A stretch of 64,000 bases of DNA from Silvibacterium acidisoli. Its GTDB lineage: Bacteria > Acidobacteriota > Terriglobia > Terriglobales > Acidobacteriaceae. The stretch spans positions 4,960,001-5,024,000 of the forward strand of contig CP085323.1 in NCBI GenBank assembly GCA_022870745.1. Direction: 5' to 3'. The notes under the pieces were generated by a model that had not been told where the DNA came from, searched no databases, and saw only the letters and a list, made by a program, of their open reading frames with translations. Made by a program: the position numbers and the translations under genes. Positions 1 through 64,000 of this stretch are shown here, one piece after another. Numbering within the stretch: position 1 is the stretch's first letter; each line of letters opens with the position of its first letter.

Positions 1-1
1 A

Positions 2-1144
2 CACAACTGGATTGTGCAAGCCATGGCTCCCTACTCCGACGACATCCAGTCGCCGGACTGGGTTCGTGACTATCCCTCCAATGGTGGCGATGCCATCGCT
101 TACCAGAAGAAAGGCCACCTCTGGGACCAGGCTGTCAAAGCGGGCGTCCGGTTCAAGAACTTCGGCGAATACATCGAGTGGAACTCCTTCGATGTGCCGG
201 GTTGCACGCCTACGCCGGGATTCAGCGGAAGCTGCCACCCCACCTGGAGCCAGTTCTACGATGACACGCTGGCTTACGAGTCCGGCAAGGAGAAGCAGCT
301 CAAATACTTCTCCACCATTCGCTCGCACTCCCCGCTTCACAACCTCATCATCAACACCGTTCAAAACTATCCGCAGTTCGATCTCGATATCCCGGACCAG
401 TATCGTGTCGATATCTGGAAGCAGGATTTTGAAAAGGATGTGAAGGGCGGCACGGTTCCGCAGTTGAGCATCATGTGGATCAGCTCCGACCACACAGGCG
501 GCCCGCCGACCGCACAGGCCATGGAAGCCGATAACGACCTCGCGGTGGGACGTTTCGTCGATATCATCAGCCACAGCAGCGTGTGGTCGTCTTCAGCGAT
601 CTTTGTTGAAGAAGACGATGCGCAGGACGGCGTGGATCACGTAGACGGTCACCGCAGTCCGGGATACGTCATCAGCCCCTATGTCCGCCAGGGCGGTGTC
701 GTGGATTCGACCTACTACACGCAGGTCAACATGACCCGCACGATCGAACAGATTCTTGGGCTGCCTCCGATGAATCAGTTTGACCTCGTGGCTTCGCCGA
801 TGAAGACGCTCTTCGTCGACAATCCGCCTGCGGACAACTTCAAGCCATGGACACACGTCGCCAACCTGATTCCGCTGGATATGGGTGTCACTTCGCCATC
901 CGCATCGCTCAGGAATGAAAGCCCATCGGTGAAGGCGTTGAGGGTCGGATGGATGAAGAAGAAGACCCAGATCTTCGCCGGCAAACACACCAAACCCGAC
1001 TCCGAGGATCCGGATACCGTTAACCACCTCAACTGGTATGAAGCAACCGGATTTTCCCGTCCCTATCCTGGAGAGGCGAAAGTGCGCCCTCCCAGCGACT
1101 TCAACCACCGCAAGGCTCCTGCTGGAGATCAGGACGACGACTAA
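2..1144 (+). CDS. Secreted phosphoesterase (alkaline phosphatase/phospholipase C-like), C-terminal part
   Basis: The reading frame is open from the first bases of the window, so the 5' end of the gene is missing and the internal GTG or ATG codons are probably not the start. About 380 residues are visible. The segment 'EDDAQDGVDHVDGHR' followed by 'SPGYVISPYVRQGG' is the metal-binding C-terminal half typical of the phosphoesterase/alkaline phosphatase superfamily proteins that Acidobacteria often carry fused behind a YncE-like propeller. The later 'TRTIEQILGLPPMNQFD' segment fits the same family. Such proteins are exported and hydrolyse phosphate esters; the substrate here is unknown. The tail is charged and low in complexity and ends in a run of Asp. 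A strong terminator follows 18 bases after the stop. Confidence 0.8.
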   Translation, partial: HNWIVQAMAPYSDDIQSPDWVRDYPSNGGDAIAYQKKGHLWDQAVKAGVRFKNFGEYIEWNSFDVPGCTPTPGFSGSCHPTWSQFYDDTLAYESGKEKQLKYFSTIRSHSPLHNLIINTVQNYPQFDLDIPDQYRVDIWKQDFEKDVKGGTVPQLSIMWISSDHTGGPPTAQAMEADNDLAVGRFVDIISHSSVWSSSAIFVEEDDAQDGVDHVDGHRSPGYVISPYVRQGGVVDSTYYTQVNMTRTIEQILGLPPMNQFDLVASPMKTLFVDNPPADNFKPWTHVANLIPLDMGVTSPSASLRNESPSVKALRVGWMKKKTQIFAGKHTKPDSEDPDTVNHLNWYEATGFSRPYPGEAKVRPPSDFNHRKAPAGDQDDD

Positions 1145-1162
1145 ATGATCTCTCGCAATTAC

Positions 1163-1196
1163 AAGCCCTCGCCCACAAGATGGGCGAGGGCTTTTT
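1163..1196 (+). terminator. Rho-independent terminator
   Basis: A perfect 13-bp stem (AAGCCCTCGCCCA paired with TGGGCGAGGGCTT) with a 5-base loop runs directly into a T tract. It closes the phosphoesterase gene and separates it from the regulator downstream. Confidence 0.88.
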
Positions 1197-1394
1197 AATG
1201 GCGATCATCCACATGCCGGACTCGCATCGAGTCATTCACCCATTACCGCAAGATAGACGATCTGTCGGAGCGCTTCAGCGGTTCGATCCTTTATCGGCAT
1301 TCCCGCCCTTCACGGGAACTCAACTGTGGCTGCGGTACAATCCTGCTAGAGTCCCCAGAAGCAACTTTCGAGGTCCAGAGCACCGGTATTGCAG

Positions 1395-2744
1395 ATGCAT
1401 TCAGCCACCGACCACAAGGCCGGCCTCGTGAGAATTGCCGAGTCTCCAGAACTGCGCGACAAGCTAAAAGAGCACCTTGAGGATGTTGTCGAAGGGGCTG
1501 CTTTCCGTGGCAGTCCGCGCTGTGGTCAGTTTCTGCGCTACATCCTCAGCCAGGCGCTCCTACTGCGCTACGATTCGCTCAAAGAACGGGTGATCGGCAC
1601 CGAAGTTTTCGGCCGCCTGCCTGACTACGATACTGGCGAGGATGCAATCGTCCGGGTCACGGCCAGCGACGTCCGCCGCCGCCTGTTAAAGCACTATGAC
1701 GGAAACGCGAAAGACTCGCCGTTTCGCATCAGCCTGCCGCTGGGCTCCTACGCGCCCGAGGTGGATTATGCCGAGCCGCCCCCGCTAAACGAAGCTGTGC
1801 TCACCGCCGTGGCCCCGGTTATGGCCGTTGCGGAACAGGCCGTTCCTGCAGCCGCTCCCCGGCCGGCGCGGCGCAGAGTACCGTGGACGACCCTGTTCTG
1901 GATCAGCGTCGCAGTCAACGTGCTGACCCTCGGCTGGCTGGCGGGCTCACAACTGTGGACACAGTATTGGAGTTCCGAGGCAAAGACGGCCAGACTTCTG
2001 CCCTGGCTGGAGCTGTTTCAGTCCGGGCACCGCACGATCCTGGTTCCAAGCGATCCTGAGATTGCAGAAATCCAGATGATGCAGGGAACGCAGGTTGCGG
2101 TCACGGACTACGCCAAGCATTTCTATATCAATCCCGAAAAGCTCCCGGCGGCGGCGGCACCCTTTGTCCACGGCTTTATGCATGGCAACAAATCCGCGCT
2201 GGTCGATACGCCGATCGCCATACATATCGAACGGCTGGCCGATGCCCGGGGCTCCGGCATAACCATGATCGCCCCGCGCAGCGTGCAGTTCTCCGACCTC
2301 CGGACGGACGACAACTTCATCTTCCTCGGTAGTCCGCAATCGAACCCCTGGACCCAGCTCTTTGCCGATCAGCTTGACTTCCGCTTTGCCTACGACGCCC
2401 CGACGCAGGCGGAATATATCGAGAACCTGCACCCCCGGCCGGGCGAGCAGGCTAAGTACTTCGGAACCTTTGGCCGCGACGGCGGCTCCTATGCCATCCT
2501 GGCACTGGTCGGCAATCCCGATCAAACCGGAAAAGTGCTGCTTCTGGCCGGCCTTACCAGCGAGGCTACTGAGTCTGCCGGGATGCAGGTCATGGATAGC
2601 GCCGGACTCAAAGACGCACTTGGCCGTTGCGGACTGGCTGGCGGCGGTACCCTCAACCAGCACTTCGAAATGCTCCTGCACCTGCAATGGGTCGCGAATT
2701 ACCCCAATCACATCAAAGTAGTGGCTTGTCACCAGCTGCCGTAG
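1395..2744 (+). CDS. Membrane regulator with conserved 'EVFGR' head domain and unrecognised periplasmic domain (copy A)
   Basis: A 449-residue protein from ATG 1395; a TTG two codons earlier is possible and no good ribosome site is seen for either. Residues about 20-130 form a cytoplasmic head with the motif 'IGTEVFGRLPDYDTGEDAIVR' region, ending in 'ISLPLGSYAPE'. Three other proteins here share this head (genes at 14810-16249, 27262-29454 and 43270-44613). A Pro/Ala-rich linker leads to one membrane helix (about residues 164-188, 'VPWTTLFWISVAVNVLTLGW'), then a periplasmic domain of about 250 residues containing 'FLGSPQSNPWTQLF' and 'YAILALVGNPD..GKVLLLAGL'. The layout resembles CadC/ToxR-type one-component transcription factors. 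DNA binding and the sensing role are inferred; the ligand is unknown. It precedes the GH3/TonB/GH92 genes on the same strand and probably controls them. Confidence 0.75.
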   Translation: MHSATDHKAGLVRIAESPELRDKLKEHLEDVVEGAAFRGSPRCGQFLRYILSQALLLRYDSLKERVIGTEVFGRLPDYDTGEDAIVRVTASDVRRRLLKHYDGNAKDSPFRISLPLGSYAPEVDYAEPPPLNEAVLTAVAPVMAVAEQAVPAAAPRPARRRVPWTTLFWISVAVNVLTLGWLAGSQLWTQYWSSEAKTARLLPWLELFQSGHRTILVPSDPEIAEIQMMQGTQVAVTDYAKHFYINPEKLPAAAAPFVHGFMHGNKSALVDTPIAIHIERLADARGSGITMIAPRSVQFSDLRTDDNFIFLGSPQSNPWTQLFADQLDFRFAYDAPTQAEYIENLHPRPGEQAKYFGTFGRDGGSYAILALVGNPDQTGKVLLLAGLTSEATESAGMQVMDSAGLKDALGRCGLAGGGTLNQHFEMLLHLQWVANYPNHIKVVACHQLP

Positions 2745-3112
2745 TGGCCGGACGAGCCCGCCTGAAACGACCCATCCCTCGCCGATATTAATTCTCCTGT
2801 CCCTGCAGACTCCTGCCTGCGAAAAGCCTCGCCGCGCGTAAAAGCCAGCCAGCGGCGACGGCTCGGGGAGATTGCCTCCACTATTCATCGCACGTTCACG
2901 GGGCTGCTCTCAGCCGCGGCAGGTTGCTACCGTTAACCCTCCCGCTCCCTACCAAGACACTTATTTTCAACAAGATATAGAAGACGTTAGCAGCGGTAGC
3001 AACGTTGTGCGACGACTTGGCAGGCGGCTACGGTAAAGACGTTATCACGCAGAAATCCCCTGTTCCTGGCTCCATTGCAAATGGGCCTGGGGATTTCTGC
3101 GAGGAGTCTGGA
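2745..3112 (+). promoter_or_regulatory. Upstream region of the GH3-TonB-GH92 locus
   Basis: This 368-base gap has no convincing gene. It holds an inverted repeat, GTTGCTACCG at 2923-2932 and CGGTAGCAAC at 2994-3003, flanking an AT-richer stretch (about 2955-2985) that would suit a promoter. Near its 3' end is a long leader hairpin, listed separately. The repeat could be an operator, but no binding site is recognised. Confidence 0.4.
3049..3100 (+). promoter_or_regulatory. Leader hairpin abutting the GH3 ribosome-binding site
   Basis: GCAGAAATCCCC (3049-3060) pairs perfectly with GGGGATTTCTGC (3089-3100), with a smaller CCATT/AATGG stem inside the loop. The stem ends one base before the Shine-Dalgarno GAGGAG at 3101-3106 of the GH3 gene. 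There is no T tract, so it is not a classic terminator. A role in translation control or mRNA stability is inference. Confidence 0.55.
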
Positions 3113-5245
3113 ATGAGAAGCCTTCAGCAGCAGATCTGGAAACACAGTCGGAGAGCGCCTGCACCAGCGCTCGCACTTACGATGCTGGCCACCTCCTGGA
3201 TGCCGGCTCCAGCCACAGCGCTCGGGGCGGCAAAGCCGGACCGCGCGGTGGCCGTACCGGAGGCGCAGGCACGGGCCCGCGCCGAGGCTCTGGTGCGGCA
3301 CATGAGCCTTGAGGAGAAGGTTGGCCAGATGCATGGCTTCCGCGACCGTGATCACTTCCGCGAAGTCCCAGCCATCCCCCGGCTGGGTATTCCCGAACTG
3401 CGTGTGACCAACGGACCAGCGGGCGTGGGCCCCGGCGACGCCGGGGTCCAGGCGAAGGCTACGGCGCTGCCAGCGCCCATCGCCCTGGCCGCGACCTGGG
3501 ACCCGGAGGCAGCCTACGCTTATGGACAGCTTGCGGGTGAGGAGACGCGGGTGGTCGGCGAAAACCTGCTCGAGTCTCCAGATGTCAACATCGTGCGCGT
3601 TCCCCAGGGCGGCCGCACCTTCGAGTCTTTCAGCGAGGATCCATGGCTGGCTGCACGGATGGCGGTCGGCGAGATTCGCGGTATTCAAAGCGCCGGCGTG
3701 ATGGCCAACGTAAAGCATTATCTGGCCAACAACCAGGAGACGGGGCGCAGCTCGATCGACGAGATCATCGACGAGCGCACCCTGCACGAGATCTACCTGC
3801 CCGCCTTCCGCGCCTCAGTCGAGGAGGCCGGCGTCGACTCGGTGATGTGTGCCTACCCCCGCGTTAACGGCGCATACAACTGCGAGAATCCGCGGACGCT
3901 CGGCATCCTGCGCGGGGAGTGGAAATTTCGCGGCTTCGTCATGTCGGATTTCGGCGCAGTGCACAGCACTCAGCCCAGCCTCGAGGCCGGGCTCGATCTG
4001 GAGATGCCGACAGGCAAGTACTTCGGCGATACGCTGCTCGCGGCCGTTAAGAGCGGGCAGATCGCGGAGGGCCTGCTCGACCAGGCGCTGGTGCGCCGCT
4101 ACACGGTGATGATCGAGCGCGGCCTGTTCGCCCGCCGGCCAGCGCCGCCTGCCCCAATCCCGGCCTTTGAGCACGGCGCCGAGGCGCGGAAGATCTCAGA
4201 AGAGTCGATGGTGCTGCTCAAGAACGAGGGCGGCCTGCTGCCGCTCGACGAGCGCGAGCATGGCCGGATAGCCCTGATCGGCCCCGACGCGGTGCGCGCA
4301 ATGGTCGGCGGTGGCGGCAGTTCCTACGTGAATCCGCTCTACACCGTGCGCCCCGAGGATGGCATCTACTCGCATCTCGAATCGCAGGCCCATCTCGAGG
4401 TGCTCGACGGTTCCGACATCGACGCAGCCGTCAAAGCGGCCAGGCGCGCGAAGGTCGCCATCGTGATGGTGGGCGATGACGAGGGCGAGGACCACGATCA
4501 TGCGCTCGCGCTGCCCGGCAACGAGGATGCGCTCATCCGCGCAGTGGCCGCGGCCAACCCCCACACGATCGTGGTCGTAAAAAGCGGCTCAGCGGTGTTG
4601 ATGCCCTGGCTCGACCAGGTGCCGGCGGTGCTCGAAGCCTGGTATCCGGGTGAGGAGGATGGAAACGCCGTTGCCGACGTGCTCTTCGGCCAGTCCGATC
4701 CGGGCGGACGGCTGCCCATCAGCTTTCCCAGGCGTACCGAGGACACTCTTGCCCGCGACCGCTCGCTTTACCCCGGCGAGAACGGCGAGGTGCATTACGG
4801 AGAGGGGCTGATGGCAGGTTATCGCGGCTACCAGGCCGGAAACATTGAGCCCCTCTTCCCTTTCGGCTTCGGGCTCTCGTACACCAGCTTCCGCTTCTCC
4901 GGCCTGAGCGCAAAGCCGACCGGCATCGGGGAAAAACGCACCGTAGAGCTTCGCTTCCAGGTCACCAACACCGGCCTGCGTGCCGGCTCGACCGTGGCCC
5001 AGGTCTACGTCGGATTCCCTCCTATCGCCGAAGGAAACGAGCCGCCACTGCAGTTGAAGGGCTTTGCGAAGGTCAGGCTTGCTGCCGGGGCGTCCGAAAG
5101 TATCGCCCTCACGCTGCCCGCGGAGGCCTTCGCATACTGGTCGCCGCAGTCGGGCGGATGGAAACAGGCGCAGGGCCAGTTCTCGATCCTGCTTGGTTCC
5201 TCTTCGGCGGATCTGCCGGAGCGGGCGGCGGTAATGCTGCGCTGA
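3113..5245 (+). CDS. Glycoside hydrolase family 3 beta-glucosidase-type enzyme, secreted
   Basis: ATG 3113 is chosen over an upstream in-frame start because GAGGAG sits 6 bases before it and a signal peptide follows at once (Arg-rich start, hydrophobic core, Ala-x-Ala near residue 36). The mature protein of about 670 residues has the full GH3 order: an N-terminal TIM-like domain with 'EEKVGQMHG' and 'KHYLANNQE', the nucleophile Asp279 in 'VMSDFGAVHS', the alpha/beta sandwich domain with 'GDDEGEDHDHALALPGN', and a C-terminal fibronectin-like domain after 'FPFGFGLSYTSF'. The family releases terminal beta-linked sugars such as glucose or xylose; the exact linkage cannot be read from sequence. 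It probably acts in the periplasm on oligosaccharides imported by the TonB receptor 154 bases downstream. Confidence 0.92.
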   Translation: MRSLQQQIWKHSRRAPAPALALTMLATSWMPAPATALGAAKPDRAVAVPEAQARARAEALVRHMSLEEKVGQMHGFRDRDHFREVPAIPRLGIPELRVTNGPAGVGPGDAGVQAKATALPAPIALAATWDPEAAYAYGQLAGEETRVVGENLLESPDVNIVRVPQGGRTFESFSEDPWLAARMAVGEIRGIQSAGVMANVKHYLANNQETGRSSIDEIIDERTLHEIYLPAFRASVEEAGVDSVMCAYPRVNGAYNCENPRTLGILRGEWKFRGFVMSDFGAVHSTQPSLEAGLDLEMPTGKYFGDTLLAAVKSGQIAEGLLDQALVRRYTVMIERGLFARRPAPPAPIPAFEHGAEARKISEESMVLLKNEGGLLPLDEREHGRIALIGPDAVRAMVGGGGSSYVNPLYTVRPEDGIYSHLESQAHLEVLDGSDIDAAVKAARRAKVAIVMVGDDEGEDHDHALALPGNEDALIRAVAAANPHTIVVVKSGSAVLMPWLDQVPAVLEAWYPGEEDGNAVADVLFGQSDPGGRLPISFPRRTEDTLARDRSLYPGENGEVHYGEGLMAGYRGYQAGNIEPLFPFGFGLSYTSFRFSGLSAKPTGIGEKRTVELRFQVTNTGLRAGSTVAQVYVGFPPIAEGNEPPLQLKGFAKVRLAAGASESIALTLPAEAFAYWSPQSGGWKQAQGQFSILLGSSSADLPERAAVMLR

Positions 5246-5399
5246 GGCAGGCCGCCACAGACGATCGCACGAGATGAGAGCCGCCGCAGCACTCGCTGCC
5301 GTGGCCGAGGAACGCGCCCTCTGCAACTGGCGGGCGCAGGCACGCATACGTGTGCGTGTCGTAACGCAGCACACAACCTGAAGTTTTTATGGAGATGCA

Positions 5400-8300
5400 A
5401 TGACGCAGCAGCGGCAGGATCTTTCGACTGTTGACGGCTTGTACGGCCGGCAACGAAGCCTGAGACGAAGCGCGTGGCTCGCGCTGGCCTGTATGGCCGG
5501 CCTGAGCGGCGTGGCCGTCGCCCAGGTCTCGACCCAGGGCACCATTACCGGCGTCCTCACTGACCCCGGCAATACAGCGCTCCCTAACGCCCACATCACC
5601 GTCACCGATGTGAAGACCAACGTCTCAACCGAGGTGCAGACCAATGAGACCGGCTACTACGAGGTCGATAACCTCAACCCCGATACCTACACCATCACCA
5701 TGAGCGCCGAAGGCTTCGCGACCGTTGTCCGCCAGGGCATTACACTGCCCACCGGCGGCAAGATCGCCGTCCCCATGACGATGAAGTACAGCAGCAAGGC
5801 CGAGACCGTCACCGTAACCGCCGACGCTTCGCTGCTTAACACCGAATCGGCTTCCAACGGCCAGGTGCTGACGACAAAACAGATCGAGCAGCTGCCCGCC
5901 TCAGGCGCCAACCCGATGCAGATGGCCCAGCTTGCTCCCGGCGTCCAGGCTCCGAACTCGCAGATCTACAGCGCGGGCGACACCCTCAGCTGGAATGGCG
6001 TCTCGAAGTTTGGCGCCAACGGCTACCTGAACGGCAATGAGTGGATCCTCGACGGCGTAAACAACATGGGCAATCCACGCGGCAACGCCGTGCAGCTCTC
6101 GGAAGAAGAAGTGGACCAGATGAAGGTGGAAACCATCTCCTTCGAGCCTGAGTTCGGCCACACCATGGGCGCCATGATCACCCAGACCACCAAGTCAGGT
6201 GGCAACATGTTCCATGGAACGGTGCACTGGTTCTACCAGGATTCTGCATGGGAAGCCATGGAGCACTTCCAGGGTCTCAGCTACCGCTATCAGCAGTCCA
6301 AGTCCGGCTGCACCGACGGAGCCGATACCAGCGCGGCCTGCCTGTTGCTCAAGTACAAGTACGGCATCCCCGGCACGCACACCAATATCAGCTCGTTTTC
6401 CCTCGGCGGCCCGGTGCTGATCCCCCACGTCTTTGACGGTCGCAACAAGCTGTTCTTCTTCGTCGACGTCAACAACGACGTCTGGTCGCAGGCTGCGACC
6501 GGCACCACCAGCGTACCCACGGTGCAGGAGCGCTCGGGCGACTTCAGCGACCTGCCCGTCTCCAGCAGCGTGCCGGCTTCCTACACGGCGGCCTGTGGCA
6601 CCGGGGCCGCCTACTTCGGCCAGTACCAGCTCTACAATCCCTTCTCCGTCACTCTGGATGCGAAAGGCGTTCCGCGCCGTACGCCGATCTGCGGCAACGT
6701 GGTGCCGTCCAACCTGATGACCACGACAGCAACGCTCTCGAAGTTCTACAACAGCCTGCTGCCCGTTCCGACCCAGAATAGCCCGACGGGCAGCAATTAC
6801 GCCTACACTACGCTTGCATCCATCACCTACCGGCAGTTCACCCAACGCATGGACTTCGCCCCGACCGATCGCGACCATGTCTACTTCCGCTGGTCGCGCG
6901 TGCATTACAACGATCAGCAGGGCGAATTTCTGGAGGGCGGCATCGACCGCGAAGTCAGCCCCAAGTGGATCGTCCTTGGCGCGTTCGGCTACAACCACAT
7001 CTTCAGCGACAGAACCGACCTGAACGTGACCGTGGGCGCTTCCAGCTGGAAGACCGGCTGCTGCTATTACCCCGGCTATGAGCAGGTGACGGCGGCCTCG
7101 GTCGGCCTGCCCTCTTACATTGACGGCTACGGCGGCGGACAGCCCACGCTGCCCATCTTCAGCGTGGGCAGCTACGCGCAGGTCGGCCAGGAGAACAACT
7201 CGCCGCAGACCTTCCGCAACCTCTCGGTCAGCTCCGTGCTCAACCACGTCTACCACAACCACACCATCCGCGCCGGCGCCGAGTGGCAACAGCAGAGCGA
7301 GTCGCAGCCGGCCCAGGGCAACACCTCCGGCACCTTCACCTTCGACGACACCTATACGCAGGAGAACAACGGTACCGACAGCACCTACTCACAGTCCACC
7401 TGGGGCCAGTCCTATGCGGCCTTCCTGATGGGCATCCCCACCAGCTCATCGATCGGCCAGGGCTACCCGGTCTCCATTCGCACTCCTTACTATGCGCTGT
7501 TCGTCGGCGATAACTGGCGCGTCAACCGCAAGCTGACCATCATCCCCAGCATCCGCTTCGAGTATGAGTTCGGCCCCTCGGAGATTCACAACGCGCAGAT
7601 CGTGGGCTGGGACCCGAATGCGACACTGGCGATCGCCGGCGAAGCAAACACGGCCTATCAGGCAACGCTGGCCTCGGCCACCGCGGCACAAAAGGCCGTC
7701 ATGCCAGCCTCGCTGACAATCAAGGGAGGCCCCCTGTACGCGGGCGTCAACGGTGCGCCGACACGGCAGTTCATCAATGACCACCGCTTGCTTCCGAGGC
7801 TCGGCTTCGCCTACCAGGTCGACAGCAACACCGTCGTACGCGGCGGATACGGCCTGTACACCGACACCATCAACGCGCATGACGAAGGCGGCAGCCCTCA
7901 TTCCGCCATCTCGCCCGTCGGAGGCACCTGGAGCGGTGTGGAGTTCTCCAGCAATCAGGGCGGCTACTCCACCTCGACCACCGACAACTCCTCGACCACG
8001 TACGGCGCGAACTTTGCGCAGGGCTCCACGCCACTAAGCGATCCCTTCCCCGCGGTCAACGGCATGCGCTTTGACCCGATCATCGGCAATGCCGCAGGCT
8101 CGCTTTACTACGTCGGCACCAGCCCCACCATCTACGACCACAACATGAAGCCCTCGCGCGCGCAGCGCTGGTATGTGGGCCTGCAGCACCAGTTCGGATC
8201 GTCGACCATGGTCGAGGTCGCTTATGTCGGATCGTGGGTCAAGGACATCCCGATCTCCCATTCCATCGACCACGCACCCGAGGGCCTTTTCACCGGCGGC

Positions 8301-9290
8301 AACCAGCCCAACACCGCGGCCAATGCCCTGCTGAGCAGCCAGGTCACCAACCCTTTCCGGATCTCAAACTTCGGCGACCTGGCTCAAAGCAATGCGGCCG
8401 CCTATAACCGCATGGCGCTCAACAGTTATTTCACCGCGGCAAAGATCAACCTCTCGTACCTGCTGACGGCGGACCCGCAGATGACAGGCTTCGCCATGTA
8501 CCAGTCTCTCGGGGAGTCGCACTTCCAGGAGCTCCAGTTCAACCTCACCCGCCGCTACCACAGCGGGCTCACCCTGATGGGAGCACTGCAGCTCAACGAT
8601 CAGCATGATCGCGACTACTTTGCGAACGTCTACGACCCTGCTCCAAGCTGGGAGCCCTCGAACAACAGCATGCCGTACCGCGTCACCGGCGAGGCGCTTT
8701 ACGAACTACCCTTCGGCCACGATCGCGAGTGGCTGCGCAACGGCATCGCCTCAAAGGTCCTGGGAGGCTACCAGCTGACCGGCTCCTATGAGCGCCAGCC
8801 GGGCCCGCTGCTCGTCTTTAGCAACCTGTTCTATATCGGCACCCCCAACAAGGACATCAAGCTGAAGCATCCGGTCTATGTGAACAACCAGGCCAACGGC
8901 GGCTCCAACTACGTCCAGTGGCTCAATAAGGGCAAAGTGACCGCTTCCTACTCCGGCGGCACCTGCACCTATACGGGCACGGGCTTCGTCACCAACTCCA
9001 GCTGCCAGCCAAACAGCTACAACGAGACTGTCTTCCCCACCCGCGTCAACGGTGTCCGCGCCCAGGCCACCGATACCATCCAGATGGGCGTGCAGCGCAA
9101 GGTGGCGATCACCGAACGGGTCGGCTTCGAGGCACGCATCGAGGCCTACAACCTGCTCAACCGCCAGGTGCTCGGCACCCCGAACGTGACCCCGACCTCG
9201 GCCACCTTCGGCCAGATCACCGCCGATGGCGGCTCGAATGGCAGCGGAAACGGACGCTGGCTCTCAATCCAGGGACGCCTGCGCTTCTAA
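5400..9290 (+). CDS. TonB-dependent outer-membrane receptor, Oar-like (1)
   Basis: A 1296-residue protein from ATG 5400 with GGAG 5 bases upstream. A long signal peptide (core about residues 25-41, ending 'GVAVAQ') is followed by a carboxypeptidase-regulatory-like beta-sandwich ('GTITGVLTDPGNTALPNAHI' region, about residues 48-130), a plug domain ('QIEQLPASGANPMQMAQLAPGV') and a very long beta-barrel. The last residue is Phe in 'IQGRLRF', the usual outer-membrane insertion signal. This is the standard Acidobacteria receptor type, with no SusD gene beside it. Known members import large substrates with TonB energy; the neighbouring GH3 and GH92 genes suggest a carbohydrate. Internal Cys pairs in the barrel may form loop disulphides. 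Confidence 0.93.
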   Translation: MTQQRQDLSTVDGLYGRQRSLRRSAWLALACMAGLSGVAVAQVSTQGTITGVLTDPGNTALPNAHITVTDVKTNVSTEVQTNETGYYEVDNLNPDTYTITMSAEGFATVVRQGITLPTGGKIAVPMTMKYSSKAETVTVTADASLLNTESASNGQVLTTKQIEQLPASGANPMQMAQLAPGVQAPNSQIYSAGDTLSWNGVSKFGANGYLNGNEWILDGVNNMGNPRGNAVQLSEEEVDQMKVETISFEPEFGHTMGAMITQTTKSGGNMFHGTVHWFYQDSAWEAMEHFQGLSYRYQQSKSGCTDGADTSAACLLLKYKYGIPGTHTNISSFSLGGPVLIPHVFDGRNKLFFFVDVNNDVWSQAATGTTSVPTVQERSGDFSDLPVSSSVPASYTAACGTGAAYFGQYQLYNPFSVTLDAKGVPRRTPICGNVVPSNLMTTTATLSKFYNSLLPVPTQNSPTGSNYAYTTLASITYRQFTQRMDFAPTDRDHVYFRWSRVHYNDQQGEFLEGGIDREVSPKWIVLGAFGYNHIFSDRTDLNVTVGASSWKTGCCYYPGYEQVTAASVGLPSYIDGYGGGQPTLPIFSVGSYAQVGQENNSPQTFRNLSVSSVLNHVYHNHTIRAGAEWQQQSESQPAQGNTSGTFTFDDTYTQENNGTDSTYSQSTWGQSYAAFLMGIPTSSSIGQGYPVSIRTPYYALFVGDNWRVNRKLTIIPSIRFEYEFGPSEIHNAQIVGWDPNATLAIAGEANTAYQATLASATAAQKAVMPASLTIKGGPLYAGVNGAPTRQFINDHRLLPRLGFAYQVDSNTVVRGGYGLYTDTINAHDEGGSPHSAISPVGGTWSGVEFSSNQGGYSTSTTDNSSTTYGANFAQGSTPLSDPFPAVNGMRFDPIIGNAAGSLYYVGTSPTIYDHNMKPSRAQRWYVGLQHQFGSSTMVEVAYVGSWVKDIPISHSIDHAPEGLFTGGNQPNTAANALLSSQVTNPFRISNFGDLAQSNAAAYNRMALNSYFTAAKINLSYLLTADPQMTGFAMYQSLGESHFQELQFNLTRRYHSGLTLMGALQLNDQHDRDYFANVYDPAPSWEPSNNSMPYRVTGEALYELPFGHDREWLRNGIASKVLGGYQLTGSYERQPGPLLVFSNLFYIGTPNKDIKLKHPVYVNNQANGGSNYVQWLNKGKVTASYSGGTCTYTGTGFVTNSSCQPNSYNETVFPTRVNGVRAQATDTIQMGVQRKVAITERVGFEARIEAYNLLNRQVLGTPNVTPTSATFGQITADGGSNGSGNGRWLSIQGRLRF

Positions 9291-9301
9291 ATCCTGAACA
9301 T

Positions 9302-9339
9302 GTGCAGGAGCAGCCTCCTCCCGGAGTCCGCTCCTGCAC
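9302..9339 (+). terminator. Intercistronic hairpin after TonB receptor 1
   Basis: GTGCAGGAGC (9302-9311) pairs with GCTCCTGCAC (9330-9339), with an inner CTCC/GGAG pairing. No T tract follows, so a partial terminator or a 3'-end stabiliser for the receptor mRNA is more likely than a full stop before the GH92 gene. Confidence 0.5.
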
Positions 9340-9375
9340 GCAACCCTCTTGAAACCCCCTAAAGGCGGCGCTGGC

Positions 9376-11796
9376 ATGACGATCTCGAGACGTAAAGTTC
9401 TAAAAAGCGGCATGGCCGCGGTAGGTGGCGCAGCCGTTGCGCCTCGATGGCTACAAGCGATCGTGCCCTCCGGGCGGCAGGATGCAGGCGATGTGGCCAG
9501 CTTCGTCGACCCGATCATCGGCACCGGCTGGCGCGGCCACACCTACCCCGGCGCCGTCGCTCCTTTCGGACTCGTGCAGCTTAGCCCGGACACTGCCGGC
9601 GCTCCCGAACCACGATGGAATGTACGTGACTACACCGTCTGGGAGCACTGCTCCGGATACCACTACCCGGACGACATCATCCATGGCTTCAGCCATACAC
9701 ACCTGCAAGGCACCGGCGGTAAGGATCTCGGCGATCTCCTCGTCATGCCTCTCGTAGAAGGCCGCAACTGGTCCTGGCAGCCGAGCACCGTTTCCGCCCA
9801 GGCCGAGATGCAGCGGCAGGCACTCGGCGAAGATTCCGGATGGGTTCCATCGGCTGCCGAGTCGGGTTACAGCTCGCGCTTCCGCCATGATCGGGAGCAC
9901 GCCCGTGCCGGCTATTACAGCGTCTATCTCGAGACGCCGCGCGTCGAGGCCGAGCTGACCGCGACCGCCCGCTGCGGCTTCCATCGCTACCGCTTCGAGC
10001 CAGCCAGCTCCGCCGCATATGGCCTCATGCTCGATCTCGAGCACGGCATTGGCTGCGCCGTCTACGCCGCCACGCTCACCGTGGAGAGCCCCACTCGCCT
10101 CTCCGGCATGCGCTCCACGCACGGCTGGGCAAAGGATCGCCAGGTCTACTTCGTTATCGAAGCGCCAGGTGGCTGGGAGCGCCTCACGCTGCAGGTCGAC
10201 GGCGCAGAGTCTGAAGGTGCGGTTGGAAAAAACTACACCGGGCAGCGCATCAAGCTGATCCTCACGCTGCCGAAGGGCAAGCGCGAAGCGACGCTGCGCG
10301 TCGGCATCTCCGGCACCGGCATCGAGGGCGCGGCTAAGAATCTCGCCGCCGAAGCCGCGGGCCATACCTTCGACGAGGCATGCGCCGCCTCCGCCGCGGC
10401 CTGGAAGCGAATACTCGACATTGCCACTGTCGAGGCTGCGGATGCTGCTGTGTTCTACACCGCCGCCTACCATGCGCAGACCGTGCCAATGACCTACAGC
10501 GACATCGACGGACTCTATCGCGGACAGGACCATCGCAATCACGCCAGCGAAGGCTTCACAAAGTACACCGGCCTTTCCATCTGGGATATCTATCGGGGGC
10601 AATTTCCCTGGCTCTCGCTCACGCAGCCGCAGCGCATCGACGATATCGTCAAGACCATCCTTGCCGACGCCCGCCAGTTGCCTGAAGGCGTGCTGCCCAT
10701 GTGGCCACTATGGGGGAACGAGACCTGGAGCATGAACGGCTTCCACGCCGCGGCAATGATCCTCGGCGCTTATGTGCGCGGCTTCCGCGGCTTCGATATC
10801 GAAGCGGCCTACACTGCGATTCGCGAGACCGCGCTCGGCGGCGCCTCGATCAAGAAAAATCGCGAGATGCAGGCTGCCTTCCGCGAATCAGGCTATGTGC
10901 CTCTCGAGCTGCGTGACGGCTCGGTCTCCTGTTCGCTCGATCTCGCCTACGATTACTGGTGCGTCGGCGCAATGGCCGAGCTGCTCGGTCACGACGCCGA
11001 CGCGCACGAGTTCTACGGCTACAGTGCGAACTACCACCGCCTCTTCGATGAAGGGACCGGTTTCATGCGAGCGCGCCACACCGATGGAAGCTGGCGCGAG
11101 CCTTTCCGTCCCGACCAGGAATACGACGACTATGTCGAGAGCGACGGCTGGCAGGCAGGCTTTGTCGTACCTCACGACGTGGCCGGGCTCATTGCGCTGC
11201 ACGGCGGCGATGAAGCATTCCTCCGCAAGCTCGAAGCCTTCTTCACCGCGTCCTCTGAAATCATCGACGCGCGGCCCGACGTCACCGGCATGATCGGCCA
11301 GGATGCGCAGGGCAATGAGCCCGGCAACGCACATCCTTACCTGTTCGTCTTCGCCGGTGCGCCATGGAAGACCCAGTACTGGGTGCGCAAGGTCGCCTCG
11401 CTCTATCGCAGCACGCCCGCCGGCATTCCCGGCAACGATGATTGCGGGCAGCTCTCGAGCTGGTACTGCTTCGCCACGCTCGGCTTCTACCCCGTCAACG
11501 CGGCCAACGGCGTTTATGTGATCGGAAGCCCGCTGGCGAAACGCGCAACGCTCCGCAACGCGCGCACAGGCAAAAACTTTGCAGTGATCGCCGAGAACAA
11601 CTCGAAGGCAAATGTCTATATCGCGTCTGCCGAACTCAACGGCCGTCCACTGGATCGCGCCTGGCTCACGCACGCAGAGATAGAGCAGGGCGGCGAGTTA
11701 CGGCTCGTGATGAGCGACATCCCGAACCGGAAATGGGGCGCTGATTCACACTTGCGCCCACCTTCACAACTCTTGCGTGATGTAACCAGGGGATAG
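9376..11796 (+). CDS. Glycoside hydrolase family 92 alpha-mannosidase, Tat-exported
   Basis: ATG 9376 is preferred to a TTG nine codons earlier: AGGCGG lies 8 bases upstream and a twin-arginine signal ('SRRKVLKSGMAAVGG') follows. The 806-residue protein has the GH92 N-terminal sandwich ('VDPIIGTGWRGHTYPGAVAP') and the (alpha/alpha)6 barrel with the family signature 'GNDDCGQLSSWY' near residues 686-697, plus 'GLSIWDIYRGQFPWL'. GH92 enzymes are Ca2+-dependent exo-alpha-mannosidases acting on mannans and N-glycans. The Tat signal points to folding in the cytoplasm before export. It is the last gene of the regulator-GH3-TonB-GH92 locus, which suggests the cluster handles a mannose-containing polymer. 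Confidence 0.92.
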   Translation: MTISRRKVLKSGMAAVGGAAVAPRWLQAIVPSGRQDAGDVASFVDPIIGTGWRGHTYPGAVAPFGLVQLSPDTAGAPEPRWNVRDYTVWEHCSGYHYPDDIIHGFSHTHLQGTGGKDLGDLLVMPLVEGRNWSWQPSTVSAQAEMQRQALGEDSGWVPSAAESGYSSRFRHDREHARAGYYSVYLETPRVEAELTATARCGFHRYRFEPASSAAYGLMLDLEHGIGCAVYAATLTVESPTRLSGMRSTHGWAKDRQVYFVIEAPGGWERLTLQVDGAESEGAVGKNYTGQRIKLILTLPKGKREATLRVGISGTGIEGAAKNLAAEAAGHTFDEACAASAAAWKRILDIATVEAADAAVFYTAAYHAQTVPMTYSDIDGLYRGQDHRNHASEGFTKYTGLSIWDIYRGQFPWLSLTQPQRIDDIVKTILADARQLPEGVLPMWPLWGNETWSMNGFHAAAMILGAYVRGFRGFDIEAAYTAIRETALGGASIKKNREMQAAFRESGYVPLELRDGSVSCSLDLAYDYWCVGAMAELLGHDADAHEFYGYSANYHRLFDEGTGFMRARHTDGSWREPFRPDQEYDDYVESDGWQAGFVVPHDVAGLIALHGGDEAFLRKLEAFFTASSEIIDARPDVTGMIGQDAQGNEPGNAHPYLFVFAGAPWKTQYWVRKVASLYRSTPAGIPGNDDCGQLSSWYCFATLGFYPVNAANGVYVIGSPLAKRATLRNARTGKNFAVIAENNSKANVYIASAELNGRPLDRAWLTHAEIEQGGELRLVMSDIPNRKWGADSHLRPPSQLLRDVTRG

Positions 11797-11924
11797 ACCG
11801 TACGAACGGAGGAATGCACTGCGGCAGAAAGTCGTAACAGCCGCGGTAGATCTCACGACACACCGCTGCAGAAGACTTCCCGCCACTCCGACTGGCTCGC
11901 ACAGTACGTATGACGTTCCGATAA

Positions 11925-11956
11925 TGCCTGCGCAACTGTATACAGTTACGCAGGCA
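11925..11956. repeat. 32-base near-perfect palindrome between convergent genes
   Basis: TGCCTGCGCAACTGTA is followed at once by TACAGTTACGCAGGCA. The 16-base arms match with one mismatch and there is no spacer. It lies in the 260-base gap between the GH92 gene (+) and the phospholipase gene (-). It could serve as a two-way terminator without T tracts or as a protein-binding palindrome. Nothing else is seen in this gap. Confidence 0.55.
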
Positions 11957-12056
11957 TGCGGCTCAGATGTTGTTGTCTCCATACGTTGCATCTATTGCAC
12001 CGATGGGAATCGTCGTGAGATTCCTCTTCATTCACTCTGGTTTTGCCACCGGCACA

Positions 12057-13229
12057 TCATTTCGTGCTGGGAGGCTCGAGCAATGCATCGACACAGCCGG
12101 ATGCTGCGGTGACTGGATTGCAGCGTGCAACCAGACCATGTGGCAGACCGACAAAAAACCCTGTCCACTTCGCCGGCTCAGAGGATGGATAGTCCGTGCT
12201 CAGCATCTGCGCGCCGCTGGATAGCGCCGCATCGGCACGAGTATGATCGTTTCTCCGGGCCTCTTCCGTACCATCGTCGGTTCGCGTGCGGATCAGATAA
12301 CCCTGCCTGGCCAGCGCATCGATCTCTTCTTTCGGACCGTCATTTTCTTCGGTGAAGGCCGCATCCGGCGCGCCCGGTGTGGCGTTCGTGAAAATCACAC
12401 GGCCGCGGAGCGATGGATGCCCCTCGGTATAAATCGCCTCGACTGGCCGTTGGTCCATAAGAAAAACCACCTTGCCGCGAGCCTTGGCAAGAGTGGGCCA
12501 GCCTCCGGATTTTCCGGCTGAAGTTGAGTTCATCGTGGCCTGGATTGCCTCGAATAACGTGCCATAGTCGCCTCTGACCTGGTCGGGAGTAATCATTTCC
12601 TGCTCCGAGAAAACCGAGCGAATCTCGGCATCAAGTGCATCGAACGTCTTCGAGGTGAAAGGCTCTGGCCCATCTGGATTCGGAGCAGCACCGCGACGCC
12701 CCTCCTTCGTTTCGACCAGGATAAAAACCGGCAAATGTTGCGGGTGGTCTTTTGACCAGGCTCGTATCGTTGTCAGGCACGCGATGAAGGTATGGCACGA
12801 ACTCCTCTGGTCCACATTCAGAACGTGCATCACTTTAAAACCGGGCCTGTCCATTTCATGGTTCGGATCGAAATCCGGATCTGGCGGCAAGCCAGCCTGG
12901 GCCACTTTGTCAACGATCGCCGGATGCGCATAGCGGCCACCCTTGGAATCGGCATAAACGTCAATCTCAAGCTGGCGAACCCCGCCGGACAGCTGATCGC
13001 CAAGCGGAGCATGTGCGTAATCAAGCGCGCGCATCGCCTTTGGATTCTGCTGCTCGATCAATTTATGCTCACTCGGTGCAATACCGGTGTGATAGCTGTT
13101 ATGCGTCCCAATCACCTGGATTTGATTGATATGCATGCGTTGGTCTTGTTGAGCAGACGTCGCCTGTTGGGCAACGGAATAGAAATGGAGCAGAAGGATC
13201 GCAGGAAGAACAGCAATGAACTTTTGCAT
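12057..13229 (-). CDS. Ca2+-dependent phosphoinositide phospholipase C-like protein, secreted
   Basis: A 390-residue protein from ATG 13229 with AAAGGATA upstream. A signal peptide (core residues 5-20, 'AVLPAILLLHFYSVAQ') leads to a TIM-barrel phosphodiesterase domain of the PI-PLC-C1 type: 'IQVIGTHNSYHTG' with candidate catalytic His43, 'LSGGVRQLEIDVYAD', and later 'VFILVETKEG', 'GKVVFLMDQRP' and 'LSTDYP'. Family members cleave phosphodiester bonds of inositol phospholipids or related glycerophosphodiesters. It lies 45 bases downstream of the PHP metallohydrolase gene and is probably co-transcribed with it, so both likely act on phosphate esters outside the cytoplasmic membrane. Substrate is inferred from family only. 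Confidence 0.85.
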   Translation of the reverse strand: MQKFIAVLPAILLLHFYSVAQQATSAQQDQRMHINQIQVIGTHNSYHTGIAPSEHKLIEQQNPKAMRALDYAHAPLGDQLSGGVRQLEIDVYADSKGGRYAHPAIVDKVAQAGLPPDPDFDPNHEMDRPGFKVMHVLNVDQRSSCHTFIACLTTIRAWSKDHPQHLPVFILVETKEGRRGAAPNPDGPEPFTSKTFDALDAEIRSVFSEQEMITPDQVRGDYGTLFEAIQATMNSTSAGKSGGWPTLAKARGKVVFLMDQRPVEAIYTEGHPSLRGRVIFTNATPGAPDAAFTEENDGPKEEIDALARQGYLIRTRTDDGTEEARRNDHTRADAALSSGAQMLSTDYPSSEPAKWTGFFVGLPHGLVARCNPVTAASGCVDALLEPPSTK

Positions 13230-13274
13230 CGAGAATATCCTTTGTTCAAATCGAATTTGGCCCTACAGGCGTTT

Positions 13275-14504
13275 TCAAAAGTTGGGATCGAAGTTGAAAT
13301 AGATCGGGTTCGACAATCCGATCATGTTGCCGCTGAGCGCCATCGATTTCGGCACCTCAGGATAGGCTGTCTGCGGACCAGTGACCTCGACGCGATAATA
13401 GGTACGTCCAATTGATGCTGGAGTGTCAGTAAACTCAACCGCTGGCGTAGCACCTTCCGCTTTAAGCGTCTTGAATGGATCTCCATTTTTGACAACGCTC
13501 ACGGTGTAGTCCCCACCAGGTATGGTTTTCCCTGCCAACTGCACCCGGAAGGTGACAGGCTTGCCCGTAGGCTTGGCATTGTCGCCCATCATCATGTCCA
13601 TCCTGCCGTCTCCGTCAAGGTCGGCATAAAACTCAACCCGTGGCCCATACGGATTGGCACTGACGGCGACTCGCCCGTTCGTCAAGGCATCCACCACCGC
13701 CTGCAAGGTACGCGCCTTGGCGAAGACCCAGGTAGTTGGCGTGCCGACATAATTGGCTTCCCGCTGGTAGCTGTTCTTCGTTGCTAATTCGGGCGAGTCC
13801 GGAGTGCCATGATGCGAATCACTTCCCCCTCTACCCGTAAGCTTGCGGCCCGAGGAGAGCATATCGTCCCAGATCATGATGGCGTTGGCATTCTTCGGCC
13901 ATACCGCGGAGTTCCACACCTCGATGGAATCGACCATATCGTAGGAGAAGCCAAAATGATCTTTTCCGCTGGGGTGATTGGCAGAGAGATGAACGCCCAG
14001 TTCTTTCTTGACCGCTCCAATCACAATATCCCGCTGATCGCGAACGTCATAGAGTCGCTGGTGGTCGTATGGCCTCGCCGAGAAAATATTGCCGTGGCCG
14101 CGGGTTGTCGTCCACTCCGCGCCATACAAAAGCAGTACGGAATCCGATTTGAATTCAGGATCAATCCAGGTGTTGTGCGCCACATCTCCCTGTACATGAT
14201 TGTCATGATCGGTGATGCAGATGAAATCCATACCTACAGACTTCGAAAAGTCGATGATTTTCGCTTCGGAATTGTTGCTGGAATCATGGCTGTGCCGGGA
14301 ATGCAAGTGAAGATCACCCTTAAGCCATATTCCGTCACTGAGGCTCTGTATCGGCGGAAGCGGGCCAGGATCTGTAGGCGCCCATGGGTTTGCATGCTCT
14401 GCCTGACCAAATACCGTGCCGCCAGCACCTGTGAGAGCAAGCAGCAAGAGAAGCCCTCGGGAGAGAGCAAGTGTTTGGGATGAACGGATCGAGAAACGGA
14501 ACAT
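13275..14504 (-). CDS. PHP-domain metallohydrolase, CehA/McbA-like, secreted
   Basis: ATG at 14504 is supported by AAGGAGAT 8 bases upstream; a longer frame has no such site. A signal peptide ('LSRGLLLLLALTGAGGTVFG') precedes a PHP domain with the metal ligands in 'KGDLHLHSRHSHD', 'CITDHDNH', 'SANHPSG' and 'GRGGSDSHHG'. Next comes the CehA/McbA-type segment 'PTTWVFAKARTLQAVVDAL' and a C-terminal beta domain. That domain contains the acidic loop 'DLDGDGRMDMMMGD', which looks like an EF-hand or dockerin-type Ca2+ site. PHP enzymes of this class hydrolyse phosphoesters or related bonds with two or three metal ions. It is the first gene of a two-gene unit with the PI-PLC-like protein. Confidence 0.88.
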   Translation of the reverse strand: MFRFSIRSSQTLALSRGLLLLLALTGAGGTVFGQAEHANPWAPTDPGPLPPIQSLSDGIWLKGDLHLHSRHSHDSSNNSEAKIIDFSKSVGMDFICITDHDNHVQGDVAHNTWIDPEFKSDSVLLLYGAEWTTTRGHGNIFSARPYDHQRLYDVRDQRDIVIGAVKKELGVHLSANHPSGKDHFGFSYDMVDSIEVWNSAVWPKNANAIMIWDDMLSSGRKLTGRGGSDSHHGTPDSPELATKNSYQREANYVGTPTTWVFAKARTLQAVVDALTNGRVAVSANPYGPRVEFYADLDGDGRMDMMMGDNAKPTGKPVTFRVQLAGKTIPGGDYTVSVVKNGDPFKTLKAEGATPAVEFTDTPASIGRTYYRVEVTGPQTAYPEVPKSMALSGNMIGLSNPIYFNFDPNF

Positions 14505-14809
14505 CCGGGAATATCTCCTTGAATAAGCTGAGCGTGTTGTTGCCATACTTATCCAAGGGCGAAAGAGAAAAAAGGGGTTTTACAGGGGTGAGATTTAAAG
14601 CTCGGCTGCAGACCAATGCCTTCAATCAGATGGAGTCGGCAGGGGCGGAAGCTTCCTGGATTTTCACACGGTCACGTGTACGGATGTACTCAGCATATAG
14701 CTTGATGCAACGTGAAACCCTGGCTCTTGTCGGGTGATGTGCTGCAGCCTGTCTAAGTGCAAACGGCAGATTCCGTAGTGTGCAATCTCACACACTACAT
14801 GCTCACAGG
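14505..14809. other. Intergenic region with a hairpin near the end of regulator B
   Basis: No gene is seen in this 305-base gap. Its left part should hold the promoter of the PHP/PI-PLC pair. GTAGTGTG (14775-14782) pairs with CACACTAC (14791-14798), and a wider AGCCTGT (14746-14752)/ACAGGCT (14805-14811) pairing surrounds it. This could terminate the minus-strand regulator gene ending at 14810; no clear T tract is present. Confidence 0.4.
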
Positions 14810-16249
14810 CTAACGCGCCTGCGGCAAACCGATTCGTTCCAGTACAAGACTTGGCGCGGATGCATTTGTGGCAAAGTCGTCAGCTCTTACGAGCAATTCA
14901 AATGACTGAAGACCGCCGTGTGCTGTTTTAGCCCGTTGAAGTGTCGGCGCCATCAGGGAGGGATTCAACAGGAATGATGCAGCGGCCTCTGTACCGGCAG
15001 TATTTAAGCCTGCAACGATCAGAACATGACCGTTATTGTTGAGGTTTGGCAAATAAGCAATGATGCCGAAGGTTCGCTCCTGATGCCCGGCCGTGCTGTA
15101 GATGGCAGGCTCACCGGCGCGTGGGTACAGGTTCACAAACCCCGAAGGCTTGTCCGGGTCCGAATCGAAACGAAAAGTAAAATGTAACTGCGGCCGAAAC
15201 AATTCAACCCATGGATTCGACTCATCGGAACCGATAAAGATGGCATTGCTTGTACGCAGGTCTTCCATCCGCAGGTCGCGGGCGTAACGGACTTTCATTC
15301 TTTCCGGAACAACTTCCTTCAACTGCGCAAGGTGGGTAACGAACTCAAGATCAACAACGTTCGTGAAGCGGCGGCTTCCTAATTTGAGAACTTCGGCGGA
15401 GTTCGGTGCGCTTTCCGTGCTGGCTTTGGTCAAATAGCTTCCGTTGACATAGGTACCCAGCGGCAGCGGGCGTTGAATCAGCCTCTGCATAATAACGAGG
15501 CCGACATCGGAAGGAACGACGAATGTGTCTCGATCATCCCCGAACATCTGCGCCCAAAGCGCATGCGATGCGGTCTCCCTCTGCGAAATGACCGGTCCCA
15601 CACGGCTGAAGAACATGGCCGCCATCCCGAGAAGAATACCGGCGAGCAGGCAGAGGAGCATTGTGAACCGGATTCGACGCGGCCCGATGGAGGCATGCGA
15701 AGAGATGGTGCCGCTTGAAGACGGCTCTACGGGAGCGAGCAAAGGAGAATCGACAATTTCGACCTTCCCGGAAGCCGTCTCCTGAGAAGAGACAGCACAC
15801 TCCTCAAACCCAACCGTGCTGGAATCTTTCACCGCACTGGAGAAGATCGGCGTATATCCACCACGCGGAATCTGGAGGAGCAGGGTCTCTTCCCTGCCCT
15901 CCGTGGCAAAGTATTCATCGATCCGCTTGCGGAGATTACGCGCATAGCTGCGAACGATATTATCTTCGTTCGAGTCGTATCCCTCCGCCCTGCCGAAAAC
16001 CAGGACGCCAATCTGCTGCTCCGTGATCTCGTCAGTGAGATCGCGAATGTGACGGTCGACAATATATAGAAGGAAATCTGCCAGCAGCTTCGAACGGCCG
16101 ATGCTCTCGCTGGCCGCGATACGCTGTGCCAGCTGCCAACGGGGATCGTCGAAATGACGATTGTCTCCGCCTGCAATCGACAGGCGCGGAGATATGCGTG
16201 CGACCTTCTGCGGAAGCTCGAGAACAGGTCGAGCATTTTTCAAATCCAC
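14810..16249 (-). CDS. Membrane regulator with conserved 'EVFGR' head domain and unrecognised periplasmic domain (copy B)
   Basis: A 479-residue protein from GTG 16249, with GAAGGTAT just upstream. The head (about residues 35-140) carries 'EQQIGVLVFGRAEGYDSNED' and 'LQIPRGGYTPIF'. A linker and one membrane helix ('TMLLCLLAGILLGMAAMFFS', about residues 200-220) lead to a periplasmic domain with 'FIGSDESNPWVELFRP', 'FGIIAYLPNLNNNGHVLIVAG' and 'TEAAASFL', matching copies A and D in order. It is divergent from a TonB receptor gene starting 252 bases away, which is the likely target. The one-component regulator role is inferred from layout; the ligand is unknown. Confidence 0.77.
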   Translation of the reverse strand: MDLKNARPVLELPQKVARISPRLSIAGGDNRHFDDPRWQLAQRIAASESIGRSKLLADFLLYIVDRHIRDLTDEITEQQIGVLVFGRAEGYDSNEDNIVRSYARNLRKRIDEYFATEGREETLLLQIPRGGYTPIFSSAVKDSSTVGFEECAVSSQETASGKVEIVDSPLLAPVEPSSSGTISSHASIGPRRIRFTMLLCLLAGILLGMAAMFFSRVGPVISQRETASHALWAQMFGDDRDTFVVPSDVGLVIMQRLIQRPLPLGTYVNGSYLTKASTESAPNSAEVLKLGSRRFTNVVDLEFVTHLAQLKEVVPERMKVRYARDLRMEDLRTSNAIFIGSDESNPWVELFRPQLHFTFRFDSDPDKPSGFVNLYPRAGEPAIYSTAGHQERTFGIIAYLPNLNNNGHVLIVAGLNTAGTEAAASFLLNPSLMAPTLQRAKTAHGGLQSFELLVRADDFATNASAPSLVLERIGLPQAR

Positions 16250-16500
16250 GATACCTTCAGATGCTAATGCTCTTTGATGAAAGCTATGTCAAAGGGATCG
16301 GAATCCGCCCATGCACCCTCCGTGTGCGATCAGCGACAGGACGTGTTCGCACCCAAGATTCTTCAACAGATAGGCACAGCTAAGGCCTGAGAGTCCTGCA
16401 CACAAGTAAACCCCTACCGCCGTATCGCCTTGTATCCAATACTCGGGGCTGTGGAGCGCCTTCGGCAATAACCGATGCACGAACCGAACAAGGAGAAGCG

Positions 16501-19500
16501 ATGAAAGACCTATCCGGGATGTCAGCACGCATTACGAGAAACTATGAACGAAGTCCGGGATGCTCGATGAGATCCTCTTGTTTTCGAAGCTGCCTGCTGG
16601 TAGCAATACTGTTTCTGGTCACGAATTCTTCTTTTTCCCAGGGCATAACAGGGTCCATTTCCGGCACGGTAACCGATGCCAGCGGCGCAGCGATCTCCGG
16701 CGCGACGGTTACGATTCGGGAAGTCGATACAAATGCAACCCATGTACTTACGACATCGGATATCGGCACCTACAGGCTGCCGCAGCTTCCGGCCGGGGCC
16801 TATAGCGTAAAGGTTGAAAAGGAAGGTTTCGAAGTCTTCGAGAGAAACAAGATTACCCTTGTGATCGACCAGGTAGCAGAGATCGACGCTAAATTGTCTG
16901 TCGGCTCGAACCAGCAGACGGTGAGCGTATCAGCCGACGCTCCCGTAATCCAGACCGAGACCTCGTCGGTTGGCCTCGTGGTTGATAGCTCGAGCATTCA
17001 AACGACTCCTCTTAACGGACACGTCAGTATTCTGGGCCTCATCAACCTGGTGCCAGGTGTCCAGGATGTTGCCGCGCAGGACCAGGTTCCCGTCCGCGGT
17101 GTAACCCTGGCCTTTGGCACCAACCAGCGCAACGCATACGGCGACGCGGGCTTCACCTACGACGGCGTCACCAATGAAGAAGTCGAGTTGCAGCGCGGCG
17201 AAGGTGAAGTGCCGCCGCTCGATGCGATCTCGGAGTTCAAGGTCATTACTCAGGGCGCCCCGGCGGAGTTCAATCAGGCAAATCAAACTATCATCGTCAG
17301 CGCCAGCGGCACCAACGCGTTACATGGCGAATTTCTGGAATATAACCGAAGCCGTGGCACTGCCGCCAAGTCCTGGGAAGATCTCCCCGCCGCGCAAGCG
17401 CCAGCGCGTCCGCCTTACCAGCGTAACGAGTATGGCGGCAACCTTAACGGCCCTGTATACATTCCGCACGTTTATAACGGAAAAGATCGTACGTTCTTCT
17501 TCGCCAGCTATGAGGGTTTCCACCTCACCCAATCAGTCACGCTCACCAGCACACAACCGACTGTGGCGGAGCGCAACGGCGATTTCAGCTGCTTTCTTCC
17601 CGGCGGCAGCTGCGCTACATCGGCTGCAGGAACGATCCTGCTCAATCCGGTAACTGGCCAGCCGTTCCCGGGCAACATCATTAATCCCGGCACTACGCCG
17701 TTCAATTCGGTGGACGTAAAACTCCAGAATCTTCTCATGCCATTGCCTACGACCTCAGGCACAGGCGTCAACACCATAGAACTGGTTCCGCACACCACAA
17801 ACGTTACCCGTTTCAACCTGCGAGTCGACCACAAGATCAGCGAGAACGATCAGATCCGCGGCACGTGGCTGCGCGCCTTCTACGGACCCTTTAAGGATGT
17901 GGCAAGTGAAGGCGATGGATCAAGCCTCGCCGGCGGTGTTGCGCTCGATGGCGAACACAACGATATTTTCGTTGCCGGCTGGACTCACACCTTCTCACCG
18001 ACATTGCTGCTCGATAGCCAGATCTCGTATCTGCACCTGCCTCTATATCGCTCCGCGCAGAACTACCAGACGAACTTCTCTTCAATTATTCCTGGCCTCG
18101 GCGCACAGACCCTTGAGGGTGCTCCCACAATCAGCATTACGAACATCACGCCATTTTCCGAAGCCGGATCGAAGAATCTTGAGCAGACCTACCAGGGCAA
18201 CACGGCATTGACCAAGGTTCTGCCCAAGCACACCATCAAAACCGGCTTCTCCTATCTCTACAACGACTCATGGCAGAACAGTGCAGAGTCGCACGGGTCT
18301 TTCACCTTTACTGGCCGCTACACCGGTATCGCGTATGCCGATTTCTTGCTGGGTTATCCATACCAGACAGGCACCTCCACACCGCTCGATTTCACCGTGC
18401 GTTTCAATTCCAGCCAATACGGAATGTACGTGCAGGATGACTGGAAACCATTTCGCAGCCTGACCATCAACTACGGACTTCGTTATGACTTCCAGCGTTT
18501 TCACGACAATCCATATGGGACCGAATCGCTCTTTGTCCCGAGCGTAGGCAAGGTAGTCGTCTTCGGGGATTCCTATCCGGCACTTGCCAACCCGCTGTAT
18601 ATCCCAGACACGGTGCTTTCATCTTCAGTCAGGCTTCCGCGCCACATGTACAGCTATCTGGGCCAGGCGATGAAGAATATCGCACCTCGTTTCGGATTCG
18701 CTTATCAGATTGACTCAAAGACGGTAGTTCGTGGCGCTGTCGGCCAGTATTACAACCTGCTGCCTTCCTCTTACATGGATACGGGATTCAGCAATTTGCC
18801 CTTCGTCACCGGTCTCACGTACACGAATACGGCTTCACCATCCCTGACGATGGATGCACCATTCGCGGCAACAGCGACCGTGCCCGCAAATCCTAACGTC
18901 GATGCGCAACACAAGACCGTAACCCCTTATACCGAGCAATACAACCTGGCGATCGAGCGACAGTTGCCCGGTATGGTGGACCTGCGTATCGGCTACATCG
19001 GACAGCGCACGATTCACCAGAACAACTCAGGCGGCCCCGGCAATACGATGCCTGATCTCAACTATGCCCCGCCAGGCGACTACACTGAACAATCAAAACG
19101 CCCCTTTCAGCCTTTCGGAACCATCGCTGAACAGATCGCTCCAAACTTTCACACCACTGCCAACTCTCTGCAGATCGGCGTCCACAAGCAATATAAACAG
19201 GGGTTGATGCTCAATGCGGAGTATCAGTGGATTCGTGTACTGGGAGTGGAAAACTTTGAATCTCCGACGAATATCGGCGACTCTTACGGCAACATCTCCA
19301 GCATCACGCCTCAAACACTCATGCTGAATTATGCATATGACTTCCCCCTGGGCAAGGGAAAGCTTCTTTTCAGAAACGCGAAGGGAGCGGTCAATTCGAT
19401 TCTGGGTGGATGGCAACTGGCTGGCTTTACGTCATTTGAGACTGGCCAGCCATTTTCCGTGAGCTACACCGCTCCGGGCAGCCAGGTCTATGGAGCAAGC

Positions 19501-19851
19501 GGCCGCGCCAACCGCGTACCCGGTGTGCCGATCTATCCACATCACAAAACCCGGGCGGAGTGGTTCAATACCGCAGCCTTTACCGCACCTCCCGCCTACA
19601 CCTTCGGAACCTCTGGCTACGACATGCTCTGGGGACCGCATTATCAGAACTGGGACATGGATCTTGAAAAAACAATTGCTATCGCCGAACGTTACAGGAT
19701 CCAGCTTCGCGGCGACGTCTTTAACGTCGCCAACCATCCAAACTTCGCTGTGCCCAGCGCATCGATCAGCAACCCACAGTCCGAAGGAAAAATCACGTCC
19801 ACAGTAAACGAGAACCGCACCATAGAATTTGGCGCGAAGTTCAACTTCTAA
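16501..19851 (+). CDS. TonB-dependent outer-membrane receptor, Oar-like (2)
   Basis: A 1116-residue protein from ATG 16501, with AAGGAG 5 bases upstream. A long n-region precedes the signal peptide core ('CLLVAILFLVTNSSFSQG', cleaved near residue 49). Then come the carboxypeptidase-regulatory domain ('GSISGTVTDASGAAISGA'), a plug ('VVDSSSIQTTPLNGHVSILGL') and the barrel, ending in Phe ('TIEFGAKFNF'). Two stop codons stand in tandem (TAA TAA). No degradative gene follows on this strand; the next genes are convergent, so this receptor is a single-gene unit paired only with divergent regulator B. Its substrate cannot be guessed from neighbours. Confidence 0.93.
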   Translation: MKDLSGMSARITRNYERSPGCSMRSSCFRSCLLVAILFLVTNSSFSQGITGSISGTVTDASGAAISGATVTIREVDTNATHVLTTSDIGTYRLPQLPAGAYSVKVEKEGFEVFERNKITLVIDQVAEIDAKLSVGSNQQTVSVSADAPVIQTETSSVGLVVDSSSIQTTPLNGHVSILGLINLVPGVQDVAAQDQVPVRGVTLAFGTNQRNAYGDAGFTYDGVTNEEVELQRGEGEVPPLDAISEFKVITQGAPAEFNQANQTIIVSASGTNALHGEFLEYNRSRGTAAKSWEDLPAAQAPARPPYQRNEYGGNLNGPVYIPHVYNGKDRTFFFASYEGFHLTQSVTLTSTQPTVAERNGDFSCFLPGGSCATSAAGTILLNPVTGQPFPGNIINPGTTPFNSVDVKLQNLLMPLPTTSGTGVNTIELVPHTTNVTRFNLRVDHKISENDQIRGTWLRAFYGPFKDVASEGDGSSLAGGVALDGEHNDIFVAGWTHTFSPTLLLDSQISYLHLPLYRSAQNYQTNFSSIIPGLGAQTLEGAPTISITNITPFSEAGSKNLEQTYQGNTALTKVLPKHTIKTGFSYLYNDSWQNSAESHGSFTFTGRYTGIAYADFLLGYPYQTGTSTPLDFTVRFNSSQYGMYVQDDWKPFRSLTINYGLRYDFQRFHDNPYGTESLFVPSVGKVVVFGDSYPALANPLYIPDTVLSSSVRLPRHMYSYLGQAMKNIAPRFGFAYQIDSKTVVRGAVGQYYNLLPSSYMDTGFSNLPFVTGLTYTNTASPSLTMDAPFAATATVPANPNVDAQHKTVTPYTEQYNLAIERQLPGMVDLRIGYIGQRTIHQNNSGGPGNTMPDLNYAPPGDYTEQSKRPFQPFGTIAEQIAPNFHTTANSLQIGVHKQYKQGLMLNAEYQWIRVLGVENFESPTNIGDSYGNISSITPQTLMLNYAYDFPLGKGKLLFRNAKGAVNSILGGWQLAGFTSFETGQPFSVSYTAPGSQVYGASGRANRVPGVPIYPHHKTRAEWFNTAAFTAPPAYTFGTSGYDMLWGPHYQNWDMDLEKTIAIAERYRIQLRGDVFNVANHPNFAVPSASISNPQSEGKITSTVNENRTIEFGAKFNF

Positions 19852-19855
19852 TAAC

Positions 19856-19897
19856 GAACTCAAGTTCCGGGGATGAACATATCCGGAACTTGAGTTC
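19856..19897. terminator. Two-way hairpin terminator between convergent genes
   Basis: GAACTCAAGTTCCGG (19856-19870) pairs perfectly with CCGGAACTTGAGTTC (19883-19897), a 15-bp stem with a 12-base loop, followed by a T-rich stretch. It begins four bases after the receptor's stop codon and stands between the receptor (+) and the metallo-beta-lactamase-fold gene (-). Confidence 0.82.
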
Positions 19898-19940
19898 CCA
19901 TTCTTTATAGCCTTTAAGTTGTTGAGCGGTTCACTCGTAC

Positions 19941-21281
19941 TTAACTGTTGAGAGACTTTTCCGTCGTGTGATAAGGCCCGAACTGAGCGATGATGCGATC
20001 GCTTTCGTCGCGGTTCGACGTGATTGCGATTTTAAAATCGTCACCCCCTGGAGCAACACGGACAATGACATGTCCGCTTCCACTCTGTATCTCATGGAGC
20101 CTCTTGGTCGCGATGATATTTTCAGGTTTTAGCGCGGTACTGAAGACATCCCGTGGCTGGTCATATAACTGACGGCTCAGCATATTATCGAGCGCAGGAA
20201 TCGTGGGATGTGCGGAGTCCCATGCACTAATGATGAAAGCACGTGGCCGTAAGGCCGCAACCCATTCGGGCCCGCAGGCATTCACGTATCCATGATGGTT
20301 TGCCATGGCGACGTCAACCGGGCCGGATGCACGCGCAACTCTCGCCTCGATGTTGCCCCAGGGCAACCGGCCATAGGCTGTGTCGTGATCCATATCTCCG
20401 CCAGAAAAATAACGGAAACTGCCAAAGGCCAATCGCATGGCAACGGAACACTTGTTCTCGGTCGGATAGTCGGCTTTCTCCAGCCTGTCCAGCGACGGAA
20501 AGGTCTCCTCAGCGTCTTCGCCCCGCCCACTCCACACCCGGCCATTGGCGCAAAGATTCTGCACAATGAAATCCGGATGCGCTCCATGGCCGGAGTGCAG
20601 AAGACGAATCTGGTTAGAGCTACCCGCTGCAAATCTTTCGACGATGCCTCCGTTGCGGAGGAATGACGCGATGAATGCACGGTAGTTTCTCTGATGGGGG
20701 TCGACCAACGGAAGCGGATAGCTGTAGTCGGGATAACCGCGGTCAAGGATCTTCCGTATCGGAATCTCCTCGTGAACATCCATCACTCCAGTCAATTCAT
20801 ACCCGCCAAAACGGGACATGATCTTCCGATGGGACAGCAGATCGACACCGCCCATGTGATCGGGATGAAGATGCGTGAGAATGAAGTAGTCGATTGCAGG
20901 TTTTCGTCCCGCTGGCATGTGACGAGCAATGTAGCGTGCGATCCACTGGCCAGGACGGAGAGATGCGTCAGGAAGAGGTTGAATGCGGTATTTCTCATCG
21001 CTGCCCCAGTCCGAGGCAGCATGAAGAGCGCCAGCATCAATCAGAATCGTCGTTCTATCGGGACACACCAAGAACGCTACATTGCCCCGCCCGGTTGAGA
21101 TGTGGTGTATGTCGAGAGCGCCTGGCGTCCAGGGTTCGAGGCAGCGCGAGGACACTCGCGAAGCCTGCTCCTCCTGCGTAGTCGCTTCAGTGCGTGCGCC
21201 GGCAACAGGGAGAAGCGACAGGCTTCCCAAGGCCAATCCTTTCATGGCAGTACGGCGCGTCCACAAATTTGTCGCAGTCAC
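19941..21281 (-). CDS. Metallo-beta-lactamase-fold hydrolase, Tat-type signal
   Basis: The start is taken as GTG 21281: AGGGGG lies about 8 bases upstream and only 4 bases separate it from the stop of the preceding gene (21286), a sign of translational coupling. The 446-residue protein begins with a twin-arginine-like signal ('WTRRTAMKGLALGSLSLLPV'). The fold signature 'LTHLHPDHMGG' supplies His137, His139, Asp141 and His142; 'GRGNVAFLVCPDRTTILIDAG' precedes it and 'FSGGDMDHD', 'VAMANHHGY' follow, as in ComEC/Rec2-like hydrolases. Such enzymes cleave phosphodiesters or other esters with two metal ions. Its tight link to an alpha-barrel/PHP-like fusion protein suggests a shared extracytoplasmic substrate, which is not known. 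Confidence 0.8.
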   Translation of the reverse strand: MTATNLWTRRTAMKGLALGSLSLLPVAGARTEATTQEEQASRVSSRCLEPWTPGALDIHHISTGRGNVAFLVCPDRTTILIDAGALHAASDWGSDEKYRIQPLPDASLRPGQWIARYIARHMPAGRKPAIDYFILTHLHPDHMGGVDLLSHRKIMSRFGGYELTGVMDVHEEIPIRKILDRGYPDYSYPLPLVDPHQRNYRAFIASFLRNGGIVERFAAGSSNQIRLLHSGHGAHPDFIVQNLCANGRVWSGRGEDAEETFPSLDRLEKADYPTENKCSVAMRLAFGSFRYFSGGDMDHDTAYGRLPWGNIEARVARASGPVDVAMANHHGYVNACGPEWVAALRPRAFIISAWDSAHPTIPALDNMLSRQLYDQPRDVFSTALKPENIIATKRLHEIQSGSGHVIVRVAPGGDDFKIAITSNRDESDRIIAQFGPYHTTEKSLNS

Positions 21282-21285
21282 AGTA

Positions 21286-23406
21286 TCAATCCCCCTGCAA
21301 GGCAAACGGTTTCAGATCTACATGGATGGTTTCAACCTTTCCGGTTGCCATGTCGCGCACCACAGCCGTTGCCTGGCGAGCATTCGCACTCACCCGGCGA
21401 CAGATGAGATACCGATCGGCTTTTGCCTCCACCGCTTCCGGCCTGACTTCCCTGCCATCGACTTCCAACGAGAGCAGGGCCGTTTGCGGCTCAAGAAATG
21501 CCTGATTATTCGGGCTGCTCCCGGTGTCATAGCGCAGGCGGATGCGCAGGCTCACACCATCCTCCGGAGCGCCCGCTTCAAACGGAGCATTCGCCTCCAG
21601 CTTCGTGACTGCGGCCAGTGGCACGGATGGCTTATCGTTCTTCCACCACGCCCACTGCTCTTCGCGCTCTTCAATAAAGCGACGCACTTCAGGCAAAGCG
21701 CCACTCCACTGCGTCTCGCCGTTTCTGGAGCGATCGTGGCGAACCGAGAGCGTCCATTTGTTGTCGAGAGCTTTCAGGAATCCTTCCCAGGAAGCATCTT
21801 CCGCCAGATAAAGCGTGCGGAAGCCGGCGAGTTGTTCGGCCCACCACCAGCTTTCTCCGCCGTGCGCATCCTGCAGACCGATCATGGGCAGACGCCCTTC
21901 CCACTCCATCAGGAATGGCTCGAACTCCAGAAAATCATCCAGTCCGAAGTGAAAGCTGCTGACGGCTGCGTAGGAATGCGTGCGCGCTGCCTCATCGAGC
22001 AGGATGCGAGTCAGTTCTTCGTTTTCGTTGAACTGCCAGATCATGCGTCCACGCTCCGCAAGCACCTTGCGAATGCGTGTGTCACGAAACAACGTCCAGG
22101 GCATTCCTACATTTTTCTGCGGAGGATAAGGCCCAAGATCGACGTCACCGGGCGCGACAAGATCGTCCAGATGGCTGTACATACCGAAACCCGCAACCGA
22201 GGTGTAGGTCCCATACTCTTCGTTCCCTTGCGCAAAACGTATGCGGCTGCCGCGGCGATCCGCGATGGTCTGCGCCTGCTGTATCCAGCCGGGGGAAGAA
22301 TTCTTGGCGGTCCACAAATCTATCTTTAAATGCTCAGCCAGCATGACCGCTTCGGCAGGGCTTCCATTGCCGGGAGCTTCAATTTGTGCGGTAAAGATTT
22401 TTATCGCTGCGGGCAGTGAAGGCCTGGATACGGTGCTCCTCGCGTTGCCTGCAGCTCGATGGCTCGCGCCGAGGATCCGGAGTGCATCCAGTGCGTAGTA
22501 TGTTGCGGTCAGGTTCGCAAACGAAGCGGCGTTGCTCCGATAACCACCTTGCACATCGCGCTGTTCCTCGATCCAACGGATGCAGGCCGCTTTGTTTTTC
22601 GGAGCGCTGCCAGCGCGCGCGAGCAACTTGATGGCGGCCCAGGTGTAGATCATGTTTTCCTGACGTCCCAGCTCCGCCAGGGGCGACCACGTAAAACCTC
22701 CACCCGGCATCTGGCAGTCTTTGATCCATGAAATCCCGGCTTCAGAAAGATGCTTGCGAATACCAAGATCTTCCAGTGCGTCGATGGCCCACACAGTATT
22801 CACGATATGGCCATCTGAGCCATCGGCTGCAGGCGCGTTGTTGTAAGTACCGTTGTTCCTCTGCCGTTCGTTGAAGTAGCTCTCCCACTCTTGCGTCGTG
22901 GAGCCGCCATGTTCTCCAGAGATCTTTCTCAGCCGCACGGCCATGGCCTGATGCTGCAGCGTGGGATAACCGTTCTGCTCGAAATAAGTGTTATATGCCA
23001 GCGGCTTTTGCCATTGCGCGGCCTTGCTCGTATCCATGTCATGCCCGAGCCACAAAAGCACCTGAGCCTGTTCGTAGTCGAGCCGCCACAGTGGCTGCTG
23101 TGAAAGACCATCCGGAACCGGATAGTGAGTACGGGCAAACTCCGCTACGGCTTCAGCATCGGGAACGGACATGCCGAGAAGCCGGTAACAGGCCACCGCA
23201 GCAAAGGTTGGAGTGATATGCCCATCCACGCGTGAGAGCCATCCATAACCGTTATCGGCTTTGCGATGACGCTCGATAACTTTGACGATCTCCGCGGCGC
23301 TCTGGAGACCAGCCGTAGCAGGCAACAGCATAGAAGATGAAGCCAGTGGAAGGGAGGCGATGCCTTGAAGAAAGCTTCGCCTGGAAACACTTGTCTTGTT
23401 AATCAT
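21286..23406 (-). CDS. Fusion protein: prenyltransferase/terpene-cyclase-like alpha-barrel with PHP-like C-terminal domain
   Basis: ATG 23406 is favoured because a twin-arginine signal follows at once ('SVSRRSFLQGIASL'); no strong ribosome site is seen, and a GTG 11 codons earlier cannot be excluded. Of 706 residues, about 35-330 are helical repeats of roughly 50 residues with 'MPGGGFTW', 'VQGGYRSNAASFANLTATYYALDAL', as in the squalene-cyclase/prenyltransferase alpha-toroid fold. About residues 350-580 contain 'SSFHFGLDDFLEF', 'IGLQDAHGGESWWW' and 'SWEGFLKALDNKWTLSVRHD', which resemble the second half of CehA/McbA PHP proteins, but the first HxH metal motif is not evident. A beta domain ends the protein. 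Enzymatic function is unknown. It lies between the TonB receptor and the metallo-beta-lactamase-fold gene. Confidence 0.7.
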   Translation of the reverse strand: MINKTSVSRRSFLQGIASLPLASSSMLLPATAGLQSAAEIVKVIERHRKADNGYGWLSRVDGHITPTFAAVACYRLLGMSVPDAEAVAEFARTHYPVPDGLSQQPLWRLDYEQAQVLLWLGHDMDTSKAAQWQKPLAYNTYFEQNGYPTLQHQAMAVRLRKISGEHGGSTTQEWESYFNERQRNNGTYNNAPAADGSDGHIVNTVWAIDALEDLGIRKHLSEAGISWIKDCQMPGGGFTWSPLAELGRQENMIYTWAAIKLLARAGSAPKNKAACIRWIEEQRDVQGGYRSNAASFANLTATYYALDALRILGASHRAAGNARSTVSRPSLPAAIKIFTAQIEAPGNGSPAEAVMLAEHLKIDLWTAKNSSPGWIQQAQTIADRRGSRIRFAQGNEEYGTYTSVAGFGMYSHLDDLVAPGDVDLGPYPPQKNVGMPWTLFRDTRIRKVLAERGRMIWQFNENEELTRILLDEAARTHSYAAVSSFHFGLDDFLEFEPFLMEWEGRLPMIGLQDAHGGESWWWAEQLAGFRTLYLAEDASWEGFLKALDNKWTLSVRHDRSRNGETQWSGALPEVRRFIEEREEQWAWWKNDKPSVPLAAVTKLEANAPFEAGAPEDGVSLRIRLRYDTGSSPNNQAFLEPQTALLSLEVDGREVRPEAVEAKADRYLICRRVSANARQATAVVRDMATGKVETIHVDLKPFALQGD

Positions 23407-23459
23407 TGTCTGGACCCGTATCAAAGTAAGAGGAGGCACGGCCTGAAAGGCCGATCACC

Positions 23460-23506
23460 AAAAAAATCGCTCCTGCGCCGGCCGCTGTATAGGACAGCCG
23501 GCGCAG
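23460..23506 (-). terminator. Hairpin with T tract after TonB receptor 3
   Basis: CTGCGCCGGC (23473-23482) pairs with GCCGGCGCAG (23497-23506), with an inner CTGT/ACAG pairing. Reading on the minus strand, six bases separate the stem from a run of seven T (23466-23460). It should end or strongly reduce transcription between the receptor and the fusion-protein gene. Confidence 0.8.
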
Positions 23507-23523
23507 AATGACTCAACAGAGAG

Positions 23524-26500
23524 CTAGAAGTTCAGCTTTCCTGTCAGCCGGAGGATGCGTTCATCCGCAGCACTGCCCACGGTAGAAGTGATCTCTCCAA
23601 AGTTGCTGGTTGATACGTTGTTTGCCGGGTTGGAAAAGTTCGGTGTGTTCGTGAGGTTGAATGCCTCTCCGCGCAGTTCGAGATGAATTCTCTGCGTCAC
23701 CGGGAAGGTACGCGAAATTCCAAGATCGAGGTCGGCATCGCCGGGCCCACGCAGCGAGTTGCGGCTGGCGGTTCCGAAATTCGCCGTCGTTACCGGAGCA
23801 AATGCGCTTGTATCGAACCATGTCGCGTACTTGCCGATACCGCCCAGCGTAGCAACATTGGACTTTACCTTATTCGCAACCTGCGTATTGTAGGCCGCGT
23901 TCAGCGAGGTGCCGGAAGCAAGCGGGGTGAAAGGAAGTCCGGTGTACTTCGAGACGACGGCATTGATCTTCCAGCCGCCGGCGATAGCGCTTGCCACGCC
24001 TCCTTGATTCAACAGGAGATGATCCTTTCCGAAAGGCAGCTCGGCTGAAAGCCCGAGGTCGAAGACCTGGTGCCGGTCAAAGTCGCTCACCGCGCGATTG
24101 CGATACTGATACGCACTTGCGTTGAAGAGCGGCACACTATCGTCGTCGGTGGCTTCATCGATGGATTTCGCAAAGGTGTAAGACGCCGTCATCAGCACGC
24201 CGTTTTTGAATGGCCGCTTCAGATTGAACTGCAATCCGTTGTAGTTGGCGGTTCCATAAGGGAGCAGGAGCTGCGTTTCCGCATTCCTTCCGAACTTGGC
24301 GTAGAGCGGCTGCCCGGCCGAGCCGAGACCCGGAGTCTGTCCGGCGTTCGCCTCGAAGTACGTCGTCTGGCGGATCGTCTGCGTGTTCACGTAGCTTGCG
24401 GTCAGGTTGAAATCCGCAGGCAGGGCGCGCTGCAGAGTCAGGTTCATCGACTCGACATATCCGCGTCGGAAGGTTCCCGCAGGCAGAGTCTTCGTATAAG
24501 CGCTGGTAGGCAATACAGCCGTGCCGTTGCTATTGATGACCGGTGCTACGGTGCTGTAGCCGGGAATGCCGGTCGTGAAATTTCCTGCGCTCACGTAGGA
24601 GTTGCTGGCGTTGACGGTCTGCGCAATCGTGACAGGATACGGGTCACGCATGGCGCGGCTGAAAGGGTATGGGTCGGTGCTGATGCCGTATCCGCCGCGC
24701 ACCACCGTCTTGTCGTCCAGACGGTAAGCGAAGCCGAAGCGGGGAGCAAACTGCAGCCTGCCGGCACTGGAGCCTGCGCCGTTGGGCTGGCCATCGATGC
24801 CGCCGAGAATCACCTCGTTGGTGTCGAAGTCATAGCGCTGCATGCCTGCCCCATCGCGGCTCATGATCGGGAAGAACTCCCAGCGCAGCCCATAAGTCAG
24901 TGTCAGGCGGCGTGATGCCTGCCATTGGTCCTGCGCATAGAGGCCGTACTGCCATTCGCGGCCGGTTATAGGATTTTCATACTGATAGCTCTTGCCCAGC
25001 GAATCGGGCAGGCCGAGAAGAAACTGCGCGAAGGCATTCGCCGAGGTGGGTGACGCGCCTCCCTTCACAGCAGTAACACCGCCCGTAAAGGTGAAGCCTC
25101 CGCGAGGTCCGAAACCGCGCTGTGGCTGATACTCGTTCATCCGGTTGTTGAGAAGCTGCGTGCCGAAGCGCAGGGTGTGGTTGCCCAGGGCCCAGGAAAG
25201 ATTGGCGACATAGGTGTAAGTGAAATCGTCTTTCAGCTCCGGCGTGTAGTCGTCCGGATTGCCGAAAGTCTCGAGGCCAGTGACCGCGAAGGACGGCAGG
25301 CCTGCCTGGTTCTTGTCAGTCCCGTAGCTTCCATCGCCATCGCTGTTGGTGCCGGGAATGCCGAGAGTCGGTCCCAGGTTGCTGGCGTAGTCGGATTCGT
25401 ACCAGGTAAGCCCATTGTGTCCTACACCGAAGTTGGCGTCGAAGAGCAGGTTGTTCGATAAAGATCGAGTGTAGCCAATGCCACCTATAAAGACGCGTGT
25501 CTGGCTATTACCGGAGCCAGCGTTCGCTCCGCCGGGACTAAGTCCTGTTCCGCCACCGATTCCCAACGTGCTGGGAGAATACACATCGGCACGAAGGTAG
25601 CTCAGTTTGGCGAACATCGACGACTTCTCATCGATCTGCCAGTTGACCTTCTCGTCGAAGGAGTAGCGATCGAGGCTGTAGGTTCCGGCAACCGAATAGT
25701 TGTTCGAGGTGCCGGGCAGGTTGGCGTGAGGAATCAGTGCGAGGAGTTTCGTTGCTGCCGGAGCGATTCCGCTCTCGATGACATTGCGCCCATCGGCGTT
25801 CTCGCTTGCGAAGGTCGTACGGCCCGAGCCATCGGAGCCACCGGTGTTCGGATTGTAGAGCGCCGCCAGACCGGTGAAGTCGCCTGTGCGCTCGGCGTCC
25901 GTCGGTAGCGAAATCAGTTCAGGATAGAGCTGGCGCTGGGACAACCCTTCGAATCCGCTGAAGAAGAACAGCCGGTTACGAAGAATGGGGCCGCCGAGAT
26001 TCGCGCCGAACTGGTTGAGAATGTTCTTCGGCACCGAGTCGCCGGCCTGCGAAAAATACGTCTTGTTGTAAAAATAATTCTTCGCTGCAAGAGCAGAAGC
26101 GGTGTTCTGCTCCCAGAGCGTGGCATGGAACTGGTTGGTTCCCGACTTGGTGAGAACCGACACAACCGCGCCGCCCGCGAGCCCCTGCTCCGCCGTGAAG
26201 CTGTTGGTTACGATGTCGACCGATTGAATGTCCTCCGTCGGCGGATTGTAGAGGGTGTGGTGAGGCAGGTACACCTGCTGGATCGCCGCTCCGTCCACCG
26301 AGGTGACATTGTCATTGCGCGAAGAGCCGTTGATGTTCGTGGTGAGGGATCGCGAGGGCGTATCCATCACCGAATTCTGGTAGCGGGACGGAGTTGCGCC
26401 CGGAAGCAGGCTCAGCAGGCTCTGATAGTTGTCGAAGCCTCCGATCGGAATATTGGCGAGTTCCTTGCTCGTCAGTTCTCCATGGATCGTACCGCTGTCC

Positions 26501-26895
26501 GTCTGCAGGGCCGTGCTCGCCGCACTTACGCTGACGGTTTCCGCGGCGCTTGCAACCTTGAGGGCTTCATCCGCACGCGCAATCTGGTTCGCCGTGATGT
26601 TGATCCCGGTTACCCTGGCAGTCGAGAAGCCGCTGGCGTCGATCTCAACCGAGTAGATGCCGGGTAAAAGGTCGCGCAGGTCGTATTCTCCCGATCCGTT
26701 TGTCCGCAGGGTGTGCTGTGCCCCTGTCTGAACCTCGGTTGCGGTAACGGTTGCGCCTGTCACCGGCTTGCCCGCCGGGTCGGTCACTGTTCCTACCAGC
26801 GTTCCATACAGAACCTGGGCATCGGCATGCTGGATGGCGCCCAGTAGCGCGCAAGCCAGAAGCGCGGTCCATGTCGCTCGAAATATCTTTCTCAT
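23524..26895 (-). CDS. TonB-dependent outer-membrane receptor, Oar-like (3)
   Basis: A 1123-residue protein from ATG 26895, with GGAGAG 7 bases upstream. The signal peptide ('FRATWTALLACALLGAIQ', ending 'HADAQ') is followed by a carboxypeptidase-regulatory domain ('GTLVGTVTDPAGKPVTGA'), a plug with 'IPIGGFDNYQSLLSLLPG' and 'VDGAAIQQVYLPHHTLYNPP', and a barrel ending 'LRLTGKLNF' with terminal Phe. It is divergent from the propeller-type regulator at 27262. Downstream on the same strand, past a terminator-like hairpin, lie the alpha-barrel/PHP-like fusion and the metallo-beta-lactamase-fold hydrolase, so its substrate may not be an ordinary polysaccharide. Confidence 0.93.
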   Translation of the reverse strand: MRKIFRATWTALLACALLGAIQHADAQVLYGTLVGTVTDPAGKPVTGATVTATEVQTGAQHTLRTNGSGEYDLRDLLPGIYSVEIDASGFSTARVTGINITANQIARADEALKVASAAETVSVSAASTALQTDSGTIHGELTSKELANIPIGGFDNYQSLLSLLPGATPSRYQNSVMDTPSRSLTTNINGSSRNDNVTSVDGAAIQQVYLPHHTLYNPPTEDIQSVDIVTNSFTAEQGLAGGAVVSVLTKSGTNQFHATLWEQNTASALAAKNYFYNKTYFSQAGDSVPKNILNQFGANLGGPILRNRLFFFSGFEGLSQRQLYPELISLPTDAERTGDFTGLAALYNPNTGGSDGSGRTTFASENADGRNVIESGIAPAATKLLALIPHANLPGTSNNYSVAGTYSLDRYSFDEKVNWQIDEKSSMFAKLSYLRADVYSPSTLGIGGGTGLSPGGANAGSGNSQTRVFIGGIGYTRSLSNNLLFDANFGVGHNGLTWYESDYASNLGPTLGIPGTNSDGDGSYGTDKNQAGLPSFAVTGLETFGNPDDYTPELKDDFTYTYVANLSWALGNHTLRFGTQLLNNRMNEYQPQRGFGPRGGFTFTGGVTAVKGGASPTSANAFAQFLLGLPDSLGKSYQYENPITGREWQYGLYAQDQWQASRRLTLTYGLRWEFFPIMSRDGAGMQRYDFDTNEVILGGIDGQPNGAGSSAGRLQFAPRFGFAYRLDDKTVVRGGYGISTDPYPFSRAMRDPYPVTIAQTVNASNSYVSAGNFTTGIPGYSTVAPVINSNGTAVLPTSAYTKTLPAGTFRRGYVESMNLTLQRALPADFNLTASYVNTQTIRQTTYFEANAGQTPGLGSAGQPLYAKFGRNAETQLLLPYGTANYNGLQFNLKRPFKNGVLMTASYTFAKSIDEATDDDSVPLFNASAYQYRNRAVSDFDRHQVFDLGLSAELPFGKDHLLLNQGGVASAIAGGWKINAVVSKYTGLPFTPLASGTSLNAAYNTQVANKVKSNVATLGGIGKYATWFDTSAFAPVTTANFGTASRNSLRGPGDADLDLGISRTFPVTQRIHLELRGEAFNLTNTPNFSNPANNVSTSNFGEITSTVGSAADERILRLTGKLNF

Positions 26896-27261
26896 TGTCA
26901 GCTCTCCAAAAGCGCTGAATCAGACCGGCCAGCCTCTCCGAAGCAATCGGAGAACAGCTCGTCTGTCAGCGGAAGTACAACTCGAATTTCCGATTTCTTT
27001 TGAGCGTCCAAAAGTGGGAATTGGGGGTGGAAAGAGAGCCTCGATGGGGTATGCAAAACATTCCACCTCTGCATAGACCATTCATTCTTAACAACTTGCG
27101 CATCGCAATCAGGTTTAGCTGCCTTCCATGAATTGCTGATGAATCGTTTCTCACCGCGCTTGTGAGCATCCTCCGGCAACCAGACCTTTTCGCTGCACGG
27201 CATTCATCGTTTGTTGTAGAGGCCGGTGATACCATCGCAGTCGGACGGAACGGTTTCAGGA
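26896..27261. promoter_or_regulatory. Divergent promoter region between TonB receptor 3 and the propeller regulator
   Basis: No gene is seen in this 366-base gap. It must hold the promoters of both divergent genes, and its middle (about 27000-27130) is AT-richer than its surroundings. No clear -35/-10 pair or operator repeat can be named with confidence. Confidence 0.45.
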
Positions 27262-29454
27262 ATGGAGAATCATCGCGAGAGGATCCGCAGACAGCTCGAC
27301 CGAATCGGCGCGAGCGCGGAGTTCGCACGGTCGGACCGAATGGTTCGGTTTCTCCGTTTTGTGGTCGAGCAGACCCTGCTTGAAAACGCTCAGAACCTCA
27401 AAGAGCGCCAGATCGGAATCGAAGTCTTCGACCGGCCTGCTGACTGGGATCCGAAAACCGACAATGTTGTACGCAGCGAGGCACGACGCCTTCGCGCCAA
27501 GCTCGAGGCATATGCTGCCAGCGGAAGTTCGGACGAGACCATCCGCATCACCGTGCCCAAGGGTGGTTATGTCGCCACCTTCACGGACCTCGCTTCAGAA
27601 CGGGAAGATCTAGATCATGGCCTAGCGGCTGCGGTGGTCTCTTCCCCGCCTATCACGCCACATAGCGCGCCCTGGTGGCGGAATACCGTCGTACCCCTGA
27701 GCGCCCTGCTTATTGCCTCCATTACCGTTCTTCTCTTCATCGCGTACAAACATGACCCGGTAAGCGCGAGCATTGGAGACAGCTTCGAAGTCGTTCCCTT
27801 TTCAGACGAAATCGGGCAGCAGTTCAGCCCTTCCATCTCGCCGGACGGAGATCGCATCGCGTATGTCTGGGACGGTAACGGCGATAACTACGACATCTAT
27901 ATCAAGCAATTGAAAACGGGAGCGGTCAGCCGCATCACGAACGGTCCCGGAGCCGACATTCATCCAGCCTGGTCCCCGGATGGAAATCAGCTTGCGTTCC
28001 TCAGGCAGGCTAGCGGCGGAGACGAAGTCGTCGTCACCACGCAGCCTGGCGGACAGGAGCGCGTTGTCGCTCATGTGCGGGACAACGGAGGAATGTGGGC
28101 CTCGAATAATCCCCTGTCCGGCTGCCAGAGCCTGGCCTGGAGTCCAGACGGCAAGCAACTGTTACTCACGGACAAGGTGTCTTCCGACCGTTCCTCCGGG
28201 CTGGTTCGCATGGCACTGGATTCCGGTCAGGAGCAGCCGCTAACCTCACCCCCTGGGCAAGACGAAGACTGCTATCCGCGCATCTCGCCGGACGGCAAAC
28301 AGATCGCATTCGTGCGTTACATCAGCCATGGCAGCGGCGAAGTCTTCACCATGTCAGATGACGGCTCGCGCCTGCATCAGATCACTCGCGCACAAGCGGA
28401 CATCCGTGGACTGGATTGGACGCGAGACGGGCAGCAGCTCGTCTATGCAAGCTCCCGCAGAGGTTCCTATGAGCTGCGAGAGATCAACCGCGATGGCGGA
28501 GACTCGCAACCTCTGCCAGCCGATACCGATTCTGCTTCCGACCCTGCAATTGCGAGAACCGGCAACTGGATGGCTTTCGTCGACAGTAACGAGAACTGGA
28601 ACATCTGGCGTGTCCCTGTTCATGACGGCCATCTCGGCCACCCGGAACGTTTTTTGTCCTCTTCCGGTCATAACCATTCGCCGAGCATGTCTCCTGACCA
28701 ATCCACCGTGGCGTTTGTGTCCGACCGTTCGGGAACGCCTGAAATCTGGTTTGCAAATGGCGACGGAACCCACATCCGCCAGATGACGCATTACGGTGGA
28801 CCATGGCTTGGGTCCATCCGCTGGTCACCAGACAGCAAGGCCATTGTCTTCGATGCCCGTCCCAGCGGCCACTCAGCAATCTTCCGTCTGCCGGTCACCG
28901 GAGGCACTCCCGTCCCGGTGGAACAGGGAGCCTTTGAGGCACGGCGCCCCTACTGGTCGCGCGATGGCAATTTCATCTATTTCGACACCACGCAAACCGG
29001 CGAACCGCAGATATGGAAGCGTTCCGTGTCCACCGGCGCCAGCGCCCCGGTCGAGCCGCGCGGATCGCTTGCGCCCCAGGAATCCTTCGATAGCAAAACA
29101 ATCTTCTTCACCGGGAATGCCGAGAACCAGGCTCTTTGGACCTCTGAGCCGGATGGAAGCCGTGTGGTTCGCCTCGACAATGTCCGTCCCGAACCGACGC
29201 TGGACTGGAGTGTCGGTCCGGCAGGCATCTATTTTGCCCAGGGCCTCTCGGAATCCTCCGTCTTCTACTTCTATTCTTTCCTCGATCGGCGCGTTCACGA
29301 GCTTGGTGAGTTGCCGCAGACACTATCCCTCGGCACACCGAGCCTGGTCGTCTCCCACGACGGGAAGTGGATACTCTATGCCGCAATCGACCATACGCGC
29401 AGCATCATCAAGCTCCGTAAGGAAACGGCTACCTCCCAGGTTTCCGAACCGTAG
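27262..29454 (+). CDS. Membrane regulator: 'EVF' head domain, one membrane helix, TolB/WD40-type propeller
   Basis: ATG 27262 gives 730 residues; a GTG 12 codons upstream is an alternative start. The head (about residues 5-110) has 'LKERQIGIEVFDRPADWDPKTD' and 'ITVPKGGYVATF', matching the other three regulators in the window. A membrane helix ('TVVPLSALLIASITVLLFIA', about residues 150-170) leads to about 540 residues of propeller repeats of the TolB/WD40 type: 'SPSISPDGDRIAYVWDG', 'HPAWSPDGNQLAF', 'YPRISPDGKQIAFV', 'SPSMSPDQSTVAFVSDRSG'. The family is common in Acidobacteria and is usually read as a transcription factor with an extracytoplasmic sensor. It is divergent from TonB receptor 3, the likely target. 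The ligand is unknown. Confidence 0.85.
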   Translation: MENHRERIRRQLDRIGASAEFARSDRMVRFLRFVVEQTLLENAQNLKERQIGIEVFDRPADWDPKTDNVVRSEARRLRAKLEAYAASGSSDETIRITVPKGGYVATFTDLASEREDLDHGLAAAVVSSPPITPHSAPWWRNTVVPLSALLIASITVLLFIAYKHDPVSASIGDSFEVVPFSDEIGQQFSPSISPDGDRIAYVWDGNGDNYDIYIKQLKTGAVSRITNGPGADIHPAWSPDGNQLAFLRQASGGDEVVVTTQPGGQERVVAHVRDNGGMWASNNPLSGCQSLAWSPDGKQLLLTDKVSSDRSSGLVRMALDSGQEQPLTSPPGQDEDCYPRISPDGKQIAFVRYISHGSGEVFTMSDDGSRLHQITRAQADIRGLDWTRDGQQLVYASSRRGSYELREINRDGGDSQPLPADTDSASDPAIARTGNWMAFVDSNENWNIWRVPVHDGHLGHPERFLSSSGHNHSPSMSPDQSTVAFVSDRSGTPEIWFANGDGTHIRQMTHYGGPWLGSIRWSPDSKAIVFDARPSGHSAIFRLPVTGGTPVPVEQGAFEARRPYWSRDGNFIYFDTTQTGEPQIWKRSVSTGASAPVEPRGSLAPQESFDSKTIFFTGNAENQALWTSEPDGSRVVRLDNVRPEPTLDWSVGPAGIYFAQGLSESSVFYFYSFLDRRVHELGELPQTLSLGTPSLVVSHDGKWILYAAIDHTRSIIKLRKETATSQVSEP

Positions 29455-29677
29455 AGCTCTGCATTGGTTCACGATGGTGGGTTTTACGAGAATTCGCTCA
29501 ACCACTGGATCAACTCAGCCGTAGCTTTCGCGCCGAGGGCGTGGTTGGTGGAAGGTCTTTCACTGCCTGCGAGAGCAGTCACAGACCGTCGGTCATTGGC
29601 CGATGCCGGAGCGCCTCACGCCGGGCGCGGATAACGTGCTCGTCCGCGAGGATCTCTACCGCGAATGCAGGACTAAA

Positions 29678-29708
29678 GTGCGCTCGGGGCACAAGGCCCC
29701 GAGCGCAC
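29678..29708 (-). terminator. Hairpin terminator of the giant protein gene
   Basis: GTGCGCTCGGGGC (29678-29690) and GCCCCGAGCGCAC (29696-29708) form a perfect 13-bp stem with a 5-base loop. On the minus strand it begins 10 bases after the giant gene's stop and is followed by a short TTTAGT stretch. The rest of the 264-base gap (29455-29718) shows nothing else convincing. Confidence 0.72.
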
Positions 29709-29718
29709 CATCTGGAAG

Positions 29719-32700
29719 CTACCAGCCGATTCCGAAGGCCATGTGTTCCGCCTGTCCCGTCGTGATGGTGGAGCTTTGGTTATTGTTGTCATCGTATGAG
29801 AAGCCGTATGCCAGCCCCCCGACTGAGTGCTGATGCCAGAACAGCGAATAGAAGTTTGCTGGCGACGATTGGTAGTAGGCAGCGACACTGGCCCAGTTTG
29901 CGGGAGTCAGGAGAACTCCCCGGTTGGTTGCGGCGCAGATCTGATTTTCAAGCTGCAACTGGATGTTGTTCTCGTCTGTAATCTGCGCTGTGGCCGGCTG
30001 GCCTGCCGCCGGCGCGACACCGGTTGCCATGGTCCCTGAGCATTGCACCAGATCCGAAGTGGACGGCTGCTGCACCGCGAAGGTTTCTCCGGCGTTTGCG
30101 GGAGCCGGGTTGTTCTCTGTGAAGTTGAGAGTCGAGCCGGTGGCGGTGCCGGTAAATTGGCGGCCGTTGACGGTGATGCTGAGCGGTTTAGTTGCATACT
30201 GCGCCCACGCGTTCGCGATCAGGCTCTGGAAGTAGGTCTGGCTGAACCCACCTGTAGCCATGGTGACACTTTGCTTGGGTGCGAGGATGCGCAGATTGGT
30301 GAGGGCCGGCACCTGGAAGTCTGCCGGGACCTGCGCGGCATATTCCTTGTCCAGATTGGCGATCGACTCGTTGATGCCTACCTGCATGTGGAAGGTTTCA
30401 CCGGATCCCCAGACATCCAGCAGGAGTGGTAACCCGAACTGGTCGACCTGGGTGGTGTTGATGAAGATGCTGCCATTCGCCCCGTACGTGAACTCATACC
30501 AGTCGTAGTGCACGTTGAGGTTCGGATCGGTGCCGTTGAGAGGGTTCGGTCCCGCGTATCCATTTGGGCCGTTTGCCGCGGGAACGATGGACATGTAAAG
30601 GGGACTTCCCTCGGAGATGTAGATACGGCCCGAGCTCAGAGGCGGCAGCTTGAGCTGGTGACTCTCGGCGAGGGTGAACGAGTAGTTGGGGTAGGTCTGT
30701 CCGTCCGGTCCGGTCAGTGCGTTTGACGCGGTGTTGTCCGCGACGTTGGCGGGTGTAGCGGTGCCGTTGAAGTTGACCCACTCCAGCGCGCCGCTGACAG
30801 GATCGTTGCCGAGAATCTCGACATAGATCTGGTTGTCAGCCCAGACGCCGTTGGTGTTGTTGTTGAGGTCGGTGGCGACGAAGCCGGGAACGACCGTGTA
30901 GCTGGGTGAGGCGTTCACGCTCAGCGTAGCAGCCGAAGAAGTAGCAGAGCTTACGGAGTTGGTGGCCGTTACCGTGAAGCTGCTGCCGTTGTCGCTGGCA
31001 GTGGTTCCCGGGGTTGCGTAGCTGGCGTTGGTTGCGCCGGGTATCGCAATCCCGTTCTTGAACCACTGGTAGCTCAGTGCGTTTCCGGTGGCTACCACTG
31101 AAAAGGTGGCGGTCCGTCCGATGGTGACTGCCTGAGGCGCCGGGGCCGTGGTGATGGCAGGTGCTGTCACCGGCCCGGTTGCCGAGTTAATGGTGTATGT
31201 TCCCGTCGCTACCCCGCTTACTTGCCCTGCGAGCACCGCGATGGCCTGGATCGTCTCGTTTGCGCTCACCGGAATCGCTGAGCTGTAAATGAGAGAGGAG
31301 GTTGTCGGAACTGTGCCGTTGGTTGTGTAGTAGACCGTTGCACCCTGAGTCGCATCGTCGATCGAAACACTCTGCGCCGCCGTATAACTTCCCGGCACAG
31401 GTGTAAAGGTTGGCGTCGCAACGGTGGATGGGGCCGCCGGAGTCGTTGTCGCACTCGCTTGCGGACTCGGCGCCGACGTGCCGGAAGCACTCGAAGCCTC
31501 GACCACGTAGAAGTAGCTGGTGTTTACTGCGAGTCCGGTATCCGAGTAGCTGGTGACGGTTGCCGTGCCGATTTGATTTGCGCTTGAGGGCGTGAAGCCG
31601 GACGCCGTGCTGCGGAAGACGTCATAGACCACTCCCGAAGTCGTCGAAGCCGTCCAGCTCAGATTGATCTGGCTGGTGGAAACGTCTGCTGCCGTGAGGC
31701 TCGCAGGCGCGGCAGGCGCAGCTCCGATCACTTCAATGCCGTTGATCTCGGCATTGTCGGTCACGGTCGTGAACTGCAACACAATCTGCCCCTGGGCATT
31801 GGCAATCGCCGTGAACGGCTCGACGATTGCAATATCCGGTCCTCCCGCTGTTGCCACGATGTCAAAGCTGCTCAGAACCTGGGCACCGTTGATGCTGACG
31901 TTAAAGACGCGCTGACCCTGCTGAGTCCAGTAGAACTCATCGAAGTGCAGACGCACGGTGTAGCTTGCTCCCGGAGTGAGGCCGGGAAGCGTGTAGCTAA
32001 AGCTGTTGCCCACACGCTGGTTCTGGTAAACCGACTCAGGCGCAGGGTTCATCACCTTTGACGTGTCGATTGTCGCGTTGGTGCCGGATGGGTTTCCGCC
32101 GTTGAAGTCTTCATCGGCAGCGTAGGCACCCGCGGCTGGACCACCCGCGCTGATCGCGAGCACGTCCGTGCCGCAACCCGACGTGCAGTTGACATCGAAT
32201 GTCCTTGCGGTTGCAGTGTTCGAGGCCATCGATGTCCCTGCGGAATCGACCGCCTGCACGGTGTAGGAGTACGTTGTTGAGGCCGTCAGTCCGGCATCGT
32301 TGAAGCTGGTTACGGTGAGGCCGTTCGCCACCGCGGTGCCGTTACGGAAGACGGTGTAGGTGACTCCCCAGGTCGCCGAAGCTGTCCAGCTGAGGTTGAT
32401 CTGGCGGGACGAAGCTACCGATGCCGCCAGATTCGACGGTGCGCCCGGAGGCGTATTCGCAGCTGTGGCATTCTGCACCTCGATGCCATTGATCTCCGCG
32501 TTGTCCTTGATCGAGACGAGTTGGAGAGCGATCTGGCCCTGTGCATTTGCGCTCGCCGCGAACTGCTCTACCACCGCGATATCCTGGCCGCCCGCAGCGG
32601 CCAGAATATCGAAGTTGGTTAGCACCTGCGTGCCGTTGATGCTGACGTTGAAGACGCGCTGACCTGGCTGAGTCCAGTAGAACTCATCGAAGTGCAGACG

Positions 32701-35700
32701 CACCACATAGTTCGTCGCGGGCGTCAGACCCGTGAGCGTGTAAGTGAAGTTGCCGAATCGCTGGTTCTGATAGACCGATTCGGGAGCGGGGTTGACGACT
32801 CCGGAGGTACTGATGGTTGCGCCGCTGCCCGAAGGCGTTCCGCCGGTGAAGTCTTCGTCCGCGGCAAAGTTGCCCGTGGCTGGACCGCCAGCGCTGATAG
32901 CGAGGATATCCGATCCGTTATTGGTCGGCGTACTCGCCTCGGCCCCTGTGGTAGCAGATGCGGTGTTCGAGGCGGGCGAGGTGCCCGCCGCGTTGACCGC
33001 GAGCACCGTATACGAATATCCGGTGGAGGCCGTGAGCCCGGTATCGCTGTAGGTCGTGGTGGCGAGATTGCTCGCCGCCACGGCGCCATTGCGCAACACC
33101 GTATACGCCACCCCTGGCGTTGCGGAGGCTGTCCAGCTCAGATCGATCTCGCTGGAGGAAGCCGCCGTCGCGGTCAGGTTTGCCGGTGCAGCTGGCAATG
33201 CGGCGGTTGTCGCATTGGCCTGCGGGCTGGGAGCCGAAGTTCCGGAAGCGTTCGAAGCCTCGACCGCATAGTAGTAGGTTGTGTTCATCATGACACCGGT
33301 ATCGGAATAGTTCGTACCGGTTGCCGTGGCAATCTGGTTTGCACTCGAAGGCGTGAAGCCTGCCGTAGTGCTGCGGAAGACATCATAGACGACACCCGGA
33401 GTCGTTGAAGCCGGCCAGGTGACATTGATCTGGTTCGCCGCGACAGCAGCCGCCGTCAGGCTGGCGGGTGCGACGGGCGCGGCCGAGATCACTTCGATGC
33501 CGTTGATCTCGGCATTGTCCGTGATGGTTGTGAACTGCAACACGATCTGCCCCTGAGAATTGGCAGTCACCGTGAACGGCTCTACGACTGCAATATCCGG
33601 TCCGCCCGCTGTTGCCACGATGTCAAAGCTGCTCAAAACCTGAGCGCCGTTGATGCTGACGTTGAAGACGCGCTGACCCGGCTGAGTCCAATAGAACTCG
33701 TCGAAGTGCAGGCGCACCGTATAGGTTGCTCCAGGCATCAAGCCAGGAAGGGTGTAAGTGAAGTTGTTGCCCACGCGCTGGTTCTGGTAAACCGATTCGG
33801 GAGCAGGGTTCATCACCTTTGACGTATTGATGGTGGCGTTGGTGCCAGATGCGCCTCCACCGTTGAAGTCTTCATCTGCGGCATAGACGCCCGCGGCGGG
33901 TCCGCCTGCGCTGATCGCGAGTACCTCCGAGCCGCAGCCCGCGGCACAGTTGACGTCGAAGGTGGTCGCGGTCGCAGTGTTCGAAGCCAGCGAAGTACCG
34001 GCAGGATCGACCGCCTCGACCGTGTAGGAGTAAGTAGTGGAAGCGGCGAGGCCCGCATCATTGTAGGTGGTCGCCGTCAGGCCATTCGCCACGGGGTTGC
34101 CGTTGCGGAAGACCGTGTAGCTGGCTCCGGCGGTTGCCGATGCCGTCCAGCTGAGGTTGATCTGGCTGGACGAAGCTACTGATGCCGCCAGATTCGACGG
34201 TGCGCCGGGAGGAGTATTGACCGCCGTCGCAGTGAGGACCTCGATGCCGTTGACTTCGGCGTTATCCGCCACCGAAGTGAATTGCAGCGTGATCTGTCCC
34301 TGAGCCGTCGAGGTTGCTGCGAACTGCTCGACAATGGCGATGTCCTGGCCGCCTGCGGCAGCGAAGATATCGAAGTTGGTCAGCACCTGCGTTCCGTTGA
34401 TGCTGACGTTGAAGACGCGCTGCCCTGGCTGAGTCCAATAGAACTCATCGAAGTGCAGACGCACCACATAGTTCGTCGCGGGTGTCAGACCCGTGAGTGT
34501 GTAGCTGAAGTTGCCGAATCGCTGGTTCTGATAGACCGATTCGGGGGCAGGGTTTGTGACGCCCGTGGTGCTGATCGTCGCGTTCGTGCCCGAAGCTCCA
34601 CCGCCGGTAAAGTCCTCATCGGGAGAGAAGATACCTGCCCCCGGACCGCCCGCGCTGATGGCAATTACATCCGAGCCGCAGTTCGAGGTGCAGCCGAGTT
34701 CCGGCGTCGTAGCCGAAGCCGCATTCGATGCCGCCGAATTTCCAGCCGAATCCGATGCTTCGACGATGTAGTAGTAGGTCGTGGTGGGAGCCGCGCTGGT
34801 GTCGGAGTACGTCGTACTCGTTGCCGTGGCGATCTGGTCAGCAGCCGAAGGAGTAAAGCCGGCCGTCGTGCTGCGGTAGACGTTGTAGCTGATGACGCAG
34901 CCAGTGGGTGCCGTGCTCGTTCCCCAGGTCAGATTCACCTGGCTCGCGGCATTGGCGCCCGCCGTCAGCGTTCCCGGCGTGCTCGGAACAGCCGCGCAGT
35001 TAACCGCCTGCACGGTGAGAGCCGCAGTGCTGCTGGTGGTTGTACCGAACGCGTCGCCGACGGCCACGCTGAAGAGCGTGTCGTTGTCGGCCGCCGTGGT
35101 GGCCGGTGTGGTGTAGGTCGATGAGGTTGCGCCGGAGATGGGACTTCCGTTCTTCGACCACTGATAGGTCAGGCTTCCGCTGCCGGTAGCCGCAACGCTG
35201 AAGCTGGCCGTCTGTCCTACCGTCACCGTCTGGCTGACCGGTTCCGTCGTGATCACAGGCGCAGCCCCGGCGGATGTTCCCGAGGCGCACAGCGTGGCTC
35301 CAGGAAAGTTGTTGGTGACCTGGAACGAGGAGCTGCCGTCGAAGTTGACGATCGACGACTTTGTGGCGTCGTCCGGATCTACGGTGGAGGTCCATGTGCT
35401 CCACGTTCCGCGGAAGGCGCAGCTGGCGTTGTTGACGCCGCTGATGCCCAATGCCTCGGACTGTGTCGGCAGGCGCATGCTGATGCTCGCGCAGTAGTTT
35501 TGCGCGCTCACGCCCGTGAACTGCGATCCCGCAGCGGTGTCTGTTTCGATGGTGCGGGTCCAGGTAAGGCTCGTCAGGTTGTCGGTGACGAGATTTGGAT
35601 TGGAGGTGTTGACGGTGTACCGCTCCGTCGGGCCACCGCACTGCGGCACGTTGTAGACCTGGAACTCGTAGATCGAGTAGCCGTACTGGCTGGCTCGTTG

Positions 35701-38700
35701 TGTACCGTTCATGCGGATATACTGCCCTTGAACAGTAGGAAAGTTTAGGGTCTGTGTCCCGCCAGCGTTGGTCGGCTCCGTGTTTGCCGGGGGCCAGGCC
35801 ACATTCCAGGTTGGATTGGTGGCAGGATCCTGGTTGGTGTACTCAATCTGGAATTGAGTCGCGTATGCGGCCTCCCAGTTGATGATCACGGTATTGAAGG
35901 ACTGGACGGAACCGAGATCAACCTGCAGCCATGAAGGATCGACTCCCGGAACCGCGGGTGTCGGCGGAGCATTTGCCACAGCCGATCCCCAGCGTGTCGT
36001 AAGATTGCCGTCCACGGCATCCTCTGCACCGAGGCAATTTGCGCCAGAGAAAGGCGGCATCGTGGTGCCATCGGTGCAAGGAGTCTGGCTGCTGCTCGAT
36101 GTGGCGACGGCGTTGAGAGCCAGGTTGACGCCGGGGGGCGCGAGCGTCAGCTGTGCCGCGTTGCTGGTGGCAGCTGCATTCGCGGCATTGTTGACCGTTA
36201 CCGTATACGCGCCGACATTCTCTATGCTTACCGCCGGAATCGTATAGGTAAGAGTGTTCGAAAGCTGCGAGCCGCTGGTAAGAATCGTGGTTGTGCCCCC
36301 CGCGGGAGTGAACTGCCACTGATAGGTGTAGGGAGCGGACCCTGTAACAACCGCGGTGAACTGAACCGGTTCATTGACCGGCGCGATCACGCCCGCAGGC
36401 TGCGTTGTGAAAATCACCGGTGTAGCCGCATTCACGGTCACCAGCGCAGTGGACGATTGAGCCGAACTGACCGGATTGGTCACCACGACGTAGAAGCCTG
36501 CGCTTCCATTCGCGGTAAATACCGGGGTCGTGTAGGAAGCCTGGGTCGCACCAGCAATGGCGCCCGACCCGGTCCGATACCACTGGTAGGTCAGCGAGGG
36601 CGAGCCGGAGGCCGTTACCGATAGCGTTGCGCTCTGCCCCACGACCACGGTCTGGGGAGCAGGTTGTGCAGTGATGGCGACTTTGGCCGACGTATCTACC
36701 GTCAGGGTAGCAGGAGACGATGTCACCGTCCCGAGGCTGCTGGTAACCGTGACAGTGTACATATCGCCGTTGTCTGCAATGGTCGTCGCCGGCGTGGTGT
36801 AAACAGCAGCGGTCGCTCCGGGGATCTCGCCATTGTTATTCGACCACTGGTAGGTGAGAGTACCCGAGCCGGAGGCCACTACGCTGAAGGTCGCGCTGAA
36901 GCCTGCCGTGGTTGCCGCGTTCACTGGCGGAACGATGATGACCGGCGCCTGCGATTGCACTGGCGGCGGAGGTGCTACCGAAGTCAAGGTAACACTGCCG
37001 CTCGCCAAACCTGGAGCGCTCGCGGTCACAGTCGTCGTACCGGGAGTAAAGGTGCTGCGGAGGGCGATCTTCTGCAATCCACCCTCGAAGTTCAGCTCCG
37101 GATCTCCGGGCGAGTGGAAGAAGGCAAAAGGAACTCCAGCAATGACGGAGCTGTTTGCCTGGGAGAATGCGTCCTGATAGTAGGTGGTCCACGAGGGGTC
37201 GGCGACCAACTGTTGCGTTCCGCCCATATAACTGGCTGGGCCGGATACGGAGAAGGTTACATTATCTGCTGCCGTCGGGACGAGGTTGCCATTGGCGTCC
37301 TCCACCTGCGCGACAACCATTGCTGCATCTGACCCGTTAGCAGTCCATTGGAAGCTGGTGCCATCCGGTTTGGTGACCTCGGGAACGACACTGAGAACGA
37401 TCCTGCTCTCCGCCCCGGCCGTTGTACGCGAATCGGTCACATTCGCAACCGGGTTGCTGTTCTCGTCGAGACACACGGCGCTAACCGTACCCGGCGCCCA
37501 GTTCACCATCCAGTGAACCTGTCCCGGCATCACGGTTGTGTTCTGGGTGAGGTCCGAATGGGAATCGACACTCCATGGGTTCGGTGTCTGGTCGGCGAGC
37601 ACCGCGCCCGTAACCGGATCCTTGGGAGAACCGTTGATGAGCAGACGCACCGAAGGACAGTTGCTGAACGCGTTCTCCTGGATCGGAGTGCCCGGCGTGT
37701 ATTCGTAGGACCGGTTCCAGTGATGCGCGAGGTGGACTACAGGCTTAACTGAGAACGGTATCCAGTTGGCCTGGTAGATGTAGTAGAGCAGCCTCGGGAA
37801 ACGGTTCGCATCTGTCGACGAGTAACCGAGCGACCGCACGAGGTTCAACATGTTGGGCTGGTTTTGATATTCGGCCCAGAGGCTCGTCTCGCCCGGAGAT
37901 TCAGCGAAGTACCACTGTGCCATGCCAAAGGCATTCGCTTGCCGTCCCTGGCGCCAGTCGTCGAGATAGGGAGCCGCGAAGGCAAGCTCGAAGTCATAGG
38001 CCAGGCCGCGCCCCGTACCCACGTTGTCCCAGTACTCGGCACCGAAGGCCGGATTGTTGGGATTCTGTTCCTTGTTTCCCGCTTCGCAGCCGGCTCCGTC
38101 GCATTCGTCCATGAATCCGTATGCGGGACTATAGGAGCGATCGGCGCTGACGCGCGTGTTGATGTTATCCCACGTCGTCTCGATTGTCTCAAGTTCGCTG
38201 GCGAGCGTTGGATTCATGCCGCCGTTGTCTCTCTCCCAATCGAGAATCGACGGATGGCTGCGATCGCGAATAATCATGTCGCGATGCACTTCCTGCTTGA
38301 GTTGCAGATCGTCGGCCGTCGGAGGGGTGGTGGCGTTCCAGTAATTTTCCCCATCGCCGCTCGGTTGATCGATCATGATGCCGTAGGCGTCTGCCGCCTC
38401 GACCATCTCTTCGCTGCTGGTCGAGTGTCCGGGGCGCCACACATTGCCGCCCTGGGCCGCGATCTGCGCCATATCGCGCCACCACTGCTCGTCGGGAACC
38501 GATGAGCCGAGCGCGGGATAGTCATAGCGGCTGGCTCCGCCCCACAGATACTGAGCGTGCCCGTTAAAAGAAGGAAAGTTTGCGTCCCAGGTAATGGTGC
38601 GGATACCAAGTGAACTCTGCGCCGAATCGACGATCACGCCGTTGACGCTGACGATGTGATAGACCTTGTACAAATATGGCGAGCCGCAGGAGACCGCAGG

Positions 38701-39846
38701 CGTACCGCAGATCGCGTTATTCGGATACCACAGTATCGGGTTGGGAACGTTGATCTGCTGATCGAACATCGGAACCGCGCCGGTTGGAAAGGTGCTGGGC
38801 GTCATCGGCGGAACGTTCTGCGTCACGGCAGGCGCTGTGACCACAACGTTGCCCTGCGCATCTACGATCTGCGTCGTTAGCGTAACCTGCTGTGCGACGG
38901 ATGACTCGTTGAGGACATTCGTTTGCACCTCGACGAGGGCGGAGGCAGCCGTTGCCGTCCCCTCGAGAGCCGGCACCTCGGATACCGTCCCGACATAGGT
39001 GCCCCAGGTCCTAGTGTTCGAGTAGACATTCAGTGGGATGTGAACCGGATTCGTGACATACAGCTTTACATTACGGAACAGTCCCGCCATCGCCTGGCCG
39101 AATCGGAAATCTTCAGCGAAATTCGGCGTTTCAAACCAGGGAGAGCCGCGAGCGACGTCGATGGCAATCACGTTGTCCGTCTGACCGTCTGCAACGATGT
39201 ACGGCGTAAGGTCACAGATGACCGGGACGAAACCGACCACGTGCGTGGCCTGCGCGTCTGCCGCTACCGCGCTGATGCCGGGCAGCAGCGTGCCGTTGAT
39301 AAAGACCTGAACGCCTGAGTGCGCTCCCTCGAGATTCAGGAGAAACTTCTGGCCTGCATACTTGGAGTCGACCTTGAAGTGCAGGCGATACCAGTTATTT
39401 TGCCCGTTGAGTGAACCCTCTCCACCGCCAGAGCCCTGATTGATAAAGGTGCGAGGAATGTTTGCATCGTAAGGCAATCCAACCTGGGTCCAGGTGGCGC
39501 TGCCGTCGGAGCTCTCGCTAAAGCCGGGCGCCGAGTAAGACGTGGAGTTGTTGGTGTTCTCGAACCACCAGTTGCTTTGCGGCGCATTCGATGCCGAGGC
39601 AGCATTGCCGATGTACTGCGGCATGCCTGCTGCAAGATTGATTGTCGAGCGTTGCGATATCGGCAGCGTGGGCTCGACCTGCTGCTGCTGGCTATAGCCC
39701 GTGCGCGCGCCTACCAGCGCAGCCAGTACAAAGACCATCGCTAGAAATGCCGGCCGCGCACGCTTCTTCCACAGAACCCGGTCAGCCAGAACAAAGGCAG
39801 GCATCGGAACAGAAAATGTCCCAGAACTACAGGCAGGTGATCTCAA
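29719..39846 (-). CDS. Giant secreted multimodular protein: GH2-like N-terminus, Ig, F5/8, FN3 and malectin modules, C-terminal GH64 beta-1,3-glucanase
   Basis: A 3375-residue protein from TTG 39846, supported by AGAGGA about 8 bases upstream. A signal segment ('AFLAMVFVLAALVGA', about residues 33-47) is followed by a GH2-type jelly roll (about 70-265), GH2 sandwich (270-410) and TIM barrel (415-770) with 'IRDRSHPSILDWERDNGG'. Next come Ig-like modules (about 800-1235), an F5/8 discoidin domain (about 1239-1400, 'WLQVDLGSVQSF'), a DUF1566/Lcl-like piece (about 1402-1520), Ig and FN3 units, four malectin domains (about 1722, 1969, 2310 and 2555 onward, 'ESVYQNQR', 'LHFDEFYWTQ'), a chitobiase-C-like module and an Ig. 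Residues about 2980-3375 are GH64, with candidate catalytic Glu3118 ('DWYEFTY') and Asp3135 ('QVDQFGLP') and the end 'EHMAFGIGW'. The usual GH2 acid/base motif GNE is absent. Probable role: extracellular breakdown of beta-1,3-glucan. Confidence 0.9.
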   Translation of the reverse strand: MRSPACSSGTFSVPMPAFVLADRVLWKKRARPAFLAMVFVLAALVGARTGYSQQQQVEPTLPISQRSTINLAAGMPQYIGNAASASNAPQSNWWFENTNNSTSYSAPGFSESSDGSATWTQVGLPYDANIPRTFINQGSGGGEGSLNGQNNWYRLHFKVDSKYAGQKFLLNLEGAHSGVQVFINGTLLPGISAVAADAQATHVVGFVPVICDLTPYIVADGQTDNVIAIDVARGSPWFETPNFAEDFRFGQAMAGLFRNVKLYVTNPVHIPLNVYSNTRTWGTYVGTVSEVPALEGTATAASALVEVQTNVLNESSVAQQVTLTTQIVDAQGNVVVTAPAVTQNVPPMTPSTFPTGAVPMFDQQINVPNPILWYPNNAICGTPAVSCGSPYLYKVYHIVSVNGVIVDSAQSSLGIRTITWDANFPSFNGHAQYLWGGASRYDYPALGSSVPDEQWWRDMAQIAAQGGNVWRPGHSTSSEEMVEAADAYGIMIDQPSGDGENYWNATTPPTADDLQLKQEVHRDMIIRDRSHPSILDWERDNGGMNPTLASELETIETTWDNINTRVSADRSYSPAYGFMDECDGAGCEAGNKEQNPNNPAFGAEYWDNVGTGRGLAYDFELAFAAPYLDDWRQGRQANAFGMAQWYFAESPGETSLWAEYQNQPNMLNLVRSLGYSSTDANRFPRLLYYIYQANWIPFSVKPVVHLAHHWNRSYEYTPGTPIQENAFSNCPSVRLLINGSPKDPVTGAVLADQTPNPWSVDSHSDLTQNTTVMPGQVHWMVNWAPGTVSAVCLDENSNPVANVTDSRTTAGAESRIVLSVVPEVTKPDGTSFQWTANGSDAAMVVAQVEDANGNLVPTAADNVTFSVSGPASYMGGTQQLVADPSWTTYYQDAFSQANSSVIAGVPFAFFHSPGDPELNFEGGLQKIALRSTFTPGTTTVTASAPGLASGSVTLTSVAPPPPVQSQAPVIIVPPVNAATTAGFSATFSVVASGSGTLTYQWSNNNGEIPGATAAVYTTPATTIADNGDMYTVTVTSSLGTVTSSPATLTVDTSAKVAITAQPAPQTVVVGQSATLSVTASGSPSLTYQWYRTGSGAIAGATQASYTTPVFTANGSAGFYVVVTNPVSSAQSSTALVTVNAATPVIFTTQPAGVIAPVNEPVQFTAVVTGSAPYTYQWQFTPAGGTTTILTSGSQLSNTLTYTIPAVSIENVGAYTVTVNNAANAAATSNAAQLTLAPPGVNLALNAVATSSSSQTPCTDGTTMPPFSGANCLGAEDAVDGNLTTRWGSAVANAPPTPAVPGVDPSWLQVDLGSVQSFNTVIINWEAAYATQFQIEYTNQDPATNPTWNVAWPPANTEPTNAGGTQTLNFPTVQGQYIRMNGTQRASQYGYSIYEFQVYNVPQCGGPTERYTVNTSNPNLVTDNLTSLTWTRTIETDTAAGSQFTGVSAQNYCASISMRLPTQSEALGISGVNNASCAFRGTWSTWTSTVDPDDATKSSIVNFDGSSSFQVTNNFPGATLCASGTSAGAAPVITTEPVSQTVTVGQTASFSVAATGSGSLTYQWSKNGSPISGATSSTYTTPATTAADNDTLFSVAVGDAFGTTTSSTAALTVQAVNCAAVPSTPGTLTAGANAASQVNLTWGTSTAPTGCVISYNVYRSTTAGFTPSAADQIATATSTTYSDTSAAPTTTYYYIVEASDSAGNSAASNAASATTPELGCTSNCGSDVIAISAGGPGAGIFSPDEDFTGGGASGTNATISTTGVTNPAPESVYQNQRFGNFSYTLTGLTPATNYVVRLHFDEFYWTQPGQRVFNVSINGTQVLTNFDIFAAAGGQDIAIVEQFAATSTAQGQITLQFTSVADNAEVNGIEVLTATAVNTPPGAPSNLAASVASSSQINLSWTASATAGASYTVFRNGNPVANGLTATTYNDAGLAASTTYSYTVEAVDPAGTSLASNTATATTFDVNCAAGCGSEVLAISAGGPAAGVYAADEDFNGGGASGTNATINTSKVMNPAPESVYQNQRVGNNFTYTLPGLMPGATYTVRLHFDEFYWTQPGQRVFNVSINGAQVLSSFDIVATAGGPDIAVVEPFTVTANSQGQIVLQFTTITDNAEINGIEVISAAPVAPASLTAAAVAANQINVTWPASTTPGVVYDVFRSTTAGFTPSSANQIATATGTNYSDTGVMMNTTYYYAVEASNASGTSAPSPQANATTAALPAAPANLTATAASSSEIDLSWTASATPGVAYTVLRNGAVAASNLATTTYSDTGLTASTGYSYTVLAVNAAGTSPASNTASATTGAEASTPTNNGSDILAISAGGPATGNFAADEDFTGGTPSGSGATISTSGVVNPAPESVYQNQRFGNFTYTLTGLTPATNYVVRLHFDEFYWTQPGQRVFNVSINGTQVLTNFDILAAAGGQDIAVVEQFAASANAQGQIALQLVSIKDNAEINGIEVQNATAANTPPGAPSNLAASVASSRQINLSWTASATWGVTYTVFRNGTAVANGLTVTSFNDAGLTASTTYSYTVQAVDSAGTSMASNTATARTFDVNCTSGCGTDVLAISAGGPAAGAYAADEDFNGGNPSGTNATIDTSKVMNPAPESVYQNQRVGNSFSYTLPGLTPGASYTVRLHFDEFYWTQQGQRVFNVSINGAQVLSSFDIVATAGGPDIAIVEPFTAIANAQGQIVLQFTTVTDNAEINGIEVIGAAPAAPASLTAADVSTSQINLSWTASTTSGVVYDVFRSTASGFTPSSANQIGTATVTSYSDTGLAVNTSYFYVVEASSASGTSAPSPQASATTTPAAPSTVATPTFTPVPGSYTAAQSVSIDDATQGATVYYTTNGTVPTTSSLIYSSAIPVSANETIQAIAVLAGQVSGVATGTYTINSATGPVTAPAITTAPAPQAVTIGRTATFSVVATGNALSYQWFKNGIAIPGATNASYATPGTTASDNGSSFTVTATNSVSSATSSAATLSVNASPSYTVVPGFVATDLNNNTNGVWADNQIYVEILGNDPVSGALEWVNFNGTATPANVADNTASNALTGPDGQTYPNYSFTLAESHQLKLPPLSSGRIYISEGSPLYMSIVPAANGPNGYAGPNPLNGTDPNLNVHYDWYEFTYGANGSIFINTTQVDQFGLPLLLDVWGSGETFHMQVGINESIANLDKEYAAQVPADFQVPALTNLRILAPKQSVTMATGGFSQTYFQSLIANAWAQYATKPLSITVNGRQFTGTATGSTLNFTENNPAPANAGETFAVQQPSTSDLVQCSGTMATGVAPAAGQPATAQITDENNIQLQLENQICAATNRGVLLTPANWASVAAYYQSSPANFYSLFWHQHSVGGLAYGFSYDDNNNQSSTITTGQAEHMAFGIGW
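31725..34682 (-). repeat. Four malectin-FN3 units arranged as a duplicated two-unit block
   Basis: Malectin-coding units lie at about 34682-34230, 33940-33490, 32915-32470 and 32180-31725, each followed by FN3-coding sequence. Units 1 and 3 resemble each other more than units 2 and 4 (for example 'RFGNF.YTLTGLTPATNYVV' against 'RVGN.F.YTLPGL.PGA.YTV'), so a block of about 1.76 kb seems to have been duplicated. All four keep almost identical DNA for the 'QRVFNVSIN' segment. Malectin domains bind di- or oligosaccharides. Confidence 0.85.
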
Positions 39847-40834
39847 AGGGTCGTTCCTCTTTCAGATGTTGGGGGGAGCAACATGATCGAAAATCGGCAT
39901 GACTCTTTATTGCCGACAAGGGATAGCGAAGCCTAGAGTAACGTATCTCCTGACACAAAGTAATGCACAGGCATTAAATCAGCATGATTAAAGTAACTTA
40001 TGACATTTGAATTACTTTTAAATTGAAACTAGATAGAGGCGAGAGTGAATTTCTCCGAGGAGACGCTGGCAGGACGGGGACACGTTGCACGCCCGGGCAG
40101 CTATTGGAGTACCTCGCCGATGGAAGCGGTAGCGATGAATGGCAAAGGAATCGATCCAATCTGAAAGGAAAAACTAATTTTCTGCAAACGCGCTTTCTTT
40201 CTGAAAGTGATCTTTGCTGATCTTGCATATGCTTACTTCAAAGTGAGCACAACTCATTACACGGAAAGCCAAGTTGCTGATCGTCTAGCCGTAAATACTG
40301 GCGGACAATACAGCTATATCTTTCTTATGATCTTTAACGATTGATACATATACTGCTCCGCCAATTTCTTCTGTATGTTATTGCGGCATAATTGACGGGG
40401 CACTAAACCGCGGTCGCTAGTTGGCGATAAGAAACTCGCCAATCGATTCATTTTGCGAATCCCTCTGTTCCGCCGCATAGATCCTGCAAGCCTCGCCGCA
40501 TCTCATCTGCACGATTCCCCTATCCAGAAAACGCCGCAGGCGGGACGATTCATTCAACAAGAAATTGATATTCTTGAAGGGTGGTTTATCCCTCAGCAAT
40601 ACAATTCATAGTTCTCGCAGCATCCCCGAGGGAAACCGTCTCCATGAACGGACTACAGCGGCTTTCTGCATCGGCCGGGAGATTGAATTCGGCGGTCAGG
40701 CCAAAGATTCAGCTTGCGCTCGATCCTCTACCTCCGTCAGCGGACTATCTCACTTTCCTAGATCTGGCCGCGCCGTGCTCAAACTTCATACAACAGAGCC
40801 CGGATTATCAAAGAGTTCGAGTAAGGTGAGCTTC
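39847..40834. promoter_or_regulatory. AT-rich intergenic region between the giant gene and the AraC regulator
   Basis: This gap of about 1 kb is visibly richer in A and T than its surroundings, most of all 39900-40400. It should contain the promoters for the giant gene (-) and the AraC gene (+). The element CGCGCTTTCTTTCTGAAAG at 40189-40207 recurs with three differences at 41808-41826, upstream of the condensation-domain gene. A small open frame (40581-40829) ending at the AraC ribosome site is not convincing as a gene. Confidence 0.45.
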
Positions 40835-41776
40835 GTGAATACTAGAGAACCATCAGCATTTCGTACTCGCAATCATGAAGGAATCCACCCGGCACGCGGA
40901 GCCGACCGAGCCATTCAACAACTCTTCCAGGGAATGAGATCGCCGAAATCTCCCAGCGTAGATATTTTTGAGAGCGATGTAGCTATTCAACGTTGCATGA
41001 TCGGCTCGGGCGAACAGTCCGAAGTAGCTGTCGATTATCACTGTCTGGTTCTTTGGGACACCCACGTCGCCGAAGGAGAACTCGCTCTTGGCGGCTGCTT
41101 CAGGCCCTACAAAAAGTTTCCTAATACAATCAGCACCGTCGTCCCGGGTTTCTTTCCCGCAGTCAGGAATCTCTCTCCTCACACAGCGATTGTTTGCTCC
41201 ATGAATGCAGGTTTCATAAGCCACCTTGAAGGAGAGCTCGACAGGCTGCCGCAAGGATCGTTCCATGAGCTCGCCGGTCAGGATGACTTTGTTCTAAGAA
41301 ACATCACGCGCCTCCTAATCAAGGAGGCGGATGACGGAGGGCTCTCCGGAAAGCTCTACAGCGAGTCGCTCACCGTAGCTCTTGCCAGTCGCTTGTTATA
41401 TCTTGGCCGATCGGCTAAGCAGCCTGAGCCAGGAAAGGTTTCAGCTCTTCCGCGCCGCTCGCTCGCGAGAGTCCTGGACCGAATGCGATCGGATATCCAC
41501 ATAGACACCAGCCTGAAGACTTTAGCTGCAGAAGCCGGGTACAGCCAATCTCAGTTTTTGAAGATGTTTCGAGCAGCGACCGGCACGACACCTCATCAAT
41601 ACCTGCTCGATCTCAAACTGGAGAAAGCCAAAGTGCTCATGGCCGCTCGAAACATCTCGATGATCGACATTGCGGCTGCTTGTGGCTTCTCGAGCCAGTC
41701 TCATCTGTCTACGACCTTCCGCAACCGTTTCGGCTCAACTCCAAGCCGCTACATCCGCGACCTGCGTAGGAAATGA
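40835..41776 (+). CDS. AraC-family transcriptional regulator
   Basis: The frame is open further upstream, but GTG 40835 is the best start: AAGGTGAG lies about 5 bases before it and the length becomes 313 residues, normal for the family. The N-terminal two thirds ('VDIFESDVAIQRCMIGSGEQ', 'AGQDDFVLRNITRLLIKEA') fits an AraC-type sensing domain of unknown ligand. The C-terminal double helix-turn-helix is complete: 'TSLKTLAAEAGYSQSQFLKMFRAATGTTPHQY' region and then 'MIDIAAACGFSSQSHLSTTFRNRFGSTPSRY' region. It lies 143 bases upstream of a condensation-domain acyltransferase on the same strand and probably regulates it. Confidence 0.87.
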   Translation: MNTREPSAFRTRNHEGIHPARGADRAIQQLFQGMRSPKSPSVDIFESDVAIQRCMIGSGEQSEVAVDYHCLVLWDTHVAEGELALGGCFRPYKKFPNTISTVVPGFFPAVRNLSPHTAIVCSMNAGFISHLEGELDRLPQGSFHELAGQDDFVLRNITRLLIKEADDGGLSGKLYSESLTVALASRLLYLGRSAKQPEPGKVSALPRRSLARVLDRMRSDIHIDTSLKTLAAEAGYSQSQFLKMFRAATGTTPHQYLLDLKLEKAKVLMAARNISMIDIAAACGFSSQSHLSTTFRNRFGSTPSRYIRDLRRK

Positions 41777-41919
41777 CCAGAGGCCCCGGCGGATCGCTTT
41801 ATGAAAACGTGCTTCTTTTCTGAAAGATTCTCCTGCGGCTCTCAGGTACGTTAGGACGAGAAACAAATGGTTGACCCTGCAACCTATTTGTTCTAACTAA
41901 CATTCGTTTAAGGGCACCT

Positions 41920-43137
41920 ATGACGCAGTCGCAACCGGCCATGCTCCGCTCTCTCACCGCGCACGAAGAAATATATTGGCTGCTCAATTGGAACAGCCCG
42001 ATTCATGCAGTGCTTGCCGCTCATGTAGTGGGTTCGACTACTGCCGAGGACTGGCGGGTCGCACTTGATCTCCTACAGCAGCGGCACCCTCTGCTCTCTG
42101 TAAGCATCGACGCTGCAGATGGGTATCGGCCCTTCTTCAAGCATCATGCCCAGGCGCCGATTCCTCTCCGGGTGGTTGCAGGTGAATCAGTGTCAAGATG
42201 GGAGGCGGAGATTGAGCGGGAGCTGGCAATTCCATTTGCTCCCGGCGAGGCACCATTGCTGCGTGCCGTGCTCATTCATCAGCCTGACCGTTCGGTTATC
42301 ATTCTCGCGGCATGTCACTCCATCGCGGACGGAACTTCAATTCAGCTACTCGTTCGCGACCTCTTAATGGCAATGGCCGGCCATTCCCTCGAGCCGCTCG
42401 GTTTTCCTCGCTCCGAGGAGGAGTTGCTTGACATAAGTCCGCAGCCTCCCACTCAGGTCATAATCGAAGATCTAAGCGACGCGCCCATCAACGATGCCGG
42501 GCAACCATCGGTCTTAAGTCTGCAGCTCACTCAAGAGCTGACTCAGAAGCTGACCACTCGTGCACGGATGGAAGGCACGACCGTTCACGGTGTACTTGCT
42601 GCTGCGTTCGTTCTTGCAATGCGTCAGCAAGCGCCTGAGTTCCTCACAAAGCCGGTTCGCATCATCTCGCCGGTCAATACCCGGCCCGTGCTCGGCGCAC
42701 AGCAGGAGTGCGGACTCTATTTCACTTCTCCTCAGGCATCTTTCGATCCTGAGACCGCTCACTCGTTTTGGGAGATAGCACGTTCCGCCAGGCAACGCAT
42801 TATTGAAGCTTCAACGCGTGAAGTTCTCACAGGCGTGACGAACTATATGCAATGCATGATCGCAGGCGGGCTTACCAAAGCCTCAGCAGCCGACACGCTT
42901 AATAATGCGTTTGCAACGGATCTTCTACTGAGCAATCTTGGAAGGACACCATTCGATTCGATGTTCGGGCACTTGAAGCTTGAGTCTCTGTGGGGGCCTG
43001 CCGTTTTGAGTGGAATTCATGCCGCTCAGACTGTCGGAGCGGCATCAACGAATGGCTCCTTATGCTTGCTTCTGACGAGCTATGAACCGATTCCATTTTT
43101 GCTGCAAACAGTGGAGACAATCCTCTCCAACATTTAG
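41920..43137 (+). CDS. Stand-alone condensation-domain acyltransferase
   Basis: A 405-residue protein from ATG 41920, with TAAGG upstream. It is a single condensation-fold domain: the active-site motif HHxxxDG appears as 'ACHSIADG' (Cys132, His133, Asp137, Gly138), so the catalytic second His is kept and the first is Cys. 'IISPVNTRPVLG' and 'DLLLSNLGRTPF' match later family segments (the latter like the DFG-region loop of PapA-type enzymes). No carrier protein, adenylation domain or ketosynthase lies nearby. Relatives such as PapA5 transfer acyl groups to alcohols, and others make amides. It would act in the cytoplasm, as no signal peptide is present. Substrates are unknown; the AraC gene upstream is the likely regulator. 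Confidence 0.82.
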   Translation: MTQSQPAMLRSLTAHEEIYWLLNWNSPIHAVLAAHVVGSTTAEDWRVALDLLQQRHPLLSVSIDAADGYRPFFKHHAQAPIPLRVVAGESVSRWEAEIERELAIPFAPGEAPLLRAVLIHQPDRSVIILAACHSIADGTSIQLLVRDLLMAMAGHSLEPLGFPRSEEELLDISPQPPTQVIIEDLSDAPINDAGQPSVLSLQLTQELTQKLTTRARMEGTTVHGVLAAAFVLAMRQQAPEFLTKPVRIISPVNTRPVLGAQQECGLYFTSPQASFDPETAHSFWEIARSARQRIIEASTREVLTGVTNYMQCMIAGGLTKASAADTLNNAFATDLLLSNLGRTPFDSMFGHLKLESLWGPAVLSGIHAAQTVGAASTNGSLCLLLTSYEPIPFLLQTVETILSNI

Positions 43138-43140
43138 TCT

Positions 43141-43178
43141 CAGACCGTTTCGGAGTCCGGCGAAACCGAGGTGGTCTG
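43141..43178. terminator. Hairpin between convergent genes
   Basis: CAGACC/GGTCTG and GTTTCG/CGAAAC form a two-part stem with a bulge, starting four bases after the condensation-domain gene's stop. No T tract follows, so terminator activity is uncertain. Confidence 0.4.
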
Positions 43179-43269
43179 CCCGGCAAAGTCTTTCGTTACC
43201 TCTCCGGATCTGCCCGGCGGACAGCGAAATCAGCTGCCATCGCACAATCCTTAATTCACAGACACGGCA

Positions 43270-44613
43270 TTACCAGAAACGAGTGGCAACCACCTCGGTT
43301 TGACCGGGCTCGTCGTCGACGACTTTCACGTGGATGACTACCTGCATGTTTTCATCTGCCCAGTTCTTCGGCGCGTTACGAAGAATGTCGGCAATCTTTT
43401 TCCGGTCGACCAGGATTTCACTGGCGGCCTGGGTTCCGTATTGCCCAATGCCTGCGGCCGTCAGCATGATGCTGTTGCTTTGCGGGAGAATCAGGCGGGA
43501 GAGGATGGCATAATCGTCGAGCGTTGAGCTTCCTGAGCCAGTACGAACCTTCCAGAAGCGGCTCTTGTCCTGGCGATCCGCAATCGTATCGCCGTTCAAA
43601 AAGGTGAATGGAGTATTGCGAGTTATGCCCAGCGTCCACCCGTTATTGAAGGCCCCAATGAGGACCGTCGGGCCGGTGTGTACGTCGCCTGCCGAGATGT
43701 CTCCTGCGAAACGCAACTGGTAGGGCTTGCCGTAGCGGGCCAGCATCGAGGTTATGGAGTTCGAGGCCAGCACGTCTCCGGTAGATACGTAGGTATTGCT
43801 GGATGCACTCAGGTCTTTAGGATCGATACTCTTGATCGACGGAAGCTGCACAACGAATTCAGGCCCCTGGTTTGGAAGCCCGTTGTCGTGCCGGTAGCGC
43901 TCCAGAAAATCCGGCGAGAAACGATAGACGACGTTGGTTCCGGTGTAGACGAGTACCGGGACCGGGCTTTTGAGAGCCGGCGCCCAGAAGAGATGGAAGG
44001 CACGTTCCTGTGCCGATGGAATGGCCATCCATATATATGTCCCTGCAACAAGCAGGAGCATTGCCGCCAGCAGTCCCCAGAAAAAACGATAGGGAGTGAC
44101 GCGTAACGCGCGGCGAGGCTCAAGGACAGGTAGAGAGCTCGCGGTTGGAACTGCCTCTTCGACGGCGAGTAATGGCTGCTCGACTACGGCAGTGATCGGG
44201 GTGAGCGACTCGAACTTCGCCCGATAGGTTCCGGATGGAATCTCTATGAGAGTTCCGGCGTTACGTCCTTCACTCTGGTAGAACTGGGCAAGCCGTTTTC
44301 TTACCTCGGCGATGCGCGATCGCACGATCGGGTCGTTGGCCGTGTCGTAATCCGGGGCGCGGCCAAAGACCTCCGATCCGATGACCCGCTCACGCAGCAG
44401 CGTCTCGTTTCCCTTCAGGCTGTGCTCGACGACATAACGGAGCAGATCCTGGCATTGCCTGCTGCTCCGAAAAGGCGCACTCCCGAGAATCTCGCGCAGG
44501 GTTTTGCGGACGGCTGCCCGGTTCGGCGACAGCGCAGCTACAGAACTCGCTTCTGCCTCGTTTTGCTCAAGAATCTGCCCGCTTTGACCCTGCCCCTGAT
44601 CCTGAACCGCCAC
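43270..44613 (-). CDS. Membrane regulator with conserved 'EVFGR' head domain and unrecognised periplasmic domain (copy D)
   Basis: The open frame runs to 44925, inside the divergent TonB gene, so the true start must be later. GTG 44613, with GGGG six bases upstream, is a reasonable but uncertain choice and gives about 447 residues. The head has 'LRERVIGSEVFGRAPDYDTAND' and 'IEIPSGTYRAKF'. A membrane helix ('FFWGLLAAMLLLVAGTYIWM') leads to a periplasmic domain with 'VLIGAFNNGWTLGI', 'DYAILSRLILPQSNSIMLTAAG' and 'GTQAASEIL', matching copies A and B. About 200 bases separate it from the TonB receptor gene it faces, which with GH31 is its probable target. Ligand unknown. Confidence 0.74.
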   Translation of the reverse strand: MAVQDQGQGQSGQILEQNEAEASSVAALSPNRAAVRKTLREILGSAPFRSSRQCQDLLRYVVEHSLKGNETLLRERVIGSEVFGRAPDYDTANDPIVRSRIAEVRKRLAQFYQSEGRNAGTLIEIPSGTYRAKFESLTPITAVVEQPLLAVEEAVPTASSLPVLEPRRALRVTPYRFFWGLLAAMLLLVAGTYIWMAIPSAQERAFHLFWAPALKSPVPVLVYTGTNVVYRFSPDFLERYRHDNGLPNQGPEFVVQLPSIKSIDPKDLSASSNTYVSTGDVLASNSITSMLARYGKPYQLRFAGDISAGDVHTGPTVLIGAFNNGWTLGITRNTPFTFLNGDTIADRQDKSRFWKVRTGSGSSTLDDYAILSRLILPQSNSIMLTAAGIGQYGTQAASEILVDRKKIADILRNAPKNWADENMQVVIHVKVVDDEPGQTEVVATRFW

Positions 44614-44814
44614 TCTTAACCCCAGCACACAGGTACTGCACGTACCTGTCGAACTATTTGCAAGGAAACAAGATACTCCTTTTCTCCGCGACTCTCTACT
44701 GTACTGACCGTTGACGATCGTGTAGCCGCAGGAATCTCTTCCTTCTCGGTAAGTACGGATCCGGGGAGACACGCGCCGAAGACAGGTGTCGACTCGGAAC
44801 GGAGGAGAAGTCCA

Positions 44815-47800
44815 TTGAGATTCAACCCCAGACGCCAGCTCACCTCTGCATCTCATTCCCTTTTTCTGAACGGCTTCTCTTTCCTGATTCTTTGTTGCCT
44901 GGTTCTCCCCCTGGCGCATGCACAAACGGCCGGAACCCTTTCGGGTACGGTCACGGACCAGAATGGTGCTGTCATTACCGGGGCGAAGGTCGCAATCCAG
45001 AACGAAAGCTCGGGGGATGTCCGGCGGACAGTATCCAATGGGTCGGGCAATTTCAGCGTGCCGGCGCTGGAGCCAGGCAGCTATCGCACGACCATCACCG
45101 CACAGGGTTTCGGCACCTTTGTGAGCGCCGGCCTGGTGTTAACCGAAGGCGAGAGCCGGGTCGTCCCCGGCATCCGCCTCAGGATCGGCTCGGCACAAAG
45201 CGTCGTCACGGTAACCGGAGAAGCGGAGGCAATCGTGCCCACGGATACGGGCTCGATGAGCACCGCTCTCAACAATCACATGGTCAGCGAGCTCTCGATC
45301 ACGGGCCGCGACGCCGGAGAGCTGATCAAGTACCTGCCGGGCATGGGTATTAATAATGGACTCGCCCAGGGCGCGAGCTTCACCGACCAGGTGACAGGAA
45401 CGAACACGGGGCCGGTTGGAGCCTACTCCGCGAATGGCTCGCAGCCGAACGGGGCTATGGCCTTCATGCTCGATGGAGCAAATATTCTCGACAGCAACAT
45501 GGGAACGCAGGTGGCCAACGTCAACCAGGACATGACATCGGAGGTGAAGGTAATGACCTCCTCCTATGGCGCCGAATTCGCCAAGGGACCAGTGGTCTTC
45601 GAAGCCTACGGCAAGAGCGGTGGCGAAAACTATCACGGTGAGGCGTATCTCTACACTCGCAACGCCAATCTGAACGCGGAAAATGCATTGCTACGGGAAG
45701 AGCAGATCGCCAAGCCCTACGATACCTACTACTACCTCGGGGGCAATCTCGGCGGACCTGTCCTGATTCCCCACACCAGTTTCAATCGCGGCCGCAGGAA
45801 GCTTTTCTTCTTCGGCGCTTACGAATACATGTGGCAGAAGCCCGCCGGAACACTCTATGAATACTTCGTTCCCACCGATGCCATGCGAGCGGGCGACTTC
45901 AGCGCGGCCAGCATGGCAACCCTGCCCTCAAGCGTGCCCGGCGGAGACAACGTCGTTCCCTGCGCCAGTGGCCCGACCTCATGCAATGCGAAGATGACCA
46001 TTCCCAACGGAAACGTCGCTCCGTTCTTCGATCCGAACGCTTTGGCGATGTTAAAGCTTTACCCCGAACCGACTGTGGATCCGGCAACGCACGGCGGCCA
46101 CAACTATACCTATCTCGACAACTACCCGACCAACCGGTGGGAGGCAAACGCCAAGATCAACTACGACATCAGCGACAAGATGAAGCTGTTTGGCACCTAC
46201 ATCCGGCAGAATGAACGCGACATTCACTCTTTCACCGTGTGGTACGCTCCCAGTTCCTCGCTACCTTACCCTTCGACCATCATCGCGCCGACGACTTCGA
46301 ACGTTGGCATTCTGCATCTGACGAATATCTTTTCGCCGACATTTACCAATGAAGCCGTCGGCTCATACGTACGTTATGCGAACGTAAACAAGCCGGAAAA
46401 CTCCGCGGCTTACTCGCGCACAGCACTTGGCTACAACGGAGGCAGCATCTTCGGGGCGAAGACCGACCAGATTCCAAACATCGTGAGCTATACCGGCGCG
46501 CTTCCCGGTTTCTATGCACCGTCCTTCGATGGTCCTTTGTCCGGTGGCGGCTTCGGCAAGATCCTGCGCAATGCTTCGATCTACGACAACCTCACCAAGG
46601 TGTGGGGAAAGCATACGGTCAAGGGTGGCGGCTTCTGGGAGATGTTCGGGAACGAGCAATCCAGCGGCGGCGGCAACATCTTTTACCAGGGCCTGTATGC
46701 CTTCGACAACTTCAGCAGCGTCGGCACTGGCAATCCCATTGCCGATTTCCTGATCGGTCATTCCGAACAGTACTCGCAGGCCAACGTCAACTCCGTCGAC
46801 AACGGCTACTACCGCGACTACGCCTTCTATGCGCAGGATTCGTGGAAGGTATCACGCAAGCTGACGCTCAACTATGGCATCCGCTTCGATCATCTCGGAC
46901 AGTGGTACTTCCCCAATCCTGGTACGCAGGTATGGAACCCTGCCACCTACAGCAACGCAGCCGATGCGCCCGCCAATACCGGGCTGTTGTGGCATGGAAT
47001 CGACAGCAAGATACCACTCTCCGGCTATCCTTCAACCTGGTATTACGAGCCGCGCGCCTCCTTTGCCTATGATGTGTACGGCAACGCAACCACGGTCGTG
47101 CGCGGCGGCTTCGCAGTGTATCGCTATCCACTGGGCGATTCGAATGCGGGGGCTGCCGAAGGCGCAATGGGCGTCTATCAATACCAGAGCCAGGTGGGCG
47201 TCACCTCGCTGGCCGGCATCTCGCAATTCATGCCCTCCGGACTCAACCAGAACGGCACCAGCATCTCCGTACTGCAACAGGGAGATAACCAGAATCCGCA
47301 GGTCGAGGATTACAACCTCACTGTTTCGCAGGGCATGCCCTGGCGGTCGGTTTTCGAACTCTCCTACGTTGGCAGCATGAGCCAGAACCTGCTCATCGAC
47401 GGAGCCGCGGCTTATATCAACATGGTGCCGCTTGGCGGCCTCTTTCAGCCCGATCCAGTAACCGGAGCACCGGCCGACCCCAGTGGCAACATCAACGTGA
47501 ATGACTACAAGCCCTATCGCAACTACCAGAACATCACCCTGGTGCGGCATGGCAGTTCCTCGAACTACAACGCTCTGCAGGTGGCATGGACCAAGCAATC
47601 CGGGCCGGTCACGTTTCTGCTGAACTACACCTTTGGCAAAGCGCTGGGCATTCGCGATGGCGAGTCGGACAATGGCCCCGGCAACGGATCGGTCGTCGAT
47701 CTCTTCAACCTGAAAAACAACTATGGCACGCTGGCCTACAACCACACCAATATCTTCAACGCGTCATACGTCATCAACCTGCCGAGCCCGATTCACAGCA

Positions 47801-48369
47801 ACATTATTGCCAAGGGCGCAGTCAATGGATGGGAGCTTTCGGGCGGTACATCGATCCAGAGCGGCGTTCCCATTCAGCCGAATGCAGGCGGCAACCTATA
47901 CGCAACGTTTCCAAGCCAGGTAAGCGTGCGCACTTATCTCGGCACTGATACCGAGCAGATGCAGCCGCAGCTGACCTGCGATCCACGGAGCGGCGCCCAT
48001 AGCAATGCGCGCTTCAACGTAGCCTGCTTTGCGCCGCCAAATCCAGGCACGCAGGGTAGTGTGATCTGGCCGGACGTCACGGCTCCTGCCTACTTCAACA
48101 GCGATCTTTCACTCTTCAAGAACTTCAGCGCGGGCGAATCGCGCAAGGTACAGTTCCGCTTCTCGGCCTTCAACTTTCTCAATCATCCCCTGCCGGAATT
48201 CAACGCAGATGGCAGCGCCAACGACCTACGTCTGAACTTCATCCAGACTAATCCCATGACCGGTGAGCAAACCCTGAGCAACACAAATACCAACACATTG
48301 CTGACCGGCGCACCCGCCCATAAGGTGGGTAACCGCCTCGTGGAACTTGCTTTGAAATACACCTTCTAA
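44815..48369 (+). CDS. TonB-dependent outer-membrane receptor, Oar-like (4)
   Basis: A 1184-residue protein that starts with TTG 44815; the strong GGAGGAG 7 bases upstream supports this rare start. A signal peptide ('LFLNGFSFLILCCLVLPLAHA') precedes the carboxypeptidase-regulatory domain ('GTLSGTVTDQNGAVITGA'), a plug ('MVSELSITGRDAGELIKYLPG') and the barrel, which ends 'LVELALKYTF' with terminal Phe. Downstream, after a hairpin, comes a GH31 gene on the same strand. An alpha-glucan or xyloglucan-type oligosaccharide is therefore a plausible substrate. The divergent regulator D is about 200 bases away. Confidence 0.93.
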   Translation: MRFNPRRQLTSASHSLFLNGFSFLILCCLVLPLAHAQTAGTLSGTVTDQNGAVITGAKVAIQNESSGDVRRTVSNGSGNFSVPALEPGSYRTTITAQGFGTFVSAGLVLTEGESRVVPGIRLRIGSAQSVVTVTGEAEAIVPTDTGSMSTALNNHMVSELSITGRDAGELIKYLPGMGINNGLAQGASFTDQVTGTNTGPVGAYSANGSQPNGAMAFMLDGANILDSNMGTQVANVNQDMTSEVKVMTSSYGAEFAKGPVVFEAYGKSGGENYHGEAYLYTRNANLNAENALLREEQIAKPYDTYYYLGGNLGGPVLIPHTSFNRGRRKLFFFGAYEYMWQKPAGTLYEYFVPTDAMRAGDFSAASMATLPSSVPGGDNVVPCASGPTSCNAKMTIPNGNVAPFFDPNALAMLKLYPEPTVDPATHGGHNYTYLDNYPTNRWEANAKINYDISDKMKLFGTYIRQNERDIHSFTVWYAPSSSLPYPSTIIAPTTSNVGILHLTNIFSPTFTNEAVGSYVRYANVNKPENSAAYSRTALGYNGGSIFGAKTDQIPNIVSYTGALPGFYAPSFDGPLSGGGFGKILRNASIYDNLTKVWGKHTVKGGGFWEMFGNEQSSGGGNIFYQGLYAFDNFSSVGTGNPIADFLIGHSEQYSQANVNSVDNGYYRDYAFYAQDSWKVSRKLTLNYGIRFDHLGQWYFPNPGTQVWNPATYSNAADAPANTGLLWHGIDSKIPLSGYPSTWYYEPRASFAYDVYGNATTVVRGGFAVYRYPLGDSNAGAAEGAMGVYQYQSQVGVTSLAGISQFMPSGLNQNGTSISVLQQGDNQNPQVEDYNLTVSQGMPWRSVFELSYVGSMSQNLLIDGAAAYINMVPLGGLFQPDPVTGAPADPSGNINVNDYKPYRNYQNITLVRHGSSSNYNALQVAWTKQSGPVTFLLNYTFGKALGIRDGESDNGPGNGSVVDLFNLKNNYGTLAYNHTNIFNASYVINLPSPIHSNIIAKGAVNGWELSGGTSIQSGVPIQPNAGGNLYATFPSQVSVRTYLGTDTEQMQPQLTCDPRSGAHSNARFNVACFAPPNPGTQGSVIWPDVTAPAYFNSDLSLFKNFSAGESRKVQFRFSAFNFLNHPLPEFNADGSANDLRLNFIQTNPMTGEQTLSNTNTNTLLTGAPAHKVGNRLVELALKYTF

Positions 48370-48379
48370 CCACTCTTGT

Positions 48380-48419
48380 CCCGATGCGGACGATGTCTTC
48401 TAACATCTTCCGTATCGGG
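48380..48419 (+). terminator. Intercistronic hairpin after TonB receptor 4
   Basis: CCCGATGCGGA pairs with TCCGTATCGGG (one G-U pair) and an inner GATGT/ACATC extends the stem, with a 6-base loop. It sits 10 bases after the receptor's stop and 35 bases before the GH31 start, with no T tract. It may be a partial terminator or an mRNA-stabilising 3' end. Confidence 0.58.
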
Positions 48420-48454
48420 TATTCCTGTTCTATTTCTGACATGAAGGAGATCGA

Positions 48455-50827
48455 ATGACTGACAGACTCCTGCGAGCAGTCTGCCGCATCCTGCCTTGCC
48501 TCGCTGCACTCTGCCTTTCCCTTCACGCCGCAACCGCACCCGCACACCCTGACTTTGTTTTGCATGCTGAGAAGAAAGCAACAGGCGAATGGTTCGATCT
48601 TGCGAATGGTACTCTCCGCATCATTCCCTGCACCAACGGCATTGCCCGTGTCACTTATGTTCCCGGCAAAGTAATCCCCAATCTGAGCAACTTTGCCATC
48701 CCTGATTCGGCCTGCATTACTGCACCATTCTCGATCGAAGAATCGTCCTCCGGCTTTCTTATGACTTCGGGCGGTCTTCGCGTGAGAGTGGAGAAGAATA
48801 CGGGGGCCGTACGATTCCTTGATCTGGAAAACCGCACCCTTCTTGCCGAAGCCGACTGGCCATATCCTAGAAGAGTTCGGCCTGCAACCACGGATGGTTT
48901 CGCAACCAACGAAGCTGCAGTATGGTTCGCGCTCGATCCTGACGAGCGGCTTTACGGACTTGGCCAGCACCAGACCGGACTCCTCGATCAGCGCAACACC
49001 GAGTTAACGCTGCTCCAGGACAACACCAACATCGCCATCCCATTCTTCATCTCGTCGAACGGCTACGGCGTCCTCTGGAACAGCGCCGCAGTTACGGATT
49101 GGGACAATCGCTTTCGGCAGGTGCTCGCCATCCGCTCGAACGCAGCCGATGCCGTTGACTACTACTATCTTCCCGGCCCCGCCGTCGACACCATCATCCG
49201 CGAATACCGCAACCTGACCGGAAATGCCCCGCTCTTTCCTAAATGGGCCTATGGATTCTGGCAATCGAAGCTCGCTTATTCCAGCAGCGATGAGCTACTG
49301 GCCGTCGCGGCAAAATACCGGGCGATGCACATCCCGCTCGACAACCTCGTGCTGGACGCTGGATGGGAAACGAGCTTTGGCTCACGTACCTTTTCCTCGC
49401 AGTATCCGAACATGGCGGACACGATCAAGCAGTTGCATGACGAACACGTGCAACTGATGGTTTCCATCTGGCCGCTCTTCCAGCCGGGCAATCCGAACTA
49501 CGACGCGTTCGCCGCGAGACATTTGTTTATCAAGCCAGGTGCGAATGAACTACCTGCTTACCTGCCAGGCGCACGTCTTTATGACGCCTTCAACTCCGAG
49601 GCGCGCAATCTTTACTGGCAGCAGGCAAAGAGCGCCCTCTACGACATTGGCGTCGACGCATTCTGGCTCGACTCGACCGAGCCTGCCGATCTTTACGCGG
49701 AAGAACATGGTTCGATCCTTGCCGGAGCGCAAACCGCGATGGGCTTTGGCTCGAAGGTAGCCAACATGTTTCCGCTCATGACGACGGATGCGATCTATAG
49801 CGGCGTGCGCAGGCAGCCGGAAGACAAACGGACCTTCATCCTTACGCGATCTGGATTCACAGGCATGCAACGCAACGCTGCAGCAGTGTGGTCAGGTGAC
49901 ACATTGACCGACTTCGATACGCTGCGCCGTCAGATTCCCGCCGGACTGAATTATTCCCTGTCCGGCATGCCCTATTGGACAACAGACATCGGAGGCTTTG
50001 TCGGTGGCAATACCGACGACCCTGCGTACCGCGAGCTCTACGTTCGCTGGTTTGAGTATGGTGCCTTCTGCCCAGTCTTCCGAACCCATGGGGCGCGGCG
50101 CAACAGTCAGAATGAACTGTGGAGCTTTGGCACGGAGGCGCAGACCATCCTCACGGAATATGACCGGCTTCGCTATCGGTTGATGCCATATATTTATGCG
50201 CTTGCTGCCCGAACCACCTTCGAAGGCTATACACCCATGCGTGCGTTTCTCTTCGATTTCCCGAATGATCCACGCGCCATTGCGGTGAATGACGAGTTCA
50301 TGTTCGGACCGTCCTTGCTGGTAGCACCCGTAACCGAAGCGGGCGCGGCATCGCGATACGTTTACCTCCCCAAGGGAACGGACTGGTATGACTTCTGGAC
50401 CGGGAAACGCTTCAGCGGCGGTCAGACTATCCAGCGCGATGCTCCGCTCTGGGTCTTGCCACTGTATGTTCGCGCCGGAACGATACTTCCATTGGGACCA
50501 GAGGAAGACTACACCGGCGAAAACACGAACGGCACGATTGAACTGCGTGTCTATCCTGGTGCCGATGCCAGTCTCAAGCTCTATGACGATGACGGAACAA
50601 CTTACCGGTACGAGCAGGGACAATACACATGGACCCCAATCCGCTGGGATGATGCGGTCAGCACTCTGAGCTTCTCCCACGCCGAGGGAAATTGGCCCGG
50701 GCGCAAGGCCAGCAGGCAGTTCCAGATCGTGATGGTCGGTCCCGGGCACGGTACAGGAGAAGCGCAGGCAACAGGGATGGCCACCACTTACCAGAACCTC
50801 CCTTTGCAGGTCCGGCTAAAGCAGTGA
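48455..50827 (+). CDS. Glycoside hydrolase family 31 alpha-glycosidase, secreted
   Basis: A 790-residue protein from ATG 48455, with AAGGAG 5 bases upstream. A signal peptide ('VCRILPCLAALCLSLHAATAPA') precedes the GH31 N-terminal sandwich ('ERLYGLGQHQTGLLDQRN') and the barrel with 'PKWAYGFWQSKLAYSS', nucleophile Asp406 in 'DAFWLDSTEP' and acid/base Asp482 in 'AAVWSGD'. 'GGNTDDPAYRELYVRWFEYGAF' and the C-terminal sandwich ('FWTGKRFSGGQTI', 'YDDDGTTYRYEQGQY') complete the family. GH31 members are alpha-glucosidases or alpha-xylosidases; the two cannot be told apart here with certainty. It probably trims oligosaccharides taken up by TonB receptor 4 in the periplasm. Confidence 0.92.
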   Translation: MTDRLLRAVCRILPCLAALCLSLHAATAPAHPDFVLHAEKKATGEWFDLANGTLRIIPCTNGIARVTYVPGKVIPNLSNFAIPDSACITAPFSIEESSSGFLMTSGGLRVRVEKNTGAVRFLDLENRTLLAEADWPYPRRVRPATTDGFATNEAAVWFALDPDERLYGLGQHQTGLLDQRNTELTLLQDNTNIAIPFFISSNGYGVLWNSAAVTDWDNRFRQVLAIRSNAADAVDYYYLPGPAVDTIIREYRNLTGNAPLFPKWAYGFWQSKLAYSSSDELLAVAAKYRAMHIPLDNLVLDAGWETSFGSRTFSSQYPNMADTIKQLHDEHVQLMVSIWPLFQPGNPNYDAFAARHLFIKPGANELPAYLPGARLYDAFNSEARNLYWQQAKSALYDIGVDAFWLDSTEPADLYAEEHGSILAGAQTAMGFGSKVANMFPLMTTDAIYSGVRRQPEDKRTFILTRSGFTGMQRNAAAVWSGDTLTDFDTLRRQIPAGLNYSLSGMPYWTTDIGGFVGGNTDDPAYRELYVRWFEYGAFCPVFRTHGARRNSQNELWSFGTEAQTILTEYDRLRYRLMPYIYALAARTTFEGYTPMRAFLFDFPNDPRAIAVNDEFMFGPSLLVAPVTEAGAASRYVYLPKGTDWYDFWTGKRFSGGQTIQRDAPLWVLPLYVRAGTILPLGPEEDYTGENTNGTIELRVYPGADASLKLYDDDGTTYRYEQGQYTWTPIRWDDAVSTLSFSHAEGNWPGRKASRQFQIVMVGPGHGTGEAQATGMATTYQNLPLQVRLKQ

Positions 50828-51213
50828 GCTTCGTCTTGAAACATCCACGCATCCCTTATTCGCTAGCAATGTGAAATGGTTTTCGATATTTGAAGGGCCC
50901 CACAGAACTCATCAACGATCGACATAACGGATCTTCGCAGGCCGAATTTATCCAAAAGATTCAGGCACTCGCTGAGGAGACTCACGGACGGCTAGCGACT
51001 CCCGATGAGAACGAAGCGATCGGCATCAGCCTCGGTTGAACTCCATCGTTGGCAATTGTCCGAATGAGTCACTTTTCTGTCTCTAGAACCGTCAGCTTGC
51101 GCACGGATGCTTCGCATCGAAGTCTTCAGTTTGCGGCACAGATACAGCATGGCCGACCGTTTGGTCGCATCGTCGCCTCAGATCCAATCCATCGTTATGC
51201 CAGGAGATCGAAT
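50828..51213 (+). other. Intergenic region with a small open frame
   Basis: A 386-base gap follows the GH31 gene. It contains a 49-codon open frame from TTG 50890 to a stop at 51039 whose product ('IQKIQALAEETHGRLATPDE' and flanks) has protein-like composition, but no ribosome site or recognised family supports it. It may be a gene remnant. No terminator is obvious. Confidence 0.3.
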
Positions 51214-51903
51214 ATGATCGGGAATCACTTTCGCAGTATCGCCTACGCAGCTTTTATCACGGTTCTACCGGCACTCGCGAGTCATGCGGAGGTCGCGTCA
51301 AAGAATAAAAGTATCATCGTCATGGAGCCATCTGACCTTCCCCAGGCAGCGCGAGCTTCAGGAGACGCCCTGCTCTTGCGAGCTAACTCCGATGGCACCT
51401 TCTATCTTTACGAGGAGCAGGCCAATGGCTCGCAGCTGACGATCTACGACGTCACTGACCCCGCCAAAATCAGCGTGAAAAGCACGAAGAATCTGCCCAT
51501 GCAAGGAACCTATGATTTCGTTCGCCCACTCGGGGAAAAGTCGGAGTTGATTCGGATTCGGAATGGCAAGAAGGCGGCCCTCCTCGTCTTCAGCAAAGAT
51601 GACGTCGAGTTGCAGGACGCTGCTACGCTCAATGACTCCAAGCAAGCCCTTGTGACAGAAAAAACTCCGGCCAATGAGCCTGCAACGGACTCGACGCCGC
51701 GTGCACCGAAGGATTTCAATGTCATCGACACAACAGCCGGGTCTGGCCCGGAACATGTAATGACAGTGCCCATGGTTGTGCAGCAGGTGGTCAACGACAG
51801 CACGGGTACAACGTTCCTGCTTAACCAACAGGGGCTGACCGTGGTCCGGCGCCCGAAAATCGAAGAAGACTTCAGCGCTCATCAACAGCAAACGGCCAAT
51901 TAG
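51214..51903 (+). CDS. Secreted protein of unknown function
   Basis: ATG 51214 has AGGAG 7 bases upstream and begins a signal peptide ('SIAYAAFITVLPALASHA'), so the longer open frame is not used. The 229-residue protein shows a short repeat-like stretch 'GSQLTIYDVTDPAKISV', reminiscent of LVIVD or other propeller blades, and a Thr/Pro-rich linker ('TEKTPANEPATDSTPRAP') before a C-terminal segment. It is too short for a full propeller. No family is recognised. It stands alone between the GH31 gene and a terminator-like hairpin. Confidence 0.66.
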   Translation: MIGNHFRSIAYAAFITVLPALASHAEVASKNKSIIVMEPSDLPQAARASGDALLLRANSDGTFYLYEEQANGSQLTIYDVTDPAKISVKSTKNLPMQGTYDFVRPLGEKSELIRIRNGKKAALLVFSKDDVELQDAATLNDSKQALVTEKTPANEPATDSTPRAPKDFNVIDTTAGSGPEHVMTVPMVVQQVVNDSTGTTFLLNQQGLTVVRRPKIEEDFSAHQQQTAN

Positions 51904-51925
51904 TAGAACTCCTGCTCGGAGAAAA

Positions 51926-51951
51926 GACGGCGCACCCAACTACGCGCCGTC
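51926..51951. terminator. Hairpin between convergent genes
   Basis: GACGGCGC (51926-51933) pairs with GCGCCGTC (51944-51951), with a 10-base loop, followed by a T/C-rich stretch. It lies between the small secreted protein (+) and the cupin gene (-) and may serve both. Confidence 0.55.
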
Positions 51952-52018
51952 GCCTACTCTTCTGTCTCTTCTACAGACTTTTATCACTGGAACACTACCG
52001 GCCAACGGAATTTGATCG

Positions 52019-52531
52019 CTACTTCTGAGGTGGCAGATATAAGTAACCGTAATGATCACTGATTTCGGTCAACTTCTCGATGTCGCGCGGAAGTTGAAGG
52101 CCTGAGATTGCGCGAAAATAGTCGTCAATCCCGCCACCGTTCGTTGTCAGCATCATTCTCCCGTCAGTCGCGCCCACGTTGCGAAAGGCGTGGAACGTGT
52201 CTCGCTTTGAAAGAACCGGCATGCCGACTGTCATCGGAGTCCACGCTCCGTCTCCATAAAACTCATAGCTTCCCTCCAGGACGGTAAAGATCTCTTCTTC
52301 CTTAAGGTGCTTATGTGGGGGCGGTCCGCCGCCCGGTGGCGTCGTCTCGATGAAGACGCAGCAGGTGTAATTGGACGAACGGCTCGAGACCACAATCTCG
52401 ATAGAAAGACCACCTAGGATCTTGATAATTTCCGGGGCTGTCAAAGTGTGTTCTCCTCTCGTAATGCGATCGATGTGTTTTGCCTGGACGCGGGCATCTA
52501 CGTGTTTTGCAATCTCTGAGTGTTGCCTCAC
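52019..52531 (-). CDS. Cupin-domain protein
   Basis: About 170 residues. No ATG is available near the N-terminus; GTG 52531 or TTG 52537 are the candidate starts, with only a weak ATAGG upstream. A single cupin barrel is present: motif 1 'GGGPPPHKHLKEEEIFTVLEG' region supplies the metal ligands (His, His, Glu), and motif 2 appears as 'DTFHAFRNVG', with His. The protein has no signal peptide. Cupins bind small ligands or metals and some are oxidases or isomerases; nothing here points to one reaction. It is transcribed away from the GH5 gene with a shared upstream region of about 250 bases. Confidence 0.8.
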   Translation of the reverse strand: MRQHSEIAKHVDARVQAKHIDRITRGEHTLTAPEIIKILGGLSIEIVVSSRSSNYTCCVFIETTPPGGGPPPHKHLKEEEIFTVLEGSYEFYGDGAWTPMTVGMPVLSKRDTFHAFRNVGATDGRMMLTTNGGGIDDYFRAISGLQLPRDIEKLTEISDHYGYLYLPPQK

Positions 52532-52788
52532 AGGCAAGCCTATGCTTGCTAGGTTCGATGCACTCGAGGTTGAACTGATGACGCATCAGGAAAGCCTGGC
52601 AGCTGAACTTGGCAGAAACCTTGGTGCAATTGGCAGCCGCACCAGTAGCGTTCACGCAACTATGCGCGACAACTCTCATCCAAACTGAGGAACTGCAAAC
52701 TGCCTATTTATCCTGCGGTCCATCGTTCGCACGGAGAAGCGCAAACTGGCGCACCGGTGAGCAGTTTGTTGAGATGAGAGGATAAGCC

Positions 52789-53937
52789 TTGAAAAAACTA
52801 GTGCTATGCATCGTGGCGATTGCTTCATGCCTTGAGCTCACATCCGCGTCACTCGTGGCGCAAGGCGGACCGCGTGAAAATAGTGGTCTGGCTTCTATCA
52901 GAGATGGCCATCTGATGCGGGACGGAAAGCCATGGATCCCCCAAGGCTTTTACCAGGTTCCATTCGAGATTCCTCCAACCGCCTTTGCTTCACAGCCACC
53001 GTTCTGGAGACAGGCGTATGAGGGACAAGGTGCGTGGGAATATGCGGAGATGAAAGCTGAAGGGGCCGACTCGGTACGACTTCAGATTGCCCAGGATGGA
53101 GCGAATCCGGATAACAAGAAACACTTCGATGCGGAGTGGCTGCAAAAAGCCATCCGCGCCATTCACCAGGCTCGCGACGCCGGCTTGACAGTGATTGTCT
53201 GCATACAGGACGAGATCCAGACAGGAGTTCCTGCCCAGGCTCCTCTTCCAAACGAAAACACGCGGCGGGTGTGGTCTGAGTTGACTCCGGAGTTTGGAAA
53301 AGATCGTGGCGTGTTATTTGAGCTTTACAACGAACCAAACGATATACCCAAGGATCCGCACCCAGACATCAACCAGCAACCAACATCCCAGCAGTGGCAA
53401 CGCTGGGCAGACGCAATGAACGAGACCATCCGCTTCGTGCGGAACCACGGGTCAGTGAACGTGGTCGTAGCAGATGGACTGGTCAACGCGCAGCAACTGG
53501 AGGGAGCTCCTGATCTTGTCGATCCAATGCACCAGGTCCTGTATGCCGCTCATCCCTATGTGAGCGGTAACAGAGCAGATTTCAATCAAACCGAGCAGGC
53601 CTGGGAAGAGAAATTTGGACACTTTGCCAGAACACATCCGGTGATCATCAGCGAATGGGGCATTGGGTTTTACTGTGACGCGAAGACACCGCGCTCAGTC
53701 GCTTCGTTTCTAAAGTATCTACGCAGTCGAGGCATCGGATTGGAAGTCGGCATCTGGGACTTTGCACCAGGAGGGTTCAATAACATGACCCATGGCTTCC
53801 CGCACAACCAGTTCTCCAGTTTCTACAATGCCAAGGGAGAAACCTGCACGCTGAACAACGGCTTTCCAGGTTACGGCCCAGGCAAGATGATAGAAAGCTG
53901 GTATCTCCACGGAACGATTCCGCCGCTGCCTCAGTAA
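52789..53937 (+). CDS. Glycoside hydrolase family 5 endoglycanase-type enzyme, secreted
   Basis: The start is TTG 52789 with GAGAGG upstream and an immediate signal peptide ('KKLVLCIVAIASCLELTSA'); no ATG fits the signal peptide. The 382-residue protein is one GH5 barrel: acid/base Glu182 in 'LFELYNEPND' and nucleophile Glu289 in 'PVIISEWGIGF', with 'VLYAAHPYVSGN' between and 'EVGIWDFAPGGF' near the end. GH5 includes cellulases, mannanases and related endo-beta-glycanases, and the subfamily cannot be set by eye. No binding module is attached. It is a single-gene unit closed by a hairpin. Confidence 0.9.
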   Translation: MKKLVLCIVAIASCLELTSASLVAQGGPRENSGLASIRDGHLMRDGKPWIPQGFYQVPFEIPPTAFASQPPFWRQAYEGQGAWEYAEMKAEGADSVRLQIAQDGANPDNKKHFDAEWLQKAIRAIHQARDAGLTVIVCIQDEIQTGVPAQAPLPNENTRRVWSELTPEFGKDRGVLFELYNEPNDIPKDPHPDINQQPTSQQWQRWADAMNETIRFVRNHGSVNVVVADGLVNAQQLEGAPDLVDPMHQVLYAAHPYVSGNRADFNQTEQAWEEKFGHFARTHPVIISEWGIGFYCDAKTPRSVASFLKYLRSRGIGLEVGIWDFAPGGFNNMTHGFPHNQFSSFYNAKGETCTLNNGFPGYGPGKMIESWYLHGTIPPLPQ

Positions 53938-53962
53938 AAGAGACAACGACCGGATGAGTAAT

Positions 53963-54003
53963 GAGGGAGCATCTTCTTTGTCGTCTTGAGAAGCTCCCTC
54001 TTT
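53963..54003 (+). terminator. Hairpin terminator after GH5
   Basis: GAGGGAGC (53963-53970) pairs with GCTCCCTC (53993-54000), extended inward by TCTTC/GAGAA-type pairing, and a short TTT follows. It begins 26 bases after the GH5 stop codon. Confidence 0.66.
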
Positions 54004-54225
54004 CCTCGCCGGGCCCTACCCTGTGTGCCGCAACCCTGCGTGATCAGCGGTAATTAAGCCTACCGGGCCTGACTTATTCATCTCTTCTGATTCTGTCCCG
54101 CTCGGTTGCATTCTTGTCCGCTTTTGCGGCGTTCGATCGACCACGGATTTGTAGATTAAAGAAGGGCACTGATAGAAGCAGGTTCTGACCCAGAGAATGA
54201 CCTCAATCGGAGCGATGACCCTCGG

Positions 54226-54768
54226 ATGGAGATAACGAATGTAAACACCGCATCGCCGCATTTCCCGACCCGGGATCCCAGGAATGGGAACGCCTCCAGG
54301 ACTCGGCAGCCAGCACCCATAGGCATGCAATATATCGATTTTCTTTACTCTTACGCATATCAACTCGCCAGCCGCAGTGACTTTGCCGAGGAGCTGGTCG
54401 AGGCTACCTATTCCAGTGTGCTGGAAGCCGAAGCACCGAATACCGCGGGCATCAAATGTTGGCTCCTGAGGATGTTGCGGAATAAGTGGCAGGAGCGAAC
54501 GCGTGTGCAGTGCTTTCAATCCGCTGTAGAAGAACTCCAAGTGAACACAGCTGACAGCAGGAGTCAAACAGCGACTCTGTCGCAGGCATTGCTTACTTTG
54601 CCTTCCGGCCTGAACGAGATTCTCTTTCTGCGCGAGTCAGCAAGGCTTTCTTACCAGGATATTGCCATCGTATTGAATTGCTCAGTCACTAGAGTCGTCT
54701 TCTGCCTGGGAAACGCCCGCAGGCAATTGAAAATGCTGCTCGCAAAGGACTTCGACCGGGCCAGGTAG
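54226..54768 (+). CDS. Divergent ECF-type sigma-70-like protein
   Basis: A 180-residue protein from ATG 54226; the ribosome site is weak and ATG 54325 is an alternative. Residues about 34-95 match sigma region 2 ('SDFAEELVEATYSSVLEA', 'IKCWLLRMLRNKW') and about 120-175 match region 4 ('LPSGLNEILFLRESARLSYQ', 'DIAIVLNCS'). Compared with the canonical ECF sigma at 57300-57860, the recognition-helix part reads 'SVTRVVFCLGNARRQL' against 'PAGTVMSRLGRARSKL', so residues normally touching the -35 DNA are changed. It could be a specialised or non-promoter-binding sigma relative. Its gene is followed 129 bases later by a protein of unknown function on the same strand. Confidence 0.76.
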   Translation: MEITNVNTASPHFPTRDPRNGNASRTRQPAPIGMQYIDFLYSYAYQLASRSDFAEELVEATYSSVLEAEAPNTAGIKCWLLRMLRNKWQERTRVQCFQSAVEELQVNTADSRSQTATLSQALLTLPSGLNEILFLRESARLSYQDIAIVLNCSVTRVVFCLGNARRQLKMLLAKDFDRAR

Positions 54769-54897
54769 CATTTGCGGCGCCAGCGGCAGCATTATCTCTT
54801 CGAATGGCGACGACGACGGGAATTGGCTTCGACAGCGGGAATAAATGCCGCGACGTTTTCGTTCTCTCTGCAGCGAACGATCAAGGTGAGGTATCCC

Positions 54898-56340
54898 ATG
54901 CTGAAAAAGCCAGCTGTCAATGAAATCCTGGTGCAGCCCTACTATATGAGCGGCGATCGCAATACAATCGCATCTGCATTGCAAGTCAAGAAAGATCTTG
55001 GTGTTCTGGTCATGACGCCGCCGGGCTCTCCCGAATTGGGCGATGAAATGCGGCGCTTTTACGTATCTATCACTTCCCAGTCCCGCGTAGAGGTATTGGA
55101 TGTTCCCGCCAATCTCTCTAATAACAGGGCACACTCCCCTGATGGTGAGGCAGTCCTTCGAGATGCGTACAAGCAAATCACCAATCACATATATAACAGC
55201 GGCAGAAACCCGCGGCCGCAGTGGCTGGGCCGAGCGGTCGCGCAGGATGTGAAGCTGAAGAGCGCCACCTTTGGCACGCAGGTTATTGCCGATAAATTTT
55301 CAACTAAACCTAGAGTCGGCGGCATCGGTGCCGAAAAAGCACGGGCTCAGCTCCAAAGTTACTGGAGGCTTGACGGCGCTCATCGAGATCTTCCAGGGCT
55401 CGAGGACAGGGTCGGACAATGGTTGGTTGAGAAGAAAAAACTACACTTCAACAAACGATATGTATTCCTGTTCGCGAAAGAAGGCGACCGGCGCGCAGAA
55501 AAGGCCCACCACTTCACCTCGATCGGCACGTGGAAGATGCTTATTGATAAGTTAGCCGGCTATGGGCGCACTTCTCCTCATGAGGTTCCTGTAGATGTCA
55601 TCCCCGTGGCCGTCGGCGATCGGATCGGGCTGAAGACAGAACCCGATCTCAGTGGGTTCTGGGAGGAACCAGACTGGAAAGATCTCTTTACGAAAACTGC
55701 AACTGGCGACGAAAACGATCCCATTCTCATCGATGGCAGACGGGCGCAGCTGGGCTTATGGTGCTACCTGGCAATGAGACACGGGGGCGTTTCCATAATA
55801 GGCATGCGAAGTGGGATGATCGAGGTGCCGGCGCTGGTAGGGATTCGCACGCTTTACCTTGAAGAAGAATGGAATTCGCAGGCGCAGCGCATGGAGAAGT
55901 GGATCGGCAAGGTGCCGGGCTTCGAGCGGCAAAAAGTCCAACGACCACCCGGTATTAAACAACAGATCTACTGGAAGGAAAAAGACGGTCAGTTTGCCAA
56001 GGACGATGCCTTGCGACACATTCGCAGCAACACGCAGCACTTGAACGGCATGGTAATGAACGCGCGGCCAAATCCGACTAACCAGGTACTGACGCCACCT
56101 GCCGAGTCCATGCAGTCGCAAGGTGACTTTGATCGCTATATCAGAAGCAATCAAAACCATCCGCGGATACAGATGTTGAATGAGGTTCGCGGGAAAAGTA
56201 TGGCGGACGGCTTCGGTCTTCAGCCAACAGAATGGACTTCAATTCTGAACTGGATAAGAAATACGCCTGCTCCGATCGCGCAGGTCACGAATGACAACTC
56301 CGGACAGAGAGCGGGCGACGCCAGCGGATCGACTTCGTGA
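54898..56340 (+). CDS. Protein of unknown function downstream of the sigma-like gene
   Basis: ATG 54898 is supported by AAGGTGAGG about 6 bases upstream; the frame extends further back without a good start. The 480-residue protein has no signal peptide or membrane helix and is rich in charged residues and Trp. The stretch 'GGVSIIGMRSGMIEVPALVG' followed by 'RTLYLEE' recalls the nucleotide-sugar-binding half of GT-B glycosyltransferases, where an 'SG...la.l.g.p' turn is common, but this is only a faint likeness. The C-terminus is a low-complexity tail rich in Asn, Gly and Ser. It is probably expressed with the sigma-like gene upstream. A secreted effector for the nearby type VI system is possible but unsupported. 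Confidence 0.7.
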   Translation: MLKKPAVNEILVQPYYMSGDRNTIASALQVKKDLGVLVMTPPGSPELGDEMRRFYVSITSQSRVEVLDVPANLSNNRAHSPDGEAVLRDAYKQITNHIYNSGRNPRPQWLGRAVAQDVKLKSATFGTQVIADKFSTKPRVGGIGAEKARAQLQSYWRLDGAHRDLPGLEDRVGQWLVEKKKLHFNKRYVFLFAKEGDRRAEKAHHFTSIGTWKMLIDKLAGYGRTSPHEVPVDVIPVAVGDRIGLKTEPDLSGFWEEPDWKDLFTKTATGDENDPILIDGRRAQLGLWCYLAMRHGGVSIIGMRSGMIEVPALVGIRTLYLEEEWNSQAQRMEKWIGKVPGFERQKVQRPPGIKQQIYWKEKDGQFAKDDALRHIRSNTQHLNGMVMNARPNPTNQVLTPPAESMQSQGDFDRYIRSNQNHPRIQMLNEVRGKSMADGFGLQPTEWTSILNWIRNTPAPIAQVTNDNSGQRAGDASGSTS

Positions 56341-56385
56341 CGGCGGAGATGAGAGGGCAGGCAGATATGCCTGCCTCACTCAAGC

Positions 56386-57303
56386 TTAAGGTTTCAGCTG
56401 CAGGCCAGGCATGCTGATCGTAGCCAGAAACCTGGGGTAGAGCTTTCGCTCTCGCTCCGCCTCTACAGCAGAGGGTCGATTCTGATGACAACGCCCACAC
56501 CCCGAAACATTTTTCATCGACGAACGCGATACCAGCACATAGCTGAGGCCGCGATTTCTCCAGGAAACGATATGCATGCCGTCCTGTTCGCGAGGATGCA
56601 GCGTGACATTGCCGGAGTGAATCACTTTTCCCCAAGTGTCGATCGGCAGATTTCCCGGTCCGACCAGCATACTTACCTGCTCATCTGGCAGACGAAACGA
56701 GAGTAGCGCAGCGCGTTCGCCATTCACACTCACCACGCGACCTCCCACCAGCTTGTAGTTCGCTCTGTCATCAGAAGCAATGCCAGAATTGGCCATGTGA
56801 AAGGGGAAGGATAGGCGACTGCCCAACCATGCCGAGACCTCTTGCGCCGAGCTCGAGTTGATATCGAGCGGCAGCCGCCCCTGCTCGAGATCCTGTTCTG
56901 CACGCACCGCTGAGGCGCGCATCCGCGAAGCGCCACGACTGCGTTCCGCTAGAACGAGCACCGAAGATGCTACGACCGCAAGGAAGACCGCCGCTACGCC
57001 AATCCAGCGAATATTTACACTTCCCTTACGGCCGCCTTCGTGTACACCAAATCCGTCAGATGACTTTTCGCTGGGCTTCGCCTGAATCAGGCTTTCTTCC
57101 ACGCGCCTGCGCAGTGACTCTGGAGCATGCATGAGTGGGCGTGCAGCCCGGATTTGCGAGGAGAGATACTCCAGGTCTTCGAGGTGCTGCTGACATGCGG
57201 AACAGGTTTCTAAATGAGCAAGTACGACTTCCTGCTCTTCAGTATCCAGTTCGCCATCAACGAGTAGTTGTAATTTTGGTCTTATTTCGTCGCAGGGGCT
57301 CAC
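56386..57303 (-). CDS. Anti-sigma factor with zinc-finger head, one membrane helix and a periplasmic CxxCH motif
   Basis: GTG 57303 overlaps the sigma gene's TGA (GTGA), a classic sigma/anti-sigma coupling. The 305-residue protein begins with a zinc-binding anti-sigma domain with His30, Cys34 and Cys37 ('LAHLETCSACQQHL'), then a membrane helix at about residues 99-119 ('IRWIGVAAVFLAVVASSVLV'). The outer domain includes 'RVVSVNGERAALLSFRLPD' and ends in an unusual 'SGCGRCHQNRPS', where Cys269, Cys272 and His273 form a CxxCH. That motif binds c-type haem when matured outside the membrane, or it could act as a redox pair. The neighbouring ECF sigma is its partner; a redox or haem signal is inference. 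Confidence 0.87.
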   Translation of the reverse strand: MSPCDEIRPKLQLLVDGELDTEEQEVVLAHLETCSACQQHLEDLEYLSSQIRAARPLMHAPESLRRRVEESLIQAKPSEKSSDGFGVHEGGRKGSVNIRWIGVAAVFLAVVASSVLVLAERSRGASRMRASAVRAEQDLEQGRLPLDINSSSAQEVSAWLGSRLSFPFHMANSGIASDDRANYKLVGGRVVSVNGERAALLSFRLPDEQVSMLVGPGNLPIDTWGKVIHSGNVTLHPREQDGMHIVSWRNRGLSYVLVSRSSMKNVSGCGRCHQNRPSAVEAERERKLYPRFLATISMPGLQLKP

Positions 57304-57860
57304 GCCTTCTTCCTCTCCGAAAAAGCCGCATCTCCAAATTCGACGAGTGCGGCCCGCAGTTTGCTCCGAGCTCGTCCAAGTCGTGACATTACGGTACCTG
57401 CAGGGCAGTTCAACACTGAAGCAATCTCCTGATAGGACAATTCTTCAAACTCGCGCAGGATCAACACTTCCTGAAATTCAGGCGGAAGTTTACTGAGTGC
57501 CTCGCGCACCATCAGCGCATTTTCATGGCTCTCCATCATCTCCTGAGCGCCCGATGCGTTGCTGGGTAAAGCATCTACTACGGAATGCTCTCCGTCCGCT
57601 TCTGCAAACTGCGGTGCGGAACGCCGCCGGCGCAGTTCGTTAAACCACTGGTTTCTCAGAATCGTGAATAGCCACGCCTTGATATTGCTGTCCTCGCGAA
57701 GACGCCCATAGGCTTCAATCGCTCGAACATACGTTTCCTGTACCAGGTCCTCAGCCTCTGTATGCCGACGAGTCAACACCAGCGCGTAACGGTATAAGCT
57801 GTCAAGAAATGCAATTCCAAAAAGTTCTGTCTCTGAGGGCTTCGTCAGGGGGGAGAGCAT
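57300..57860 (-). CDS. ECF RNA polymerase sigma factor
   Basis: A 186-residue protein with both sigma domains intact: region 2 ('EAEDLVQETYVRAIEAYGRL', 'NIKAWLFTILRNQWFNELRR') and region 4 ('LPPEFQEVLILREFEELSYQ', 'EIASVLNCPAGTVMSRLGRA'). ATG 57860 is the first candidate start; the AGGAGG just before it lies only one or two bases away, which is unusually close. It overlaps the anti-sigma gene by four bases, and release of the sigma by the membrane anti-sigma should drive a small regulon. The 170-base gap upstream, to the end of vgrG, likely holds its promoter. Confidence 0.93.
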   Translation of the reverse strand: MLSPLTKPSETELFGIAFLDSLYRYALVLTRRHTEAEDLVQETYVRAIEAYGRLREDSNIKAWLFTILRNQWFNELRRRRSAPQFAEADGEHSVVDALPSNASGAQEMMESHENALMVREALSKLPPEFQEVLILREFEELSYQEIASVLNCPAGTVMSRLGRARSKLRAALVEFGDAAFSERKKA

Positions 57861-58032
57861 CCCTCCTATTTTCCTATCATCGGCTTGGAATTGCCACAGC
57901 TTGTACGTGCGAAGTGGCGAAATTTATAGGTCGTACCTTACCTCGTCCAACAAGAAACAGAATGGCAAACCTTTCATAACCGTTACGATACCATTGGTCA
58001 CATTATGAAGCTGTGTCGTCATCACACAAATC

Positions 58033-60099
58033 TTAAAGTTTTCCCCCTTTGGTACCATCATCGGCTTCATCAGGAGCTGACGGAGCAGCCGGCGGTGGCA
58101 CGATAACAGGTATTTGAGGAATTGCTCCACTCTCTCCTCCAGGGATTGGAATAAAAGCGCCATTCACAACTACCCCCGCGGGAGACACGATAAGCGAAGT
58201 CTCCCCGACCTTAAGGCATATCATCGTATCGCTCTCGAGAATCATGCCAGCTATGCCCTGCATATAACACATGGCATTCGCCTGCAGCGCATAATTTGCG
58301 CCCACCTGCACCGCGCATTCTGTACCAACCTGAAGACCATAAGTACCAGCCTTCGTAGTTTGCCCAAGGCCTACACTCAGATCGGAGCTTCCCAACACAC
58401 TCTCACGGCGATCGCCCTGCACCTGGAGATCTTCGCCCTGGACGCGAGCTTTACGGCTTCCACTGACAATGGTACTGTCATCGTTTCCTACGTAACGGCG
58501 ATGGTCGTGGACAACGCGGTGGTCCATATCGCGCTCCGCCTTGACGAATATCTGTTCAGAGCCCTTCTTGTCTTCGAAGCGGAGTTCGTTTGCCTCGGAG
58601 TCGCCACCCTTGTTGGATGAGCGCGTAAGTATGCCGGAGCGGGTTGCATAGGTCTCCGGATCGTACTTCGGCAGATTCTCGCCGTTGTAGACCGATCCAA
58701 CTACAATCGGCGCATCGGGATCTCCGTCGATGAAGTCGATCAGGACTTCGTCTCCAACCCTCGGCCAGAAGTACGTTCCCCACCCCTTGCCTGCCCACTG
58801 TTGAGCTACACGCAGAAGTGTCTTGTCGGGCGATTTAGGAGCATTGCGATTCCACCAGAACTGCACACAGACACGCCCAAAGCGATCGAGGTACAGGTCC
58901 TGCCCTGGAAAGGTGACTACCTTGCCGGTGACGACACCCTGAACACGTGGCTTCTCGAGGGTTCGCGCTGTCCGATAGATTTGATCGAAGGGCCTGGCTT
59001 CGAAACTGTTCCAGTAAGCTTCTCCCTCTGGTGCCTCCACTTCGCTGCGGTATCCCGGCCTCTGCTGGATCCGGTGGAGCACTCTCGTGACCAGGTATTT
59101 GGTGTTCTGATCCTGCTGGGGATACTTACTGAGTTTGAACGTAAAACCTGGCTGCATCGTACTAGCGGTGGACTCACCCTCGCAGATAACCGAAGCAGCA
59201 TCGACAGTGTCCCGCTGTACGTTTTGAAGCAGGGTTTGCATGACGGGAATCTTCGCATCTGCCGATTCAGTCTTGAAAAATGACGAGGCTGAATCCGCAA
59301 GGTCATAGAGCTCATGCGAGTTTTTTCCGTTTTTTACGCTTGACCGCGATGTCGACGGAGCTGCATGAGAAAGCGCATAAGGTATGAAGCGATAATCCCA
59401 AAGCGTGTGCTCGCCGGATATCAGAGTCGATCGCGACTGGAACGAATGAATCAGCGGGCGGTAAAAACTAAGCGGCCGGGCTTGCTCAAGCCAGAACTCG
59501 AACTCGTTCACAACCGGACAACTGCTCGATAGCTGGCTGTTGTCACAGAACACCAGCTGATGATCGGTTGCGGTGTGGGTGAAGTAATAGAAAATACCCT
59601 GTTGTTGAAGGATCCTCTCCAGGAAATGAAGATCTGATTCGCGATATTGGGTACAGTATTCGAGCGTTGGATAAGTCTGCTGAGTCAGCAGCTTTGGGAC
59701 GATGCTGTAGGGCTCCAGCACTTTTTGTGCGATGTCAAGCACCGTCATGTCCTGGAACACTCGCGTCTGTTGGTTCAGTTTAAGCAGCCAGAGCATCGGG
59801 ACCATCCGTACCCGGTACGAGTTAAACCAGGCATCGCCGCCAGTGCTTTCGAAACTGGCGACGATGCCATTGAAACAGCGCTTCTCTCCCGTATCGGTGA
59901 TTTGCAACTCAGTCGTTACACGTTTCCCGAGCAGCGATGAGGCCGATATCGAGGTGCCCGCTTCACTGAGCACATCGACGTCGAACTGGAAGATCTCCGA
60001 CATGGCCTCGACACCACTGAAGCCCAACGCAAGCAGAGTGTTCCCGCCGAGCGGACTCTGAAACGAGAGAATGCGATTATTCTGTGTGTATCCGCTCAT
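58033..60099 (-). CDS. vgrG: Type VI secretion spike protein VgrG
   Basis: A 688-residue protein from ATG 60099, with AGGGGAAGGG upstream. The gp27-like part ('LALGFSGVEAMSEIFQFDVDVLS', 'YCTQYRESDLHFLERILQQQG') and the gp5 OB-fold ('GVVTGKVVTFPGQDLYLDRFGR', 'GWGTYFWPRVGDEVLIDFIDGD', 'VVGSVYNGENLP') are complete, followed by the beta-helix needle ('RRESVLGSSDLSVGLGQTT', 'GTECAVQVGANYALQANAM'). The tail is short and Pro/Ala/Asp-rich ('IPVIVPPPAAPSAPDEADDG') with no enzymatic extension, so effectors probably dock through adaptors or PAAR proteins. It starts 9 bases after the end of clpV and is the last gene of the operon in this window. Confidence 0.95.
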   Translation of the reverse strand: MSGYTQNNRILSFQSPLGGNTLLALGFSGVEAMSEIFQFDVDVLSEAGTSISASSLLGKRVTTELQITDTGEKRCFNGIVASFESTGGDAWFNSYRVRMVPMLWLLKLNQQTRVFQDMTVLDIAQKVLEPYSIVPKLLTQQTYPTLEYCTQYRESDLHFLERILQQQGIFYYFTHTATDHQLVFCDNSQLSSSCPVVNEFEFWLEQARPLSFYRPLIHSFQSRSTLISGEHTLWDYRFIPYALSHAAPSTSRSSVKNGKNSHELYDLADSASSFFKTESADAKIPVMQTLLQNVQRDTVDAASVICEGESTASTMQPGFTFKLSKYPQQDQNTKYLVTRVLHRIQQRPGYRSEVEAPEGEAYWNSFEARPFDQIYRTARTLEKPRVQGVVTGKVVTFPGQDLYLDRFGRVCVQFWWNRNAPKSPDKTLLRVAQQWAGKGWGTYFWPRVGDEVLIDFIDGDPDAPIVVGSVYNGENLPKYDPETYATRSGILTRSSNKGGDSEANELRFEDKKGSEQIFVKAERDMDHRVVHDHRRYVGNDDSTIVSGSRKARVQGEDLQVQGDRRESVLGSSDLSVGLGQTTKAGTYGLQVGTECAVQVGANYALQANAMCYMQGIAGMILESDTMICLKVGETSLIVSPAGVVVNGAFIPIPGGESGAIPQIPVIVPPPAAPSAPDEADDGTKGGKL

Positions 60100-60108
60100 T
60101 CCCTTCCC

Positions 60109-62772
60109 CTAAACGCTTGCGAGCTCTCCTGCACTTTCACGGGTTGTCCAGGTATAAGTAAACGTGTTCTGTGAAGAGACGGACACATTGACTCGCTCCA
60201 GTGGTTCGCTTTCTGACAGCCGGCTAAGCAACATTCGTGAGAGCTCGGGAAGTAGCGTATTCGAGAGCAGGTGATCCACATTTCGAGCCCCGCTTTCTAC
60301 TTCCAGGCAACGTTCCTCGAAAAGCGAGATCAGGCGCTCGTCACACTCAAGCTCCACATGATGATGTAACGCAATACGACGCTCAATCTTCCCGAGTTTC
60401 AGGCGAATGATCTGTCTCAGAACCTCATCCCGCACCGGGAAATATGGAACAACCAGCGTTCTGCCCAGGAATGCCGGCTTGAATACCCGGTTCAGCTCCG
60501 GACGAATTGCACTAGCCAGTTCTCCCGCAGAAACCGCGGGACTACCCGGCTTCGTAAGCTGCTCAATGATCGCGCTCGCGGCGTTGGTAGTAAGCAGAAT
60601 TAACGTGTTGCGGAAATCGATGTAACGGCCCTCACCGTCTTCAATGTGCCCCTTGTCGAATATCTGGAAGAATATTTCCAGGACATCGGGGTGAGCCTTT
60701 TCCACCTCATCCAGCAGCACGACCGAATAGGGCTGCCGGCGCACTGCTTCTGTGAGGACGCCTCCCTCTCCGTAGCCCACGTATCCCGGAGGTGCTCCTT
60801 TGAGCGTGGAAACGGTATGCGGCTCCTGAAACTCCGACATGTTGATCGTAATCAGATTCTGCTCGCCTCCGTAGAGCAGGTCAGCCAGTGCGAGGGCGGT
60901 CTCCGTCTTACCCACTCCGCTCGGCCCGGCGAGCATAAAGACCCCAATCGGTTTGGCGGGATCTTCGAGGTTTGCACGTGAGGTCCAGATACGCTGTGCG
61001 ATCGCCTTCAGTGCGTGGTCCTGACCAATGATGCGTAGCTTTAAATCTTCCTTCAGCCGCAGCACTTTGGCAGCGTCATCGTCAACCATCTTTCCAATTG
61101 GTATCCCCGTCCATTCCGAGAGAACGACAGCGATCACCCTGGCATCGACGAACGGATGTGTGAGCGGCAGGTGTGCCTGCAGGACCCGCAGCTCTGAACG
61201 GAGCGCTTCAAGTTCCTGCAGGGCCTGCTCCCGGCTCTCCTCAGTTGCTGCGCCGCTCTCTGACTGATCTTCCAGGAGACGATAGCGCAGCATAATTTGC
61301 TCGATCAGCTGCCTCTCCTGCTGCCAACGAGTTTGCAGTTCTACCAGTTCGTTACCCGCGCGTTCGATATCGGCCTGGCACTGAGCAATCTCTTCTTCGT
61401 GCCTCCCTCCGGTGGCCTGTTCTCTCTGAAGAATGCGAAGCCGCCCTTGTGACGCGGCTACCTGCCGTGCCAGATCCTCCATGGCGGAGGGTTGAGTGCC
61501 CTTGCTGAGGGCAACGCGAGCGCATGCGGTATCAAGCACTGAAACTGCCTTATCAGGAAGTTGGCGCCCGGGTAGGTAACGATGTGAAAGTCGTACCGCT
61601 GCGCGAATTGCCTCGTCAAGAATTCGCGTTCCATGATGCTTTTCCAGTGAAGGCATAACACCAATCAGCATCGATTCGCAGAGCGATTCCGATGGCTCTT
61701 CGATCTTGATCACCTGAAAGCGTCGCGTGAGTGCTGCATCCTTCTCGAAATAGCGTTTGTATTCCGCCCAGGTGGTAGCGGCGATTGTCCTGAGTTCTCC
61801 TCGTGCCAGTGCCGGCTTCAGAATATTTGCCGCATCCCCCTGCCCCGGCTGACCGCCCGCGCCGACAAGCGAGTGCGCTTCGTCTATGAACAGAATCACA
61901 GGCTGTGCCGAGGACTTGACTTCCTTCAGCAGTCCCTTCAGGCGGCTCTCGAACTCACCCTTCACGCTTGCACCGGCTTGCAGCAAAGTGAGGTCAAGGC
62001 TCAACAGCCTGACGGTTTTCAATGCCTCCGGCACCAGCCCCTTAGCGATTCGAAGGGCAAGACCCTCCACCACGGCGGTCTTTCCAACGCCTGCTTCACC
62101 GGTCAGGATCGGATTGTTCTGACGCCGCCTCATGAGCACGTCAATCATCTGGCGGATTTCCGCATCGCGTCCTACGACTGGCTCTATCTTTCCTTCACTG
62201 GCCGCGCGAGTCAGATCGTCGGTGTACTGATCAAGATGGGGCGTAGCAGCAGTTCGTACCCCTCTAGCCGTTTCAGAGCTAAGTACGACTTCGCCTGCTT
62301 CAGTGGATCCATCGGTGATGTCCTCGAACTTCGACGCCAGCGTCTCAGCAGGTATTCTCTCGAACTCATGGCTGATACTGCCTGCAAGACGGGCAAGGCG
62401 ATCTTCCGCCAAAATCGCCAGGAGAATGTGCCCGCTGCGGATGCGGCTTTCCCCCAGCGTGAGTGAAGCCACAGACCAGGCCTCGCGAAGTGCGGACACA
62501 AGCATCGGGCTGAAAACAGGGGTACGTGAATTTCCGGTTTTCAGACGCAGTAGCGCACGATTCAGATCGCGATTCAAGCCCTCCCGATCGACGCCAAAAT
62601 GATCCAGAATGCGCACCAGATCTGTGGAATCGTTTTCAAGCACCTTAATCAAAAGATGCTCCAACTCAATTTCATAGTGCGTGCGCGAGAGACAGAGCCC
62701 AGCCGCTCCCTCCATAGCCTGACGAACTACGTCGTTAAAACGCTGCACCAGCGGCTTTACACTTGTAACCAT
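60109..62772 (-). CDS. clpV: Type VI secretion AAA+ ATPase ClpV/TssH
   Basis: An 887-residue protein from ATG 62772, with AGGAG 9 bases upstream. The N-domain (about residues 1-150), first AAA+ module (Walker A 'GEAGVGKTAVVEG', Walker B 'VILFIDEAHSLVGAGG'), a coiled middle region (about 420-540), second AAA+ module ('GPSGVGKTETALALADLLYGG', 'VVLLDEVEKAHPDVLEIFFQ') and C-terminal D2-small domain are in the ClpB/ClpV order. Its place between tssG and vgrG marks it as ClpV rather than the chaperone ClpB. ClpV strips and recycles the contracted TssB/TssC sheath in the cytoplasm. It starts 12 bases after the tssG stop. Confidence 0.96.
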   Translation of the reverse strand: MVTSVKPLVQRFNDVVRQAMEGAAGLCLSRTHYEIELEHLLIKVLENDSTDLVRILDHFGVDREGLNRDLNRALLRLKTGNSRTPVFSPMLVSALREAWSVASLTLGESRIRSGHILLAILAEDRLARLAGSISHEFERIPAETLASKFEDITDGSTEAGEVVLSSETARGVRTAATPHLDQYTDDLTRAASEGKIEPVVGRDAEIRQMIDVLMRRRQNNPILTGEAGVGKTAVVEGLALRIAKGLVPEALKTVRLLSLDLTLLQAGASVKGEFESRLKGLLKEVKSSAQPVILFIDEAHSLVGAGGQPGQGDAANILKPALARGELRTIAATTWAEYKRYFEKDAALTRRFQVIKIEEPSESLCESMLIGVMPSLEKHHGTRILDEAIRAAVRLSHRYLPGRQLPDKAVSVLDTACARVALSKGTQPSAMEDLARQVAASQGRLRILQREQATGGRHEEEIAQCQADIERAGNELVELQTRWQQERQLIEQIMLRYRLLEDQSESGAATEESREQALQELEALRSELRVLQAHLPLTHPFVDARVIAVVLSEWTGIPIGKMVDDDAAKVLRLKEDLKLRIIGQDHALKAIAQRIWTSRANLEDPAKPIGVFMLAGPSGVGKTETALALADLLYGGEQNLITINMSEFQEPHTVSTLKGAPPGYVGYGEGGVLTEAVRRQPYSVVLLDEVEKAHPDVLEIFFQIFDKGHIEDGEGRYIDFRNTLILLTTNAASAIIEQLTKPGSPAVSAGELASAIRPELNRVFKPAFLGRTLVVPYFPVRDEVLRQIIRLKLGKIERRIALHHHVELECDERLISLFEERCLEVESGARNVDHLLSNTLLPELSRMLLSRLSESEPLERVNVSVSSQNTFTYTWTTRESAGELASV

Positions 62773-62784
62773 TCTCTTGTTCTC

Positions 62785-63819
62785 CTATTGCACTATGTAG
62801 CCTGTCTCGTCTGGATCCCGGCGCATGGGCTTTGCCTTTAGCCAGCTTTCGTAACCGAGACGGTTTCCTTTTTGCAGAGCTGTTTGCGGCACTTCATGGC
62901 TTTCCAGCACGAGTTGCACTGCAAACAGAAAGGCTCGGCGTGAGTAGAGCCTCAACCAGGCCGCGAGCTCCGCCTGTCCTCGCGAACCGGGAAGGAATTC
63001 GCGATAGCGTTCGAGCTTCATGGGGCCGAGCCTTACTGTCACTGCGCCTTCCTGCTCCCACACTTCATCGCCGAGTACCACGCCCGCTCCCAAGCGTTCC
63101 GACATCGATCTGCCTTCGTCCAACACTGTTTGCTGGCCTGGCGCAAGCCGCACCCACGCACCGCTGAACTGCCGGATCTCCACAGAGACTGCAAAGTAGC
63201 TTTCGAGAATCTGTCGTAAACCCTCTACGGAACGAACCTGGGCAGTGAGAAGTCCGGAATAGTAGAGAGCATTCTCATCGCGGATCTCCATGCGATTCCG
63301 CAGTCCAGCCGTACCCAAACCCACAAGATCATAGAGACGCCGCACCAGGTCATCTTCCACATCTCCGTTTCTCTCGGCTGCCAGCAGGAGACGATACCGG
63401 CGCCAAGATCTATAAAAAAGCGAGAGAAGGCGATGATTGAAGATGTCCAGGAAGTCCTGCGCTGCATAATCCTTTTCACGCGCTGCGCCGAGCAATGCCT
63501 CTGTATACACACGGGGCATGGGGCCGTTGATCGTGTTCAAGCCCATAAAACTCACGGTGACATTAGCCTGGTTCCCATCGTCTTCAGCCGCGTAATCCGA
63601 TACCTCGCTCGCTGGAAACACGAAAGCAGGCGGCGCATGGAAGCGTACCGCCTCCTTCCTTGGCGAAGTCATCCTGCCAACTGGGGCATATTCCTGATGG
63701 AGTTGCTCCAGAAGACGAACCATCTGAAAAAAATGGAAGCGGAAGGGCTCCTGCTCCAGGCGTTCCAATAACTCAGGATGAGCTACAGCAGCATCTGTGT
63801 TCCCGCTCGTGGTGGCCAT
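62785..63819 (-). CDS. tssG: Type VI secretion baseplate protein TssG
   Basis: A 344-residue protein from ATG 63819, with a strong AAGGAGG 8 bases upstream. 'RFHFFQMVRLLEQL', 'VSFMGLNTINGPMPRVYTEAL', 'FLDIFNHRLLSLFYRSWRRYR' and 'MKLERYREFLPG' match the TssG (VasB/ImpH) family along its length. TssG joins TssF, TssK and TssE in the baseplate wedge under the VgrG spike. It overlaps the end of tssF by 37 bases and is followed at 12 bases by clpV, so all belong to one operon. Confidence 0.93.
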   Translation of the reverse strand: MATTSGNTDAAVAHPELLERLEQEPFRFHFFQMVRLLEQLHQEYAPVGRMTSPRKEAVRFHAPPAFVFPASEVSDYAAEDDGNQANVTVSFMGLNTINGPMPRVYTEALLGAAREKDYAAQDFLDIFNHRLLSLFYRSWRRYRLLLAAERNGDVEDDLVRRLYDLVGLGTAGLRNRMEIRDENALYYSGLLTAQVRSVEGLRQILESYFAVSVEIRQFSGAWVRLAPGQQTVLDEGRSMSERLGAGVVLGDEVWEQEGAVTVRLGPMKLERYREFLPGSRGQAELAAWLRLYSRRAFLFAVQLVLESHEVPQTALQKGNRLGYESWLKAKPMRRDPDETGYIVQ

Positions 63820-64000
63820 TCTTCCAGAACCTCCTTCCTCGAAGTGGTGCGCACTGCCAGTTGAGAAAAACTGTTCATCGAAACGTAGAGCCCAAAGAAC
63901 CGATCCATGACCGCCGCAAAAAGATAGGCTCCGCCGCCTGTGAAATGAGACTCATCCAATTCCATCTCAAGGCGCATGCCACGAACTGCTCCACCTCCAG
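63783..64000 (-). CDS. tssF: Type VI secretion baseplate protein TssF, C-terminal end
   Basis: The frame is open to the window edge. The visible 72 residues, including 'RGMRLEMELDESHFTGGGAY', 'DRFFGLYVSMNSFSQL' and the Trp-Pro-Pro-Arg-Ala-Gly end, match the C-terminus of TssF (VasA/ImpG). The rest of the gene and of the type VI operon lies beyond 64000. Its stop codon falls 37 bases inside tssG. Confidence 0.9.
   Translation of the reverse strand, partial: GGGAVRGMRLEMELDESHFTGGGAYLFAAVMDRFFGLYVSMNSFSQLAVRTTSRKEVLEEWPPRAGTQMLL

Follow-up and report, generated by a model that had tools for sequence, protein, structure and literature searches.

The 64,000-nucleotide stretch of DNA analysed here (the window) raises the question of what a bacterium could do with a single protein of 3375 residues that carries one glycoside hydrolase-type domain near its N-terminus, another at its C-terminus and a long chain of modules between them. 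The gene is a single uninterrupted open reading frame (ORF; 29719-39846, minus strand) with a TTG start and no internal stop codons, consistent with the original prediction of one open frame with no frameshift. A GAGGA box lies directly upstream of the TTG, and residues ~26-52 are signal-like (both read by eye). Since the genome is one contig of 5,359,900 bases with a completeness of 99.99, the assembly fusion of separate genes considered in that prediction is unlikely; together with the relatives of the same plan found in other genomes, this rules out both an assembly fusion and a frameshift.

From N- to C-terminus, the protein consists of a GH2-like head, Ig/fn3 modules, a CBM32 (F5/8) module, an Lcl_C-like module, four malectins, a CHB_HEX module, an Ig module and a C-terminal GH64. 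Pfam recovered the GH2-type, Ig, F5/8, FN3, malectin (four) and GH64 modules that had been predicted. Ig_3 was found in five stretches, fn3 in six, and malectin (PF11721) in four, over its cut-off at 311.1 bits; GH64 scored 262.5 bits (cut-off 27), and Glyco_hydro2_C5 and F5/8 were also matched. The search revealed in addition a CHB_HEX_C_1 module absent from the earlier list. The predicted DUF1566-like piece does match PF07603 (Lcl_C), but with a score below the cut-off (21.0 vs 34.9 bits). Head and GH64 are 2097 residues apart, close to the ~2200 estimated previously. The features are:

29719..39846, minus strand: whole gene (3375 aa, 349.7 kDa, pI 4.25)
37177..39669, minus strand: GH2-like head, residues 60-890 (Pfam; AlphaFold2 model; nearest solved structure 6hpd)
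36145..37035, minus strand: three Ig/fn3-type modules after the head (HMMs made in this work)
35662..36027, minus strand: F5/8 module of CBM32 type (nearest 4zxe/4zy9/4zz5, chitosan-binding)
35287..35628, minus strand: Lcl_C/DUF1566-like module (under the Pfam cut-off)
34234..34671, minus strand: malectin 1 (Pfam)
33487..33927, minus strand: malectin 2 (Pfam)
32473..32910, minus strand: malectin 3, 80% DNA identity to malectin 1 (sequence comparison)
31726..32166, minus strand: malectin 4, 87% DNA identity to malectin 2 (sequence comparison)
31192..31416, minus strand: CHB_HEX_C_1 module (Pfam)
29722..30888, minus strand: GH64 module, residues 2987-3375, ending at the last residue of the protein (Pfam and an HMM made in this work)

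Distribution of the family

Across a sample of 396 genomes of the phylum, PF16483 was found in 11 and the head (E 1e-30) in nine; all seven genomes present in both lists had head and GH64 in one frame, with a shortened GH64 in one of them (G370). In the family sample, the head was matched at E 1e-30 in 40 of 398 genomes, many at 29-40% identity only. Within the window's own genus its presence is patchy: three of the nine listed genomes match, one of them distantly.

We also scanned 84,980 species genomes with two short peptide patterns, a procedure biased towards close relatives and not equivalent to a census, and obtained 78 loci (from the best 80 of 126 confirmed stretches). A head score above 150 was reached by 109 ORFs, corresponding to 95 unique ones, 77 of which are at least 1500 aa long; of the other 18, three (L136, L113, L102) reach the end of their contig. 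To call modules in the relatives we used HMMs built from those of the window protein; Pfam was run on five relatives or pieces only. By these calls, 75 of the 77 long ORFs (window included) have the F5/8-Lcl pair, 62 a full GH64, three a shortened one and 12 none; 11 of the last end at a stop codon, and L092 is cut off by a contig end. The combination of head and full GH64 in one frame (62/77) occurs in Acidobacteriota and in several proteobacterial families. The design had been described as unusual; it is, but it is not confined to the window genome. Judged from the sequences, the core of the family hardly varies, its array can be exchanged, and its glucanase tail may be altered or missing. 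Its carriers are soil bacteria of several phyla, some groups of which have been described as fungus-feeding.

The literature searched (titles and abstract openings, closed papers being outside the search) contained no description of a GH2-GH64 chain. The family member WP_157478238.1, from plasmid pACIX902 of Granulicella tundricola, has head and GH64 in one frame, as in the window. Its array is made of F5/8 modules, whereas that of the window is made of malectins, and its public name, “beta-1,3-glucanase family protein”, reflects the GH64 end only.

The GH2-like head

The head exceeds the Pfam cut-offs of GH2 N (29.0 vs 28 bits) and GH2 TIM (22.0 vs 21) by about 1 bit each, and that of GH2 Ig-like at 39.9 vs 23. 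Its AlphaFold2 model has a pLDDT of 85.9 and a pTM of 0.90. Foldseek returned 6hpd as first match; in VIA-align, 6hpd ranked 8 among the 50 matches listed, although its alignment was the longest of these 50 (686 residues) and its rmsd the lowest (2.5). This structure, titled “beta-glucuronidase from glycoside hydrolase family 2”, matches the fold over nearly the whole head, and shares with it the nucleophile-type Glu, the W-E motif and the absence of NE (WEGGNW). It differs in having N-W where the window head has N-G, in its sequence (28% identity in the structural alignment) and in that the window head tops a giant chain. We take 6hpd to be P17_GH2 of Formosa agariphila; an excerpt of the literature names P17_GH2 among ulvan enzymes.

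The NE motif has a catalytic role in GH2 enzymes. The codons relevant to this site are:

38347..38355, minus strand: D498, G499 and E500, loop after strand b3 (AlphaFold2 model and alignment)
38233..38235, minus strand: E538, W-E motif on strand b4, Glu in 95/95 (AlphaFold2 model and alignment)
38221..38223, minus strand: G542, site of the acid/base Glu of NE in canonical GH2 (alignment)
38035..38037, minus strand: E604, nucleophile-type Glu (alignment)

E604 lies at the end of strand b7 of the model, as expected of a GH2 nucleophile, and is kept in all 94 readable heads (one more has no data). The acid/base Glu expected at the end of b4 is missing: strand b4 of the window head reads W-E-R-D, then N-G, where 7cwd has W-S-I-G-N-E, and across the 95 unique ORFs the position is occupied by Gly (92) or Ala (3). 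For this reason we file the head as GH2-like and not as a canonical GH2 enzyme. E538, N541 and E500 are each present in 95/95 heads, and position 498 is Asp in 91 and Glu in four. Given their strand positions, E538 on b4 and, in the loop that follows b3, E500 and D498 are candidates for a relocated acid.

A distant sequence, L074, likewise lacks NE (WEGGNQ). Other GH2 genes of the window genome and of six relatives gave 20 readable motifs, 19 of them NE and one SD; this survey covers a subset of all GH2 matches, with 23 of 36 loci readable, three of them of the N-G type. The median dN/dS of the head is 0.063 in 14 Dyella-type rows and 0.093 in eight chosen acidobacterial ones. The same head site is found in relatives that are 827-1116 aa in length and lack the long chain. 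A Fibrobacteres bin (L142 3700-12607, L143) also contains several N-G type GH2 copies of ~930-970 aa without the long chain, three of which are in tandem in L142.

A swappable array of binding modules

Malectin and CBM32 families bind diverse sugars. The nearest solved relatives of the window CBM32 are chitosan-binding modules from Paenibacillus sp. IK-5 (4zxe, 4zy9, 4zz5), a kinship that points to fungal walls; by their deposit titles these belong to a chitosanase/glucanase, whereas the window module sits inside a GH2-like/GH64 chain. Structural comparison of the F5/8-Lcl piece covered mostly its F5/8 half. In three relatives scanned, PF07603 scored 26.6-29.9 bits, higher than in the window and under the same cut-off, and the scoring piece follows the first F5/8.

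Part of the length of the window protein is a duplicated malectin pair. As the window malectins pair 1-3 and 2-4, whereas the four copies of the acidobacterial bin L078 are 88-93% alike among themselves, the two arrays read as two independent expansions. Malectin arrays occur in the window, in Dyella-type sequences and in some Acidobacteriaceae. In the array that follows the Lcl piece, 24 of the 75 ORFs that have the F5/8-Lcl core carry malectins and 49 carry F5/8 modules; no ORF combines the two. In the 62 ORFs whose GH64 is complete, the distance from head to GH64 is shortest in L111 (927 residues) and longest in the window (2097). The chain had been suggested to span a thick glucan layer; this spread and the exchange of malectin for F5/8 do not support it as a ruler of fixed length.

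The GH64 end and its alteration in one clade

The GH64 match of the window protein is the sole one in its genome. The pair of acids on which the predicted glucanase depended is present, both residues aligning with the catalytic acids of 3gd0:

30493..30495, minus strand: E3118, catalytic Glu of GH64 (alignment with 3gd0)
30442..30444, minus strand: D3135, catalytic Asp of GH64, Asn in the Dyella-type clade (alignment with 3gd0)

Since both are kept, the window GH64 is likely a beta-1,3-glucanase, in the same family as the endo-beta-1,3-glucanases 3gd0, 5h9x, 5h4e and 9vp9, with which it shares the catalytic Glu and Asp. Of the two catalytic modules originally proposed, this one has its catalytic pair, but in the head the acid/base Glu of canonical GH2 is absent. 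The GH64 enzymes in the available part of PMC8394091 are non-modular or modular proteins of 39.4-57.5 kDa; in contrast, the window GH64 is the last module of a 350-kDa protein that also has a GH2-like head. For a GH64 of the acidobacterium strain SBC82, extracellular beta-1,3-glucan hydrolysis has been predicted (excerpt of PMC6252331).

Across 65 GH64 pieces, the catalytic Glu is found in 65 and the Asp in 51. The 14 that bear Asn instead (L077, L079-L085, L091, L094, L096, L098, L099, L104) are exactly the Dyella/Rhodanobacter-type clade. The full-length copies outside this clade number 48, all of which (window included) have the Asp, and across them 61 GH64 columns hardly vary; the Dyella-type clade alters the catalytic Asp only and keeps 60/61. 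Its median GH64 dN/dS is 0.086, compared with 0.076 in the eight acidobacterial copies with Asp (same rows as for the head). By these measures, the Dyella-type GH64 is a domain kept under purifying selection with one catalytic residue altered, and hydrolysis may have been lost in it. Glucan hydrolysis is thus predicted not to be common to the whole family, since 12 of 77 ORFs have no GH64, three a shortened one and 14 Asn for Asp.

The full GH64 reaches the C-terminus, or comes within one residue of it, in 62/62 cases. In L028, L053 and L054/L089 a shortened GH64-like end replaces it, with Glu and Asp counted as kept in the alignment.

Phylogeny and transfer

In the head tree (94 of 95 rows; one with fewer than 500 residues was omitted), the window groups with L078 and 14 Dyella/Rhodanobacter-type sequences, and this group sits inside a starred set of Acidobacteriaceae copies. 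The fork of window and Dyella clade has a support of 94 (unstarred) there, and of 98/92 (starred) in a more careful tree of 33 rows. The 33 rows were chosen by hand. Constraining the 16 acidobacterial rows together gave a p-AU of 0.014, a value that is too favourable, as the group was named with the first tree already in view. The window also joins the Dyella clade in the GH64 tree (support 99; 62 of 65 rows, three short ones omitted), and the distances between heads broadly follow those between GH64 modules (Mantel r 0.786). L078, however, matches the window at 86% in the head and at 64% in GH64, where the Dyella clade has 73-78%, which indicates that head and tail have not in every case been inherited together.

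The Dyella clade includes a row with the label Candidatus Eremiobacteraeota, and a row elsewhere in the tree has the label Melainabacteria; both bins may carry wrong labels. A plasmid search gave seven records, and one family member, the Granulicella tundricola copy described above, is on a plasmid.

Proposed function

We consider it fairly probable that the protein is a secreted multi-headed enzyme that attacks fungal cell walls, a target suggested by the CBM32 kinship and by the ecology of the carriers. Once exported, it would be held on a chitosan- and glucan-rich fungal wall by its CBM32 and malectin modules. GH64 would cut the beta-1,3-glucan of the wall, and the head would remove a further wall sugar by means of the kept nucleophile E604 and a substitute acid (E500 or D498, or else E538).

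The head may nevertheless be non-catalytic, as the acid/base Glu of canonical GH2 is missing. It could then be a non-catalytic or nearly inactive GH2 relic serving in binding or as a scaffold, with GH64 as the sole working head. The replacement by Gly (92) or Ala (3) in 95/95 ORFs fits this, as does the NE kept by 19/20 other readable GH2 genes of the window genome and six relatives. We regard it as possible but doubtful, given that the nucleophile Glu is kept in 94/94 readable heads and E538, E500 and N541 in 95/95, that the median head dN/dS is 0.063 and 0.093 in the two groups, that 6hpd, the nearest solved structure and titled beta-glucuronidase, also lacks NE, and that the head site recurs in the short relatives (827-1116 aa), which have no long chain.

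Even the enzyme heads together might serve mainly for binding, with catalysis optional, making the protein a giant wall-binding adhesin or lectin. The Dyella-type sequences would suit such a role (Asp to Asn in 14/14, 60/61 GH64 columns kept, GH64 dN/dS 0.086), as would the shortened GH64-like ends of L028, L053 and L089 and the missing GH64 in 12/77; still, Asp is found in 48/48 copies outside that clade, the window among them, and Glu in 65/65, so that we find this improbable. A plant, algal or bacterial beta-glucan as target instead of the fungal wall seems unlikely to us. Plants, algae and some bacteria have beta-1,3-glucan as well (according to the part of PMC8394091 available), and the window contains GH31, GH5 and large outer-membrane barrel genes. 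However, the kinship of the CBM32 with chitosan-binding modules and the description of some carrier groups as mycophagous argue for fungi.

Type II secretion genes beside the giant gene

In two proteobacterial clades (Pandoraea, Paraburkholderia, Burkholderia, Trinickia, Nitrospirillum and kin), 17 of the 19 members, all but L131 and L146, have type II secretion genes next to the giant gene; in 16 these follow it directly, and in L133 they lie upstream in divergent orientation. The loci with adjoining type II genes are L193, L114, L120, L122, L124-L130, L133, L135, L137, L144, L147, L153 and L154; in L125, L144, L153 and L154 the sequence stretch ends within gspF. On a plasmid of Paraburkholderia largidicola (L193 5966-15776), the giant gene (1865 aa) is accompanied by an operon, the sole one read to its end; after gspG, gspF and gspE it includes an 835-aa secretin, which has a cohesin domain at its C-terminus, and pseudopilins. 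The flanks of the other loci, of limited length, gave one partial gspE-like match only, in L082 (tblastn, 1e-5).

No type II genes adjoin the window gene, and PF08334 (T2SSG) had no match in the window genome at E 0.001; one pseudopilin of a distant secretin cluster reached 19.6 bits (cut-off 21). At ~0.31 Mb, with the window gene at ~4.99 Mb, an 819-aa ORF with TPR, secretin and cohesin lies beside pseudopilin-like ORFs:

L196 8498-11855 (window genome ~310.5-313.9 kb): 819-aa secretin-cohesin ORF and pseudopilin-like ORFs

By analogy with the proteobacterial loci, the window protein could hypothetically be exported by a cohesin-tailed type II route. A more far-reaching proposal, which we put forward as speculative, is that the head represents a new GH2 catalytic subtype with its acid/base moved to E500/D498 or E538, and that head and glucanase form a transferable fungal-wall tool with cohesin-tailed type II export, the Dyella-type change from Asp to Asn making GH64 a glucan-holding module. 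The interest of the protein lies not in its length, but in the recurring plan, the non-canonical head, the GH64 altered in one clade and the secretion operon. These open to test a GH2 barrel without its usual acid, the passage from enzyme to binding module by one substitution, and the cargo of a dedicated type II operon.

Gene surroundings

Few of 12 window neighbours recur at the relatives' loci (tblastn, E 1e-20). A 551-aa protein is found near the giant gene at seven loci in five distinct acidobacterial genomes, a condensation-type neighbour recurs in L067 and L068/L112, and outer-membrane barrel neighbours were matched in L028 and L112; the remaining ones had no match in these loci at this threshold. 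A conserved gene cluster was rejected, the neighbourhoods being largely unshared between the relatives compared; the single gene thus looks like the unit that spreads.

The genes around it (window 16501-26895 and 44815-53937) include a GH31, a GH5 and three for large beta-barrel proteins of the outer membrane that have carboxypeptidase-regulatory domains, perhaps a sugar-uptake setting. The 551-aa protein (window 43270-44925, minus strand) has no Pfam match over the cut-off; its homologues are 29-32% identical, and in L026, L027 and L111 they are divergent and lie within ~430 bases of the giant gene.
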